51,257 nucleotides of DNA, from positions 1-51,257 of the forward strand of contig CAIFEY010000019.1 of NCBI GenBank assembly GCA_903789635.1, written 5' to 3'. Positions 1-51,257 of the stretch are shown here, piece after piece. Position 1 is the stretch's first letter. Each line of letters begins with the position of its first letter. The DNA is from an uncultured Eubacteriaceae bacterium. Lineage in GTDB: Bacteria > Bacillota > Clostridia > Peptostreptococcales > Anaerovoracaceae. Below the pieces are notes generated by a model that was not told where the DNA came from, did not search any database, and saw nothing but the letters and a program-made list of their open reading frames with translations. Made by a program: the position numbers and the translations under genes.

Positions 1-14
1 AAAAACCTACATTT

Positions 15-872
15 TCATTTTGCAATTTTATGGAAAAAGGGCTTGCAAAAAACATCGTCTTCCGACAGCATTCCGACGCCGAGCGTCCGGACCGGGTGCG
101 TTGTGAGCTCGCTGAACGCAAGGCCGGTCATGTCGATCCCCTCCAGGACCAGCTTCGGCAAAATACTGATGCCGATCCCCGCTCTCACCATCGACGTGAT
201 CGCGGTGTCGTTGCGCAGGGTGAGCACGACGCGGTTCGTCAGCCCGAGCCGCTCTAATTCTCTGCCCGCATCGCTGTCGAACTGGATGTCCGACATCACG
301 AACTTCCGGTCAGCGAGCGCCTCCGGCGGGATTTCTTCATACGTGGACAGCCGGTCATTCTCCGGAAAGACGACGACGAGAGGGTCCTCCATCAGCTTCA
401 AAAACCGAATGTCCACATCACGCTCCGGCCTGCTGATCAGCCCGACGTCGACCCGCCTCGCGCGGAGGTCATCGATGATCTGCCGCTGGCCGCCCTCCAT
501 GATGGCGAGCGAGATGCCAGGGTACCGGTCCTGGAACGTCCGCATGATCTCCGGAAGCCAGCAGACCGAGCAGCTGATGTGCGTCCCGATCTTGAGCGAC
601 CCCTCCTGCAGCCCGTGCAGGTTGTCGACCTCCGCCTCGAGCCTCTGCACGTCACTCAGAATCTTCCGAATATACGGCAGCAGAATTTCTCCCGACTTGG
701 TCAGCGTGACCCCGTGATGCGTCTTTACGAACACCGGAAAACCGACCTCATCCTCCAGCGCCTTCATCATCTGTGTGACGCGGGACTGCGTATACCCCTC
801 GCGCTCTCCCGCATGTGTAAACGTTCCTTCCTCGACGACTGCCTCGAACAACCTGATTTGCTGCAAATTCAT
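15..872 (-). CDS. LysR-family transcriptional regulator
   Basis: A complete LysR-type regulator of about 285 residues, expected to bind DNA as a multimer and respond to a small ligand. The N-terminal winged helix-turn-helix (about residues 1-60, beginning MNLQQIRLFEAVVEEGTF, with TQSRVTQMMKALEDEVG as recognition region) is followed by a LysR substrate-binding domain (about 88-285). I prefer the ATG at 872: GGAGG lies about 7 bases upstream of it, whereas the in-frame GTG at 878 sits almost on top of that site. The stop TGA is at 15-17, so the gene ends just inside the window edge and its downstream neighbour is unseen. No partner gene is divergent from it; a 1.2 kb non-coding stretch follows its 5' end. 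The target and ligand cannot be told from the sequence. Confidence 0.9.
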   Translation of the reverse strand: MNLQQIRLFEAVVEEGTFTHAGEREGYTQSRVTQMMKALEDEVGFPVFVKTHHGVTLTKSGEILLPYIRKILSDVQRLEAEVDNLHGLQEGSLKIGTHISCSVCWLPEIMRTFQDRYPGISLAIMEGGQRQIIDDLRARRVDVGLISRPERDVDIRFLKLMEDPLVVVFPENDRLSTYEEIPPEALADRKFVMSDIQFDSDAGRELERLGLTNRVVLTLRNDTAITSMVRAGIGISILPKLVLEGIDMTGLAFSELTTHPVRTLGVGMLSEDDVFCKPFFHKIAK

Positions 873-1029
873 CGTCACTCCTCCTTCATGAAAACCTTGT
901 GCTACCTATCATTATGACTGTTTTCCCTCCCAATTCAATCGGAAATATAGAATTTCCATCTTTTTTCCAGAAAAATATTGATAGTTTTATAAAATATGAT
1001 CGTGTCGATCGCAATTATGATATTACAGC

Positions 1030-1660
1030 ATGCTCAGAGCCGGCGGTTGTTCCGATGCCACGCCAGGCGCCGCGTACGCAATTCCGCCTCTATCGGCCGC
1101 GCGGCGACTGCACTTCTGCGTTCACTGCCCGGAGCCGGCGGCCTTTCCTGTGAACCGGCGGCGAATTGATTGGGAATTTCACCTCATACTTCGCAAAATC
1201 CCAACAGCGATCCGTTTTTTTGGGATTTTAGACCTCAATTTCCAGATTTCCAAATTTCTCACCTGTATGCAAGCTGCCTGATCCGGTCAAGCCTGCCTCG
1301 ATCCAGCTCAAACAGAAAAAACAGGTCGATATTGTGCATATATCCATACAATATCGACCCGGTTCCCCTGTATCTACCATTTTCTGTAAATTATCAACCG
1401 CTTTTTTGTGCTAATTGCCACAGCTTCCATCATGTTACCATGTCACTAAAATAATATCACTGCCCACCGATGCCGCACTTTTGGGAATTTGAGGCCTTTA
1501 CCCTCGAAAATCCCAGTTATTTTTTTGTCATTTGGAATTTCACAAAATCGGCCTTGCTTTCCCAAGTTTGACATCAGCTATGCCATCGATCTTCGTTAGA
1601 ATAAGCGCATTCCCGCGGCGTCAATCGACGCTGTCATATTTCCGCGTTCACGGAAGGCGC
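1030..1660. repeat. Long dispersed intergenic repeat, copy A
   Basis: This non-coding block aligns by eye with 12295-13035 (copy B). Shared parts in order are: a GC-rich module containing GGCCGCGCGGCGACTGCAC; a TGGGAATTT-rich part; the string TCACCTGTATgCAAG; a hairpin near 1326-1358 with arms GGTCGATATTGT and ACAATATCGACC; TTTCTGTAAATTATC; TTACCATGTCACTAAAAT; and TTTTTTGTCATttGGAATTTCAC. Two further degenerate copies of the GACTGCACTTCTGC module lie at about 1650-1690 and 1738-1795. No convincing ORF lies here. Whether this is a mobile element, an RNA or decayed DNA is unknown. Confidence 0.75.
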
Positions 1661-2112
1661 CGTGACTGCACTTCTGCATTCAATTATGCGGACGATTCCG
1701 GTATATTGTATACCGCAACCAGCCAGTTATCTTCTGCGCCGCAACTGCACTTCAGCACTCACATCCCGGCGCCGGCGGCCTTCTTCTGCGCCCTTCACCG
1801 CAGCCTCACACCGTACATTGTATACATCCACCATTTCACCCCCGCACCCTCGATTACCCGTTACGGCCTCCCCTCATTAAGTGATACAATAGAAGCGATG
1901 CGGCCGGCGCGCGAGCCGGGCAATTCCGAACCTATACAGAAACGGCATGTCCACAGCGTGCAGACCGCAGCCGCAATGCTGAAAGCGCGTGCGAAAAAAA
2001 CGTAATTCAGAAGAACGGCTGCACGCGCAGTCGAGTCAGCACGAATGCAATTCGGCTTAGGCACGTACCAATCACCCAGCCACCAACCATCGCAAGCAGA
2101 AGGAGTCCACCC

Positions 2113-4014
2113 ATGAGCAGCAGCATCGATAAAATCGCATACCTCGTCCCTTCGGAGGAGCAGATCTCCTCGACGGAGAGAATTTTGCAGCGGGACGTAG
2201 ACGCGGGCAGCGTCGTCGTCATGGCGCCGGACCTGCTGCACTTCCAGGAGGAATACCAGCGGATCGTCGACCAGCAGTTCGTCGCGATCATCGCGCGAGG
2301 CGGCATGTACAAGGAGTTTTCCAACGTGGCGACGTCGATCCCGGTGTTCGAGGATGCGCTGCGCACGTCGGACGTCGTGACCCACATCGCGCTGATCCAG
2401 AAGCAGTTCGAAGGGCGGAACATCACGATCCATGTATGCCTGCAGACCGGCATCGCGCAGGCGATGGAGAGGGCAGCGTCGGCGTTTCGGTTCAGGGTTT
2501 TGGTCCACCGCTACACCTCACTGCACGAGCTCAAGCTGCTGCTCCAGGAGATTCCGGAGGAGGACACGGTGGTCCTCGGCAGCAACGTGATCAAGGAGAT
2601 GATCGGCGACAAGCCCCTCACCTTCCACGAACTCACGCTGAACGAGCACACGATCCGCGGCACGGTCGAGCGGACGCAGGAGGTGCTCCGTCAGCTTCGC
2701 GATTCGGCGGCGAGGACGAGCCTGCTGAACTCCGTCTGGGACAACGTCGACGAGGGCATCCTGACGATGGACGATCATCTTACGATCACCATGGCAAATA
2801 ACAATGTCAGTAAATTTCTAAACATCCCGTTGACCAGGCTGATCGGGGCGGCGGCGGACGAGCTGATCGAGAACATGCCGGAGCGCCGCAGGGACGGGAC
2901 CTGCAGCATCGACAACCCGGCAACCTTCCTCTATCGATCGGGGAAGTATACTTTGTCTGCGACGATCTTCCCGTTCACCTACTACCAGAACCAGACCAAT
3001 TACATCATGACGATCCGCGACGTCACACGCGTGCAGCGCGAGGAGCAGTCCATCCGAAAGAGCCTCTCCGACAAGGGCCTGACCGCACGCTACCACTTCC
3101 GCGATATTTTGACAAAAAACAAGCGGATGAAGGAGCTCATCCGCGAGGCCGAGATCATTGCCGGTTCTGAGGGATCCGTCACGATTTCCGGCGAGAGCGG
3201 CACAGGAAAGGAACTGTTCGCCCAGAGCATCCACAACGCGAGCAGGCGAAAAAACGGCCCGTTTGTCGTCGTCAACTGCGCCGCGCTGAACGAATCACTG
3301 CTGGAGAGCGAGCTCTTCGGCTACATCGAGGGCGCCTTCACCGGCGCGCGCAAGGGCGGCAAGATCGGCCTGTTCGAGCTCGCCCACAAAGGGACCATCT
3401 TCCTCGACGAGGTCAACAGCATGCCGGCGTCGCTGCAGGCCAAGCTCCTCCGCGTTCTCGAGCAGCAGGAGGTCATGCGCGTCGGCTCGGACCGCGTGAT
3501 CCCAATCAACATCCGTGTGCTCTGCGCCTCCGGCACAGACCTTTTCCAGAACGTCAGCGAGGGCAAATTCCGAGCGGACCTCTACTACCGCCTGAACACC
3601 TTTTCTCTGAACCTGCCGCCGGTCCGTGAGCGCAGGGAGGACATCCTGCCTCTGTTCCGCCTGCACGCCGCCGCCCAGAAAAACTGCGACCCGGAGGACA
3701 TCACCCTCTCGGAGGACCTCGAGCAGAAACTCCTCGCCCACGACTGGCCAGGCAACGTCCGCGAGATCAAGAACTCGGCGATTCGATTCGCCGCTTTCGA
3801 GGGCACCGGCCTGACCGACGTCATCGCCCCAACCGCCCCTTCCGGCGGCAATCCGCTCGTCGACGCCGACTTGAAGATCGACCTGAAGGAGCTCGACCAC
3901 GCCATCGAGAACCAGGTCGTCGCCCTCCTCCAGGCCCGCGGCCTGACCAAGAGCGACATCGCCCGCGCCCTCGGCATCAGCCGCCAGGCGCTGTACAACA
4001 AGCTTCATAAATAA
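2113..4014 (+). CDS. Sigma-54 enhancer-binding protein, PrpR_N-PAS-AAA+-HTH
   Basis: A 633-residue activator of sigma-54 RNA polymerase. The order is a PrpR-N-like sensor (about 30-190), a PAS domain (about 205-305), the AAA+ sigma-54 interaction domain (about 330-560) and a Fis-type helix-turn-helix at the end (611-630, LTKSDIARALGISRQALYNK). Within the AAA+ domain I see Walker A GESGTGKE (360-367), the sigma-54 contact loop GAFTGA (407-412) and a Walker B stretch ending FLDEV (430-434), so ATP-driven promoter melting should be intact. The ATG at 2113 has AGGAG seven bases upstream. PrpR-N domains sense small carboxylates or acyl-CoA-related signals in known members. A consensus sigma-54 promoter at 9015-9030 drives the neighbouring CoA-transferase/lyase/transporter operon, which is the obvious target. 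That link is inferred. Confidence 0.93.
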   Translation: MSSSIDKIAYLVPSEEQISSTERILQRDVDAGSVVVMAPDLLHFQEEYQRIVDQQFVAIIARGGMYKEFSNVATSIPVFEDALRTSDVVTHIALIQKQFEGRNITIHVCLQTGIAQAMERAASAFRFRVLVHRYTSLHELKLLLQEIPEEDTVVLGSNVIKEMIGDKPLTFHELTLNEHTIRGTVERTQEVLRQLRDSAARTSLLNSVWDNVDEGILTMDDHLTITMANNNVSKFLNIPLTRLIGAAADELIENMPERRRDGTCSIDNPATFLYRSGKYTLSATIFPFTYYQNQTNYIMTIRDVTRVQREEQSIRKSLSDKGLTARYHFRDILTKNKRMKELIREAEIIAGSEGSVTISGESGTGKELFAQSIHNASRRKNGPFVVVNCAALNESLLESELFGYIEGAFTGARKGGKIGLFELAHKGTIFLDEVNSMPASLQAKLLRVLEQQEVMRVGSDRVIPINIRVLCASGTDLFQNVSEGKFRADLYYRLNTFSLNLPPVRERREDILPLFRLHAAAQKNCDPEDITLSEDLEQKLLAHDWPGNVREIKNSAIRFAAFEGTGLTDVIAPTAPSGGNPLVDADLKIDLKELDHAIENQVVALLQARGLTKSDIARALGISRQALYNKLHK

Positions 4015-4309
4015 CACATCGGGTCGTGAAAATGCGGATTTATTCGGCCTCTGACGCAACTTTTTCGATGCCAAAACTCGAGAACAGAAGTCTGACAATT
4101 TAAAATGTAGCATATTTGATATCAAAACGATCCGCAGGCGGTCTTGGTATAAGCCTAAGGTGATCTGCGGGCATTCCAACAACGTCCGCGGTGATGATCA
4201 AACATTCAAGTTAATTATATATTTGTACATAGAGTAGAAAATTGACCCGCTGCGGACGATATTTTTCTGGAAAAGGGCGTGAAAATGAGACCAATTTTAG
4301 AGATCGTAA

Positions 4310-4738
4310 TATTTTATAACAACAATAAATCTATAAGTTCAAGCGGTGCGCAAAAGCTGTTGCGTAGCAGCGTCATTATTACAGTCTTACGCAATTCGGT
4401 AAAAGCCGTTGCGCCAGTATGAAGAAATCTCTCTCCCACGCAACAATATGCAGTATACAAGGATGATTTTTTACCGATGTAGTCCCGGGTTCAATCACGG
4501 CCGTCAATTCGTCGTGTCACTTTCGCCATTTAGACACATATCCGATTTCTGTTCGTAGGCTCGTCGGTTTTGCTATACCACTTCCTCCCCCATGGCATTA
4601 TTGCTTGCGGCTTGTGGTTCGCTATACTTGGCGGTAACTACCTGTGACGGGACTTTCACCTACTAGAATTGTGCCATGCCCGGCACACAGCAAAGGGGGG
4701 GCTGCGTTTTTTCGCAGCCCCCTTGCTTTGTCTTATCT
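4310..4738 (+). ncRNA. Candidate structured non-coding RNA ending in a terminator
   Basis: About 430 bases between the sigma-54 activator and the convergent transporter gene with no credible ORF but many possible pairings. Two near-repeats, AAAAGCtGTTGCG and AAAAGCcGTTGCG, lie at about 4353 and 4401. TTGCGTA (about 4360) can pair with TACGCAA (about 4388). The 3' part contains GTGCCATGCCCGGCAC just before a very strong hairpin-plus-T-tract. The nearest plus-strand gene ends 300 bases earlier, so the terminator suggests a separate transcript. I suspect a known large RNA class of Clostridia (raiA-motif RNA is one candidate), but I cannot identify it by eye. The 5' end is arbitrary. Confidence 0.4.
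4690..4735 (+). terminator. Strong intrinsic terminator
   Basis: A stem formed by a GGGGGGGCTGCG arm and a CGCAGCCCCC arm around a T6 loop, flanked by GCAA and TTGC, is followed by TTTGTCTTATCTT. It reads best on the plus strand and would end the candidate RNA before it. On the minus strand it lacks a clear T run but may still slow readthrough from the transporter gene. Confidence 0.8.
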
Positions 4739-4897
4739 TGAGTTATTTTCTATTCGAGTTGTCTTAATTTTGAATGGCTTTCATTTGAAGCCATTTGTCG
4801 CCGTCTGCCGAAATCGGAGGTCATCCGATTCGCCGGATTCCAGCGAGTTGTTCATATTTCATCCGGTATATTCTTTGTCTCGACACTGCCGAAGCTG

Positions 4898-6388
4898 TTA
4901 GAACAGCGGTGACAGCGGCTTGGAGATCAGGAACATCACGATCGGGAAGGCGATGATTCCGACGATCTTTACGACGAGTCCGCCCTTCATCAGGTCCTTC
5001 ATCTCTACCATGCCGGAGGAGAATACCAGCGCATTCGGAGGTGTTCCGGTCGGGAGCATGAATGCGAGGGAGGAGGACAGCGCGACGGCCATCATGATGA
5101 ACATCGGGTTCATGCCGAGAGTGCCGGCCAGTCCGGACATTGCCGGCAGGAATGCTGCGACAACGACGAAGTTAGAAACGGCCTCGGTGATGATGGATAC
5201 GACGACGCAGATGAAGATGATGACTGCCAGGGACGGCCAGTCCTTGAGGAAGCTGAGTCCCTTAGCGATCCAGGTTGCTACGCCGGAGGTGGAGAACATG
5301 CTGCCCAGAGTCAGTGCTCCGCCGAGCAGGATGAACGTCGACCAGGAGATCTTTTCGACGGCGGTCTTGCTGTCGATCAGGAATACGCCGTGCTTGTAGT
5401 CTACCGGGATCAGGAACGCTGCGACGAGCAGGATGACGCCGAATCCCTCATTGGACAGGTACTGGAGCCAAGGAATCAGGGCGACGATCTGGTCGTTGAA
5501 GACGAATCCCAGGATCGCGATGACGACGTAAACGGCAGCGACCTTCTCGTAGTGAGACATCGGTCCGAGTGCCTCCAGCTCCTTGCTGATGACGTTGACG
5601 TCGCCGAGGTCAGTCTCGCCGACCTTGAACATCTTGCAGATGATCAGCGTGGAGATCGGCAGCAGGATGACCGTGAACGGGAATCCGATGGTGAACCAGT
5701 CCATGAAGGACATCTTGATGCCTGCGAGCTCCTTGATCAGTCCGACGGAAGCCAGGTTGGTTCCGGAACCGATCAGCGTTGCCATTCCTCCGATGGAGCC
5801 GGCGAATGCGGTGACGAGGAGCAGGGCTTTGGAGAAGCCGTCCTTAGCGGTCAGGTTCAGCTGCGTAATCAGCGCCATGGCGATCGGCAGCAGCATGGCT
5901 ACGGTCGTCGTGTTGGACATGAACATGGAGATCAGTCCGGTCGCGATGCCGAATCCCATGATGACCGCGGTCGGGCGGCCGCCCATCGCCTTCAGGATAT
6001 GAAGCGCGATTCTTCTGTGCAGGTTGGAGCGCTCGATGACGGCGCCGAGTACAAAGATGCCGATGCACATTACCGTTACCGGCGCAGCGTAGGAGCTGTA
6101 GGTGCTGATGCCGTTAGGAAGCGGGTCTCCGCCTGCAATGTTCATCAGGACGCCGCCTACGATCGGCAGGAATGCCGTGATCCAGATCGGAACGGCGGAG
6201 GTTACCCACCAGATGACCATCCAGAGTGTGAGGCCCAGGACCCTCGTTCCAATTGCGGTCAGGCCGGAGATGTGAATCAGGCAGAAGATGACCGCGACCA
6301 CAGGGCCCAGGATCATTCCGCAGAGCTGGAGCGTGCTGATTGGCTTTCCTCCAGCGTTAGAATTATTGCTCATAATATAAATTCTCAT
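4898..6388 (-). CDS. DASS-family (SLC13-like) di/tricarboxylate:sodium symporter
   Basis: A 496-residue inner-membrane carrier with about 11-12 hydrophobic segments. It carries the family's first ion/substrate signature FMSNTTTVAMLLP (about 160-172) and, in the second half, EAVSNFVVVAAFLP plus the conserved PTGTPPNALVF. In the second motif SNT reads SNF. Known relatives import succinate, malate, citrate, tartrate or similar acids with sodium or by exchange. It is the last gene of the minus-strand series CoA-transferase, lyase, transporter, so it probably brings in the acid that those enzymes activate and split. The start is uncertain: ATG at 6388 or, five codons later, ATG at 6373; neither has a strong ribosome binding site. 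A 206-base gap separates it from the lyase gene. Confidence 0.93.
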   Translation of the reverse strand: MRIYIMSNNSNAGGKPISTLQLCGMILGPVVAVIFCLIHISGLTAIGTRVLGLTLWMVIWWVTSAVPIWITAFLPIVGGVLMNIAGGDPLPNGISTYSSYAAPVTVMCIGIFVLGAVIERSNLHRRIALHILKAMGGRPTAVIMGFGIATGLISMFMSNTTTVAMLLPIAMALITQLNLTAKDGFSKALLLVTAFAGSIGGMATLIGSGTNLASVGLIKELAGIKMSFMDWFTIGFPFTVILLPISTLIICKMFKVGETDLGDVNVISKELEALGPMSHYEKVAAVYVVIAILGFVFNDQIVALIPWLQYLSNEGFGVILLVAAFLIPVDYKHGVFLIDSKTAVEKISWSTFILLGGALTLGSMFSTSGVATWIAKGLSFLKDWPSLAVIIFICVVVSIITEAVSNFVVVAAFLPAMSGLAGTLGMNPMFIMMAVALSSSLAFMLPTGTPPNALVFSSGMVEMKDLMKGGLVVKIVGIIAFPIVMFLISKPLSPLF

Positions 6389-6594
6389 TTTTCAGACAAG
6401 TCGCTCTATATCCCTCGCAGGCCGCCGTCGGCGTTCTTTGCATCACGCTTCGCAGCATCGCACTTTGCAGACGGCGCATGTTTCACGCCGCTTCCTGCGA
6501 TGACAAAGTCCGCGCCGACCGCCGCAAAACGCCGCACCTGATGCACTGCGCAGCGGCTGAAATTCAGCAGCCCGTAAAGGTCGGAGCCCGTTGA

Positions 6595-7494
6595 CTATTC
6601 CTTGCAGATCTTGGTCATGCTGCTGACCAGGTCTGCGTGGATTTCTTCACCCATTTCCTTGGCCGTCTTCAGCACGGCGTCGAGGTCAAATCCGGTCTCG
6701 ATGCCCATCTGCTCGCACATGTTGACGAGATCCTCTGTGCCGATGTTGCCCTTTGCCCCCGGTGCGAACGGACATCCGCCCATCGCTCCGAGCGAGGAAT
6801 CGAGCTTGTAGTAGCCCTCCTCCAGCGCGACATACGCGTTTGCAAGGCCCATGCCCCAGGTGTCGTGCAGGTGGATCGTCGTTACGGCAGGGTCCAGGAC
6901 AGGCTTCAGCGCCTGCAGAACCTCGCGCGTGTGGACCGGGTTGCTGTTTCCGGCAGTGTCGGCGAGTCCGATCTCTCCGACTCCGAGGTCGAACGCCTCC
7001 TTGATGATGTCCGTCACGAGGTTAAGGTCGATCTTATCGCCAAAAGGTGAACCGAACACACACGGCAGCGCCAGCATGATGTTCAGGCCCTCGGCGTGCT
7101 TGACCAGCTCGCGGAACGTCTCTCTGGACTCGGCGATCGTCTTGTGCGAGTTGCGCAGGTTGTGCTCCTCGCTGACCGACATGACGAACTGTACATTTGT
7201 AAAGCCCGCCTTGACTGCGTTCTCCACGCCCTTCTTATTCAGCGTGAGTCCGGAGATAAATACCCCGTTCTCCTTCGCGTAATCGCGGATTCCGTCGACG
7301 ACGTCGAAACAGTCCGCCATCTGCGGAACGTACTTCGGGTTGACGAAGGATACGACGTCCATGCGCTTTGCGCCGTAGTCGATCATCTTCTTCATGTACT
7401 TCACCTTGACGTCCGTCGGGATGATGTACTCGTGGTTCTGCCACCCGTCGCGCGGGCAGACTTCCATAATTTCTACCTTCTTAGGCAGTGCCAT
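6595..7494 (-). CDS. HMG-CoA lyase family enzyme (hydroxymethylglutaryl- or citramalyl-CoA lyase)
   Basis: A 299-residue DRE-TIM metallolyase that cleaves a 3-hydroxy-3-methyl acyl-CoA. Visible features are EVCPRDGWQNH at the start (family EVGPRDGLQNE, metal and substrate residues), SFVNPKYVPQMAD, GLADTAGNSNP, the HLHDTWG metal-binding motif and the catalytic-cysteine loop AMGGCPFAPGAKGN. The ATG at 7494 has AAGGAAG upstream; the further-upstream in-frame TTG at 7518 lacks a site. It lies between a class III CoA-transferase and a DASS carrier. Two substrates fit: 3-hydroxy-3-methylglutaryl-CoA (to acetoacetate and acetyl-CoA) or (R)-citramalyl-CoA (to pyruvate and acetyl-CoA), the latter known for HMG-lyase-like enzymes paired with CaiB-type transferases in Chloroflexus. 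The sequence alone does not decide. Confidence 0.9.
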   Translation of the reverse strand: MALPKKVEIMEVCPRDGWQNHEYIIPTDVKVKYMKKMIDYGAKRMDVVSFVNPKYVPQMADCFDVVDGIRDYAKENGVFISGLTLNKKGVENAVKAGFTNVQFVMSVSEEHNLRNSHKTIAESRETFRELVKHAEGLNIMLALPCVFGSPFGDKIDLNLVTDIIKEAFDLGVGEIGLADTAGNSNPVHTREVLQALKPVLDPAVTTIHLHDTWGMGLANAYVALEEGYYKLDSSLGAMGGCPFAPGAKGNIGTEDLVNMCEQMGIETGFDLDAVLKTAKEMGEEIHADLVSSMTKICKE

Positions 7495-7636
7495 TTTCTC
7501 TTCCTTCTTTCTTTTCAATAATATCTTCTGTATATCCTGTCAGAGTCGGCCGGCAGAAACCGTTTCTGAGCAATCGCTTGATGCAGTTGATGCATCAGAA
7601 CCGGTACTGCCTTGACCGTTGATTTTGTCTATAAAC

Positions 7637-8842
7637 CTAAAGGTTGATGGCGCCCTCTTCTGCAGCCTTCTCGAGCTGCTCCTCGCTGTAGCCGAGCTCC
7701 GTGAAGATCTCGCGGTTGTTCTCGCCCAGCTCCGGCGCCGCCTTCTTGTACTCGCATGGGTACTCGCTCATCTTCAGCGCGTTTCCGAGGACGGTGAGCT
7801 CTCCCTCGCCGGTCGGATGCGGAACCTTGACGAGCATCTGGCGTGTCTTGGTGATGTTCTCGTCGTGCGCGATGTCGGCGCAGTCGTAGATCGGTCCGGT
7901 CGGGATTCCCGCGGCGTCGATGATCTTGATGCACTCGTCCGCCGTCTTGTCGCTTGCCCACTCCTCGATGATCTTCTTCAGGGACTTGGCGTTCTTTCTT
8001 CTGTTCGGTGTGTTGTTGTAGAGCGGATTCTCCGGCAGCTCCGGCTTTCCGATTGCGGCGGAGAACTTGATGAAGTGCTTGTCCGTGCCGCTCGCGATGA
8101 CGAAGTACTTGTCCTTAGCCTTGAAGGAGTCGTAAGGCGCGGAGGTGACGTACTCGTTTCCGGTTCTCTGCGGTGCGACGCCTGTATACAGGTATTCCAT
8201 CATCTTGTCCTCGAGTGCGGAGACGATGCTGTCGACCAGTGCGACGTCGATGTACTGTCCAACGCCGGTCTCTCTGCGCTTGTAGAGGGATGCGTTGATG
8301 GCGATTGCCGCGTTCATGCCGGCAAGGATGTCAGCGAGCGCGATTCCTGCACGCGTCGGCTCCTGTCCAGGCCATCCTGTGATGGACATCGATCCGCCCA
8401 TCGCCTGCGCGATCAGGTCGTAGCCCGGCTTTCTTTTGCCCGTTCCCGTCTGTCCGTATCCGGAAATGGATGCCATGATGATCGACGGATTGATCTCGTG
8501 GACTGCCTCCCAGCCGAATCCCAGGCGCTCCATGACTCCCGGACGATTGTTCTCGAGCAGGACGTCAGACTTCTTGATCAGAGAGGTAAACAGCTCCTTG
8601 CCCGCCTCGGTCTTCAGGTTCAGCGCAACGCCGCGCTTGTTTCTGTTCAGATTCTGGAAATACATCGAGCGTCCCGTCTTCTCCTTAGGAGAAGCGTTTC
8701 TGACAAAGTTTCCATGCGCCGCAAGGTTCTCCACCTTGATGACGTCCGCACCCATGTCGGCCATGTACATGCCGCAGTACGGTCCCGCCAGGAAATCGGT
8801 AAAGTCCAGAACTCTAACACCCTTCAATAACTGATCACTCAT
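7637..8842 (-). CDS. Class III (CaiB/BaiF family) CoA-transferase
   Basis: A 401-residue family III CoA-transferase, soluble, acting as an interlocked dimer and moving CoA from an acyl-CoA to a free carboxylic acid through an aspartyl-CoA intermediate. It shows the N-terminal GVRVLDFTDFLAGPYCG, MGADVIKVE, NRNKRGVALNL and GYGQTG motifs, the active-site aspartate in KPGYDLIAQAMGG (about D142), and AGIALADILAG followed by TGVGQYIDVALVDS. The length is normal. The ATG at 8842 has AAGGAGG at good spacing. It is the first gene of the series leading to the lyase and transporter, with a consensus sigma-54 promoter about 170 bases upstream. It likely activates an imported acid such as citramalate or hydroxymethylglutarate before cleavage. 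Confidence 0.93.
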   Translation of the reverse strand: MSDQLLKGVRVLDFTDFLAGPYCGMYMADMGADVIKVENLAAHGNFVRNASPKEKTGRSMYFQNLNRNKRGVALNLKTEAGKELFTSLIKKSDVLLENNRPGVMERLGFGWEAVHEINPSIIMASISGYGQTGTGKRKPGYDLIAQAMGGSMSITGWPGQEPTRAGIALADILAGMNAAIAINASLYKRRETGVGQYIDVALVDSIVSALEDKMMEYLYTGVAPQRTGNEYVTSAPYDSFKAKDKYFVIASGTDKHFIKFSAAIGKPELPENPLYNNTPNRRKNAKSLKKIIEEWASDKTADECIKIIDAAGIPTGPIYDCADIAHDENITKTRQMLVKVPHPTGEGELTVLGNALKMSEYPCEYKKAAPELGENNREIFTELGYSEEQLEKAAEEGAINL

Positions 8843-9014
8843 ACAGATCCTCCTTCAATTTTTTCTTTCTCTCTCGTTTTCGTTAAACTGAAACGCAATG
8901 TTCGTTTGTATTCGGGCACGCCGGCAAAGTTTACCCAGGCCGCGTACCCAACCCTCCTGCCGGGCTCCGGAATCCCACCAGGCGGACTGCTCACGTTGTG
9001 TCACCCACATATAC

Positions 9015-9030
9015 AGCAAAAATCGTGCCA
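9015..9030 (-). promoter_or_regulatory. Sigma-54 (-24/-12) promoter of the CoA-transferase operon
   Basis: On the minus strand the sequence reads TGGCAC, five bases (GATTT), TTGCT, an exact match to the -24/-12 consensus TGGCAC-N5-TTGCW. Transcription should begin near 9003, leaving an untranslated leader of about 160 bases before the ATG at 8842. Such promoters need an AAA+ activator, and the PrpR-type activator at 2113-4014 is the only one in the window. Confidence 0.85.
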
Positions 9031-9469
9031 ACTTCACCTTCACAATTCGTTCCATATAAAATAATCGGGTTTAAAATTCCGAACAATCGCCATTCCTCGC
9101 GCGCCGCCTCCCTTCCGCCGCTTTCCGCCCCGCACCGCCCCGTCCCCGATCATCTCCCCAGAAATCCCGAAAATTACCCATTTCCGGCGCACCCCTCCTC
9201 AATTCCGATTCATTCCCCGCCCCGATCCGTCATTCAGCACCCCAGAAAAACACAGTCAAAATCGGTCAAACTTCCTCCGCTATTTTTTTCACGAAAATTT
9301 TTCATAGGCCCCATTCCGGACCGGGATCGCACACCCGCATTCACAGAAAACGTCAACAAAACTTTACGCCCAGTTTACACACAGCCCCGCTCTGCGGCCG
9401 CCGCCCTTCACACACCTGCCCTGCGCGCGCGGCGCGCCCCCGCAGATTACAACAATTTCCAATAACCGA
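9031..9469. other. C-rich intergenic stretch, no gene
   Basis: No convincing gene. The plus strand from about 9100 to 9440 is strikingly rich in C and poor in G (for example CCGCCCCGCACCGCCCCG). It lies upstream of the sigma-54 promoter, where activator sites for that operon would be expected. I do not see a clear inverted repeat to assign as the activator site. Confidence 0.5.
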
Positions 9470-9512
9470 TTGACAAACCCAGGAAACGGATATAAACTAA
9501 CAGTGTTAGTTT
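9470..9512 (+). promoter_or_regulatory. Promoter with overlapping perfect palindrome, likely TetR operator
   Basis: TTGACA at 9470-9475 is followed by TATAAA (15-base spacing) or TAAACT (17-base spacing). Overlapping the -10 is a perfect palindrome at 9494-9512, AAACTAACA-G-TGTTAGTTT. Palindromes of this kind over a core promoter are typical TetR-family operators, and a TetR gene begins about 400 bases downstream. The long leader between them is unusual. Confidence 0.6.
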
Positions 9513-9656
9513 TAAGGTATAAATTCTCCAACACCTTCAGACAAAACTGACGTGCCTGCCGAAACGCGCGCTCATACCGCCGTACGGCAGGTTTTTCACG
9601 CGGATGACCGCCCGCCGCGTAGCGGCGCGGCGCACGCAACATACGCATCACCCGCA

Positions 9657-9835
9657 CCGGCGCGCACGCGGCAGTTGTGATTGACACTTACCGCCTTCGT
9701 CAGGCGGCGACTGTCATCCGACACTCGCCGGCGCGATCGATAAATTTCATTCGACGATTGTCAACACCGCGGGGCGGTCGATTGATACGATCCACCCTCC
9801 GCCGGCGCGCACGCAACAGTTGTGATTGACACTCA
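9657..9835. repeat. Direct repeat pair of about 34 bases
   Basis: The same 34-base sequence occurs at 9657-9690 and 9802-9835, beginning CCGGCGCGCACGC and ending GTTGTGATTGACACT plus two or three bases, with only a few differences. It lies in the long leader before the TetR gene. No gene is seen between the copies. Confidence 0.7.
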
Positions 9836-9913
9836 CCGGCGCCGCGCCGTGACGCATGCGGGAAGCGAACGAAAATATACAGATAACGATATTCAGAAAG
9901 GACGTCATTCAGC

Positions 9914-10582
9914 ATGGCAAGAAAGGGAATCTCCGAAGAAACGATCATCGACGAGGCGATGCAGCTGATCCGGGAGGACGGCGCGGACGGGCTCAGCATG
10001 CGCAAGCTCGCCGCCCGCCTGCACATTCAGGCACCGTCGCTCTACAACCACTACCAGGGCGTGAGCGACATCCTGCAGGCGGCCGCTGCCCGCACCGAGC
10101 AGATGCTCAGCCGCGAGATCGCCGCGGCCGCAGATGGCAAAACCCGCGGCGACGCCTTCCGCGCCTTCGCGTCGGCGCAGCTGAGCTTTTCCCTGCGCGA
10201 GCCAAACCTGTACGAGGTCCTGCTGCGCCTGCCGTCCCTGCACAGCGAGGAGGCCGACCGCATCGCCGAGCGCACCGTCCGGCCGATCCTGAACATCCTC
10301 AGCCAGTACGACCTGACCCGCGCCGAGAAGATCCACCTCCACCGCATGATCCGAAGCTTCCTGCACGGCTTCTTCGCCCTCTCCCGCGCCGGATTCCTGT
10401 CCCACCGGGAATATTCGACCACCGAGAGCTTCGACGCGTCCGTGGACTATTTTCTCACTCTGATCGAACAATTGGAAACGAAGCGACAGGGATCGGCGCC
10501 GTCGGATGCCAAACCGGCTGTGACGGAGCAGACGGAACGATCGGGATCAGACCAATCGAAGTCAAAACGAACATATTCCTGA
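9914..10582 (+). CDS. TetR/AcrR-family transcriptional regulator
   Basis: A 222-residue repressor, almost certainly controlling the MFS gene that follows about 150 bases later on the same strand. The N-terminal TetR helix-turn-helix is clear: ISEETIIDEAMQLIREDGADGLSMRKLAARL, then IQAPSLYNHYQG as recognition helix (about residues 5-50). The rest is a helical ligand and dimer domain with a polar tail rich in S, K and T. The ATG at 9914 has AAAGGA about 13 bases upstream, a long spacing. The palindromes at 9494-9512 and 10581-10602 are the best operator candidates. The inducer is unknown; in this family it is usually a substrate of the adjacent pump. Confidence 0.92.
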   Translation: MARKGISEETIIDEAMQLIREDGADGLSMRKLAARLHIQAPSLYNHYQGVSDILQAAAARTEQMLSREIAAAADGKTRGDAFRAFASAQLSFSLREPNLYEVLLRLPSLHSEEADRIAERTVRPILNILSQYDLTRAEKIHLHRMIRSFLHGFFALSRAGFLSHREYSTTESFDASVDYFLTLIEQLETKRQGSAPSDAKPAVTEQTERSGSDQSKSKRTYS

Positions 10583-10602
10583 TTGTCAGTATGCTAACAA
10601 TC
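10581..10602. promoter_or_regulatory. Imperfect 22-base palindrome, possible second TetR operator
   Basis: Arms GATTGTCAGTA and TGCTAACAATC are complementary except at two positions per arm. It starts on the TetR stop codon and lies before the MFS gene. The right arm shares CTAACA with the palindrome at 9494-9512. It may bind the same repressor; no T tract follows, so it is not a terminator. Confidence 0.45.
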
Positions 10603-10733
10603 AGTACCAATCCAACATGGCTGGCATCCGCCGCCCCCGGCAGCACAGCAGGACGGCTGGCTCTACGGTGCGGCAGATATTTTGTCCAATCGAAAACGCA
10701 GGAACTACAGGCAGAATTACAGGAGGAACAACC

Positions 10734-12098
10734 TTGATCAGCAAAAAAGATAAAATTATGATCGTCGTCATGATGATCTCGGGCTTCTGCGGCTCACTCA
10801 GCCAAAACATGCTGACATCCGCGCTCCCGTCGATCATGCGGGACATGGGCGTCAGCGCGTCCACCGGGCAGTGGCTCACCACGAGCTACATCCTGGTCAT
10901 GGGCATCATCACCGCGATCAGTGCGTGGATGTTTTTTCGCTTCACCGTGCGGCAGCTGGAGCTGTGCTCGCTTGGGCTGTTTTTCTTTGGCTGCGTGATG
11001 GCGCTGCTGGCACCGAACTTCGGCATCCTGCTCGTCTCGCGCATCATCCAGGCGTGCGGCGCGGGCATCACGATTCCGCTTCTGCAGATCGTCGTTCTCT
11101 ACATCTACCCGAAAAACATGCAAGGCCGCGCCATGGCCCTGACCGGCATCATCGTCGGCTTCGCCCCGGCACTCGGCCCGACCCTCTCCGGCGTCCTGAC
11201 CGACGCGTTCGGCTGGCGCAGCATTTTCGTGCTTCTGCTGATCATGTCCGGGCTCATGCTCCTGGCCGGCACCTTCACGATCCGCAACGTCGGAGAGCAG
11301 CACCGCTCCCGCGCCGACCTCCTCTCCCTCTTCCTCTACACGGTCGGCTTCACCGCATTCATGCTCGGCACAGGACAAATGAAATCCGGATCCAGCCTCC
11401 TCCGCTTCGCCGCCCTGCTGGCCCTCGGCGCCGCCGCACTCGCCGCATTCTGCGTCAGACAAAACCGAAGCTCCTCCCCACTCCTGAAGATCTCGCTGCT
11501 CAAGGTGCGCTCGGTATCCTCCGGCACCTTCATGCTCGGCCTCGCCTACATCCTGATGATGTCCGGAACCGTCCTCGTGCCGCTCTACATCCAGACGGTC
11601 AGCGGCAGGAGCGCGACCATGAGCGGCCTGATCCTGCTCCCGGGGTCGCTCCTGATCGCCCTGCTGAGCCCGGTCAGCGGCCGCATCAGTGACCGCTTCG
11701 GCGCCCGCCGCGTCTGTGTCGCCGGCATGATCACCCTCGCCTTAGGCTGCCTCGGCTTCGTCTTCTTCGACACCGAGAGCTCCGTCTTCAGCATCGCCCT
11801 GTTCTATGCGATCCGAAGCGCCGGCCTGGCCTTCCTGATCACCGCCTGCACCGCCCTCGCCGTCGAAGGCGTCTCCCTCGACAACAAACCCCACGCCACC
11901 GCCATCCTGAACTCCCTCCGTCAGATGATGGGCGCCCTGTTCACCGCCGTCCTCGTCCAGGTCTCCGCCGCCGCCTCCCTAGGCCCAGCCCTCGACATGC
12001 ACGGCATGCACATCACCTTCCTCGCCATGACCGCCATCTCCGCCGCCGGCATCCTCACCTCGCTGATCGCCCCGCCGCGTAAAAGCGTGGTGAAGTAA
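10734..12098 (+). CDS. MFS drug-efflux transporter, DHA2/EmrB-QacA type
   Basis: A membrane transporter of about 454 residues with some 14 hydrophobic segments, expected to export drugs or other amphipathic compounds by proton antiport. Typical features are MLTSALPSIMRDMGVSAST followed by QWLTTSYILVMG in the first helices, the motif-A-like loop after helix 2 (FFRFTVRQLELC, weaker than usual), and the motif C region IVGFAPALGPTLSGVL. I choose the TTG start at 10734 because AGGAGG lies seven bases before it; the reading frame extends further upstream but without a site and without family similarity. It follows the TetR gene on the same strand, so the pair is a regulator-pump unit. The substrate is not predictable. 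Confidence 0.9.
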   Translation: MISKKDKIMIVVMMISGFCGSLSQNMLTSALPSIMRDMGVSASTGQWLTTSYILVMGIITAISAWMFFRFTVRQLELCSLGLFFFGCVMALLAPNFGILLVSRIIQACGAGITIPLLQIVVLYIYPKNMQGRAMALTGIIVGFAPALGPTLSGVLTDAFGWRSIFVLLLIMSGLMLLAGTFTIRNVGEQHRSRADLLSLFLYTVGFTAFMLGTGQMKSGSSLLRFAALLALGAAALAAFCVRQNRSSSPLLKISLLKVRSVSSGTFMLGLAYILMMSGTVLVPLYIQTVSGRSATMSGLILLPGSLLIALLSPVSGRISDRFGARRVCVAGMITLALGCLGFVFFDTESSVFSIALFYAIRSAGLAFLITACTALAVEGVSLDNKPHATAILNSLRQMMGALFTAVLVQVSAAASLGPALDMHGMHITFLAMTAISAAGILTSLIAPPRKSVVK

Positions 12099-12294
12099 TG
12101 TTGAAAACGCTTCTCCAGCCGCGGCGGCGAGACTGTCCCATGGGCATCGGGCAACCCTGCGGCAGAGATCGCGGCTAGTCGCGCCGAAACGGTGCACGCA
12201 AGCGGCGCCGGCGTAAAGTGCAGCAGATAGTATTACAGAATAGTAGTAATTACACGGGAAGAACCGGCCGCGCGGCTGGCTCTTCCCGATTTTT

Positions 12295-13035
12295 CAAGGC
12301 GCCGGCGGTTTTCGGGCAATGCGCGGGCGCATTCCGATGCCGCGCCGGGCGCCGCGGCCGCATTTCCGCCTTCATCGGCCGCGCGGCGACTGCACATCTG
12401 CGGTTAACGCCCGGCGTCGGCGGCCTTCGGGCGATGCGTGGGTGCTCTCCGATGCTTCGCCAGGAGCCGCGACCGCATTCCCCACTTCATCGGCCGCGCG
12501 GCGACTGCACTTCTGCGGTCAACGCCCGGCGCCGGCGGCCTTCGAACGGTGCGCAGGCGCGTTCCGGTGCCGCGCCGACGACCGTTTTTGGGAATTTCGC
12601 CTTATTTTCCCCGAATTCCTAACGACGACCTGGATTTGTGGGAATTTGGGCCTAAATTTCCTTATTTCCCAATTTTTCACCTGTATACAAGGTGCCTGAT
12701 CCGCCCCAAACTTCCTCTATCCATCTCAAATGAAAAAACGAGGTCTATATTGTACTCAACGTCATACAATATCGACCTCGTTCTCCTGTATTTTCCAGTT
12801 TCTGTAAATTATCGGCTGCTTTTTTGTGGCAGTTGCCACAGATTCCAGCACATTACCATGTCACTAAAATTATATCACTGCTCCCCGGCGCCGAACTGTT
12901 GGGAAAATGGAGCCTTTACCCCCGAAATTCCGAGTTAATTTTTTGTCATTGGGAATTTCACAAAAACGGCCCTGTTTTCCAACATTTAATAGCAGATATG
13001 CATTCGGCATTCATCCGAGCAACTGTCTTCCCGCG
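12295..13035. repeat. Long dispersed intergenic repeat, copy B, with internal 115-base tandem units
   Basis: This is the fuller copy of the block also seen at 1030-1660. It opens with tandem GC-rich units of about 115 bases (the string CGGCGACTGCAC recurs at 12384 and 12499, and a partial unit precedes them). It continues with TGGGAATTTgGGCCTAAATTT and TCACCTGTATACAAG, then a long hairpin near 12740-12781 (arms CGAGGTCTATATTGTA and TACAATATCGACCTCG, one mismatch) and TTACCATGTCACTAAAAT. It fills most of the space between the MFS gene and enolase. Short ORFs here are accidental. Confidence 0.75.
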
Positions 13036-13065
13036 GCGCCGTGTGCCCCCGGCCGGCGCCGCCGA

Positions 13066-14436
<1,371 letters not shown>

Positions 14437-14494
14437 CTATTATTCTCACGAACCGCCCCAAATTAACAAGATATCCGTAAATTTCCCGCAATTG

Positions 14495-15502
14495 TCATGC
14501 ACCCAATCCCAGATCCCGCGCGATGTACAGCGTGAACCCGTTCGCTTTGCAGGCTTTGCGGGCTTTCCTGGCCAGTGCGGCCGACCTCGTGTATTCCAGC
14601 ACGTAGACCTTGAGCCCCCGCCGCTTCACCTTCCTCAGGTATCGGACAAAGTACACCGTGTCTTCAGACTCTGCCCTGCCGAACGCTCCCGTCTTGCTGT
14701 CGACGCTCGTGTACACGCACTCCTGGTTGACCGCAGTGAAATACTTTCGCAGGGTGAAGTTCCTGCGCATGCATTCTCTGACAAAGACATCGCCGCCATT
14801 AATCACGACCGGCCTGCCGTATTCCTTCCGTATGCCCCGCAGAATCGTGCACAGCCCGGAAAACAGCCTCTTTTCCGTCACCCTTCGTCCATACTCCTGT
14901 CCATCTTCCAGTCCATATTCCTGCTCGCCCATCGCGTAATAGACGTCGCAGTTGTCGACAAAGAACCCGTCGACGCCCTTCCTGACGTCAGCCGCGGCGA
15001 TCTTCCGGATGCGCTCCTGCCACGCCCCGGCCCCGACGTCGACCCACTGCTCGTCCGGCCAGCCCTCGTACGCGCCGATGCAGTATTTTCGGTAGTCCTC
15101 GTAATCGCTGCGGAACGATTCCAGCGACCCGACGTTCAGGTACGTGTATACCGTATGCCCAGCCATCTTCAGCCTCCGCACGTCCGCCCCGGAGAAACTC
15201 TCCGCGTCGATCACGACCGTCCGGTACCTCGCCATCTTCGGGATGTCCTCCGGCCCCGCGCCGACGAAAACCCCGTACGCCCTGAAAAACCCCGCAGTCC
15301 GCACCGCCGTTGCGCGCGACGCCGCCGCATACGCCGCTTCTGTCACGGACAAAGTCGACATCAAGACAACAACGACGGCCGCGATCACAACCATCCTGAC
15401 CGCGGCTGCCCGAGCCGCCGCAGGCGCCCCCGCAGTCTTCCCCGCTGTCTTCACTGGCGCATAGCGCGTGCTTCCTTCCGTCGTGCGTTCCCGGCTGATC
15501 AT
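14495..15502 (-). CDS. Secreted or membrane-anchored GH114-like (endo-alpha-1,4-polygalactosaminidase family) protein
   Basis: A 335-residue protein with a basic N-terminus and one hydrophobic segment (about 36-60, MVVIAAVVVVLMSTLS), so it is exported or anchored. The rest resembles the TM1410/GH114 barrel: VVIDAESFSGADV, TVYTYLNVGSLESFR, KGVDGFFVDNCDVYY, PVVINGGDVFV, and a final strand VYVLEYTR. The aspartates in VDNCD and the acidic YLNVGSLE are in the places where the family has active-site acids. Known members hydrolyse galactosamine-rich polysaccharide, but most of the family is uncharacterised, so the substrate here is open. The ATG at 15502 follows a G-rich stretch. It sits between enolase and a large surface protein and shares no obvious operon with either. 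Confidence 0.8.
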   Translation of the reverse strand: MISRERTTEGSTRYAPVKTAGKTAGAPAAARAAAVRMVVIAAVVVVLMSTLSVTEAAYAAASRATAVRTAGFFRAYGVFVGAGPEDIPKMARYRTVVIDAESFSGADVRRLKMAGHTVYTYLNVGSLESFRSDYEDYRKYCIGAYEGWPDEQWVDVGAGAWQERIRKIAAADVRKGVDGFFVDNCDVYYAMGEQEYGLEDGQEYGRRVTEKRLFSGLCTILRGIRKEYGRPVVINGGDVFVRECMRRNFTLRKYFTAVNQECVYTSVDSKTGAFGRAESEDTVYFVRYLRKVKRRGLKVYVLEYTRSAALARKARKACKANGFTLYIARDLGLGA

Positions 15503-15860
15503 CCCCGTTTCCGTTCCCCCTTCTTACTTACAAAAAAATTATTACCGAAACAAATAGATAATAGATAGAAATAAACCCGCGGCGGAGCCCTCGCCGCCAT
15601 TAATCACTTACCGTAAGCTTACCCCACTCTGCGGATTCCGGCAACCGCGTCCCCGACGGTTCATGCGTCCGTCCCCGTCTATCCCTCACCCCTCCGGTAT
15701 ACAGAATACCAATTGGCCTCCCGCACGGTTGAAAAAATATTTAATTCGGTATATTATATATATTGTGGAATTGTCGCGCAATAATAATCGAATTCGGAAT
15801 TTATTTCGAATTTTTTTATTGCAGAATGTATTTTACCATGAAAAGAAAGGACGATATCAA

Positions 15861-18509
15861 ATGTTGAGAAAGAACAAGTTTCTGATCACACTGCTGTCGA
15901 TTCTCATGGCGATCGCCATGATGCCGGCCGCAGCTTTTGCGGTGGAGGAGGCACCGAAAGAAAGTACAGAACCATACACGGAATGGAGCGCTGCCAGCAC
16001 CAAGCCGACCAGCGGACACTACAAACTGACCAATGACCTGACCGTCCAATGCTTTACGGTGAGCGGAAATCTGACGATCGACCTGAACGGGCATACGCTC
16101 ACAAAAGCCTTTATAAGCAATATCATGTTCACCGTCGAAGATGGCGGCAGCCTGACCATCGAGGACAGCTCGCCAGGTAAGACCGGCCAGATTATTTCCA
16201 GTAATTCTACGGTCATCAACGTATCCGGCAGCGGAGCCTTCACGATGACCGGCGGCACGATTAAAGGCGGCGGCACTGCTCCTGCGATAAAGACGACCTC
16301 ACCGAACGTAACGATTACCGGTGGAACCATTGAGAACTATTCCACCAAAAATTATGATTCCGCAGTCGCACTGAGAGTTAAAGTTCCTGACAGCTCCGAT
16401 AATGCGGTACAGATCTCGAACGCTAAACTGACCGCATCCAATAAGGCTCGGGAAGCTTTATCCATCTCAAGCGGAAAGGTTAATCTATCTGGCTGCGAGA
16501 TCACAAAAAAAGGCGACTTGGGTTATATCGCAGAAAGTTCGGGTGCCGTAACCTTTACCAACTGCACCATCTCTAATGACACAGCCAACCCCTTGTCGAC
16601 CGGCGTCATGATCGACGGAGGCAGCGCAGATTTCAATGGCGGCAGCATTGCCATCACCTCCTCCGACTACTCGTTATCATGTGCCCTCAAGATCAAGAAT
16701 TCGACGGTATCCTCTGATGCAGTCATTTCCGCCACCGGTTCCGGTGGTTCTTCCTCGGCTGTCTATATAAGCGGCGGAACATTCACGATGATCGGAGGGT
16801 CGATCAAGTCGGAGCAGGTTGGAATAATAACGGACTCTTCCCCGCAGGGGAAGTCTGCAAATTCCATCAATATAAAAGGCGGAACGATTTCTTCCAAAGG
16901 AGCAGCCATATTTACTACACAGCCAATTGCTACGGAAATCAATATTTCCCCGAGTGAAAACAATGCGGTATTCGTAGATCCAGACAGTCTGCTGTGGAAA
17001 ACGACCCCATTTGTTGATACTGATGATGTTCAGTATAAGATCTCCGGCGGCTTCTTCGCCGTGGATCCAACATCGGTGAACTTAATAGACTCATCAGACC
17101 CATCTCTCGCGACGCTGAACATCTCCGGAAAGGACTACTACGCCGTCGGTGCGGGTTCCGTCAAAGCCGCCCTCACCGGGAAATTCAGCACAGACGACAT
17201 CCCGGCGTTCGACGCTGAGAAGGACAGCCTGACGCTGACCCACGGCAGCATGGAGCTGACGGACATCCCAGACCTCACCGCGGCGAACAGTTCCGACAAC
17301 GACGGCACGTTCATCGTCGACGGCCAGAGCATCCCGGTCGGCGAGTCCGCCTACGTCCACAACCTGGAGCACGTCGACGCGAAAGCCGCAACCTGCACCG
17401 AGGACAGAAATATCGAGTACTGGCGGTGCAGGACCTGCGGGAAAAAGTACTCTGACGCCGGCGCCCAGGACGAGATCAAGCCCTCCGATGATGTAAACGG
17501 TATCAACGATCCGCTCGTGATTAAGGCGGCCGGCCACAAGTGGAGCGGCCCGGAATGGACCTGGTCCGACGACCATCAGTCCGCGTCCGCCGCATTCACC
17601 TGCGAGAATGAGAGCGACCCGAGCCGCACAGAGACCGTCGACGCAGAGGTGACCGGCACCGTAACCAAGGAAGCCGGCGCGTACAGCAAGGGCGAGAAGA
17701 CCTACACGGCCACGGTGAACTTTGGCGGCAAAGACTACACAGACCAGTACATTGAGGAAATCCCTGCCAAGGGAGCCCCTGCGGTCATCACGATCATCGA
17801 CGACTCGAGCGACACGGGCAAGGACAATCCGGACAATAACAAGGACAACACCAAGGACGACGCCGACAGCACGAACACCGGCGAAAACGACAACACGAAC
17901 ACCAGCCCGAACGGCAGCGACGAGGTTCCGACGGTGACGGGCACGATTTTGCCGACGGCGGCCGTGAAATCCGGCTCCGTGCAGAAGCTGACCTGGAACG
18001 CGGTACAGAACGCGGACGGTTACTACGTCTACGCCGCACGCGCGGGCAAATCCCTGAAGAAGGGCGCTGACGTCTCCGCCTCCGGGAAGCTCACCTACAC
18101 CGCGAAGAGCCTGACCGCCGGGAAGACCTACAAGTTCCGGATCGACGCGTACTGCATCGTCGCCGGAGAGAAGACGGTCGTCAAGAAGAGCCCGCTGATC
18201 CGCTCGCTCGCCGGAAACACCTCGTCCAAGTACACGAACGTCAAGTCCGTCAAGTCCGTCAAGGCTTCCAAACACAGTGTTTCCCTCTCCCGCGGAAAGA
18301 AATACACCGTCAAGGCCAAGCTCTACAAGTACAACAAGAAGCGTTCCTTCCTGCCGAACGCCGCGAAGCTCCGCTACTTAAGCAGCAACACACGCGTCGC
18401 GACCGTCAGCAGGAAAGGCAAGGTCACCGCAAAGAAATCCGGCAGGGCAACCATCTACGTCATCGCCTCTAACGGCAAGCGTGACAAGGTGAAGGTCACC
18501 GTGAAATAA
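15861..18509 (+). CDS. Large secreted surface protein: beta-helix, Cys motif, Fn3-like and Ig-like domains
   Basis: An 882-residue exported protein. A signal peptide (1-27, ending MMPAAAFA) is followed by a repetitive region (about 50-400) full of TITGGTI and GGT-type turns, typical of a right-handed parallel beta-helix. Next is a segment with CTEDRNIEYWRCRTCGKKY (about 512-530), common in Firmicute surface proteins, then a Trp-rich domain (GHKWSGPEWTWSDD, about 558-635), an Asp/Asn-rich linker (650-690), an Fn3-like domain (about 695-785) and a C-terminal Big2-like domain ending KSGRATIYVIASNGK. No LPXTG anchor is seen. The ATG at 15861 has AAAGGA upstream; the frame is open 66 codons further but this start begins the signal peptide. 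The last three domains recur in the convergent gene at 18796-19698. Confidence 0.88.
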   Translation: MLRKNKFLITLLSILMAIAMMPAAAFAVEEAPKESTEPYTEWSAASTKPTSGHYKLTNDLTVQCFTVSGNLTIDLNGHTLTKAFISNIMFTVEDGGSLTIEDSSPGKTGQIISSNSTVINVSGSGAFTMTGGTIKGGGTAPAIKTTSPNVTITGGTIENYSTKNYDSAVALRVKVPDSSDNAVQISNAKLTASNKAREALSISSGKVNLSGCEITKKGDLGYIAESSGAVTFTNCTISNDTANPLSTGVMIDGGSADFNGGSIAITSSDYSLSCALKIKNSTVSSDAVISATGSGGSSSAVYISGGTFTMIGGSIKSEQVGIITDSSPQGKSANSINIKGGTISSKGAAIFTTQPIATEINISPSENNAVFVDPDSLLWKTTPFVDTDDVQYKISGGFFAVDPTSVNLIDSSDPSLATLNISGKDYYAVGAGSVKAALTGKFSTDDIPAFDAEKDSLTLTHGSMELTDIPDLTAANSSDNDGTFIVDGQSIPVGESAYVHNLEHVDAKAATCTEDRNIEYWRCRTCGKKYSDAGAQDEIKPSDDVNGINDPLVIKAAGHKWSGPEWTWSDDHQSASAAFTCENESDPSRTETVDAEVTGTVTKEAGAYSKGEKTYTATVNFGGKDYTDQYIEEIPAKGAPAVITIIDDSSDTGKDNPDNNKDNTKDDADSTNTGENDNTNTSPNGSDEVPTVTGTILPTAAVKSGSVQKLTWNAVQNADGYYVYAARAGKSLKKGADVSASGKLTYTAKSLTAGKTYKFRIDAYCIVAGEKTVVKKSPLIRSLAGNTSSKYTNVKSVKSVKASKHSVSLSRGKKYTVKAKLYKYNKKRSFLPNAAKLRYLSSNTRVATVSRKGKVTAKKSGRATIYVIASNGKRDKVKVTVK

Positions 18510-18614
18510 CCAACAGCTGACATGACTTCGGCAGGCGTACCCTGCGAACCCTAATTTCCAGGCATCTCGCCTCGCCTGCCGATTCCATACACACCATGCG
18601 GACAGTAAAAGAAC

Positions 18615-18665
18615 CGCCGCGCAGTCCCTCCCCTCTATGGGGCAGGACCGTGCGGCGATTCTGTT
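18615..18665. terminator. Bidirectional terminator between convergent secreted-protein genes
   Basis: CGCCGCGCAGTCC (18615-18627) pairs with GGACCGTGCGGCG (18645-18657) with a short internal bulge. The plus side runs into ATTCTGTTT and the minus side into TTCTTTTACTG. Another inverted repeat, TCGGCAGGCG and CGCCTGCCGA, lies at 18528-18582 just after the upstream stop codon. Confidence 0.7.
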
Positions 18666-18795
18666 TGCTCTAAAAGTAAATATTATTAGGTGGTGCTTTC
18701 GTTGTTTTCCGTTTGGCTGGGGCGCAGTTAAGGATTCCTGTCATCCGCGAACACCGGTTAACCAGGAACCGTCCCGCCTGCGGTATCTCTAATTT

Positions 18796-19698
18796 CTATC
18801 TTACCGTCACCCTGATCCTGTCGCTCGCGCCGTTGATCCCAATCACGTAGACCGCGGCCGTCCCGGAGGACTTGGCCGTGATCGTGCCGCTCTTGGAGAC
18901 CGTCGCGACAGCCTCGTTGCAGGAGAGGTAGCGGAGTCTGGACGCGTTCGGCAGGTAGGCGAGTCCGCCGTAAACCTTCTTCACCGTCGCGTGAACGGTG
19001 TACGTCCCGCCCTGCTTCAGGGAGAGCGTGTGCTTTCCGGTGCATACGGATTTCACGTCCGTGTACTTGGAAGACTTTCCGCCCGCGATCGCGTAGGCCG
19101 TGACGCTCTTTCTGACGATCTGCTTCTCGCCGCCTACGTTGCGGTAAGCCGCGACGCGGTACTGGTAAACTTTCCCAGTTTTCAGCCCCTTCACCGTGCA
19201 GGAGCGGGTCTGAAAGGAGGCTCGCTCGGCGGCCAGTTTCAGCGATTTTCCGGCACGGCCCGCGTAAACGAGGTATCCGTCGATGTTGCTCAGCGGGGTC
19301 CATGTGATCTTCTGGGCGGTTCTGCCCTTTGCCGAAACCTTAGGAACCAGCGCACCCTCAATGTCGCCGCGCTCCGCCGGGTTGACCGGCGTGTTGCAGA
19401 CATACGTCCGGCCGTTGAACTCGACCGTCGCGGAGGCGTTCAGCGCCGTGCGGGTGACCGCGGCCTGCAGCGTCACGATCTGAGAGCAGTCGTCTTTACA
19501 GACAAAGGTAGCCGTGCACGTCCCGTCGTCCGCCCAGTTCCAGACCGGGTCGCACCACGCGTGCTGATGGGCATGCGTGTCCGACGCGTCGGTTCGCACC
19601 GGTCCCGCTCCCGTCTGCACGGGATCCGCGAACACCGCCGCCGGCATCATGGCCATCGCGACCGCAGCAGCCGCGATTATGGAAAGCCACATCTTCAT
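18796..19698 (-). CDS. Secreted protein, shortened paralogue of the neighbouring surface protein
   Basis: A 300-residue exported protein with a signal peptide (1-24, ending MMPAAVFA). It has the same order of final domains as the neighbour ending at 18509: a Trp-rich domain (HAWCDPVWNWADDG, then TATFVCKDDC and FNGRTYVCN, about 45-112), an Fn3-like domain (KITWTPLSNIDGYLVYAGRAGKS, about 118-205) and a Big2-like C-terminus (SSKYTDVKSV, LPNASRLRYLS, about 208-300). It lacks the beta-helix and acidic linker. The ATG at 19698 has GAGGAG about eight bases upstream. The two genes face each other across one terminator, which points to an inverted duplication followed by loss or gain of the helix part. 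The ligand is unknown. Confidence 0.85.
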   Translation of the reverse strand: MKMWLSIIAAAAVAMAMMPAAVFADPVQTGAGPVRTDASDTHAHQHAWCDPVWNWADDGTCTATFVCKDDCSQIVTLQAAVTRTALNASATVEFNGRTYVCNTPVNPAERGDIEGALVPKVSAKGRTAQKITWTPLSNIDGYLVYAGRAGKSLKLAAERASFQTRSCTVKGLKTGKVYQYRVAAYRNVGGEKQIVRKSVTAYAIAGGKSSKYTDVKSVCTGKHTLSLKQGGTYTVHATVKKVYGGLAYLPNASRLRYLSCNEAVATVSKSGTITAKSSGTAAVYVIGINGASDRIRVTVR

Positions 19699-19900
19699 CC
19701 GTTAACTCCTCTCATATGCGTGTATGAATATGCGCGTATATGCGCCGGCACGTGCCCGTCTGACGCACTATGCCGTTTTTTTGCATGTCATATATATTCA
19801 TTGTACCACAATGCAAACATATTTTCACGGTCAATTTTACACGGTGTTAAGAAAGCTGCGGATACAGAGGAAATATTCACAGAGGATGACGAATTGCCGC

Positions 19901-20587
19901 TTAATCGTCGCTGCCGCGCGTCAGGATCACCAGCCTGAGCAGCTGCAGGATTACAGCGAACAGCGCGGCGACGTACGTCAGCGCAGCAGCCTTCAGCACC
20001 TTAGTGGCCGCGTCCATCTCAGGGCCGAATAAAATTTGTCTCCCCTGAAGGATCGCGAGCGCCCGCCTGGAGGCGTTGATCTCGACCGGCAGGGTGATCA
20101 GCTGGAACAGCACGACGAACCCGAACAGCAGCACGCCGATGCGCGCGAGCCCGAGCTGCCCCAGGACGATGCCGAGGATGATGATCGGCCAGGAGATCAT
20201 CGACCCAAAGTTCGCGATCGGCACGGAGACCGCCCGCAGCTTCAGCGGCAGATAGCCGACCTTATGCTGGATCGCGTGACCGCACTCGTGCGCCGCGACG
20301 CCCAGGGCCGCGACCGACGTCGAACCGTAGACCGAGTCGGACAGGCGCAGCACCTTCTCGTTCGGCGAGTAGTGATCCGTCAGATTACCGCTGACGCGCT
20401 CGATCCGAACGTCGTTGATTCCCGCCCCCTGCATGATCATCATCGCACAGTCCTGCGCTGTGATCCGCCGCGCGTTATACACGGTCTGATACCTTTTGAA
20501 CGTCCGGTTGACGTTCGCCGACGCAATCGCGCTGATGATCGCGCCGATGATGACCAGGATATACGTTCCATCCCACCAATACCACAT
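19901..20587 (-). CDS. YugP-like membrane zinc metallopeptidase
   Basis: A 228-residue membrane protein of the neutral zinc metallopeptidase 2 family. A first hydrophobic helix (about 8-27) is followed by a cytoplasmic or external domain with the zinc-binding motif VAAHECGHAIQH (HExxH type, about residues 97-108). Three more hydrophobic segments follow, and the typical LITLPVEINASRRAL supplies a further conserved acid. The length agrees with the family. The ATG at 20587 has AAGGAG seven bases upstream. The biological substrate of this family is not settled. A broken partial copy of its 3' half lies 230 bases upstream at 20818-20929. Confidence 0.92.
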   Translation of the reverse strand: MWYWWDGTYILVIIGAIISAIASANVNRTFKRYQTVYNARRITAQDCAMMIMQGAGINDVRIERVSGNLTDHYSPNEKVLRLSDSVYGSTSVAALGVAAHECGHAIQHKVGYLPLKLRAVSVPIANFGSMISWPIIILGIVLGQLGLARIGVLLFGFVVLFQLITLPVEINASRRALAILQGRQILFGPEMDAATKVLKAAALTYVAALFAVILQLLRLVILTRGSDD

Positions 20588-20817
20588 TTCAATTCTCCTT
20601 AATTATCTGCTTTATTTACGACAAAATTTCTTCTTCACGGCAGACCAGACCCTGGTTGCCGGGCTCCTGTGGCTCAGACACCGGAAATACCGGATAAACA
20701 GTGCCCAAACCGGGCCCGCTTCTTGATCGGAACAAGACTGCCTGCCTCACCCCGTACGCCCGAACCCTATCTCTTAATCATAACAAATATGCCCGGGTCA
20801 AATCAACCCGCCGCGAT

Positions 20818-20929
20818 TCAGGATCACGGCGAACAGCGCGGCGACGCATGTCAGCGCAGCAGCCCTCAGTACCTGGGGGAGCGCGTCCATCTCAGGGCCG
20901 TTTATAATTTGTCTCCCCTGAAGGACCTC
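20818..20929 (-). pseudogene. Fragment duplicating part of the YugP-like gene
   Basis: About 112 bases here match 19946-20053, inside the YugP-like gene, at roughly 80-85 percent by eye. Shared runs include GCGAACAGCGCGGCGACG, GTCAGCGCAGCAGCC, GCGTCCATCTCAGGGCCG and ATTTGTCTCCCCTGAAGGA. Both copies lie in the same orientation. The fragment has no start and cannot encode a working protein. It is a decayed tandem duplication. Confidence 0.75.
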
Positions 20930-21012
20930 CTTGCAGGACACACTTCATCGAAATCGACATAATCCCGCATAAAAAAATTGGAAATATGTATAAATACAAT
21001 CGATATTTTGTA

Positions 21013-21041
21013 TTGATCCTCAACCATGACTATGTTACAAT
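21013..21041 (+). promoter_or_regulatory. Sigma-A-type promoter for the formate/nitrite-family gene
   Basis: TTGATC (21013-21018) and TACAAT (21036-21041) are 17 bases apart. They lie about 220 bases before the ATG at 21260, leaving a long leader. Confidence 0.55.
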
Positions 21042-21259
21042 CTTGTCATTACCGTACAAAGCTTGCTTTGCCGCCGTATCATCCGCGGCGGCAGGGCGCC
21101 AAAAACCGCGTTCCGAACGTGGGCAGGTACGCTCACTTCCTGCTTACGGCCGGCGCGCAGTCCAACCATCCACCTTTTCCGGTTACCGCCGGGAAAGCAG
21201 TCCCGTGTTACCGCGCGGGGCGAAACAGCAAAACTAAATAAAAAGGGAGCGAAATTATT

Positions 21260-22099
21260 ATGGAAAAACGACCATTAAAGCCAGCAGAGAACCTGGAACT
21301 CACAATCCAGAACGGAATCGGCAAAGCCAACACCACCACCGGACGTCTGCTAGTCCTGGCCATGCTTGCGGGAGCCTTCATCGCCTTCGGCGCTGCGGGA
21401 TCCACGACAGTCATCAGCAACTTGCTTGCTGACCCTACTACCTTTGGCGTCGCCAAAGCCCTGCAGGGAACACTGTTCGCACCTGGCCTGATGCTCGTCC
21501 TCATCTGCGGCGCAGAGCTGTTCACCGGCGACCTGCTCATGACCACCACACTGGTTGACCGCAAGATCACGGGCGCTCAGTACCTGCGCACACTGGTTCT
21601 GGTTTTCGTCGGAAACCTTCTCGGCGGACTTTTGATCGCGAACATCGTCAATCTGAGCGGTGCCTTCATGGGCGGCGGCGGAATGGTAGGCGCAATTACC
21701 ATCAAGATTGCAGCGGGAAAGACAGCCCTGACCTTCGGCAAGGCATTCTTCCTCGGAATCCTCTGCAACACGCTGGTATGTCTGGCCGTCTGGATGTGCT
21801 CAAGCGCAGATACGACAATCGGCAAAATCTTCTCCTGCTTCTTCCCGATCTGGCTCTTCGTCGCATCTGGATACGAGCATAGCGTAGCCAACATGTTCTA
21901 CATTCCGGCAGGAATCCTGGCAAAGGGCAATGCAGACCTCGTCGCACTGTCCGGCGTCGCACCGGAAGTCCTGAAGACACTGACCTGGAAAGGCTTCTTC
22001 GTGAACAACCTGATCCCGGTTACCCTCGGCAACATCGTCGGAGGCGTGCTCTTCGTCGGCCTGGCATACTACTACGCATACAAGAAGAAGGAAGCATAG
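21260..22099 (+). CDS. Formate/nitrite transporter (FNT) family channel
   Basis: A 279-residue membrane protein of the FNT family, pentameric channels that pass small monovalent acids such as formate, nitrite, hydrosulfide or lactate. About six hydrophobic segments are visible, with the family signatures LICGAELFTGD (first half), GILCNTLVCLAVW, GYEHSVANMFYIP (conserved histidine in the pore) and IPVTLGNIVGGVLFVG. Start: ATG at 21260, preceded by AAAGGGAGCG. In a fermenting anaerobe formate export or uptake is the most likely role, but the family cannot be split by eye. It stands alone between a promoter at 21013 and a clear terminator at 22168. Confidence 0.93.
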   Translation: MEKRPLKPAENLELTIQNGIGKANTTTGRLLVLAMLAGAFIAFGAAGSTTVISNLLADPTTFGVAKALQGTLFAPGLMLVLICGAELFTGDLLMTTTLVDRKITGAQYLRTLVLVFVGNLLGGLLIANIVNLSGAFMGGGGMVGAITIKIAAGKTALTFGKAFFLGILCNTLVCLAVWMCSSADTTIGKIFSCFFPIWLFVASGYEHSVANMFYIPAGILAKGNADLVALSGVAPEVLKTLTWKGFFVNNLIPVTLGNIVGGVLFVGLAYYYAYKKKEA

Positions 22100-22167
22100 G
22101 CATTTCCCTGCGGACACACGTCCCACGGCAAATTTCCGACTTAACAAGTAAACAAAAGACAGAAAGA

Positions 22168-22201
22168 CAGGGGCTGATGAGAATCGGCCCCTGTTTTATT
22201 A
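22168..22201 (+). terminator. Intrinsic terminator after the FNT gene
   Basis: CAGGGGCTGAT (22168-22178) pairs with ATCGGCCCCTG (22183-22193), one G-U pair, followed by TTTTATT. It lies 70 bases after the FNT stop codon. Confidence 0.9.
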
Positions 22202-22228
22202 GTGACGTTTTCACCCTTCTTCATGAGC

Positions 22229-23758
22229 CTACTGACGCTTCGCCTGGTTCAGATCTTCCTCGGTGATCGTTCGGAATTCCGATTCCGATACACCGTCCAT
22301 TCCGATGATTCTGCCCGCCTGCGCCTGCACCACGCGTTCAAAATAGTTGCGCACGCCCCTCGCGTTCCCGAACAGTTCGTCGTTTTCCATCTTCTTGAAA
22401 TAACCGAGCGCAGCGCCCACGGCCTCCTTTGGAAGAATGAATGCTTTCTTGCTGCAGAGCGATGTAAAGATCTCAAGCATCTCATCTGCAGTGTAGTTCG
22501 GGAATTCGATGTACTTATTGAACCTCGACTGCAGTCCCGGATTAGTCTGGATGAACTTTCCCATCTCATCCGTGTATCCCGCGATGATGACGATCAGGTT
22601 GCCTCGGTTATCCTCCATGCCCTTTACCAGGGCATCGACGGCTTCCCTGCCATAGCTGTCATCGTTTTTCGACGTTGTCAAAGAATACGCCTCATCGATA
22701 AACAGGATGCCGCCGACTGCCTCCTTGATGACCTGCTCCGTCTTCAGGGCAGTCTGTCCCTGGTAAGCCGCGACCAGGCCCGCGCGGTCCGTCTCGATCA
22801 GCTGACCCTTGGTGACGACACCTAGTGCCTTGTACAGCTTCGCCATGATCCTCGCAACCGTCGTCTTTCCCGTTCCCGGCTGACCGGTAAACACCATGTG
22901 CTGAGAGACCTCCAGTTCCGGCAGGCCTTTCTTAATGCGCATCGAGTTAATCTTCAGCAGGTTCACGTTGGACCGGACCTCCTGCTTGACGCTGTTCAGA
23001 CCGATCAGATCGTCCAGTTCACGCAGCGCTCCTGCAAGCTCCTCATTGTCCTCGTCGATCGTAATTTCATCCTCCAGGCGGCCAGATCCCGTGCGCTTCT
23101 TTCCATTCTTCCGCTTCGGCTTTTCAGAAGGGGAACTCTCCCTGCCGTCCGTCTCCAGATCGTCCGGTGCTTCAGCCTTCGTCTCCTCAGCTTCCTTCTT
23201 CTCCTTCTTCTTTCCTGCGGTCCTGCGCTTCGTCTGCCTGCGGCCGCCGCGCAGCTCTGTAAGCGTCTGCGTGATGATCCTGCTCTCGTCCTCGGAAACC
23301 TGGTCATCGATGGCAGCAAAGGAATTCAGGATCGTCTGCAGCAGCCGGACCGTCTTCAGCGCCGCGCTGCTGTCCCGCTTCCCGATCCACTGCATGAACG
23401 CCGGGACGCCTTCCTGGAAGAATTTTCCACCTTCGTCGTTAAATTTCTCGACCGTCAGCGATTTCATGAAAGGACGGTAGCCGCGCGTCCTGTCACAAAG
23501 CTCATCGAATCCGTCCGGGAGAGAGATAATGAAATCCTTCTCCTCATCCGTCAAGTCTCCGTCCGCCACAGCGATCTTCAGCATGATCCCCTGCAGGAAC
23601 AGGTCCAGGTCACATTCGACATCGGTTACGGACGCCCATCCTTCTGCGACAGGATCGTCGTCCGGATCCTCGTACAGATTCTCAATAATCTTTGAGATCT
23701 TCAGGTACGCGTCGTACGCATCATCAAACAATTCTTTCCTTCTATCATCTAAAATCAT
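22229..23758 (-). CDS. AAA+ ATPase of the CbbX/SpoVK type with TerB-like N-terminal domain
   Basis: A 509-residue cytosolic ATPase. Residues about 50-165 look like a TerB-type helical domain with two acidic repeats (KIAVADGDLTDEEKDFI and AAIDDQVSEDESRII). A highly charged, lysine/glutamate-rich linker follows (170-245), then a CbbX-type AAA+ module (246-509) with Walker A GQPGTGKT (292-299), Walker B GGILFIDEAY (349-358) and a probable arginine finger in SRFNKYIEF. CbbX-type ATPases remodel protein complexes by pulling on a terminus. The ATG at 23758 has GGGAGAG at good spacing and the gene begins 20 bases after the Hsp70 stop codon, so it is the last gene of the chaperone cassette. It could be the disaggregase or unfoldase partner of that Hsp70; this is inferred from position. 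Confidence 0.9.
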   Translation of the reverse strand: MILDDRRKELFDDAYDAYLKISKIIENLYEDPDDDPVAEGWASVTDVECDLDLFLQGIMLKIAVADGDLTDEEKDFIISLPDGFDELCDRTRGYRPFMKSLTVEKFNDEGGKFFQEGVPAFMQWIGKRDSSAALKTVRLLQTILNSFAAIDDQVSEDESRIITQTLTELRGGRRQTKRRTAGKKKEKKEAEETKAEAPDDLETDGRESSPSEKPKRKNGKKRTGSGRLEDEITIDEDNEELAGALRELDDLIGLNSVKQEVRSNVNLLKINSMRIKKGLPELEVSQHMVFTGQPGTGKTTVARIMAKLYKALGVVTKGQLIETDRAGLVAAYQGQTALKTEQVIKEAVGGILFIDEAYSLTTSKNDDSYGREAVDALVKGMEDNRGNLIVIIAGYTDEMGKFIQTNPGLQSRFNKYIEFPNYTADEMLEIFTSLCSKKAFILPKEAVGAALGYFKKMENDELFGNARGVRNYFERVVQAQAGRIIGMDGVSESEFRTITEEDLNQAKRQ

Positions 23759-23778
23759 CGTTGCTCTCCCTCAGCATG

Positions 23779-26283
23779 CTATCTCGTCAAATCGGCTCCA
23801 AACGCGGCAATCGAATCGGTCCCGTCATCAGGAAGCAGATCCATCAGCTGGAAGACCGCGGTACCAAGCTGCTGAATGTCTTTGTCATTGATCACCTTAT
23901 ATGCCTGCCGTCTCCAGTACGCCGCCTTCGCATAATCCGTGTATGCACATTCCGTCGTGTCGAGGCCCATGGTAAAGAATTCACTCAGCCAGGTGAAATT
24001 TCCCGTCCTCGCCTGGAAACCGAGCGTACTCATCTTCCTGGCTACGTAATCCTTCTCATCCTCGCCCTGCGCACTGCTGTACGCCAGCTTCAGCTTCTCC
24101 ATCTCGGCCTTCTGGCTGTCCGTTCCCCAGTCCAGGACACTCTCCTCCGCCCTGGAGACCTTCTCCTCCCTGGCCTTGTTCACCCTGGTCTTTTTCGAAT
24201 TCAGTTTCTTCCGGACGATGTTCGTCTCGATATCGTTGAAGCGGCTGATATACCCGTTCACGGCCTGATCATCGGCGTCGATCAGCCTGAAGACAGAGCT
24301 GTATCCGTTTTTTAATGTTTTGAGCGAATTCTCCAGGTCGGAAACCTCCACTCCCCTGCTCTTCATATCCGCCAAGCTGTCCTCCGACTGCTGAATTCTC
24401 TCCCTGATCGCGCTCATGTCCTCGGAGAGATCCACCTTTGCCTCCGCACGGAGCGTGTGCTCCGGAATCTCATATTCATAGTCTGGAATATATCCGCTCA
24501 CGTGGATCATACGGTCCTCGTCCTCCTCGATGCTGAGGTCGATCTCGGTCCCCTGAGGGATCTTCTGATTCATCGCATAAGAGTGGACAGTGATCTCGCC
24601 GGCGGAATGATTAGCCTCCGGGTTGATCGTGTTTTCGCCCTCCCAGATCTTGATCGTGATGCAGTCGTTCTTATCCGGGTCGATGTCGCGGGACAGCTTG
24701 AACGTGTCCTTCGCGGATGCCGGAAGCGGCGTATTCTTCTTAATCAGATGATAGAGGATGTCGTTGCCCGTGTCCGGGTCCTGGATCTGCACGCCGATGG
24801 ACATGGTCGCCGGCGGCGCCGAGGTCTTGAGCACGTTCTCCCTGTGTTTGATGACAAAGTCCGGATTTTCAATCGTGATATCACCGCCCCTGCTGTCACA
24901 GACGTAAACCCTGAAGTAATTGGTTTTTCCAACCTGCAGCATCACATCGACATCGAACAGCCCGTTCGTCTCATCCATGAGCTCCACCCAGCCGCTGGTC
25001 CAGTCCACACCGGAAAAGCTGTTCGTCGAGGATCCGTCAATCCTGATCTTGGAAACATTCACGTCGGCGATGTTGTCGACCTTTCCGATGACGTTGACTT
25101 TCTCCTTGGAAGAAATCGGATCGTAGGTCAGTGAGATCACCGCATGGTCATCGTTGGTCACCTTCACGTCTTCCTCGACATCGACCACGCTCGTTGAGGC
25201 ATAGATCGCCGCACCCGCGGCAACGACTGTCATCGGATTCAGCGTGCTGTCCAGCTCGGTTTGGAATTCCTCAGAAAGGCGTCTCCTGACAAGCGGGATG
25301 AACGTGCTTCCACCGACGAGCAGGATCTTATCCAGGTCTGACGCCTGAATTCCCGCGCCGCCAAGGGCTTTTCTAGCGATCTCGATGCTGCTCTCCACGG
25401 TTTCCGAGATCAGTGCTTCCAGCTCATCCCTGGTCACCTCGCACTCGAACTCGATCGGCTTACCATTATCGTCATCAATGTCAAAAATTTCCAATACCGA
25501 AGACTCGCGGCTGCTGAGTTCAATCTTGCAGCCCTCGCAGTCAAGCAGGATCTTGCGGACGAGCGACCTTCCGCCCGCCGTTGACTCGTCAAGCAGCCCG
25601 TCCACTGCGTATTCCTTCTTCAGTGCAGGCAGCACTGCCTGGTTATAGATCCTGCGGTCAATGTCGCTCCCGCCGAAGTAGTTGTCTCCCTCGCTGTTTT
25701 CCACGGTCAGGCGTCCGTCCTCTGTCGAAATGACCGCAACATCGAGCGTTCCGCCGCCATAGTCAAAGACCATCCAGTGCTTGTCCTTCGCATCCGGCTT
25801 TGCCCCGTAGGCAACGGCCGCCGCGATCGGCTCCTGGAGCAGAATGATGTTCTTGAAGCCGGCGAGCTTTCCCGCCTTGTTCGTCGCTTCGGACTGAAGC
25901 GTCTTAAACGCCGCAGGCACCGTGATGACTACATTCTCGATCGTCCTGTTCAGCCTCATCTCCGCATCATTGCGAAGCGCCTTCAGAATCTCTGCGGACA
26001 GCTCTTCCGGCGTCTTCTCCACGCCGGCGGATTCGAATCGGATGACCTTGCTGGTGCCCATCGCCCGCTTGAACTGGATCGCGAGATCCTCGACCTTCTG
26101 GGAATTGTAGGCTCTCTGCCCGATCAGCATCCTGCCCTTGCCGTTGATCAGGACCGCCGACGGGGTGACCTGCATCCGGTCCGCCTGGTTCTCGATGATC
26201 TCAAATCCGTGATCGTCGTCCGGAATGGCCAGGCACGAGTTGGTCGTCCCGAGGTCGATCCCGCAATCATAAAGCTTCTGCAT
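23779..26283 (-). CDS. Atypical Hsp70-family chaperone with inserted domain and long helical tail
   Basis: An 834-residue Hsp70, some 200 residues longer than DnaK. The ATPase domain (1 to about 365) is intact: GIDLGTTNSCLAI, VITVPAAF, VFDYGGGTLDVAVI and ILLVGGSTFIP. Instead of the usual DVLLLDVTPLSLGIE linker, about 110 residues of beta-rich sequence (about 380-490) intervene before a recognisable substrate-binding beta domain (about 493-605: MSIGVQIQDPDTG, LIKKNTPLPASAKDTF, IKIWEGEN, IPQGTEIDLSIEEDED). The C-terminus (612-834) is a long helical region, longer than the DnaK lid. The ATG at 26283 has AGGAGG seven bases upstream. Neighbours are a GrpE-like protein upstream and an AAA+ ATPase downstream. 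It probably handles a specific client set; no CIRCE element was seen. Confidence 0.93.
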   Translation of the reverse strand: MQKLYDCGIDLGTTNSCLAIPDDDHGFEIIENQADRMQVTPSAVLINGKGRMLIGQRAYNSQKVEDLAIQFKRAMGTSKVIRFESAGVEKTPEELSAEILKALRNDAEMRLNRTIENVVITVPAAFKTLQSEATNKAGKLAGFKNIILLQEPIAAAVAYGAKPDAKDKHWMVFDYGGGTLDVAVISTEDGRLTVENSEGDNYFGGSDIDRRIYNQAVLPALKKEYAVDGLLDESTAGGRSLVRKILLDCEGCKIELSSRESSVLEIFDIDDDNGKPIEFECEVTRDELEALISETVESSIEIARKALGGAGIQASDLDKILLVGGSTFIPLVRRRLSEEFQTELDSTLNPMTVVAAGAAIYASTSVVDVEEDVKVTNDDHAVISLTYDPISSKEKVNVIGKVDNIADVNVSKIRIDGSSTNSFSGVDWTSGWVELMDETNGLFDVDVMLQVGKTNYFRVYVCDSRGGDITIENPDFVIKHRENVLKTSAPPATMSIGVQIQDPDTGNDILYHLIKKNTPLPASAKDTFKLSRDIDPDKNDCITIKIWEGENTINPEANHSAGEITVHSYAMNQKIPQGTEIDLSIEEDEDRMIHVSGYIPDYEYEIPEHTLRAEAKVDLSEDMSAIRERIQQSEDSLADMKSRGVEVSDLENSLKTLKNGYSSVFRLIDADDQAVNGYISRFNDIETNIVRKKLNSKKTRVNKAREEKVSRAEESVLDWGTDSQKAEMEKLKLAYSSAQGEDEKDYVARKMSTLGFQARTGNFTWLSEFFTMGLDTTECAYTDYAKAAYWRRQAYKVINDKDIQQLGTAVFQLMDLLPDDGTDSIAAFGADLTR

Positions 26284-26351
26284 TTTCGTTCCTCCTGAAA
26301 ATTATTAACATTGCAATTATATACGCTCATGCACGTCCGAACCGTGCGTGG

Positions 26352-26840
26352 CTATTTCCGATGTTTCTTCCTTTTCGCCCTTCTCTTCCTTTTAACAAAA
26401 GGCCGATGTTCCGACTTCCTGGGCTTTGACGGCGGGAGCCGGACCTGGTTCACATCAGCTCGGAGTTCTCCGCCGGCATCAGCGTCTGCCTTGATTTCCG
26501 CATTCGGTTTAGGCTTATTCACGGAGGTTCCGAGGATGACACGCCCACGCTGAATGACGGCGCCATCCTGCTTGATGATCGGCGACGACGTCGCGGCGAT
26601 GATCAGATCGCTCTCGTCCGCATCCTCCGCCTCGTTATTTACGACCTCGATGGCAAGCCCCGGATCGAACGCCGCACCCACCGGATCGACGATTTCGATG
26701 TCGAAGGCCTCGAGGTATTTTTTGATCGACCGAAGCGCACTCTTAGCCGCCATCTTCCGCTCCGCCTCTAGGTTGTCCAGCCAGCGTTCCAGGCGCCACG
26801 CCGCAACCGCAAGGTCGGAAATATCAGCTTTCATTCCCAT
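26352..26840 (-). CDS. Small GrpE-like protein, likely nucleotide-exchange factor for the adjacent Hsp70
   Basis: A 162-residue protein. A short helical part (1-45) leads into a segment (about 47-105) that follows the GrpE head pattern: IEIVDPVGAAFDPGLAIEVV aligns with the family GxxFDPxxHEAV, and DGAVIQRGRVILG with GYxLxDRVxRPAxV. The histidine of the usual HEAV is isoleucine here and the long N-terminal helix of GrpE is shortened. A linker (106-135) and a very basic tail rich in K and R (about 139-162) follow, which could bind nucleic acid or ribosomes. The ATG at 26840 has GAGGAG upstream. Its place directly before the Hsp70 gene supports an exchange-factor role. The GrpE assignment is by pattern, not by strong identity. 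Confidence 0.7.
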   Translation of the reverse strand: MGMKADISDLAVAAWRLERWLDNLEAERKMAAKSALRSIKKYLEAFDIEIVDPVGAAFDPGLAIEVVNNEAEDADESDLIIAATSSPIIKQDGAVIQRGRVILGTSVNKPKPNAEIKADADAGGELRADVNQVRLPPSKPRKSEHRPFVKRKRRAKRKKHRK

Positions 26841-26860
26841 ATCAACATTCTCCTCAATAA

Positions 26861-29218
26861 CTAAATATCATAATCATCTTCCTGCCGTTCTCCCGAAACC
26901 GATACGTGACCGCTTTCGTCCAGCATGCCCTGGAATCGTTTCAGCTGATCGATCAGCCCCTCCAGTCGCTCTGCCGCAGCGACCGAACCCATCTGCGCGG
27001 CGTCCATGTGAAGATCAATCGCCTTATTGATGTCGGCTTTGACGCCAATGCCGTGCTCGTAACACAGGGCGAGATTCTCCGTGGCATCCGGGTTTCCCAT
27101 GCCGTGGGCGTTGCTGTAGCAGCGGAACGCCGCCTGATCGTTCTGCCTGACGACCCTGCCGGTCTGGTAGAAGACGCCGAGGCTGTTCATAGAATACTTG
27201 TTGCCTGCTTGCGCGCCCTTGACGTAGGCCTTGAAAGCGAGCCGATCATCCCTCTCGCGTCCGTTCCTTCCGTATCGGTAATCGTCGCCCAGGGAATCGA
27301 ATTCCTGACCGGGTTCCTCGGAATCCAGGTATTTCAACGCGCTCGTCCCGAGATCCTTGAACATCATCCTGATGTTCAGCTGCTCCTGCCTATTGCAGTA
27401 CGGGTAGTATTTATTCGCATAATAGACCGCATTCCACTTGTTCTCCGCGTTGCTTAAGGCGTACATCAGCCTGCCGGTCCCCATATGGTAGGCCTCTTCC
27501 AGCATCTCTCTGCGCACGGATTCTCCTTCCAGCATCGGCAGAAGCTGTTTCAGCATCTGCCCGCCCTTCTCCGCAAACGGCCTGCCCATCTCCATGAGCT
27601 CTGCAGAAGCCGATTCGGAGAGGTTTTGCAGGTTCCCGTAACTGGACACCTGCCTGTAGATCCTGTCCTTCTGCATCACGAACCATGCCGTGACAGAAGA
27701 TAGGAGCGAACCCCAGAGGTCGTCAAAGTTCTTCACACTCGCCTTATCCAGGCACTCGAGAATCCGGACCGTCCTTTCCACGTTTTCGGGACCGCACAGT
27801 TCCTGCACAGGGCGGAAAATCTCCGTAAGGAAGCTGTCTGTCAGCTCCTGCCCGCGCATCCTATGCTCCGATCCCTCGTGAAACCGGCTCTTCAGCCGTT
27901 CCTGTTCCTTCTCCTTGCTCATGCTGTTTGCGATGACGAACACCTGCGCCCAACGCCGCGGCTCAAGTACATCTGGGTCAAAAAACAAGGCATATAGGTA
28001 GTTGGCGAGGAACAGGTCATAACTGATGTCTGCCCTCTTCAAATGATAGATCTGCTTCAGATAAAACGGATTCTGCCAGAACGCACACGCCTCCCTGTCC
28101 GCGAACCAGAACCAACTGTACCTCATACTGCTCAGCTTCGGCAGGGCAGCCTGCATGAGGCTGACGTCCCGATCAGGCCCCGGAATCCCGTCAAGCACGA
28201 AGCTGCCGCGGTACGACGATTCCGCGTGCAGCCTTGCCAGCTTCTGCAGCTTGTCTAGCACCTCGCTGGCTTCCGTCCTCGTCGAGGTCACCGATATGCC
28301 GAGGATGAAGTACGGGTTGTCCGTGATGCACGACCACGCCTTCCTGAGCGCAAGGTCCGAAACTGCGCGGACATCCACGTTCCGCTTGCTGCGCTCCGCC
28401 TCTTCGCGGGCCTTGCGCTCTGCCTTTTCGCGAGCCCTGCGTTTCGCCTTTTCGACAGCCCTGAGTTCCGCCTCTTCCTGGGCCCTGCGCTCTGCCTCTT
28501 CCCGTGCTTTGCGTTTCGCCTCTACGCGGGCCCTGCGTTCCTCCTTTTTGCGTTCCTTGCTCTCCGCTTCCTCGCGTGCCTTTCGCTCTGCCTCCTCGCG
28601 GGCCTTCCGCTCCGCCTCTTCCCTGCGCTTGCGCTCCGCTTCTTCCCTGCGCTTGCGCTCCTCTTCCTCTATGCGCCTTTGTTCCTCTTCTTCCTTACGT
28701 CTACGCTCTTCTTCTATGCGTTTTCGCTCTTTCTCTGTTTCCTCCCTACCCTGATTTACCTCGCTTTCGAAGGCTTCATACTGCAAACTCTCCCAGCCAT
28801 CATCTTCTGCTTCCTGCTTCCTGAGCCTTTTTTCTTCTCGTGCCTTGTGCTCCGCCTCTTCGCGGGCCTTCTTCTCGGTTTCTCCGCGGGCTTTACGCTG
28901 CCACTCGTCAAGTACCCTGCGCTCTTTCTCAGCCGCTGCCTTGCGCTCCGCCTCCTCGCGGGCTTTGCGTTCTGCCGCCTCACGTGCCTTGCGCTCCTCT
29001 ACCTCACGTACTCTGCGCTCTGCCGCCTCGCGAATGCGCCGTGCCTCCGGATGGGCCGGATTGGCTGCGGTAATCTTCTCCCCGCCTTCCTGCCTTTCAA
29101 TCGATTGAAGCATCACACGGGCCGGAGCCATATCCAGCCACTTAGAAATCTCACCAATAGACTTTAACCGAAGCGGAAAAAACCAGGGACTGTCATGAAC
29201 ACCCTCATGGATGCGCAA
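26861..29218 (-). CDS. Coiled-coil protein with J-like segment and Sel1 repeats
   Basis: A 785-residue protein. Residues about 57-280 are an extreme charged coiled coil built of repeats such as REEAERKAREEAERK. At about 300-375, NPYFILGISVTSTRTEASEV followed by LQKLARLHAE resembles helices I-II of a J-domain (family YxxLGVxxxAxxxEIxxAYRKLAxxxHPD), but the HPD triplet is missing. A large helical region follows, with Sel1-like repeats near the end (about 659-740: AFKAYVKGAQAGNKYSMNSLG, split here as two half-repeats, then AFRCYSNAHGMGNPDATENLA). The frame opens with TTG at 29218 immediately next to GGAAGGA, so the start is uncertain; the first ATG in frame is at codon 30. It is the second gene of the cassette and may present clients to, or scaffold, the Hsp70. 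Confidence 0.85.
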   Translation of the reverse strand: MRIHEGVHDSPWFFPLRLKSIGEISKWLDMAPARVMLQSIERQEGGEKITAANPAHPEARRIREAAERRVREVEERKAREAAERKAREEAERKAAAEKERRVLDEWQRKARGETEKKAREEAEHKAREEKRLRKQEAEDDGWESLQYEAFESEVNQGREETEKERKRIEEERRRKEEEEQRRIEEEERKRREEAERKRREEAERKAREEAERKAREEAESKERKKEERRARVEAKRKAREEAERRAQEEAELRAVEKAKRRAREKAERKAREEAERSKRNVDVRAVSDLALRKAWSCITDNPYFILGISVTSTRTEASEVLDKLQKLARLHAESSYRGSFVLDGIPGPDRDVSLMQAALPKLSSMRYSWFWFADREACAFWQNPFYLKQIYHLKRADISYDLFLANYLYALFFDPDVLEPRRWAQVFVIANSMSKEKEQERLKSRFHEGSEHRMRGQELTDSFLTEIFRPVQELCGPENVERTVRILECLDKASVKNFDDLWGSLLSSVTAWFVMQKDRIYRQVSSYGNLQNLSESASAELMEMGRPFAEKGGQMLKQLLPMLEGESVRREMLEEAYHMGTGRLMYALSNAENKWNAVYYANKYYPYCNRQEQLNIRMMFKDLGTSALKYLDSEEPGQEFDSLGDDYRYGRNGRERDDRLAFKAYVKGAQAGNKYSMNSLGVFYQTGRVVRQNDQAAFRCYSNAHGMGNPDATENLALCYEHGIGVKADINKAIDLHMDAAQMGSVAAAERLEGLIDQLKRFQGMLDESGHVSVSGERQEDDYDI

Positions 29219-29224
29219 TCCTTC

Positions 29225-29728
29225 CTAGATCGAATCACTCTTGTCCGTCTGAACGCGGAACTTATCAACCTGATAGCTCGCCTTCGACCAGTCTGTCATG
29301 GTAACCTTCCCATTAAACACATACCGGTCCCCATAAAGTATTAGATCAGACGTCACTGCAGTATTCTCGTCGGGGAAAGTCATCATTCCTACAGATAATG
29401 TCTTCATCGAATCATCGGATTTCCGGGCAACCAGTGCCCCGTACGACTGCAGCTGCCGCCGGACTAAGCCCAGGTCTCCCTCGTTTTTCAGGATAAACCA
29501 CGGGGTCTGGAATCCCACCCCACGAAAGGAAATCACGGGGTTGTGAGACTCCCCTAAGAAAAACGGAATCGTCCACTGGTCCGTGATGCAGCAGGTGTTC
29601 TTCCAGTCGATTTCATATCGCCACCCATCAAATTCATAAGCATCCGGATACAAGAACAAAGTCGATTTTATCTGATTGTTTCCGTCCCTGACCCTGACTC
29701 TGACCGCACAGTCCTCCGTATTCGCCAT
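29225..29728 (-). CDS. Hypothetical protein, two similar beta-rich halves; first gene of the Hsp70 cassette
   Basis: A 167-residue soluble protein that I do not recognise. Its two halves resemble each other: STLFLYPDAYEFDGWRYEIDW (about 23-43, split across the repeat core) and SDLILYGDRYVFNGKVTMTDW (about 125-145) share the pattern LxLYxDxYxFxGxxxxxDW. This looks like a duplicated PH- or GRAM-like beta fold, a guess from pattern only. The ATG at 29728 has GGGGAG about 12 bases upstream. Its stop codon lies six bases before the next gene, so it is translationally close to the coiled-coil protein. It probably serves the same machine, perhaps for membrane or client recognition. Confidence 0.7.
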   Translation of the reverse strand: MANTEDCAVRVRVRDGNNQIKSTLFLYPDAYEFDGWRYEIDWKNTCCITDQWTIPFFLGESHNPVISFRGVGFQTPWFILKNEGDLGLVRRQLQSYGALVARKSDDSMKTLSVGMMTFPDENTAVTSDLILYGDRYVFNGKVTMTDWSKASYQVDKFRVQTDKSDSI

Positions 29729-29897
29729 CGCATTCTACGCTCCCCTCTTCCATGTATATCGCATTGCCGCCGCAGTCCGTTTCTTCCCACATGCGAACCG
29801 CAGCCCGCGGCTGTACTGCCTGTGCCATTTGTGCCATTATTGACCGATCGGCGTGCCGCTAAAATCATTATACGCCCAAATTGGATCGTATGGTCGT

Positions 29898-29926
29898 ATT
29901 ATAAGCGACAAATTCGCAAGTTTACA
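29898..29926 (-). promoter_or_regulatory. Probable promoter of the Hsp70 cassette
   Basis: On the minus strand a perfect TATAAT (29898-29903) lies 17 bases after TGTAAA (29921-29926). A second perfect TATAAT lies at 29867-29872 without a good -35. Both precede the first cassette gene by 140-170 bases. I saw no CIRCE inverted repeat (TTAGCACTC...GAGTGCTAA), so classical HrcA heat-shock control is not supported. Confidence 0.5.
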
Positions 29927-30013
29927 GTTATTTCCAACACTTTGATTTTTTCTTTGGAAATCCAGCATCTACGAATTCTACGCGGCTTCTTTTCCCAGCA
30001 AATTTTTTCCAGC

Positions 30014-30043
30014 AAAAAGGAGCACCGCCGGCAGCGATGCTCC
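30014..30043 (-). terminator. Intrinsic terminator after the radical SAM gene
   Basis: Read on the minus strand, GGAGCA and TGCTCC arms enclose a 13-base GC-rich loop and are followed by TTTTTG. It lies 78 bases after the radical SAM stop codon and insulates the Hsp70 cassette promoter. Confidence 0.75.
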
Positions 30044-30120
30044 CTGTATGAAGTTCGGGTGTCCGATTTTGTCCCAATGGCGCCCACGCACTCCGCGATA
30101 ATCCTGCAGAACTCATTACC

Positions 30121-31005
30121 TTAAATGTAGTCCATATTCTCCCTGCGGCGCGCCAGCTTCTCCTCGAGCTTATCGTTGAAGCCGCCGATCAGCTGGTCCA
30201 GGCGCTTCAGGGCCGCCTCCCGCTCCTCCGGCAGGGCCGCGGTGAGGTACAGGCTGCTGGACGGCGTCGCCGTGTCCACCGTAATCGGGTTCTTCAGGTC
30301 CGCGATCAGCTCCCGGATCTCCTTCATGCGCTCGAGCTCAGTCGGTTCCAGCCATTCTCCGCTGTTTCTCTGGTCCTCTAACTTTGTCCCTGGAAAAATC
30401 GCCACGTTCGTCATCGTCATGGAGACCGGATGGATCTGATTGATGATCCCTGCGCTGCGGCGCGCGCTCTCCACGAGCTTCCCCCGCCCGGCCATCCCGC
30501 CGAGGTAGATGATCCGATACGTGAGCTCCGCCTCGTCCAGCTTCCGGCCGGCTTCCAGGATGTCCTGCGAAGTGTAGCCCTTGTTGACAAAGTTCAGCAC
30601 CTCGTCGTCACCGCTCTCAACCCCGATCACGAGGTCGCTGAGCCCGTGCTCCCTGATCTGCCGTATCTCCTCCGCCGTCTTCCGGTTGACGTCGTTCACC
30701 GTCCCGTACGTGGAAATATAGGCGTCCGGGAAATATTTTTTCATCAGGTCCCAAACTGCGATCTGCCGCTCCCAGTCGAGCATGAACGGGTCCCCGCCGG
30801 CAGCCCAGATGCGCTTTACCTCCGGCAGTTTCGCCTTTGCCTCCTGCAGATCCTCCTCGATCTGCGAAAGCGGAGCCGCCATCAGCGGCGTATCCCGGTA
30901 GAAATTGCAGAACGTGCACGCATTGTGCGAGCAGCCCGCGGTAACTTCGATGATGAGACTGCCGATCTCCGACTTCGGCCTGACCACCGGTCCATGAAAA
31001 TGCAT
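30121..31005 (-). CDS. Radical SAM protein
   Basis: A 294-residue radical S-adenosylmethionine enzyme. The cluster-binding motif is C-x4-C-x2-C in TAGCSHNACTFCNFY (cysteines at about 25, 30 and 33), the form found in the Elp3/B12-binding-like superfamily proteins of anaerobes. A glycine-rich AAGGDPFML and GVESGDDEVLNFVNKGYT provide SAM-binding and barrel features. There is no cobalamin domain and no C-terminal extra cluster motif visible. Members of this group are mostly of unknown substrate. The ATG at 31005 follows GGGGGCGAC. It is a single-gene unit with its own terminator at 30014-30043. Confidence 0.88.
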   Translation of the reverse strand: MHFHGPVVRPKSEIGSLIIEVTAGCSHNACTFCNFYRDTPLMAAPLSQIEEDLQEAKAKLPEVKRIWAAGGDPFMLDWERQIAVWDLMKKYFPDAYISTYGTVNDVNRKTAEEIRQIREHGLSDLVIGVESGDDEVLNFVNKGYTSQDILEAGRKLDEAELTYRIIYLGGMAGRGKLVESARRSAGIINQIHPVSMTMTNVAIFPGTKLEDQRNSGEWLEPTELERMKEIRELIADLKNPITVDTATPSSSLYLTAALPEEREAALKRLDQLIGGFNDKLEEKLARRRENMDYI

Positions 31006-31257
31006 TGATTGTCGCCCCCTTATTTACGGCATCATTTATCTGACTACAATTATATGATTGTGAGGATGGGGCGTCAATTACGTCTATGACGCCTCTGCAA
31101 TGAAGATAAGCGATCGCCTTGATGATATATTGGAGATTCTTCTATGAATAAAGATCAAGTTATGAGATTAATATAGAATGCATTGTCGAGCAAACAATAA
31201 TATGTTAAAATAAATTATCGTATAATTTGCAATAATTCATGTATTAAGGAGTCTATT

Positions 31258-31353
31258 ATGAATAACAACAATAACGGAGGTGGAGGTTTGGGATTTTGCG
31301 GAATCGTACTGGCAGTTTTCTGTGGAATCGCTCTGTTCGCGCTGATTGGATAA
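31258..31353 (+). CDS. Very small glycine/asparagine-leading membrane peptide (31 residues)
   Basis: An ATG at 31258 with AAGGAG seven bases upstream opens a 31-codon frame: five Asn, four Gly, then a hydrophobic helix (GFCGIVLAVFCGIALFALIG) to the stop at 31351-31353. The ribosome site and the single clean membrane segment argue for a real peptide, similar in style to the short Gly-rich one-helix proteins often missed in Clostridia. It overlaps the next gene in a different frame and may couple translation to it. Confidence 0.55.
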   Translation: MNNNNNGGGGLGFCGIVLAVFCGIALFALIG

Positions 31354-31721
31354 AGCGCAATGTCATCCTGCTCGTGATTTTCATGACGATATATGTGCTG
31401 AACCGGCATTTCAAGGCATATATCGACTGGAAATTCATCGGTTACATCTGCAGGTGCCACCTGAACGATTATCTCGGCGGAGCAGTATTCTGCATCTACT
31501 TGAACATGGTGCTGGTACTGGGCAGACACAGGCCGATCCTGGACCTCCGGGTCCTGCTTCTGGTCATGTTTGGCGTGTCCCTGCTGTGGGAATACTTCTT
31601 TCCGATTTTCCTGTCGTACAGCACATCAGACATATTCGACGTATGCGCCTATATGCTCGGCACGCTGACCTATTACGCTCTGACTTACCGCATCACACGC
31701 AAAACCGATTCCACCAAATAG
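31296..31721 (+). CDS. Small integral membrane protein, VanZ-like in layout
   Basis: A frame of 141 codons with about four hydrophobic segments. The pattern CHLNDYLGGAVFCIYLNMVL, then LLWEYFFPIFLSYSTSDIFD followed by YMLGTLTYYAL, resembles small VanZ-like or DUF2809-like membrane proteins, where acidic residues after WEY and SxSDxxD are conserved. The function is unknown. The frame opens with TTG at 31296, which has GGAGG nine bases upstream inside the small peptide gene; ATG codons further in (first at about codon 30) are alternatives. Its 3' end overlaps the convergent DUF2085 gene by 37 bases. Confidence 0.65.
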   Translation: MRNRTGSFLWNRSVRADWIKRNVILLVIFMTIYVLNRHFKAYIDWKFIGYICRCHLNDYLGGAVFCIYLNMVLVLGRHRPILDLRVLLLVMFGVSLLWEYFFPIFLSYSTSDIFDVCAYMLGTLTYYALTYRITRKTDSTK

Positions 31722-32047
31722 TAGAATACATAAGACATGCCGAATCCACCAACGAGGCCGGTGATGAACCGCCTGCGGTTGGTGGATTCTTTTATTTCCA
31801 GAAATTGGATCAGCCAGTCCACGAACATAATCAGAGTAAGCAAAACCGCCAGAAACCTATTCACGTAGACCTTCATCGCGAGCAGAATCAGCGCCGCAGT
31901 GAAGCTGAGCAGAATCCCCGTGCACCTCGCGCAGATCGGAAAGAGATACCCTCCGACAGTGAAGCAGCGCTCCGGCTTCTGGTGACAAATTAAACGGCAG
32001 GAACGCCGAATCAGACGCAGTATGATGTGTTCCTGTTCCTGGTTCAT
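31685..32047 (-). CDS. DUF2085 family membrane protein
   Basis: A protein of about 120 residues with the DUF2085 signature CHQKPERCFTVGGYLFPICARC (shown here as CHQKPERCF and FPICARCTGI, about 21-45), whose paired cysteines suggest a metal or redox site, followed by three hydrophobic helices. The function of the family is unknown. I choose the ATG at 32047, preceded by GGGAGGG at a slightly long distance. The frame extends to an ATG at 32149, but that start has no ribosome site and adds only a Gly/Pro/Lys-rich low-complexity run. It is convergent with, and overlaps, the small membrane protein before it. Confidence 0.75.
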   Translation of the reverse strand: MNQEQEHIILRLIRRSCRLICHQKPERCFTVGGYLFPICARCTGILLSFTAALILLAMKVYVNRFLAVLLTLIMFVDWLIQFLEIKESTNRRRFITGLVGGFGMSYVFYYLVESVLRVMR

Positions 32048-32187
32048 GAAAACGCTTCCCTCCCGTCTTTCACAGCCTTTCCCCGGCCCTTTTCCTGCCT
32101 GTTTCCCCGGTCTTTTCCCTGGCCTGTTCAGGCGATCCAGCAGTCCCATCTGATTCTTAGATTCTTAGAATTTTGACCCTTAGACTC

Positions 32188-33099
32188 TTAATAGTACAGC
32201 ATGTAATCGGTATGGAACTGGTCCTTCCCCTTCTTCTTGCTCAGAAATATCAGCTCGTCCGCGCGCTTGATCAGAGTGTCCAGCGTGTCCTCCGGCCTCG
32301 CCGCGGTGATGCCGATGGAAACCGTGATGCTGATGTGCGTCTGGCCGTTCAGGACCTCTGCGTTCTTAAACCACTGCTGAAACCGCTTTCCCAGCGCAAG
32401 CTCATCCTGCTCGTCTGCATTCGCGAAGATCCCGATGAACTCCTCCCCGCCCCAGCGGCCGATCAGGTCATCCTTCCTGACGTTCCTGCGCATGACCTCC
32501 GAGATCTCGAGCAGAATCTGATCTCCCAGCAGGTGTCCGTAGGAGTCATTAAAAAGCCTGAAATTGTCGATGTCCGCGAACGCCAGCACGAACGGCTTTC
32601 CGTCGTGGCGCAGCTGCTCGAGCTTGTAATCGATGTAGCTGTTGATGTACGTCCGGTTCGGCAGGCGCGTCAGCTCGTCATGCATCGCGACGTCGGACAA
32701 ATGCTTCATGAGCTGTCCATCGAACTGAACTGCCGGCTCCTCCGAGAAGAATTCGATCGCCCCGACAATCTCCCCGTCCTCATACAGCGCCTCCGTATGA
32801 ACCTCGATCGCGATTCTGGTATCATCCTTGCGCCTGACCAACACAGTGTTTCTGCGCGGATTGGCATCGAACATCGTCCCGACGAGCGGACACATCAGCT
32901 TGCAGAGCGGATGCCCGTCCTGGTCGATGTGATCCAGATGGGTATCGTAGCAGTGGATGCCGACCATTTCCTCCTCGCTGTAGCCCGTGATCTTCTCCGC
33001 CGCCTTATTCCAGAAGTAAATCTGCCTGTCGCGGTTGACACAGTAAACGCCGATGCCGGATTTATCGATGATTGTCTTGTATAACTCTTCCTTTGTCAT
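32188..33099 (-). CDS. PAS-GGDEF diguanylate cyclase
   Basis: A 303-residue cytosolic enzyme that should make cyclic di-GMP from two GTP. A PAS domain (about 8-120; SGIGVYCVNRDRQIYFWNKA, then TGYSEEEMVGIHC) precedes a GGDEF domain (about 135-303). The active site is intact as RWGGEEF, the metal-binding AFADIDNFRLFND is present, and a product-inhibition site RKDD lies five residues before GGEEF. The PAS domain includes a CKLMCPL stretch that may bind a cofactor or sense redox state. The degraded GGDEF-EAL gene lies just upstream at 33242-35169, so this may be the only working cyclic di-GMP enzyme of the pair. Confidence 0.93.
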   Translation of the reverse strand: MTKEELYKTIIDKSGIGVYCVNRDRQIYFWNKAAEKITGYSEEEMVGIHCYDTHLDHIDQDGHPLCKLMCPLVGTMFDANPRRNTVLVRRKDDTRIAIEVHTEALYEDGEIVGAIEFFSEEPAVQFDGQLMKHLSDVAMHDELTRLPNRTYINSYIDYKLEQLRHDGKPFVLAFADIDNFRLFNDSYGHLLGDQILLEISEVMRRNVRKDDLIGRWGGEEFIGIFANADEQDELALGKRFQQWFKNAEVLNGQTHISITVSIGITAARPEDTLDTLIKRADELIFLSKKKGKDQFHTDYMLYY

Positions 33100-33241
33100 C
33101 CCTGAACTCCTTGATACGATATCTTCCAGATTGGTTCGTGGTACGATATCTTCCGGATAAGAAAACTGTAACGATTATCAACATTTTAACATAAGTAGGC
33201 ACCATTATGCAAAAAAATGACCATTACAACAATTTCGAAGC

Positions 33242-35169
33242 TTAGCGGCGGATCCCGCTGTCCCAGGCATCCTTCGTATACACATCGGCGTGACAATACC
33301 TGCTCACGAACTCACCCGCCGGGATCGGTCGGGAATAGTAGAAGCCCTGGAAGTAATCGCAGCCGAGCTTGCGCAGGACGGTGACCATATTCTCGTCCTC
33401 CACACCCTCTGCGATTACATCGATGCCCATCTCATGACAGGCCTTGATGACGTGCGGAAGGATCGGATCCGGATGGTCAATATGTCCCCAGACCGCATTC
33501 CGGTCGAGCTTGACGCTGGCGAACGTGTTATGCTTCAGACGGTCGATATTCGACGAGGAACTGCCGAAGTTATCCAGGATGAACGGGATTCCCGCGTGCC
33601 GGAGGCGTTCGATCAGTGCGTGAAGCACAGCGGTATCCTGCAGGGACTGCTCGGTCACCCCAAGGCACACCGTATCCGGCCGCAGGTTATAGCTTTCGAA
33701 TATCTCGATATAGCGGTCTGCGAGTGACTCATCCATACATTGAATCGGCGCCAGGTTGACGCCAATCCATTTCAGCACACTTCCGCGAACGACCGGACTG
33801 TCCGTGAATTCGCAGGCCTTTCGAAACATCTGCTCACCCAGGGCGCCGATCTCTCCATTCTCCTCGGCAGCGGGAATGAACTCATCCGGGTAAATCAGCT
33901 CGCCATCCGTGTCTCGGATCCTTGCGAGTGCCTCGCAGCCGACGAGCGTCCCATCGTGGGCGTCGTTGATCGGCTGCAGGTACATCAGCACCCCATCGTT
34001 TTCCACGGCGAGGTTCAGGCATTTCTTCACATAGGCCTGGCGTTCGTATTCCCTAACGATATGATCATTGATCACGGCCGTCCCGTTCTCTCTCACTCCT
34101 TCAACCAGAGAAAAGGCGTGGCGGATGCAGCCGGATGCCGTCTCCGCGTCCGGGAACACCGCAGCGTTCCGATCGAGAGCACCAGATCAGCCTTATCGTT
34201 CTTCCAGTGCCGGCTGAAGCGTTCTTTCAGGTCCCTGATCATCTGTTCCTCATCGAACAGCCCGCGCTCCGACTGGATGATGAAATGCCCGGTTCCCAGG
34301 TAGAATACGTTCATCCCGTCGCAGCGCTGTCCCAGAAACTCCCCGATCATTCGCAGCCCTTCTTCCATCTGCGTATCGCCATATATCTTCCGAACCTCGC
34401 TGAACGCACGGATCCCAAAGCCCACCAGACTGTGTCTCTTTCTTTCATTCTGGTAATACTCCCGAAGCACTCTCTTTTATCCTGCTGCATTGAACACCTC
34501 CAGCTCGGAATCCAGGAACGAACCCGGGTTCAGGTATCCGAAGAAGATCAGCATTATCGCCAGCAGGCAGAACATGTTAATAGTGATCTCCGTCGGAACC
34601 GCCATGCGCACGATTACACCGGTTACCAGCAGCGATACGCAGATCCAGCCGGTTGTACGCCGGAGCTCCGGAAACCTCTTCTTTGCCCTAAAGAGCAGGA
34701 GTGCCATCATCGCGCACGTATACAGGAACTGAAGGTCGATAATCGGATAGAATGGTCCCGAGGCGTAACCCGTCTCCGTGACCGTAAAGATCCATCCGGT
34801 GAATGGGCTCGCGATCACCATCACTCCAAGTGCCGCCATCGGAAGATACATCGTAAACAGGCGCATCCCAGGGCTCCGCCTCCATTCTCCGCAGAGGATC
34901 GCCGTAAATTTATAGAAGGTAAAGCTCCTTCCGATAAACAACAGGAAAAACAACCCATTCACGATCGTCAGCTCCGGCATCGTGTAATCCTGCCAGCAGT
35001 CATCCATCAGGCTGGATGCATAATCCAGCAGGGTCGCCAAAAGATCAACCCCTATGAGCACGACAAACTCGCGGCTAAGCCTGATTGGCAGCCGCTTCCG
35101 CATAAAAAACAGGATGATCACGAAGACCTCCACGATCACCGTCGGAATAGAATAGTCGAAGTGCCACAT
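33242..35169 (-). pseudogene. Broken 7TM-GGDEF-EAL gene (nonsense codon plus frameshift)
   Basis: Three consecutive frames form one ancestral protein. The first (35169-34477) is a seven-helix membrane sensor ending EVFNAAG and an in-frame TAA at 34477-34479; directly after it the same frame continues KRVLREYYQ into a GGDEF-like domain (to about 34160). A one-base shift near 34155-34165 moves the frame to an EAL-like domain (34159-33242, VFPDAETASGCIRHAF onwards). The GGDEF motif has decayed to LGTGHF, and the EAL domain keeps CEALARIRD and AEGVED but has DNFG where catalytic enzymes have DDFG. Even if intact it would probably be a cyclic di-GMP sensor, not an enzyme. A sequencing error could explain one lesion, hardly both. 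Confidence 0.8.
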
Positions 35170-35792
35170 AACTTGTTTCGTCCTCCCATAACAAGTCTGC
35201 CTGGCCGGCAGACCTAATATCGCAATTCTCTATGGGGCAGGCCGGCAGATTCCGGAAGCCGTCATCACCTTGCAGCAAACATGTTCTCTCGCATTTTTAT
35301 TAACTTGCAATTCGCTCTTTTAATCGCAATGTAAATATTTATTTGTTTAATATTGTTGCATTTTTCCTGTTAGTAGATAAAACATGCGGTGAATCACAAG
35401 TAACCGATTAAATTTAACATCTGCAGGGCTTTATGACATTCAAATTATACCATAAAAGATATCATTTCTGGACTCAACCCCAGAAATTCCCTCACCTAAT
35501 TAGGCAAAATTTTCCATAACCCCATTTACTTAGTATCTTTTTTATTTTTATTGATGGCCACACTGCAATATCCGCAGACTGATCAGCCCGCGGGCACGGG
35601 CCATAAGCTCTCCGGATCCTCGGCGGGCTCCGGATCTTCGACGGTCTCCGGATCCGGGATTATAGACACCGAGACGGAGAATACCGGGACATTGGAAACC
35701 TGGGGACGGCATCGGTATACAGTGTGCACCATTTACTGGCAAGCACTATGACACAATGAGCACGACCGCCGTTTTTTCGGTGGATGGTCCTC
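35170..35792. other. Intergenic region before the insertion sequence, no supported gene
   Basis: A perfect small hairpin, GTCTGCC-TGGCC-GGCAGAC, lies at 35195-35213. The middle (about 35280-35560) is AT-rich. A 66-codon frame at 35551-35751, rich in Ser, Gly and Thr, has no ribosome binding site and may be a leftover of a surface-protein gene. Confidence 0.5.
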
Positions 35793-35837
35793 TGTCAAGT
35801 TAACGGTCAAGAATTTTGAATCAAATCCTGTCTCAGA

Positions 35838-36653
35838 TCATGCAACTCTATGCTGCAGATAGTATAGCTGCTCATATGTCATCGGCGAACGATATCCACA
35901 GTGGCTGTGAATTCGCCGCGTATTGTAGAATGTGTCGATATACTCGAACACTAATCTGTGCGCGTGATGGATATCCTGTATTTTGAATCGATTCAGCCAT
36001 TCCCTTTTGATTAGGGAGTGAAATGATTCTATACAGGCATTGTCCCAAGGATTTGCTTTAGAGGAATAGCTTTTCGTAATTCCCTCTGTTTCATCCCAAT
36101 AGGCAACAGAGGTATATTGAATTCCGCGGTCGGTGTGTATAACAGCAGGCTTCTTGCCTGTTTTCGCTATCGCTTTCTGAACTGCTGCAATAACGTATTT
36201 TGTCTCAAGCGTCGGAGCAAGTTCCCATGACACGATCCGTCTTGAGAACAGATCCATGATGCACGAAAGATATACAAAGCCTTGCTTTGTAGAAATACAG
36301 GTAATGTCGGTACACCAAACTGCATTGGGGGCATCTGGGGCAAAGTCTCGCTCAAGAATATTTTTTAACTTATCCGAGAAATCTTCGCTATGTGTTGTTA
36401 CCGTATATGGTGCTACCCAGCAAGCCCGGATTCCCATTTCACGCATATACTTGGTAACCGTTCGTTCCGCAATACGGAAGCCTCTTTCATGGAGTTCGGA
36501 AGTGATTTTAGGAGCCCCATAGATGCAATTACTAATATTGTATATTTCACGAATTGCAGCCTTGACTTCAGCTTTATGCTTGTCACGATTGCTTGGTTCT
36601 CTATTGAGCCAATCATAATATCCGCTTTTTGAAACACCTAGGATTTTAAGCAT
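35838..36653 (-). CDS. IS3-family transposase, OrfB (catalytic) part
   Basis: The visible frame from its first ATG gives 271 residues of a DDE transposase: an HTH_21-like start (NCIYGAPKITSELHERGFRI), then the retroviral-integrase-type core with D in WCTDITCIS, D in IHTDRGIQYTS and E in NACIESFHSLIKRE, and the usual C-terminal GYRSPMTYEQL. All three catalytic acids are present. The frame is open further upstream into orfA and is probably made as an OrfAB fusion by a -1 slip at an A7 run (plus-strand 36744-36750), just before the orfA stop at 36719. Confidence 0.92.
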   Translation of the reverse strand: MLKILGVSKSGYYDWLNREPSNRDKHKAEVKAAIREIYNISNCIYGAPKITSELHERGFRIAERTVTKYMREMGIRACWVAPYTVTTHSEDFSDKLKNILERDFAPDAPNAVWCTDITCISTKQGFVYLSCIMDLFSRRIVSWELAPTLETKYVIAAVQKAIAKTGKKPAVIHTDRGIQYTSVAYWDETEGITKSYSSKANPWDNACIESFHSLIKREWLNRFKIQDIHHAHRLVFEYIDTFYNTRRIHSHCGYRSPMTYEQLYYLQHRVA

Positions 36654-36718
36654 TCTGCTGACACAAATACGGTGTTCCGATTTTGACGCCTCGTGAATTG
36701 CTGCGTACTTAGATTCGG

Positions 36719-37006
36719 TCAGTCGCCCAGAATGCTGATGGCTTTTTTTAATATTTCAAGGGCATCTTGTAATTCTCGATTCTCTTTCTTAAGTCTGAGA
36801 ATCTCCTTTTCTTCAGCGGTGAGATTGCCCTTAACAGGCTCGGAGTCACCGGCTCTCTGCTTACGACGATGCTCTTTGACCCAACCATATAGTGTGTGAT
36901 AGGGAACGTCAAGGTATTCCGCCTTCTGGCGATTATCCATCTCAGGATGGTCTTCAAAGTAACGAATTGCATCGGCTTTGAACTCTGGTGTGTAATGTCT
37001 GGCCAT
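36719..37006 (-). CDS. IS3-family transposase, OrfA (DNA-binding) part
   Basis: A 95-residue protein with a transposase_8-type helix-turn-helix (YTPEFKADAIRYFEDHPEM and VPYHTLYGWVKEHRRK) followed by a leucine-zipper-like helix (LRLKKENRELQDALEILKKA). Near its end the codons TTA AAA AAA form a slippery A7 run that would shift ribosomes by -1 into the OrfB frame. The ATG at 37006 has AAGGAGG upstream. Confidence 0.92.
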   Translation of the reverse strand: MARHYTPEFKADAIRYFEDHPEMDNRQKAEYLDVPYHTLYGWVKEHRRKQRAGDSEPVKGNLTAEEKEILRLKKENRELQDALEILKKAISILGD

Positions 37007-37083
37007 CTGTGAATCCTCCTTATGTTAATATTGTACTACATAGGATTGATTCTCAAAAACATTGTCCGTTATTTATGCTAACA

Positions 37084-38094
37084 TCAGGACTTATCTCTGA
37101 AAAACTGCCCCGAAATTCCAGGCTTCGACCTCGGCGGGATCCGGCTGCTAATTTGGTTCAGTCGATGCGAATTTGGATCGAATTTATGAAGGAATCAAAA
37201 AACTTTCTGTCATATCGTCCTGAGGAAAATAATATGAACCATTGTATGTCGATCCATACACGAAAACGCTGTGAATCCCTCCCGAGTTCCACCATTCGAT
37301 GCCCCGAGAGCACCTGTGATATCGATATCCGAGTACAAATTAAATCAAACCTCAAATTGTCAGAATCAATAAGTTCCATATCAAAAATCAGCATTCGATT
37401 ACAGCGATTTCTGACGTCGATACTCATTATCGTTAATCCAATTGCGCACAATCGTTCCGAAAATCACGGATCTTTACAGGATATCTTAATTAATTTTTTA
37501 ACATTCTCGAGATCGGGATTCTTCACAGTTTGACAAAACCCCACCGGCCACGGGAACTGCATTTTTGCTATCACCCCCATGTTCGAGCTCTCCAGTATCC
37601 CGGAGGGCAACGCGGTGACACGGCGGTTTCGCTTTCAGGCAGCGGGCATGAACAAACGGGTGAAGCATATCTACATCCGATCGGGATACAAGTAAACTTG
37701 TTCTCTGCCGAATCATAGAATACATTCTAATTGACAGTTCTGAAAATACGTGATACTACTAATGTCGGTCATGAACCTTGAAAATCCTATAACACCACAA
37801 TGCATGAAGGCTATCGAGCACGCCAAGATGACTCTGTCAAAGGGTCGAGCGGTCAATAGCTGGGATAACACCACCTTATAAGCAGCGGCATCACGGTAAC
37901 ATCCGCCCGCAGCGATCAGTTGACGGAAGGCTTGCATTGCGTCCTAGCGAACCCAGGTTGCAGGAAGGCGGAATTCGGTTCGGCGGACTGATCCTTGATA
38001 TGATCGGCTCGCGTCTCCTTTGAGTGATAAAAAAAGAAAATACAATTTTGTTCTAAATGGGCCCCACCCCAACAATTGACATAGAATCGCATTT
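37084..38094. other. AT-rich flank between the insertion sequence and tRNA array; gene remnants only
   Basis: About 1 kb without a supported gene. Short frames such as 37158-37451 (minus) lack ribosome sites and family similarity. From 37553 to 37693 a plus-strand frame reads NCIFAITPMFELSSIPEGN onward to GYK and stop; it could be the tail of a lost gene, but no start or upstream part remains. Base composition differs from the core genes. Confidence 0.5.
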
Positions 38095-38136
38095 AAAAAA
38101 TCACCGAACAGGCGCTAACTCCTGATCGGTGATTTT
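38095..38136 (-). terminator. Terminator of the tRNA array
   Basis: Minus-strand stem formed by the arms TCACCGAaCAGG (38101-38112 on the plus strand) and CCTGaTCGGTGA (38121-38132), one mismatch, followed in the minus direction by TTTTTT. It lies seven bases beyond the tRNA-Phe gene. Confidence 0.85.
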
Positions 38137-38142
38137 CATAAG

Positions 38143-38215
38143 TGCTCAGACTCGGAATTGAACCAAGGACACGGGGATTTTCAGTCCCCTGCTCTACCTA
38201 CTGAGCTATCTGAGC
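38143..38215 (-). tRNA. tRNA-Phe (GAA)
   Basis: A full cloverleaf: acceptor GCTCAGA/TCTGAGC, anticodon loop CTGAAAA with GAA, T-loop TTCAATT. Last gene of the array. CCA is not encoded. Confidence 0.97.
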
Positions 38216-38236
38216 ATAATGCTGTAAAGGTGAAAA

Positions 38237-38312
38237 TGGTGGGCCATCATGGGTTTGAACCAAGGACCTGCCGGTTATGAGCCGGATGCTCTTACCGCTG
38301 AGCTAATGGCCC
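38237..38312 (-). tRNA. tRNA with CAT anticodon (Met or Ile2)
   Basis: Acceptor GGGCCAT/ATGGCCC, anticodon loop CTCATAA, discriminator A, CCA encoded. The CAT anticodon may be methionine (elongator) or, if modified to lysidine, isoleucine; it does not look like an initiator, since the first pair is a normal G-C. Confidence 0.93.
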
Positions 38313-38322
38313 ATAAAGATAA

Positions 38323-38399
38323 TGGTCGGGGTGGCAGGATTTGAACCCGCGGCCCACTGGTCCCAAACCAGTTGCGCTACCAAACTGCGCTACACCCCG
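38323..38399 (-). tRNA. tRNA-Pro (TGG)
   Basis: Acceptor CGGGGTG/CACCCCG, anticodon loop TTTGGGA, discriminator A, CCA encoded. Confidence 0.97.
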
Positions 38400-38467
38400 T
38401 AAAAATTTCCGGCTGCTGATCATGTATTTTTAAAAATAACGGATAAATGTTCCTAAAAAAGATGGAA

Positions 38468-38540
38468 CAGGGGCAGAAGGATTTGAACCCTCGACACGTG
38501 GTTTTGGAGACCACTGCTCTACCAACTGAGCTATACCCCT
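38468..38540 (-). tRNA. tRNA-Trp (CCA)
   Basis: Acceptor AGGGGTA/TGCCCCT, anticodon loop CTCCAAA, discriminator G. The 3' CCA is not encoded. Confidence 0.97.
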
Positions 38541-38550
38541 ATATTAAAAA

Positions 38551-38640
38551 CGGAGAAGGCGAGATTCGAACTCGCGCGGCCCTAATACGAACCCTAACGG
38601 TTTAGCAAACCGTCCTCTTCAGCCACTTGAGTACTTCTCC
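38551..38640 (-). tRNA. tRNA-Ser (GCT)
   Basis: Acceptor GGAGAAG/CTTCTCC, anticodon GCT in TTGCTAA, and the long variable arm typical of serine tRNAs. CCA is not encoded. Confidence 0.97.
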
Positions 38641-38692
38641 ATAACATGGCTTACGTGCAAAGCTTATATAACTTTCATCCTGGTGAAGATGA

Positions 38693-38778
<86 letters not shown>

Positions 38779-38804
38779 ATGTGGGAACTTACCCTGTTAG
38801 GTTT

Positions 38805-38880
38805 TGGTGACCCATCCGAGATTCGAACTCGGGACACCTTGATTAAAAGTCAAGTGCTCTACCACCTGAGCTAATGGGTC
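38805..38880 (-). tRNA. tRNA-Lys (TTT)
   Basis: Acceptor GACCCAT/ATGGGTC, anticodon loop CTTTTAA, discriminator A, CCA encoded. Confidence 0.97.
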
Positions 38881-38885
38881 ATGCT

Positions 38886-38957
38886 CTGGGGTAGCAGGAA
38901 TCGAACCTTCGTATGAGGGAGTCAAAGTCCCTTGCCTTACCACTTGGCTATACCCCA
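38886..38957 (-). tRNA. tRNA-Gln (TTG)
   Basis: Acceptor TGGGGTA/TACCCCA beginning with the U-A pair usual for glutamine tRNA, anticodon loop CTTTGAC. CCA is not encoded. Confidence 0.97.
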
Positions 38958-38980
38958 CTGAACCCCGGGTATAAAAATAA

Positions 38981-39054
38981 TGAGCCCTCGGAGATTCGAA
39001 CTCCGGACACACGGCTTAGAAGGCCGTTGCTCTATCCAGCTGAGCTAAGAGCCC
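38981..39054 (-). tRNA. tRNA-Arg (TCT)
   Basis: Acceptor GGGCTCT pairs with AGGGCTC through two G-U pairs; anticodon loop CTTCTAA with TCT. CCA is not encoded. Confidence 0.96.
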
Positions 39055-39061
39055 ATAAAAA

Positions 39062-39135
<74 letters not shown>

Positions 39136-39142
39136 ATAAAAT

Positions 39143-39217
39143 TGGAGCGGAAGACGAGATTCGAACTCGCGACCCCCGCCTTGGCAAGGCGGTGCTCTAC
39201 CCCTGAGCCACTTCCGC
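39143..39217 (-). tRNA. tRNA-Gly (GCC)
   Basis: Acceptor GCGGAAG/CTTCCGC, anticodon loop TTGCCAA, discriminator T, CCA encoded. It lies eight bases from the TCC glycine gene. Confidence 0.97.
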
Positions 39218-39223
39218 ATAGAA

Positions 39224-39305
39224 TCGAGGGAGATGGATTCGAACCATCGTAAGCTCAGCTAACGGATTTACAGTCCGCCCCCTTTAGCCACTCGGGCATC
39301 CCTCG
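39224..39305 (-). tRNA. tRNA-Tyr (GTA)
   Basis: Acceptor CGAGGGA/TCCCTCG, anticodon loop CTGTAAA, long variable arm as usual for bacterial tyrosine tRNA. CCA is not encoded. Confidence 0.95.
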
Positions 39306-39339
39306 ACATGATTAAATTGTAAGCATTCACCTGAATGAA

Positions 39340-39414
39340 TGGAGCTGGCGGGGGGAATCGAACCCTCAACCTGCTGATTACAAATCAGCTGCTCTACCGT
39401 TGAGCCACGCCAGC
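39340..39414 (-). tRNA. tRNA-Thr (TGT)
   Basis: Acceptor GCTGGCG/CGCCAGC, anticodon loop TTTGTAA, discriminator T, CCA encoded. Confidence 0.97.
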
Positions 39415-39420
39415 ATAAAT

Positions 39421-39497
39421 TGGCGACCAAGACCGGGTTCGAACCGGTGACCTCCAGCGTGACAGGCTGGCATTCTAACCAACTGAACTACTTGGCC
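39421..39497 (-). tRNA. tRNA-Asp (GTC)
   Basis: Acceptor GGCCAAG/CTTGGTC with one G-U pair, anticodon loop CTGTCAC, discriminator G, CCA encoded. Confidence 0.97.
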
Positions 39498-39557
39498 GTA
39501 TGCTTGGATCCACCCGTTGACACTGCATTGGTCAGGAATGATGAATCAAGTGTAAAA

Positions 39558-39633
39558 TGGTGGGCGCTATAGGGCTCGAACCTATGACCTCCTGCTTGTA
39601 AGGCAGATGCTCTCCCAGCTGAGCTAAGCGCCC
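39558..39633 (-). tRNA. tRNA-Val (TAC)
   Basis: Acceptor GGGCGCT/AGCGCCC, anticodon loop CTTACAA, discriminator A, CCA encoded. First gene of the array. Confidence 0.97.
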
Positions 39634-39677
39634 ATCTTACGCTTTCAGGAATTCTTAACTCCTGAACACATTTATTA

Positions 39678-39706
39678 ATTTTACATGAGAATTCATAATC
39701 TGTCAA
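39678..39706 (-). promoter_or_regulatory. Promoter of the 15-gene tRNA array
   Basis: Minus strand: consensus TTGACA (39701-39706), 17 bases, then TAAAAT (39678-39683), one base from TATAAT. It lies about 45 bases before tRNA-Val and drives a single transcript ending at 38095. A small TCAGGA/TCCTGA inverted repeat sits in the leader. Confidence 0.85.
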
Positions 39707-39922
39707 GAACTTTTTTCACCAACTTTGAAATTCGATCGGAAATTGTGTTCGTCTCCCGTCCGAATCTCATCGGAAAAAATATGAAATTCTCATCATCCTC
39801 AACTGCGTTCCGCGCTGAGAACGTTATTAATATTACCGCGTAACTTGAACGCTGTCAACAGATTTTTTCATTTTCTTTTCAAACAATTTTCCTCTCAAGG
39901 CAAAATATGGAAAAGATGGAAA

Positions 39923-39964
39923 AAGCTGCACCCTGGGACTGCTCCCAGGAATGCAGCTTGTTTT
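39923..39964. terminator. Orphan two-part hairpin with T tracts on both strands
   Basis: AAGCTGCA pairs with TGCAGCTT and, inside, CTGGGA with TCCCAG. On the plus strand GTTTT follows; on the minus strand TTTTTCC follows, which is the better terminator. No gene ends here on either strand: tRNA genes run away to the left and gltB starts 530 bases to the right. It may end an unrecognised small RNA. Confidence 0.55.
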
Positions 39965-40403
39965 CGGCGTGATCCTGACCAATGTGGGTCCACATGGTTA
40001 TGGTTAATGGTTATGGGTAAAATTGCATGATTTCCCGGCTTCGATCAAGCCCGCCTCTCCGTCGTTGTGTATGTGTATGTGTAATGCGCACGTGTGCGCC
40101 GCCGGACATAATAATCTCTTTCGTAACACTATACTCGTCCGGCTGTAATTCGTCAAGAATTTAACACATACATTTTGTGTAGGTTAACACATTCCTTTTT
40201 GGTATAGTGCGTATTTTTTGCCCTCCGGCAACAGATGCCGGATGACAGCAGGCGCGGGAAAGGCTTGAAAAATGGACTTTGTCCGGCGCACGGACGCGTG
40301 ACGGGAATGTCTGCCGAATTCTAAATTTGTTGTCTGTACACATCTTTTATTCGTATTTTATGTTTTTTTCAATAAATTAAAGTGTTCTTCACCGCTTTAC
40401 CGT

Positions 40404-40411
40404 GGTATAAT
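40404..40411 (+). promoter_or_regulatory. Extended -10 promoter of gltBD
   Basis: A perfect TATAAT at 40406-40411 preceded by TG one base upstream (TGGTATAAT would be the extended -10 form; here TGGTATAAT spans 40403-40411). No good -35 is present. It lies about 80 bases before the gltB ATG. Confidence 0.6.
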
Positions 40412-40491
40412 CTTTGTCAAACTCAAATCACAATTATCTGTATATTTCCGTTACCATCCCCCATCATCCCATCAGAAAGGAAGCGATACCT

Positions 40492-43400
40492 ATGGCACTC
40501 AACCATCCATTCTCTCCTGCGGATTCTTCTGCACGGAAGGGCAGCCCGTTATATGATCCATCCTTAGAGCACGACTCCTGCGGAATCGGTGCGGTCGTCA
40601 GCATTCACGGGGAGAAGACCGCTAAGACGGTCGACGACGCGCTGAAGATCGTGGAGAAGCTCGAGCACAGAGCCGGAAAGGACGCCTCCGGGGAGACCGG
40701 GGACGGCGTCGGGATCCAGCTGCAGGTCCCTCACCTCCTCATGAAGCGGGAGGCGGAGAAGGACGGCATCTTCCTCGGGCACGAGCGCGATTACGGGGTC
40801 GGCATGCTGTTTCTCCCGCAGGACACGCTGAAACGCGCCCAGGCGATGAAGATGCTGGAGATCATTATCAATAAGGAGGGAATGGATTTTCTGGGATGGC
40901 GGACGGTGCCGACTGACCCTTCCATCCTGGGGGACCGCGCGCGCAGCTGCATGCCGGTGATCCTGCAGTGCTTTGTCAAGAGGCCGCCTGAGGTTAAGAG
41001 AGGTCTCGACTTTGACCGCAAGCTCTACGTCGCAAGGCGCGTGTTCGAGCATTCCAACAACAACACGTACATCTTGTCTTTCTCCAGCCGCACAATCGTG
41101 TATAAAGGAATGTTCCTGGTCAATCAGCTCCGCGAGTTCTACCCTGACCTGACGGATCCGGACTGCAGGAGTGCGATCGCCCTGGTGCACTCGCGCTTCT
41201 CGACGAACACGAACCCGAGCTGGGAACGCGCCCACCCGTACCGCTACATCATGCACAACGGCGAGATCAACACGATCCGCGGAAACATCGACCGCATGTT
41301 AGCCCGCGAGGAGACGATGCACAGCAGCGTGTTTTCCGATGCGGACATCGATAAGATCCTTCCGGTCGTCGACCCGGACGGCTCGGACTCGGCGATGCTG
41401 GACAACACGCTCGAGTTCCTGATGATGAACGGCATCGACCTCCCGCAGGCGGTGATGATGACGCTGCCTGAGCCTTGGGCGAACGAGAACAGCATCAGCC
41501 GCTCCCGCCGCGACTTCTATCATTATTATGCGACGATGATGGAGCCGTGGGACGGACCAGCCGCGGTGGTCTTCTCGGACGGGGACAGCGTGGGCGCCGT
41601 GCTGGACAGAAACGGCCTGCGGCCGTGCCGCTGGTACCTGACGAATGACGACACGCTGATCCTCTCCTCGGAGGTCGGCGTCCTGGACATTCCGGAGGAA
41701 CGGATCGTCCGCAAGTCGCGCCTGACGCCGGGAAAGATGCTGCTCGTCGACACCGTGAAGCAGCAGATCATCGAGGATGATGACCTGAAGGCGTACTTTG
41801 CCGGCCGCCGCCCATACGGCGAGTGGCTGGACGCGAACCTGATCTACCTGAAGGACCTGCCGATCCCGAACAAGAAGGTCGAGAAGGCGACGCAGGAGCG
41901 CCGTGACCGCCTCTACAACGCGTTCGGCTACACGTACGAGGAGATCACGGAAATCATGCTGCCGATGGCGGAAACCGGTGAGGAATCGACGAGCTCGATG
42001 GGCGTCGACACGCCGCTCGCCGTGCTGTCGGAGATGCATCAGCCCCTCTTCAACTATTTCAAGCAGCTCTTTGCCCAGGTCACGAACCCGCCGATCGACG
42101 CGATCCGCGAGGAGATCGTCACGGACACGACGGTCTACGTCGGCACCGACGGCAACCTGCTGCAGGAGAAGCCGGAGAACTGCAGGAAGCTGCAGATCCA
42201 TAACCCGATCCTGACCTCGGTTGACCTGATGAAGATCCGCCACATCGACCAGCCGGGCTTCCGCGCCGCGACGATCTCCCTCCGCTTCTACAAGGGTGCG
42301 CCGCTGAAGAACGCGCTCGACCGCCTGTTCGTGGACAGCGACCGCGCCTACAGGAACGGCGCGAACATCCTGATCCTCTCCGACCGCGGGGTCGATGAGA
42401 ATCACGTCGCGATCCCTTCCCTGCTCGCCGTCTCCGCCCTCCAGCACTACCTGGTGAGGACCAAGAAGAGCACGGCCGTCTCGATCATCCTCGAGAGCGC
42501 GGAACCGCATACGGTGCACCATTTTGCGACCCTGCTGGGCTACGGCGCGCAGGCGATCAACCCGTACCTCGCGCACGAGTGCGTGGAGGAGATGGTCACG
42601 GTCGGCATCCTCGACAAGGAGCCGTCCGCCGCGATCGACGACTACAACAATGCCGTCCTGCACGGCATCGTCAAGATCGCGTCAAAAATGGGAATTTCTA
42701 CCATTCAATCGTACCAGAGTGCGCAGATCTTCGAGTGCGTCGGCATCAACCACGAGGTCATCGACGAGTACTTCACGAACACGATCAGCCGCGTCGGGGG
42801 AATCGGCCTGCAGGAGATCGAGGAGAGCGTGGAATGGAACCACAACCAGGCGTTCGACCCGCTCGGGCTCGGCTTCGACTCGCGCCTGAGCAGCATCGGC
42901 GACCACCGCCTTCGCTCCGGTAAGGGCTCCGAGGACCACATGTACAACCCGGAGACGATCCTGCTGCTCCAGAAGGCCTGCCAGCAGAATGATCCCGAGG
43001 CGTTCCGCGCGTATACGGACCTCGTGAACTTTGCCGAGAAGCCGCACACGCTCAGAGGCCTGCTCGCGATGAATTACGACCCGAACGGCGGCATCCCGCT
43101 CGAGGAGGTCGAACCGGCATCCGCGATCGTCAGGCGCTTCAAGACGGGCGCGATGAGCTACGGCTCCATCTCCTCCGAGGCACACGAGTGCATGGCGGAG
43201 GCGATGAACCGCATCGGCGGCAGATCCAATTCCGGCGAAGGCGGGGAAAACCCTGCACGGCTGGGAACCAAGAAGAATTCCGCGATCAAGCAGGTCGCTT
43301 CCGGCCGCTTCGGCGTCACCAGCGAGTACCTGATCAGCGCGGACGAGATCCAGATCAAGATGGCCCAGGGCGCCAAGCCTGGCGAGGGCGGCCACCTGCC

Positions 43401-45060
43401 GGGCGGCAAAGTCTACCCGTGGATCGCCAAGACACGCTGCTCGACGCCGGGCGTCTCCCTGATCTCCCCGCCGCCGCACCACGACATCTACTCGATCGAG
43501 GACCTGGCCGAGCTGATCTACGACCTGAAGAACGCGAACCGAAACGCTCGTATCGCGATCAAGCTGGTCTCCGAGGCGGGCGTAGGTACGATCGCGGCGG
43601 GCGTCGCCAAGGCGGGCGCACAGGTCGTCCTGATCTCCGGCTACGACGGGGGAACGGGCGCCGCGCCGATGACGTCGATCCACAGCGCGGGACTCCCGTG
43701 GGAGCTCGGCGTCGCAGAGGCCCACCAGACGCTGATCGTAAACGGCCTGCGCGAACAGGTCACGATCGAGGCGGACGGAAAACTGATGACCGGCAGGGAC
43801 GTCGCCATCGCGTGCATGCTCGGTGCTGAGGAGTTCGGCTTTGCCACCGCTCCCCTGGTCGCCATGGGATGCTGCATGATGCGCGTCTGCAGCCTGGACA
43901 CCTGCCCGTTCGGCATCGCAACGCAGAACCCTAAGCTCAGGAAACGCTTCCGCGGCAGGCCGGAGCACGTCATCAACTTCATGACCTTCATCGCGGAGGA
44001 CCTGCGCCGCCACATGGCCAGGCTCGGCGTCCGCACCGTGGATGAGCTGATTGGACGAAGCGACCTGCTCAGCATGCGCACGCAGATGAACACGCACCGC
44101 GCGGAGACGCTCGACCTGCACGCCGTTCTGCAGCACGGCAGCGAGACCAGGCTCCACTTCAGCCCGGACAAAGTCTACGACTTCCACCTGGAAAACACCG
44201 CAGACTGCAGTGTCCTGATGAAGAAACTCGGGAAATCCCTCAAGGGGAAGAAGTCCGGCACACTGGACGTCCGCGTCTCCTCGACCGACCGCTGCTTCGG
44301 AACGCTGTTCGGTTCGGAAATCACCAGACAATGTGGAAACTCCCTCCCGGACGACAGCTACGTCATCAACTGCAGGGGAGGAGGCGGCCAGTCGTTCGGC
44401 TCGTTCATCCCGAAGGGCCTCACCCTGCGCCTTGAGGGCGACACGAACGACGGATTCGGCAAAGGCCTGTCCGGCGGCAGACTGATCCTCCTCCCGCCGA
44501 AAAACGCCCCTTACGAGGCGTCTGAGAACATCATCTGCGGTAACGTCGCACTGTACGGCGCGACCGGCGGATCGGCGTTCATCAGCGGCATCGCGGGCGA
44601 GCGGTTCTGCGTCCGGAATTCCGGGGCTTCGGCGGTCGTCGAGGGAGTCGGCGATCACGGCTGTGAATACATGACCGGCGGGCGCGTCGTCGTGCTGGGC
44701 GCGACCGGCAAGAACTTTGCCGCAGGAATGTCGGGCGGAATCGCCTACGTCCTGGACGAGAACCACGATCTCTACCTGCGCCTGAACAAGGACCAGGTCC
44801 TGACCGACACGCTGACCGAGAAACACGACATCGACGAGCTCCGCTCCCTGATCGAGCAGCACGTCGAGGCGACGGGTTCGGCCAAGGGAAGACGCATCCT
44901 CGCCGCATTTAAATCCTACATCCCATGCTTCAAGAAGATCATGCCGATCGACTACGACAAGATGCTGCGGACGATCGCACACTTTGAGGAAAAGGGCCTG
45001 ACCAGGGAACAGGCAGAGCTGGAAGCTTTTTCCAGTATTCATCAGAAGGAGGTTCGTTAA
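40492..45060 (+). CDS. gltB: Glutamate synthase, large subunit
   Basis: A 1522-residue glutamate synthase large chain, which releases ammonia from glutamine and adds it to 2-oxoglutarate on an FMN centre. From the ATG at 40492 (AAAGGAAG upstream) a 29-residue propeptide precedes the nucleophile cysteine in LEHDSCGIGAVV (C30). The order is class II amidotransferase (about 30-430), central domain, FMN-binding synthase domain (about 830-1190, with PGEGGHLPGGKV and SGYDGGTGAAP), the 3Fe-4S cysteines in CCMMRVCSLDTCPFG (about 1127-1140) and a C-terminal beta-helix (from about 1250, with GGGGQSFGSF). Length and motifs are normal. The frame is open upstream to 40414, but the extra residues lack similarity. 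gltD follows two bases later. Confidence 0.98.
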   Translation: MALNHPFSPADSSARKGSPLYDPSLEHDSCGIGAVVSIHGEKTAKTVDDALKIVEKLEHRAGKDASGETGDGVGIQLQVPHLLMKREAEKDGIFLGHERDYGVGMLFLPQDTLKRAQAMKMLEIIINKEGMDFLGWRTVPTDPSILGDRARSCMPVILQCFVKRPPEVKRGLDFDRKLYVARRVFEHSNNNTYILSFSSRTIVYKGMFLVNQLREFYPDLTDPDCRSAIALVHSRFSTNTNPSWERAHPYRYIMHNGEINTIRGNIDRMLAREETMHSSVFSDADIDKILPVVDPDGSDSAMLDNTLEFLMMNGIDLPQAVMMTLPEPWANENSISRSRRDFYHYYATMMEPWDGPAAVVFSDGDSVGAVLDRNGLRPCRWYLTNDDTLILSSEVGVLDIPEERIVRKSRLTPGKMLLVDTVKQQIIEDDDLKAYFAGRRPYGEWLDANLIYLKDLPIPNKKVEKATQERRDRLYNAFGYTYEEITEIMLPMAETGEESTSSMGVDTPLAVLSEMHQPLFNYFKQLFAQVTNPPIDAIREEIVTDTTVYVGTDGNLLQEKPENCRKLQIHNPILTSVDLMKIRHIDQPGFRAATISLRFYKGAPLKNALDRLFVDSDRAYRNGANILILSDRGVDENHVAIPSLLAVSALQHYLVRTKKSTAVSIILESAEPHTVHHFATLLGYGAQAINPYLAHECVEEMVTVGILDKEPSAAIDDYNNAVLHGIVKIASKMGISTIQSYQSAQIFECVGINHEVIDEYFTNTISRVGGIGLQEIEESVEWNHNQAFDPLGLGFDSRLSSIGDHRLRSGKGSEDHMYNPETILLLQKACQQNDPEAFRAYTDLVNFAEKPHTLRGLLAMNYDPNGGIPLEEVEPASAIVRRFKTGAMSYGSISSEAHECMAEAMNRIGGRSNSGEGGENPARLGTKKNSAIKQVASGRFGVTSEYLISADEIQIKMAQGAKPGEGGHLPGGKVYPWIAKTRCSTPGVSLISPPPHHDIYSIEDLAELIYDLKNANRNARIAIKLVSEAGVGTIAAGVAKAGAQVVLISGYDGGTGAAPMTSIHSAGLPWELGVAEAHQTLIVNGLREQVTIEADGKLMTGRDVAIACMLGAEEFGFATAPLVAMGCCMMRVCSLDTCPFGIATQNPKLRKRFRGRPEHVINFMTFIAEDLRRHMARLGVRTVDELIGRSDLLSMRTQMNTHRAETLDLHAVLQHGSETRLHFSPDKVYDFHLENTADCSVLMKKLGKSLKGKKSGTLDVRVSSTDRCFGTLFGSEITRQCGNSLPDDSYVINCRGGGGQSFGSFIPKGLTLRLEGDTNDGFGKGLSGGRLILLPPKNAPYEASENIICGNVALYGATGGSAFISGIAGERFCVRNSGASAVVEGVGDHGCEYMTGGRVVVLGATGKNFAAGMSGGIAYVLDENHDLYLRLNKDQVLTDTLTEKHDIDELRSLIEQHVEATGSAKGRRILAAFKSYIPCFKKIMPIDYDKMLRTIAHFEEKGLTREQAELEAFSSIHQKEVR

Positions 45061-45062
45061 TT

Positions 45063-46694
45063 ATGGGAAAACCAACTGGATTCATGGAATTTGACCGCGT
45101 AAACTGTGCCTCCCGTCCGCCTGAGGAGCGGGTGCAGGACTGGGAGGAATTCCGCATCCCTCTGCCGCACGAGGAGAGGATCTGCCAAGGCGCACGCTGC
45201 ATGAACTGCGGAACCCCGTTCTGTCAGTCCGGCATGCGCTGGGAGGGCAAACTGTTCGGCTGCCCGCTCCACAACCTGATCCCGGAGTGGAACAACCTGA
45301 TCTACGAGGACAACGTCCTGCACGCCCTCTCCCGCCTGCAGAAGACGAATAACTTCCCGGAATTCACCGGCCGCGTCTGCCCCGCCCCGTGCGAAGGCGC
45401 CTGCATCTGCGGTCAGAACGACCCGTCGATCACGATCAGAGACAACGAGCTCTGGATCATCGACGAGGCCTTCCGAAACGGCGAGGTCAAGCCGCGCATC
45501 ACGCTCCAGCGTTCGGGCAGAACCGTCGCCGTCATCGGCTCGGGCCCGGCCGGTCTCGCCGCCGCCGACCAGCTCAACCACAGGGGCCACAGCGTCACAG
45601 TGTTCGAGCGCGAGGAGCGTCCGGGCGGGCTGTTAACCTACGGCATCCCGAGCATGAAGCTCCGAAAGGACGTCGTCTTCCGCCGCACGCACCTGATGGA
45701 GCAGGAGGGCGTGGTGTTCCGCACCGGCTGCGACTGCACCGACCTGGAAACTGCAGAACAGATCCTGAACAGCTTCGACGCCGTCATACTCTGCTGCGGC
45801 GCAGAAAACGCGAGGAAAGTCCCGTTCGACGACGGGACGGTCGACGGCATCTGCACAGGAACGCAGTACCTGAAGGCCTCCGCAGAGGACCGGCTCTCCC
45901 TCCTCGATGCATACGGCGCTTACGGCAAATTAAAGACACAGCGCACACCGTTCCCTCCTGCCGGAATCCCTGCAGCGCCGAAAACGACTGCGGCTGCGGA
46001 AACGGCGGGCGCGGCCAGGACTGCGGAAACGGCGAAAACTGCGCAAACAGCCAAGACTGTGGAAACAGCGGCCTCTTCAGGCAGTCCTGCTGCGGCCGCA
46101 GAAACAGCGCCCGCGGCTGCGGAAAACGCCGATAAACCGGCAGCTTCCCCTCGCCCGCTCGACGCAAAGGGCCGGAGCGTCGTCATCATCGGCACCGGCG
46201 ACACGGCGAGTGACTGCGTCGCGACGGCGATCCGCCAGGGCGCGTCGGAAATCACCCAGCTGGTCAGGAAGCCGAGGGAGTTCTACGCCGCACCAGACGG
46301 CGGCCTGCCGGTCTCCTACGCACACGAGGAGGCGCTCGCGGTGCACGGACAAGACCCGCGCCGCTTCTCCGTCCAGGTCGATTCCATCGTCACCGATGAG
46401 AAGAACCGCCTGACCGCCGTAAAGACGACCGACGGCGACACCCTGGACTGCTCGCTTCTGATCTGCGCGACCGGCTTCTCCGGCTGCCGCGAGGACGTCT
46501 GCAGGGCCTTCTCCGTCGACGTAGACCGCACGGTCAGCACGGAACCCGACTCGCACGCCGCCTCTCGGGATAAGGTCTTCACCGCCGGCGACATGCGCAT
46601 CGGCTCCTCCCTGGTCGTGACCGCGATCGCGGAGGGACGCGCCGCCGCCGCTGAGGTCGACGAATTCCTGATGGGGTATACCAACCTGGTATAA
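45063..46694 (+). CDS. gltD: Glutamate synthase, small subunit, with Ala/Thr-rich insert
   Basis: A 543-residue electron-input subunit (family about 480-500) that passes electrons from NAD(P)H through FAD and 4Fe-4S clusters to GltB. N-terminal cysteines lie in CQGARCMNCGTPFCQSG (41-57) and GRVCPAPCEGACICG (103-117); the FAD site is AVIGSGPAGLAAA (156-168) and the NAD(P)H site VVIIGTGDTASDC (373-385). Between them residues about 298-364 are a low-complexity stretch of Ala, Thr, Lys and Pro made of short repeats (variants of KTAQTAKTVETA), absent from normal GltD. It probably forms a surface loop. The ATG at 45063 has AGGAGG upstream in the end of gltB, so the two are translationally coupled. 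Confidence 0.95.
   Translation: MGKPTGFMEFDRVNCASRPPEERVQDWEEFRIPLPHEERICQGARCMNCGTPFCQSGMRWEGKLFGCPLHNLIPEWNNLIYEDNVLHALSRLQKTNNFPEFTGRVCPAPCEGACICGQNDPSITIRDNELWIIDEAFRNGEVKPRITLQRSGRTVAVIGSGPAGLAAADQLNHRGHSVTVFEREERPGGLLTYGIPSMKLRKDVVFRRTHLMEQEGVVFRTGCDCTDLETAEQILNSFDAVILCCGAENARKVPFDDGTVDGICTGTQYLKASAEDRLSLLDAYGAYGKLKTQRTPFPPAGIPAAPKTTAAAETAGAARTAETAKTAQTAKTVETAASSGSPAAAAETAPAAAENADKPAASPRPLDAKGRSVVIIGTGDTASDCVATAIRQGASEITQLVRKPREFYAAPDGGLPVSYAHEEALAVHGQDPRRFSVQVDSIVTDEKNRLTAVKTTDGDTLDCSLLICATGFSGCREDVCRAFSVDVDRTVSTEPDSHAASRDKVFTAGDMRIGSSLVVTAIAEGRAAAAEVDEFLMGYTNLV
45954..46154 (+). repeat. Repeat-derived Ala/Thr insert within gltD
   Basis: Short near-repeats such as ACTGCGGAAACGGC and its variants recur about every 12-18 bases. 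They keep the reading frame and encode about 67 residues between the two dinucleotide-binding domains. This looks like an in-frame repeat expansion. Confidence 0.7.
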
Positions 46695-46755
46695 GTATAT
46701 CTGCGGCGCGCTGCCGGACCGCGCTGCGGATTCGACAGAACGCCAATAGCAGCGC

Positions 46756-46793
46756 CCCGCCGCCAAAGGAACCAACACCCCTTCGGCGGCGGG
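46756..46793 (+). terminator. GC-rich hairpin after gltD, possible terminator
   Basis: CCCGCCGCC and GGCGGCGGG arms (with AAGG/CCTT inside) lie about 60 bases after the gltD stop codon. Only TTGGAATTT follows, so termination may be weak. Confidence 0.5.
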
Positions 46794-46799
46794 TTGGAA

Positions 46800-47500
46800 T
46801 TTGGGAATTTCGCCGAAAGTTCGCCATTTTCCCAGGCGCCGCCGGAAATTTGGGAAGATTGGCGCCTGTAAGCCCAAATTCCCAAATCATCAGCGAAGAA
46901 ATCCGCAATCAATATACCCTATATGGGTATATAAGCCGCGATGATGATCAACAGTCGATCGGCGCACCGCCGCTGCCGCTGAAAAATGGACGACAACACG
47001 ACGATGTTGTGCGGCAAGTTGAGTGATCCGTCCAGAATGATGGCGGCGGTGCAGTCAATTATTGCGGATGAACTGGTCAAATTAATGACTGCGACCTGCG
47101 GCAGTGACCGAGGCGTCCGCTGGCTTCGCTTAGCTGTTGGGAAATACAGGATTTCGGCGCCGTTTTCCCTAACTTTTTTTGGACAGTTTGGAAAACGGCC
47201 GATGAGTGGGCGAACTTCCCAACTGCGGCGCGGCATACCCCGTTTATCCGGGTGCTGGAATCGCAGTCGTAATCTCACCGTAGTGATTCCAGCGTGTGGA
47301 AACGGGGCACTGAAAAATGATCCTGCATTTTTCACAGCCCCCCGCAGACAGCCCCGGCGGCGGGCTTTCCATATTACAACTATTCATGCAATTCCTCCCA
47401 TTTTCCTTCTTTACAGGCAGCACACCGCGTGGTAGAATTTCCCCGATGGACGGTATTCCCATCAGGAAACTGTACCCGACGTGCTAAAGCACTGCGTTCC
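46800..47500. other. Intergenic region with TGGGAATTT-type repeats and a palindrome; no gene
   Basis: Several TTTGGGAATTT and AAATTCCCAAA strings (46798-46890) recall the long intergenic repeats at 1030 and 12295 but do not form a full copy. A perfect interrupted palindrome, ATATACCC-TATAT-GGGTATAT, lies at 46912-46932. A small hairpin (TGAAAAATG/CATTTTTCA) lies at about 47309-47332. No supported ORF. Confidence 0.5.
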
Positions 47501-47543
47501 CGCTGATCATGCGGGGCGCGAACAATCGTATCGACCGAAAACG

Positions 47544-47570
47544 ACGTTATAACGTTAGAATAAACGTTAG
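47544..47570 (+). promoter_or_regulatory. ACGTTA repeat cluster before the pantothenate genes
   Basis: A perfect 12-base palindrome ACGTTATAACGT (47544-47555) is followed by two more ACGTTAG-type units within 15 bases. TAGAAT at 47556-47561 could be a -10. The cluster lies about 80-100 bases before the PanG-like start and may be an operator. Confidence 0.4.
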
Positions 47571-47649
47571 AGAAACGCAAGAACAACCTGAAGCACCACA
47601 TGGATCCGATTCAGCACGCCATCCCGAGCAGCATTTGGGAGGTGTAGAG

Positions 47650-48546
47650 ATGAAAATAGGAATCGCAGGAGCCGGCAAGGTCGGCTTCACCATTGGAAAG
47701 TATTTCAGTACCCACGGTCTAAAGCTCACCGGCTATTACAGCCGCAGCTTGGACTCCTCGATCGAGGCAGCACATTTTACAGGAAGCAAGGCGTTTACAG
47801 ATATTGCCACGCTTGCCCGGGAAAGTGACGTGCTGTTTCTGACGGTCCCGGACGGAGCGATCACTTCTGTTTACCAGGAGATCGATTCCGGTCTGCTTCA
47901 GGGGAAACTGATCGGTCATACGAGCGGAGCGCTGACTTCTGAAGCCGCGTTCCCGGGAATTGAAGATACAGGGGCTATAGGCTTTTCCGTTCATCCGCTG
48001 TTTGCCGTAAGTGATCGTTATCACACTTACGAGCAGATGTCGGATGTTTTTTTTGCCATCGAGGGTAATCCGGATGCGCTGCGGATCATCATGCCGGCGC
48101 TGAGCGGGATCGGCCTCCACGTGCAGAAAATCGACCCTGAAGCCAAGGTCCGCTATCACTGTGCAGCAGCCGTCGCAAGCAACCTTGTGAACGCGCTTCT
48201 TTTGACGAGCATCGACATGCTCAGGGAGTGCGGGTTCTCCGAGGAAAATGCACGCTCCGCGATCACACCGCTCGTGAAGGGCAACGTCGACCATGCGCTG
48301 GAATCCGGCGTTGTCGAGAGCCTCACCGGGCCTGTGGAGCGAGCGGATGAAGGGACGGTCAGAAAGCACCTCGGCTGTCTCTCCGTCAGGCAGAAGCAGC
48401 TCTACTGCCTCCTGAGCGAGGCCCTGGTCCCTGCCGCGCAGCAGAAGCACCCTGACCGCGATTACCAGTCCATCAAAACCCTGCTCGAGCATGCCTTCAT
48501 AAGCTCCCTTCGGGAGAACACCCAGGCTTCCCAGCAGACAAAATAG
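47650..48546 (+). CDS. panG: DUF2520 Rossmann-fold protein, probable PanG-type ketopantoate reductase
   Basis: A 298-residue NAD(P)-binding protein: an N-terminal Rossmann fold (KIGIAGAGKVGFTIGKYF, GxGxxG type, 2-20; VLFLTVPDGAI, about 68-78; GFSVHPLF, about 112-120) and a helical DUF2520 C-terminal domain (about 165-285). The ATG at 47650 has GGGAGGTG upstream; the frame is open 47 codons earlier without family similarity. It directly precedes panB and panC. No panE is visible. PanG, an alternative ketopantoate reductase first shown in Francisella, belongs to this type of fold, as I recall, so it likely reduces ketopantoate (the PanB product path) to pantoate for PanC. The symbol is assigned mainly on context. 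Confidence 0.75.
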   Translation: MKIGIAGAGKVGFTIGKYFSTHGLKLTGYYSRSLDSSIEAAHFTGSKAFTDIATLARESDVLFLTVPDGAITSVYQEIDSGLLQGKLIGHTSGALTSEAAFPGIEDTGAIGFSVHPLFAVSDRYHTYEQMSDVFFAIEGNPDALRIIMPALSGIGLHVQKIDPEAKVRYHCAAAVASNLVNALLLTSIDMLRECGFSEENARSAITPLVKGNVDHALESGVVESLTGPVERADEGTVRKHLGCLSVRQKQLYCLLSEALVPAAQQKHPDRDYQSIKTLLEHAFISSLRENTQASQQTK

Positions 48547-48693
48547 CAGCGCTGCCAGGGGCGGAGACTTTGTCTGATGCACACGGCGCAGTGCCTCACG
48601 GCAGACCGAACCAACACAAACGATCAGATCTGAGCCGGCCGCACCGCACTCCCCCGTCCCGCGCAGACGCCAGAACATGAAAGGATGGACATC

Positions 48694-49533
48694 ATGAAGA
48701 ACACTACCGCAACTTTCCAGAAGATGAAGGACAATCACGAGAAGATCTCAATGCTGACCTGCTACGACTACTCCACGGCAAAGCTCATGGAAAACGCCGG
48801 AATCAACGGCATCCTGGTCGGCGACTCGCTCGGAAACGTCATGCAGGGCTACGAGGACACGCTGCCGGTCACGATGGAGGAGATGATCATCTACGGACGC
48901 TCGGTCGCTAGGGCCACGCACGACACGATGGTCGTCATCGACATGCCGTTCATGTCGTACCAGGTCTCGATTGAGCAGGCTTTGACGAACGCCGGACGCC
49001 TGATGAAGGAAGGTCACGCGAACGCGGTCAAGCTCGAGGGAGGCGCCGCCGTCTGCCCGCAGATCAAGGCGATGACCGACGCGGGAATCCCGGTCATGGC
49101 GCACCTCGGCATGACGCCGCAGTCCGTCAACGCGTTCGGGGGCAATAAGGTCCAGGGAAAGACCGCAGAAGCCGCAAAACGCATGCTGGACGACGCGTAT
49201 AAGATTCAGGAGGTCGGTGCGTTCTCCGTCGTCCTCGAGTGCGTCCCAGCGCCTCTCGCGGCCCTGATCACCGAGAAGCTCTCGATCCCAACGATCGGCA
49301 TCGGCGCGGGCAGCGAGACGGACGGCCAGATCCTGGTCTACCAGGACATGCTCGGCATGTTCAGCGACTACGTGCCTAAGTTCGTCAAGAAGTTCGCCGA
49401 GCTCGGCCAGCAGATGACGGACGCGTTCACCGCCTATGACCAGGAGGTCAAGGCCGTCAGCTTCCCGGACAAGGACCACGAGTTCCAGAAGATGACGAAC
49501 CCGGAGGTGCTGGAGGAGCTGAAGGAGCTGTAG
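48694..49533 (+). CDS. panB: 3-methyl-2-oxobutanoate hydroxymethyltransferase
   Basis: A 279-residue PanB, which makes ketopantoate from 2-oxoisovalerate and methylene-tetrahydrofolate in pantothenate synthesis. The family signatures are all there: KISMLTCYDYSTAKLMENAG, ILVGDSLGNVMQGYEDTLPV, IDMPFMSYQ, AVKLEGG, VMAHLGMTPQSVNAFGG, and the C-terminal TIGIGAGSETDGQILVYQDMLG, which includes metal and substrate residues. The ATG at 48694 has AAAGGA eight bases upstream; an ATG three codons earlier lies too close to that site. It follows the PanG-like gene and precedes panC by 455 bases filled with tandem repeats. Confidence 0.97.
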   Translation: MKNTTATFQKMKDNHEKISMLTCYDYSTAKLMENAGINGILVGDSLGNVMQGYEDTLPVTMEEMIIYGRSVARATHDTMVVIDMPFMSYQVSIEQALTNAGRLMKEGHANAVKLEGGAAVCPQIKAMTDAGIPVMAHLGMTPQSVNAFGGNKVQGKTAEAAKRMLDDAYKIQEVGAFSVVLECVPAPLAALITEKLSIPTIGIGAGSETDGQILVYQDMLGMFSDYVPKFVKKFAELGQQMTDAFTAYDQEVKAVSFPDKDHEFQKMTNPEVLEELKEL

Positions 49534-49562
49534 GCGCTGTCAGTTGAGGTGTGATGCGGGGC

Positions 49563-49820
49563 GCGCCGGGCGGGAGCCGGGCGCGGCGTGATGTGACAGG
49601 CGCCGGGCGGGAGCCGGGCGCGGGCGTGAGGCAGCCGGCGGCGGGTGAAGGCAAGGGTTTTCGGACCGGCCGCCGCTGCCGGTGGTGCGTCAGGAGCGCC
49701 GGGCGGGAGCCGGGCGCGGCGTGAGGGCAGCCGGCGGCGGGTGCAGGCAGGGTTTCGGACCGGCCGCCGCTGCCGGTGGTGCGTCAGGAGCGCCGGGCGG
49801 GAGCCGGGCGCGGGCGTGAG
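49563..49820. repeat. GC-rich tandem repeat between panB and panC
   Basis: The string GCGCCGGGCGGGAGCCGGGC starts at 49563, 49600, 49696 and 49790. The last three define a unit of about 95 bases, which also holds GCAGCCGGCGGCGGGTG and GGACCGGCCGCCGCTGCCGG. Two whole units and two partial ones are present. The sequence is about 80 percent G+C and can fold strongly in RNA, which may affect panC expression. Confidence 0.85.
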
Positions 49821-49988
49821 TGAGCATCACAGCGAAGTAACATGCTTACTTCCACGTCTCTATTGTTGCCATTGCCCCATTGCGTCATTGCTTCATCGCA
49901 CCGTTCGGAAAGTTTCAGACATAACAGCACCGTTTGATAACAAAATAACAAACAATAGATAAATAATCATTCCCAGGAGGATAACACT

Positions 49989-50852
49989 ATGAAGGTTGCT
50001 AACACGATTGAAGAGGTACAGGCACAGATTGCGGCATGGAAGGCTGATGGGCTGACGATTGGACTTTGTCCGACGATGGGCTACCTGCACGAGGGGCACG
50101 CGTCGCTGATGGACGCATCAGTCCGGCGCTGCGACAGGACGGTCGCATCGGTCTTTGTCAACCCGATCCAGTTCGGGCCGACCGAGGACCTCGCCGACTA
50201 CCCGCGCGACTTCGAGCACGACTGCGAGCTGCTGGAGGCGCACGGTGTCGACCTGGTCTTCCACCCGGAGCCGTCCGAGATGTACGCCGACGACTTCTGC
50301 ACCTACGTCGACATCGACGTGCTCTCCAAGACCCTCTGCGGCAAAACCCGCCCGATCCACTTCCGCGGCGTCTGCACGGTCATTACCAAGCTGCTGCACA
50401 TCGTCGATCCTGACTGCATTTTCTTCGGCCAAAAAGACGCCCAGCAGCTGGCCATCATCCGCCGAATGGTCCGCGACCTGAACTTCCGCGTCGACGTGAT
50501 CGGCTGCCCGATCGTCCGCGAGTCCGACGGCTTGGCAAAGAGCTCCCGCAACACCTACCTGAGCCCTGATGCGCGCAGAGCAGCCGTCATCCTCTCCCGC
50601 GCCGTCCGCCTGGGCCAGGACTTGGTCGAAGCCGGCGAAACCGACAGCAGGCGCCTGACCGACGCCATGAAGGCCAAGCTCGCCGAGGAGCCGATGGCCG
50701 ATCCTGAGTACGTGGAAGCCGTCGACGGCCTCAGCATGCAGCCGGTCGAGACCTTCAAACCAGGCGACCTCGTCGCCATGGCCGTCCGCGTCGACGGCAC
50801 CCGCCTGATTGACAACTTCACGGTCGGCGACCCGAAGATTTCATTCGAATAA
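49989..50852 (+). CDS. panC: Pantothenate synthetase (pantoate-beta-alanine ligase)
   Basis: A 287-residue PanC, joining pantoate and beta-alanine using ATP through a pantoyl-adenylate. The HIGH-type motif is PTMGYLHEGHASL (about 29-41), followed by SVFVNPIQFGPTEDLADYPR, the loop GKTRPIHFRGVCTVITKLL, FFGQKDAQQLAIIRRM and the KMSKS-like RESDGLAKSSRNTYLSP. All expected catalytic features are present and the length is normal. The ATG at 49989 has AGGAGG nine bases upstream. It is the last gene of the pan cluster; no panD is seen, so beta-alanine must come from a gene elsewhere or from outside. Confidence 0.97.
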   Translation: MKVANTIEEVQAQIAAWKADGLTIGLCPTMGYLHEGHASLMDASVRRCDRTVASVFVNPIQFGPTEDLADYPRDFEHDCELLEAHGVDLVFHPEPSEMYADDFCTYVDIDVLSKTLCGKTRPIHFRGVCTVITKLLHIVDPDCIFFGQKDAQQLAIIRRMVRDLNFRVDVIGCPIVRESDGLAKSSRNTYLSPDARRAAVILSRAVRLGQDLVEAGETDSRRLTDAMKAKLAEEPMADPEYVEAVDGLSMQPVETFKPGDLVAMAVRVDGTRLIDNFTVGDPKISFE

Positions 50853-50929
50853 TACTTCGAGTAATATTGGGTAATCTGAGGAATTAATGTAATTCATGCA
50901 ATTGGACTTTTACTCGCCGTATCTTGCAG

Positions 50930-50973
50930 CCTTTGCAGTCTTGAGGGATTCGAACCCTCAACACCTGCAAAGG
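50930..50973. repeat. Two-stage inverted repeat with a tRNA T-arm-like core
   Basis: CCTTTGCAG (50930-50938) pairs with CTGCAAAGG (50965-50973); inside, TTGAGGG (50941-50947) pairs with CCCTCAA (50955-50961) around ATTCGAA. On the minus strand the core reads GAGGGTTCGAATCCCTC, like a tRNA T-arm. No other tRNA parts are present. Confidence 0.65.
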
Positions 50974-51019
50974 CAGGGAATCTGCACGGGGCGGGAATTC
51001 AGACCGAGTAATACTAACA

Positions 51020-51052
51020 AACGGGGCTGTGAAAAACGCAGCCCCGTTTTCT
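51020..51052 (+). terminator. Terminator after panC
   Basis: AACGGGGCTG and CAGCCCCGTT arms around TGAAAAACG, followed by TTTCTCG. It lies about 170 bases after panC. The remaining 200 bases to the window end hold nothing I can support. Confidence 0.85.
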
Positions 51053-51257
51053 CGTGCTGGAACAGCGACATCGAGTCTGCTCTCGCTGCGCACCTATTTC
51101 AGCACATTTCAACCCATTCAATGGAAGTTCATACCTGGGAAATTAATTGGACGCGTATTTTGTATTCTCTTCTGCAGGGTCGCGAATTCTTCATTTTGGT
51201 GGTGTATATTCTTCAGGGAGTGTCCACCTGTTCGCAAGATTTTAACCACCCGTGATC

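Follow-up and report, generated by a model that had tools for sequence, protein, structure and literature searches.

The window analysed here, a stretch of 51,257 nucleotides from an uncultured Eubacteriaceae bacterium, carries a cassette of four genes that very probably encodes a second Hsp70 machine, separate from the DnaK machine of the host, which also has a normal grpE-dnaK-dnaJ cluster. The four genes specify a scaffold protein, a short GrpE-like protein (mini-GrpE), an Hsp70, and an AAA+ ATPase (Table 1). Related cassettes recur among Bacillota, Bacteroidota, and Pseudomonadota and in an archaeon, and they also turn up on plasmids, in a Tn7-like element, and on (pro)phage contigs; several of these relatives adjoin Zorya, Gabija, RADAR, Hma, type I-E CRISPR, or R-M genes. 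We somewhat favor the view that this is a mobile, Hsp70-centred conflict system, with a role that would most likely be anti-phage, which suggests a protein-folding machine turned into a defence system.

Table 1. Cassette genes and the neighbouring metallopeptidase gene in the window.
Feature	Coordinates	Strand	Properties
Zn_peptidase_2 metallopeptidase	19901..20587	-	Pfam 1.3e-86
AAA+ ATPase, CbbX/SpoVK-class	22229..23758	-	Pfam AAA 1.7e-18, AAA_lid_6 1.4e-14
Hsp70	23779..26283	-	834 aa; Pfam HSP70 3.4e-74
Mini-GrpE	26352..26840	-	short helical start and GrpE beta domain; nucleotide-exchange-factor candidate
Scaffold gene, main part	26861..29218	-	785 aa from TTG
Scaffold gene, N-terminal part	29225..29728	-	167 codons; 1.5 copies of a beta-rich repeat; in-frame TAG at end

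The sequence-only reading had listed five genes. Five minus-strand ORFs do lie where it placed them, with the gaps of 6, 20, 68, and 20 bases that it gave, but the first two are a single interrupted gene and the count is corrected to four, because both parts share one frame, separated by a single in-frame TAG, and the scaffold-homologous region is a single ORF of 747–774 aa in the relatives L006, L007, L009, and L030 (alignments). What had been taken for a two-repeat small protein is thus the N-terminus of the next gene; its repeats align with the N-terminus of the same four relatives, and neither Pfam nor NCBIfam matched its product, even with hits allowed to E = 1. Of the two similar beta-rich repeats, the interrupting TAG falls within the second. 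This codon does serve as a stop in the cassette, since all five ORFs terminate at it, and on the same count general TAG recoding is unlikely.

The window copy may be damaged. That it is a decaying, non-working remnant is a possibility we lean against, and one that would stay compatible with a conflict role of the family as a whole. The stop codon inside the second scaffold repeat points that way, as do the missing C-terminal scaffold region (DUF1883 in L006) and the missing zinc-ribbon gene that adjoins the cassette in relatives, for which a search of the host genome with one relative's protein as query, run with no positive control, found no counterpart. Against decay, the other three genes are intact and 49–66% identical to their counterparts in L006, L007, and L009, with conserved Hsp70 motifs; the long downstream part of the scaffold could start at TTG, and a lone stop may stem from faulty assembly or be bypassed by readthrough.

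The case for a second Hsp70 machine includes intact NBD motifs, a recovered SBD-beta, a DnaK architecture in the structural model, and a GrpE beta domain that scores above controls. The ATPase motifs IDLGTTNS, FKRAMG, LLQEP, DYGGGTLD, and VGGST are all intact in the window Hsp70, including their invariant columns. The protein divides into an NBD (~1–365), an inserted beta domain (~383–480), an SBD-beta (~496–611), and a putative lid (619–815) that is helical in the model. This AF2 model (pLDDT 82.3) retrieves DnaK entries as top Foldseek matches (E 3.5e-39), and the SBD-beta aligned with residues 356–520 of the host's own DnaK scores 40.1 in hhalign, compared with a maximum of 20.6 in 80 controls. 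A short hydrophobic NBD-SBD linker is not found; ~105 residues of beta domain lie between the two domains, and the linker region of host DnaK aligns with VLKTSAPP of the window protein.

The mini-GrpE falls below the Pfam cut-off for GrpE (0.0099), and its best PDB profile match is GrpE (4ani, E 0.0018). When compared with the host's own GrpE, it scores 38.5 over 62 aligned columns, with a maximum of 20.4 in 200 controls. It retains the C-terminal beta domain of GrpE, the part that contacts the Hsp70 NBD, and judging by length (~40–60 residues before the beta domain) it is missing the long N-terminal dimerisation helix. With both the GrpE and SBD homologies above their 200 and 80 controls, the proposal of a self-contained parallel Hsp70 machine with remote partner versions is supported. 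The broader idea of a role-by-role mirror of DnaK-DnaJ-GrpE-ClpB is weakened for the J-protein and has to be abandoned for the AAA protein, which is not ClpB-like.

The main part of the scaffold combines a coiled coil, a J-like segment, a helical region, and Sel1 repeats (Pfam 1.6e-10). An AF2 model of residues 281–785 (pLDDT 81.5) shows the Sel1 fold, and a structure search with it mainly saw this part, as Sel1 repeats filled the match lists. The helix order of the J-like segment in the model is compatible with a J-domain, and a J-like profile from Bacillota and Bacteroidota scores 27.1 with DnaJ against a maximum of 21.9 in 200 controls, over only 25 columns. PF00226 gave no match to the window J-like protein in a search of its own genome. 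For the companion protein of Pseudomonadota the profile comparison with DnaJ gave no signal, and a J-domain was dropped. The HPD motif is missing from the window segment and from all 24 J-like segments (a motif-based collection that retains near-duplicates). On the Hsp70 side, the arginine at the J-contact position of host DnaK, four residues before the QEP/NEP glutamate, is replaced in every one of the 34 readable ORFs (from a list of 36 that counts duplicates and has 2 unreadable entries). As the J-like protein has no HPD and the Hsp70s no J-contact arginine, the canonical J step is, from sequence, probably absent from this machine, and the cassette would offer a natural Hsp70 whose J-protein contact appears rewired on both sides.

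The AAA+ protein (509 aa) has one AAA domain, made of the AAA core and AAA_lid_6, while ClpB/Hsp100 proteins have two AAA modules; it is not ClpB-like. Its best NCBIfam match is spore_V_K (3.4e-82), below the equivalog cut-off, and its bit scores stay under the respective cut-offs for SpoVK (275/423), CbbX (244/459), and EccA (245/467) alike; its closest class is CbbX/SpoVK/EccA. The N-terminal region is at most TerB-like, with a Pfam TerB match below the cut-off (E 0.0038) and no profile match to the TerB-like genes of Bacteroidota relatives. The TerB label is thus weak. Separate TerB-like genes in Bacteroidota relatives fall two above and two below the Pfam cut-off. A protein kinase is fused to the AAA within one Bacteroidota clade (seen in 4 of the 7 additional AAA proteins examined, with Pkinase matches between 7.9e-39 and 2.4e-22).

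The cassette is more than a chance arrangement, because its gene order recurs in distant relatives. Among 34 loci surveyed for order, mini-GrpE lies directly upstream of the Hsp70 in 32 (31 by script, L031 by overlapping coordinates) and both misses are contig ends, i.e. it adjoins the Hsp70 wherever the contig extends upstream. The recurrent co-occurrence across species that was proposed as support is thus found. A J-like companion lies within 9 kb of the Hsp70 in 28 of the 34 loci, and an AAA gene directly downstream in 22; the J-like and mini-GrpE survey profiles were built partly from the same proteins that they scanned. Homologous Hsp70 genes without their partners had been named as evidence against a joint machine, and these partly exist, with the AAA missing from 12/34 loci (3 at contig ends) and the J-like companion from 6/34 (1 at a contig end), while mini-GrpE is constant. 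In one Bacteroidota group (L070–L073) only mini-GrpE and Hsp70 are present, in surroundings that read as ordinary chromosome, and Pseudomonadota loci carry a peptidoglycan-binding partner protein (Pfam PG_binding_1 1.5e-15). Distances between Hsp70s and between mini-GrpEs are correlated (r = 0.95, n = 29). The 34 loci leave out L013 (same gene as L078) and L032 (which shares the Tn7-like element of L022), the duplicate contigs L039–L043 (same as L025–L029), L037 (partial cassette), L038 (unannotated), five of 13 plasmid matches, the weak matches L014–L021, G398, and the fragment L051.

Presence is sporadic. The cassette occurs in 1 of 197 genomes of the window's own family, 12 of 296 in a Bacteroidota draw, 2 of 5426 E. 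coli genomes (one of them with a complete copy), and 13 of 72,556 plasmids; none of the 50,697 INPHARED phage records carries it. Complete cassettes are found on the Polaromonas plasmid pPNAP01 (L023, coordinates 7424–13459), in a single E. coli genome, and in (pro)phage-like contigs. The tree, which excludes L008, L013, L032, and L033 (partial, duplicate, or broken), mixes phyla. Plasmid-borne loci include L022–L024 and L033–L035, one Tn7-like element with the cassette sits on two plasmids, and phage tail, endolysin, integrase, or baseplate genes surround L026, L030, and L031.

Defence genes are found next to several of these loci. For example, ZorA neighbours L023, RdrB with a DptF fragment neighbours the E. 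coli locus L036, and GajA (4.5e-275), GajB (9.2e-241), and a type IIG R-M gene lie near L033. Weaker GajA/GajB-like genes lie near L035, Cas3e and Cas8e near L078, HmaA near L025, a type I methyltransferase near L075, a restriction endonuclease and methyltransferase near L034 (annotation), and a NACHT-FGE protein near L068. The neighbour genes scanned for L025, L033, L035, L075, and L078 were picked by eye, and a reading of the records saw no defence neighbour at L006, L009, L066, and L077. Going by annotation only, 4 of 7 records (L023, L033, L034, and L036) have a named defence or R-M gene close to the cassette, compared with 1 of 7 (BREX), or 2 of 7 counting dcm/vsr, when the other side of each record is read, a control that is small and uneven; L035 raises the count to 5 of 7 by PADLOC, which was applied to the cassette side only. 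The Hsp70, mini-GrpE, and scaffold proteins tested drew no PADLOC match, and general AAA and kinase models gave the only matches.

Several relatives thus lie repeatedly in defence islands or mobile elements, and the window copy does not; the sequence-only reading reported neither mobility nor a defence-gene context, which become visible only through the relatives. Pfam scans of ten window neighbours recognised no defence gene and no phage structural gene, nor McrB/McrC homologues (absent also from the cassette genes) or GAP1-N2/GTPase matches. The cassette has an ordinary G+C content (0.557 compared with 0.562 for the window), which gives no signal of recent insertion, and the flanking radical SAM gene has no close orthologue in the genus (39% identity at most in another genome). 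The Zn_peptidase_2 gene, which is YugP-type, is separated from the AAA gene by a formate/nitrite transporter gene on the plus strand. Its product shares 69% identity with the copy that immediately follows the AAA gene in the prophage-like contig L030 and 43–46% with the seven same-genus copies compared; by these identities it is possibly an accessory that travelled with the cassette.

The metallopeptidase genes near the window and L030 copies, together with the peptidoglycan-binding partner, the loci reduced to mini-GrpE and Hsp70, and the lack of a defence gene among the ten window neighbours, would also suit an accessory machine for proteostasis that serves the cell envelope, a membrane process, or a stress response, has no antiviral role, and spreads on mobile elements as other accessory genes do; its scaffold would deliver a membrane client to the dedicated Hsp70 and AAA. 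We consider this unlikely but deserving of weight: defence neighbours at several unrelated loci, positions as (pro)phage or Tn7-like cargo, and sporadic presence within the window's own family all speak against it. It is improbable that the chaperone instead serves the mobile element itself, by folding or assembling virion, replication, or transfer proteins. Phage genes around three loci and carriage on plasmids fit such a role, but related cassettes are shared by phages, plasmids, and a Tn7-like element, which have no assembly parts in common, the cassette is also found on the E. coli chromosome beside RdrB and elsewhere beside HmaA or type I-E cas genes, and the phage records searched yielded none. 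A plain duplicate of the DnaK-DnaJ-GrpE-ClpB disaggregase with general clients is more improbable still: judged by position, each of the four role types is represented, and the cassette resembles that machine in its Hsp70 with NBD, SBD-beta, and putative lid, its GrpE beta domain, AAA+ protein, and J-like protein, but it differs in the single-domain CbbX/SpoVK-class AAA, the HPD-less J-like segment, the lost J-contact arginine, the beta domain inserted at the NBD-SBD junction, and the truncated GrpE, and the host keeps its normal genes.

For an Hsp70-centred conflict system, we infer the following cycle. The variable ends of the scaffold (beta-rich repeats and coiled coil, with the DUF1883 C-terminus in L006) would recognise an infection-linked protein state, such as a viral protein that is misfolded or still being assembled, or a membrane complex that has suffered damage. 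The scaffold would then hand this client to the dedicated Hsp70, whose SBD would bind peptide while its NBD hydrolyses ATP; in this step the scaffold would do without the HPD/arginine contact through which DnaJ and DnaK work. Mini-GrpE would then swap the nucleotide. The AAA+ ATPase, ring-forming by class, may remodel the bound client or drive the output, which could come from variable partners, e.g. the peptidoglycan-binding protein in Pseudomonadota, the kinase-AAA fusion in one Bacteroidota clade, and, around the window clade, either a metallopeptidase or a zinc-ribbon protein. We tentatively suggest, with slightly less than even confidence, that no earlier immune system has been built around an Hsp70 of its own and that this is the first: a machine of four mobile parts, traded among bacteria, archaea, plasmids, and phages, in which an HPD-less J-like scaffold senses viral proteins and loads them on the Hsp70, mini-GrpE resets it, and an AAA+ or kinase-AAA fusion fires the response. 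If a complete Hsp70 machine does travel as defence cargo, protein folding itself would be an immune readout.

A literature search, whose scope excluded subscription papers, preprint servers, and supplements, recognised no paper with this composition, and a look-up of the terms Hsp70, DnaK, chaperone, and GrpE found none in the main texts of PMC9122126 and PMC10121019. Chaperones are known phage host factors and in one case are needed for defence sensing: for bNACHT25 the DnaJ-DnaK cycle was concluded to be necessary for anti-phage sensing (PMC12169576). That system, as its text describes it, uses host chaperones and a NACHT protein, whereas in our case the mobile cassette encodes the chaperone machine. 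The main text on CoCoNuT systems describes CnuD, where, as in the cassette, an NBD/SBD unit of Hsp70-like type belongs to an operon with a predicted defence role, and names SpoVK-family AAA proteins and kinases in extended operons (PMC11090510). CnuD differs in its tie to McrB/McrC homologues and its degenerate Walker A-like motifs, where the cassette Hsp70 has intact motifs, and GrpE goes unmentioned in that main text whereas mini-GrpE is constant here. Closest in print, though different in composition, is the second theme of the GAP1-N2 GTPase systems, predicted conflict systems mainly of firmicutes and actinobacteria, in which HSP70, GrpE, and a DnaJ-domain or TPR protein are linked (Kaur et al. 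2020, PMC7159879). As set out in its main text, these systems differ in being centred on GAP1-N2 and GTPases and in fusing the DnaJ domain to FNIII repeats; CbbX is not mentioned there, whereas our cassette has a CbbX/SpoVK-class AAA. The FGS domain effectors described elsewhere in the same text resemble the FGE-sulfatase domain next to L068.

The five minus-strand ORFs of the sequence-only reading are confirmed in both their coordinates and the gaps between them, and four of its domain calls stand: an AAA ATPase of the CbbX/SpoVK class, an Hsp70, a remote GrpE and a Sel1 protein (the J-like scaffold). Its fifth, a two-repeat small protein encoded separately, does not survive as a gene of its own. 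The small ORF and the scaffold ORF are in one frame, parted by one TAG plus two codons; the TAG sits within the second of two similar beta-rich repeats, and the repeat continues past the stop. In alignments, the region matching both is a single ORF of 747–774 aa in the relatives L006, L007, L009 and L030 (a prophage-like contig). Given the shared frame and the single ORF in these relatives, the window locus consists of four genes, of which one is, in this assembly at any rate, interrupted.

The Hsp70 has intact nucleotide-binding motifs. A profile made from 16 relatives, C-terminal halves only, matches the SBD-beta of the host DnaK, and a repeat with 80 controls (shuffles and unrelated fragments) gives a score of 40.1 against a control maximum of 20.6. 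The DnaK interdomain linker aligns at about residue 483, therefore some 105 residues of extra beta structure separate the nucleotide-binding (NBD) from the substrate-binding domain (SBD). An AF2 model from a 14-sequence alignment (pLDDT 82.3, pTM 0.71) contains an NBD, a beta domain, an SBD-beta and a long helical part, and its top PDB matches are DnaK entries. The mini-GrpE, which is without the long helix of ordinary GrpE, matches Pfam GrpE below the cut-off (E 0.0099). The top match of an 18-sequence mini-GrpE profile among 177,635 PDB sequences is GrpE 4ani (E 0.0018), and, aligned to the beta domain of the host's own GrpE, the profile scores 38.5, against at most 20.4 in 200 controls.

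An NP(Y/F)xxLG-type start, or close to it, marks a segment in 24 J-like companions (found by this motif, near-duplicates included), and HPD is absent after it in all 24. The Bacillota/Bacteroidota set matches DnaJ weakly (score 27.1 over 25 columns; 200-control maximum 21.9), the Pseudomonadota set shows no likeness to DnaJ by sequence profile, and comparing one set with the other gives a match of score 33.9 (E 6.7e-6, obtained without a control). On the Hsp70 side, all 34 readable ORFs of the 36 listed, duplicates included, have another residue in place of the arginine that the host DnaK carries 4 residues before the QEP/NEP glutamate; we take it to be DnaK R167, the contact of the HPD aspartate. 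Loss on both sides suggests that the contact between Hsp70 and J-like protein may have been rewired.

The AAA of the window clade belongs to the CbbX/SpoVK class, and a different subfamily with an uncharacterised N-terminus stands in its place in Pseudomonadota, in genomes G336, G595 (second copy) and G743, and in the phage-like contig L031. A protein kinase domain is fused to the AAA in four Bacteroidota loci (L068, L074–L076), with Pkinase matches of 7.9e-39 to 2.4e-22 in 4 of the 7 AAA proteins scanned; only one of the four has both catalytic motifs by a simple pattern. TerB-like genes adjoin L074–L076 and L069; two of them pass the Pfam cut-off and two fall short of it. The window cassette comes in addition to normal chaperone genes, which makes it the host's second machine: on contig C32 of this genome, dnaK, dnaJ and a gene labelled GrpE from its motif follow one another, behind an ORF that by eye is presumably hrcA.

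The cassette recurs in relatives. Its mini-GrpE lies directly upstream of the Hsp70 in 31 of 34 loci by script, with a profile iterated on this same set, and in 32 with L031, where an overlap with the beginning of the called Hsp70 ORF made it miss the script's distance test; in the two loci without it, the upstream sequence is just 2 bases (L028) and 86 bases (L074) long. In 28 of 34, a J-like companion is found within 9 kb, using profiles built partly from that set and matching some companions by the whole protein without the motif (e.g. L035, L066, L078). The AAA is directly downstream of the Hsp70 in 22 of 34, while in L008, L010 and L011 the sequence stops before this could be seen. Not all loci are independent, L029 being close to L036 and L033 to L034. 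Distances among Hsp70s and among mini-GrpEs are correlated (r = 0.95, 29 pairs; reached in 0 of 999 permutations), which shows joint inheritance of the two but not, by itself, contact. Three Bacteroidota records (L070, L071, L073) have a cassette cut down to mini-GrpE and Hsp70; nearby opposite-strand ORFs, two of them in L070, have a common short motif like SPEEIIRIEKQ, and the one tested has no Pfam match above the cut-off.

Within groups the cassette is sporadic. Among 197 genomes of the same family it occurs in 1, that of the window; at E 1e-8 it occurs in 3 of 348 genomes of the phylum, counting that of the window and one weak match. A Bacteroidota draw gives 12 of 296 (centre included) and an archaeal draw 1 of 196, which is its centre. 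The cassette is also in 2 of 5426 E. coli genomes, with a complete copy in one of them, and in 13 of 72,556 plasmids, among them the one that supplied the query. Seven distinct IMG/VR contigs have a related cassette, the outcome being unchanged in a repeat, and none was found among 50,697 INPHARED phages. One clade of the tree joins the window, three Bacillota records, one Bacteroidota record, Methanoculleus and two viral contigs; another joins Pseudomonadota plasmid and E. coli copies with one copy each from Mogibacterium, the window's phylum and Bacteroidota. From this mixing of phyla we infer repeated transfer. Two cassettes from different clades, L009 (window-type) and L077 (Pseudomonadota-type), occur together in the Mogibacterium genome G595.

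Several relatives lie on mobile DNA. One Tn7-like element, on two plasmids, carries L022 and L032, L030 has endolysin and integrase genes on either side, and the phage-like L026 and L031 adjoin tail genes and sit between tail and baseplate genes, respectively. In two plasmid copies, L033 and L032, the Hsp70 gene is broken, by an ISNCY transposase inside one and a split into two ORFs in the other.

Defence genes are also close to several copies: ZorA at L023 (Polaromonas plasmid pPNAP01), RdrB and a DptF fragment at L036 (E. coli) and, by annotation, a restriction endonuclease and methyltransferase at L034. Among genes chosen by eye from part of the flanks, we find GajA/GajB and a type IIG R-M at L033, weaker GajA/GajB-like genes at L035, Cas3e and Cas8e at L078, HmaA at L025 and a type I methyltransferase at L075. 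In L068, a 1000-aa NACHT and FGE-sulfatase protein is directly upstream, on the same strand, of a J-like/mini-GrpE/Hsp70/kinase-AAA cassette. As a control, the annotation of opposite-side stretches in seven records (L022–L024, L033–L036) names a defence or R-M system in one (BREX), or in two if dcm/vsr is counted. Annotation alone gives 4 of 7 on the cassette side (L023, L033, L034 and L036; not L022, L024 or L035), and adding what PADLOC found at L035 makes it 5 of 7, the control side being judged by annotation alone. That defence genes are commoner on the cassette side is suggestive, not proof.

The rival readings are a helper of the mobile element itself and an envelope or stress chaperone. 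For a cassette that is conserved, self-contained, sporadic within groups, spread across distant phyla, on mobile DNA and in several cases beside defence genes, the least strained explanation is a conflict system built around an Hsp70; the steps by which such an Hsp70-centred conflict system would act are ones we infer. Two published groups come nearest to it: GAP1-N2 systems, in their HSP70/GrpE/DnaJ theme (PMC7159879), and CoCoNuTs, through their CnuD proteins (PMC11090510). Neither has the cassette's composition in the relevant portions of the two papers. We recognised no paper describing that composition in the open literature searched.

Coordinates of features in the window and in related records
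Record	Feature	Coordinates	Strand
Window	Small ORF before the stop	29225-29728	minus
Window	Scaffold ORF after the stop	26861-29218	minus
Window	Zn_peptidase_2 gene	19901-20587	
Window	Protein with fn3 and Big_2 match	18796-19698	
Window	Protein with Big_2	15663-18509	
Window	15 clustered tRNA genes	38142-39633	minus
L006	Zinc-ribbon gene	5037-6563	
L007	Zinc-ribbon gene	706-2223	
L009	Zinc-ribbon gene	5762-7210	
L030	Zinc-ribbon gene	5481-7070	
L068	NACHT protein and cassette	531-10533	
L077	Second cassette of G595	8189-15085	
L033	Copy with broken Hsp70 gene	6972-11374	
L032	Copy with broken Hsp70 gene	7867-10364	

The window copy may be damaged, given its in-frame stop. In four close relatives the gene before the scaffold gene encodes a conserved zinc-ribbon protein of about 500 aa; no such gene adjoins the window cassette, and none was found in the window genome in a search without a positive control. 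The window scaffold also lacks the C-terminal region in which L006 carries DUF1883. A scan of ten neighbours gave no recognised defence gene; the distance to an IS3-type integrase core is about 6 kb, and the G+C of the cassette is average. The Zn_peptidase_2 protein, which we take to be YugP-type, shares 69% identity with its counterpart behind the L030 AAA and 43–46% with the seven same-genus copies compared; being nearer to the former, its gene probably arrived with the cassette. About 2.5–6.6 kb beyond the AAA gene are two proteins with bacterial Ig-like features, Big_2 in one and fn3 in the other, whose own Big_2 match falls just short of the cut-off, and the window also holds a cluster of tRNA genes.
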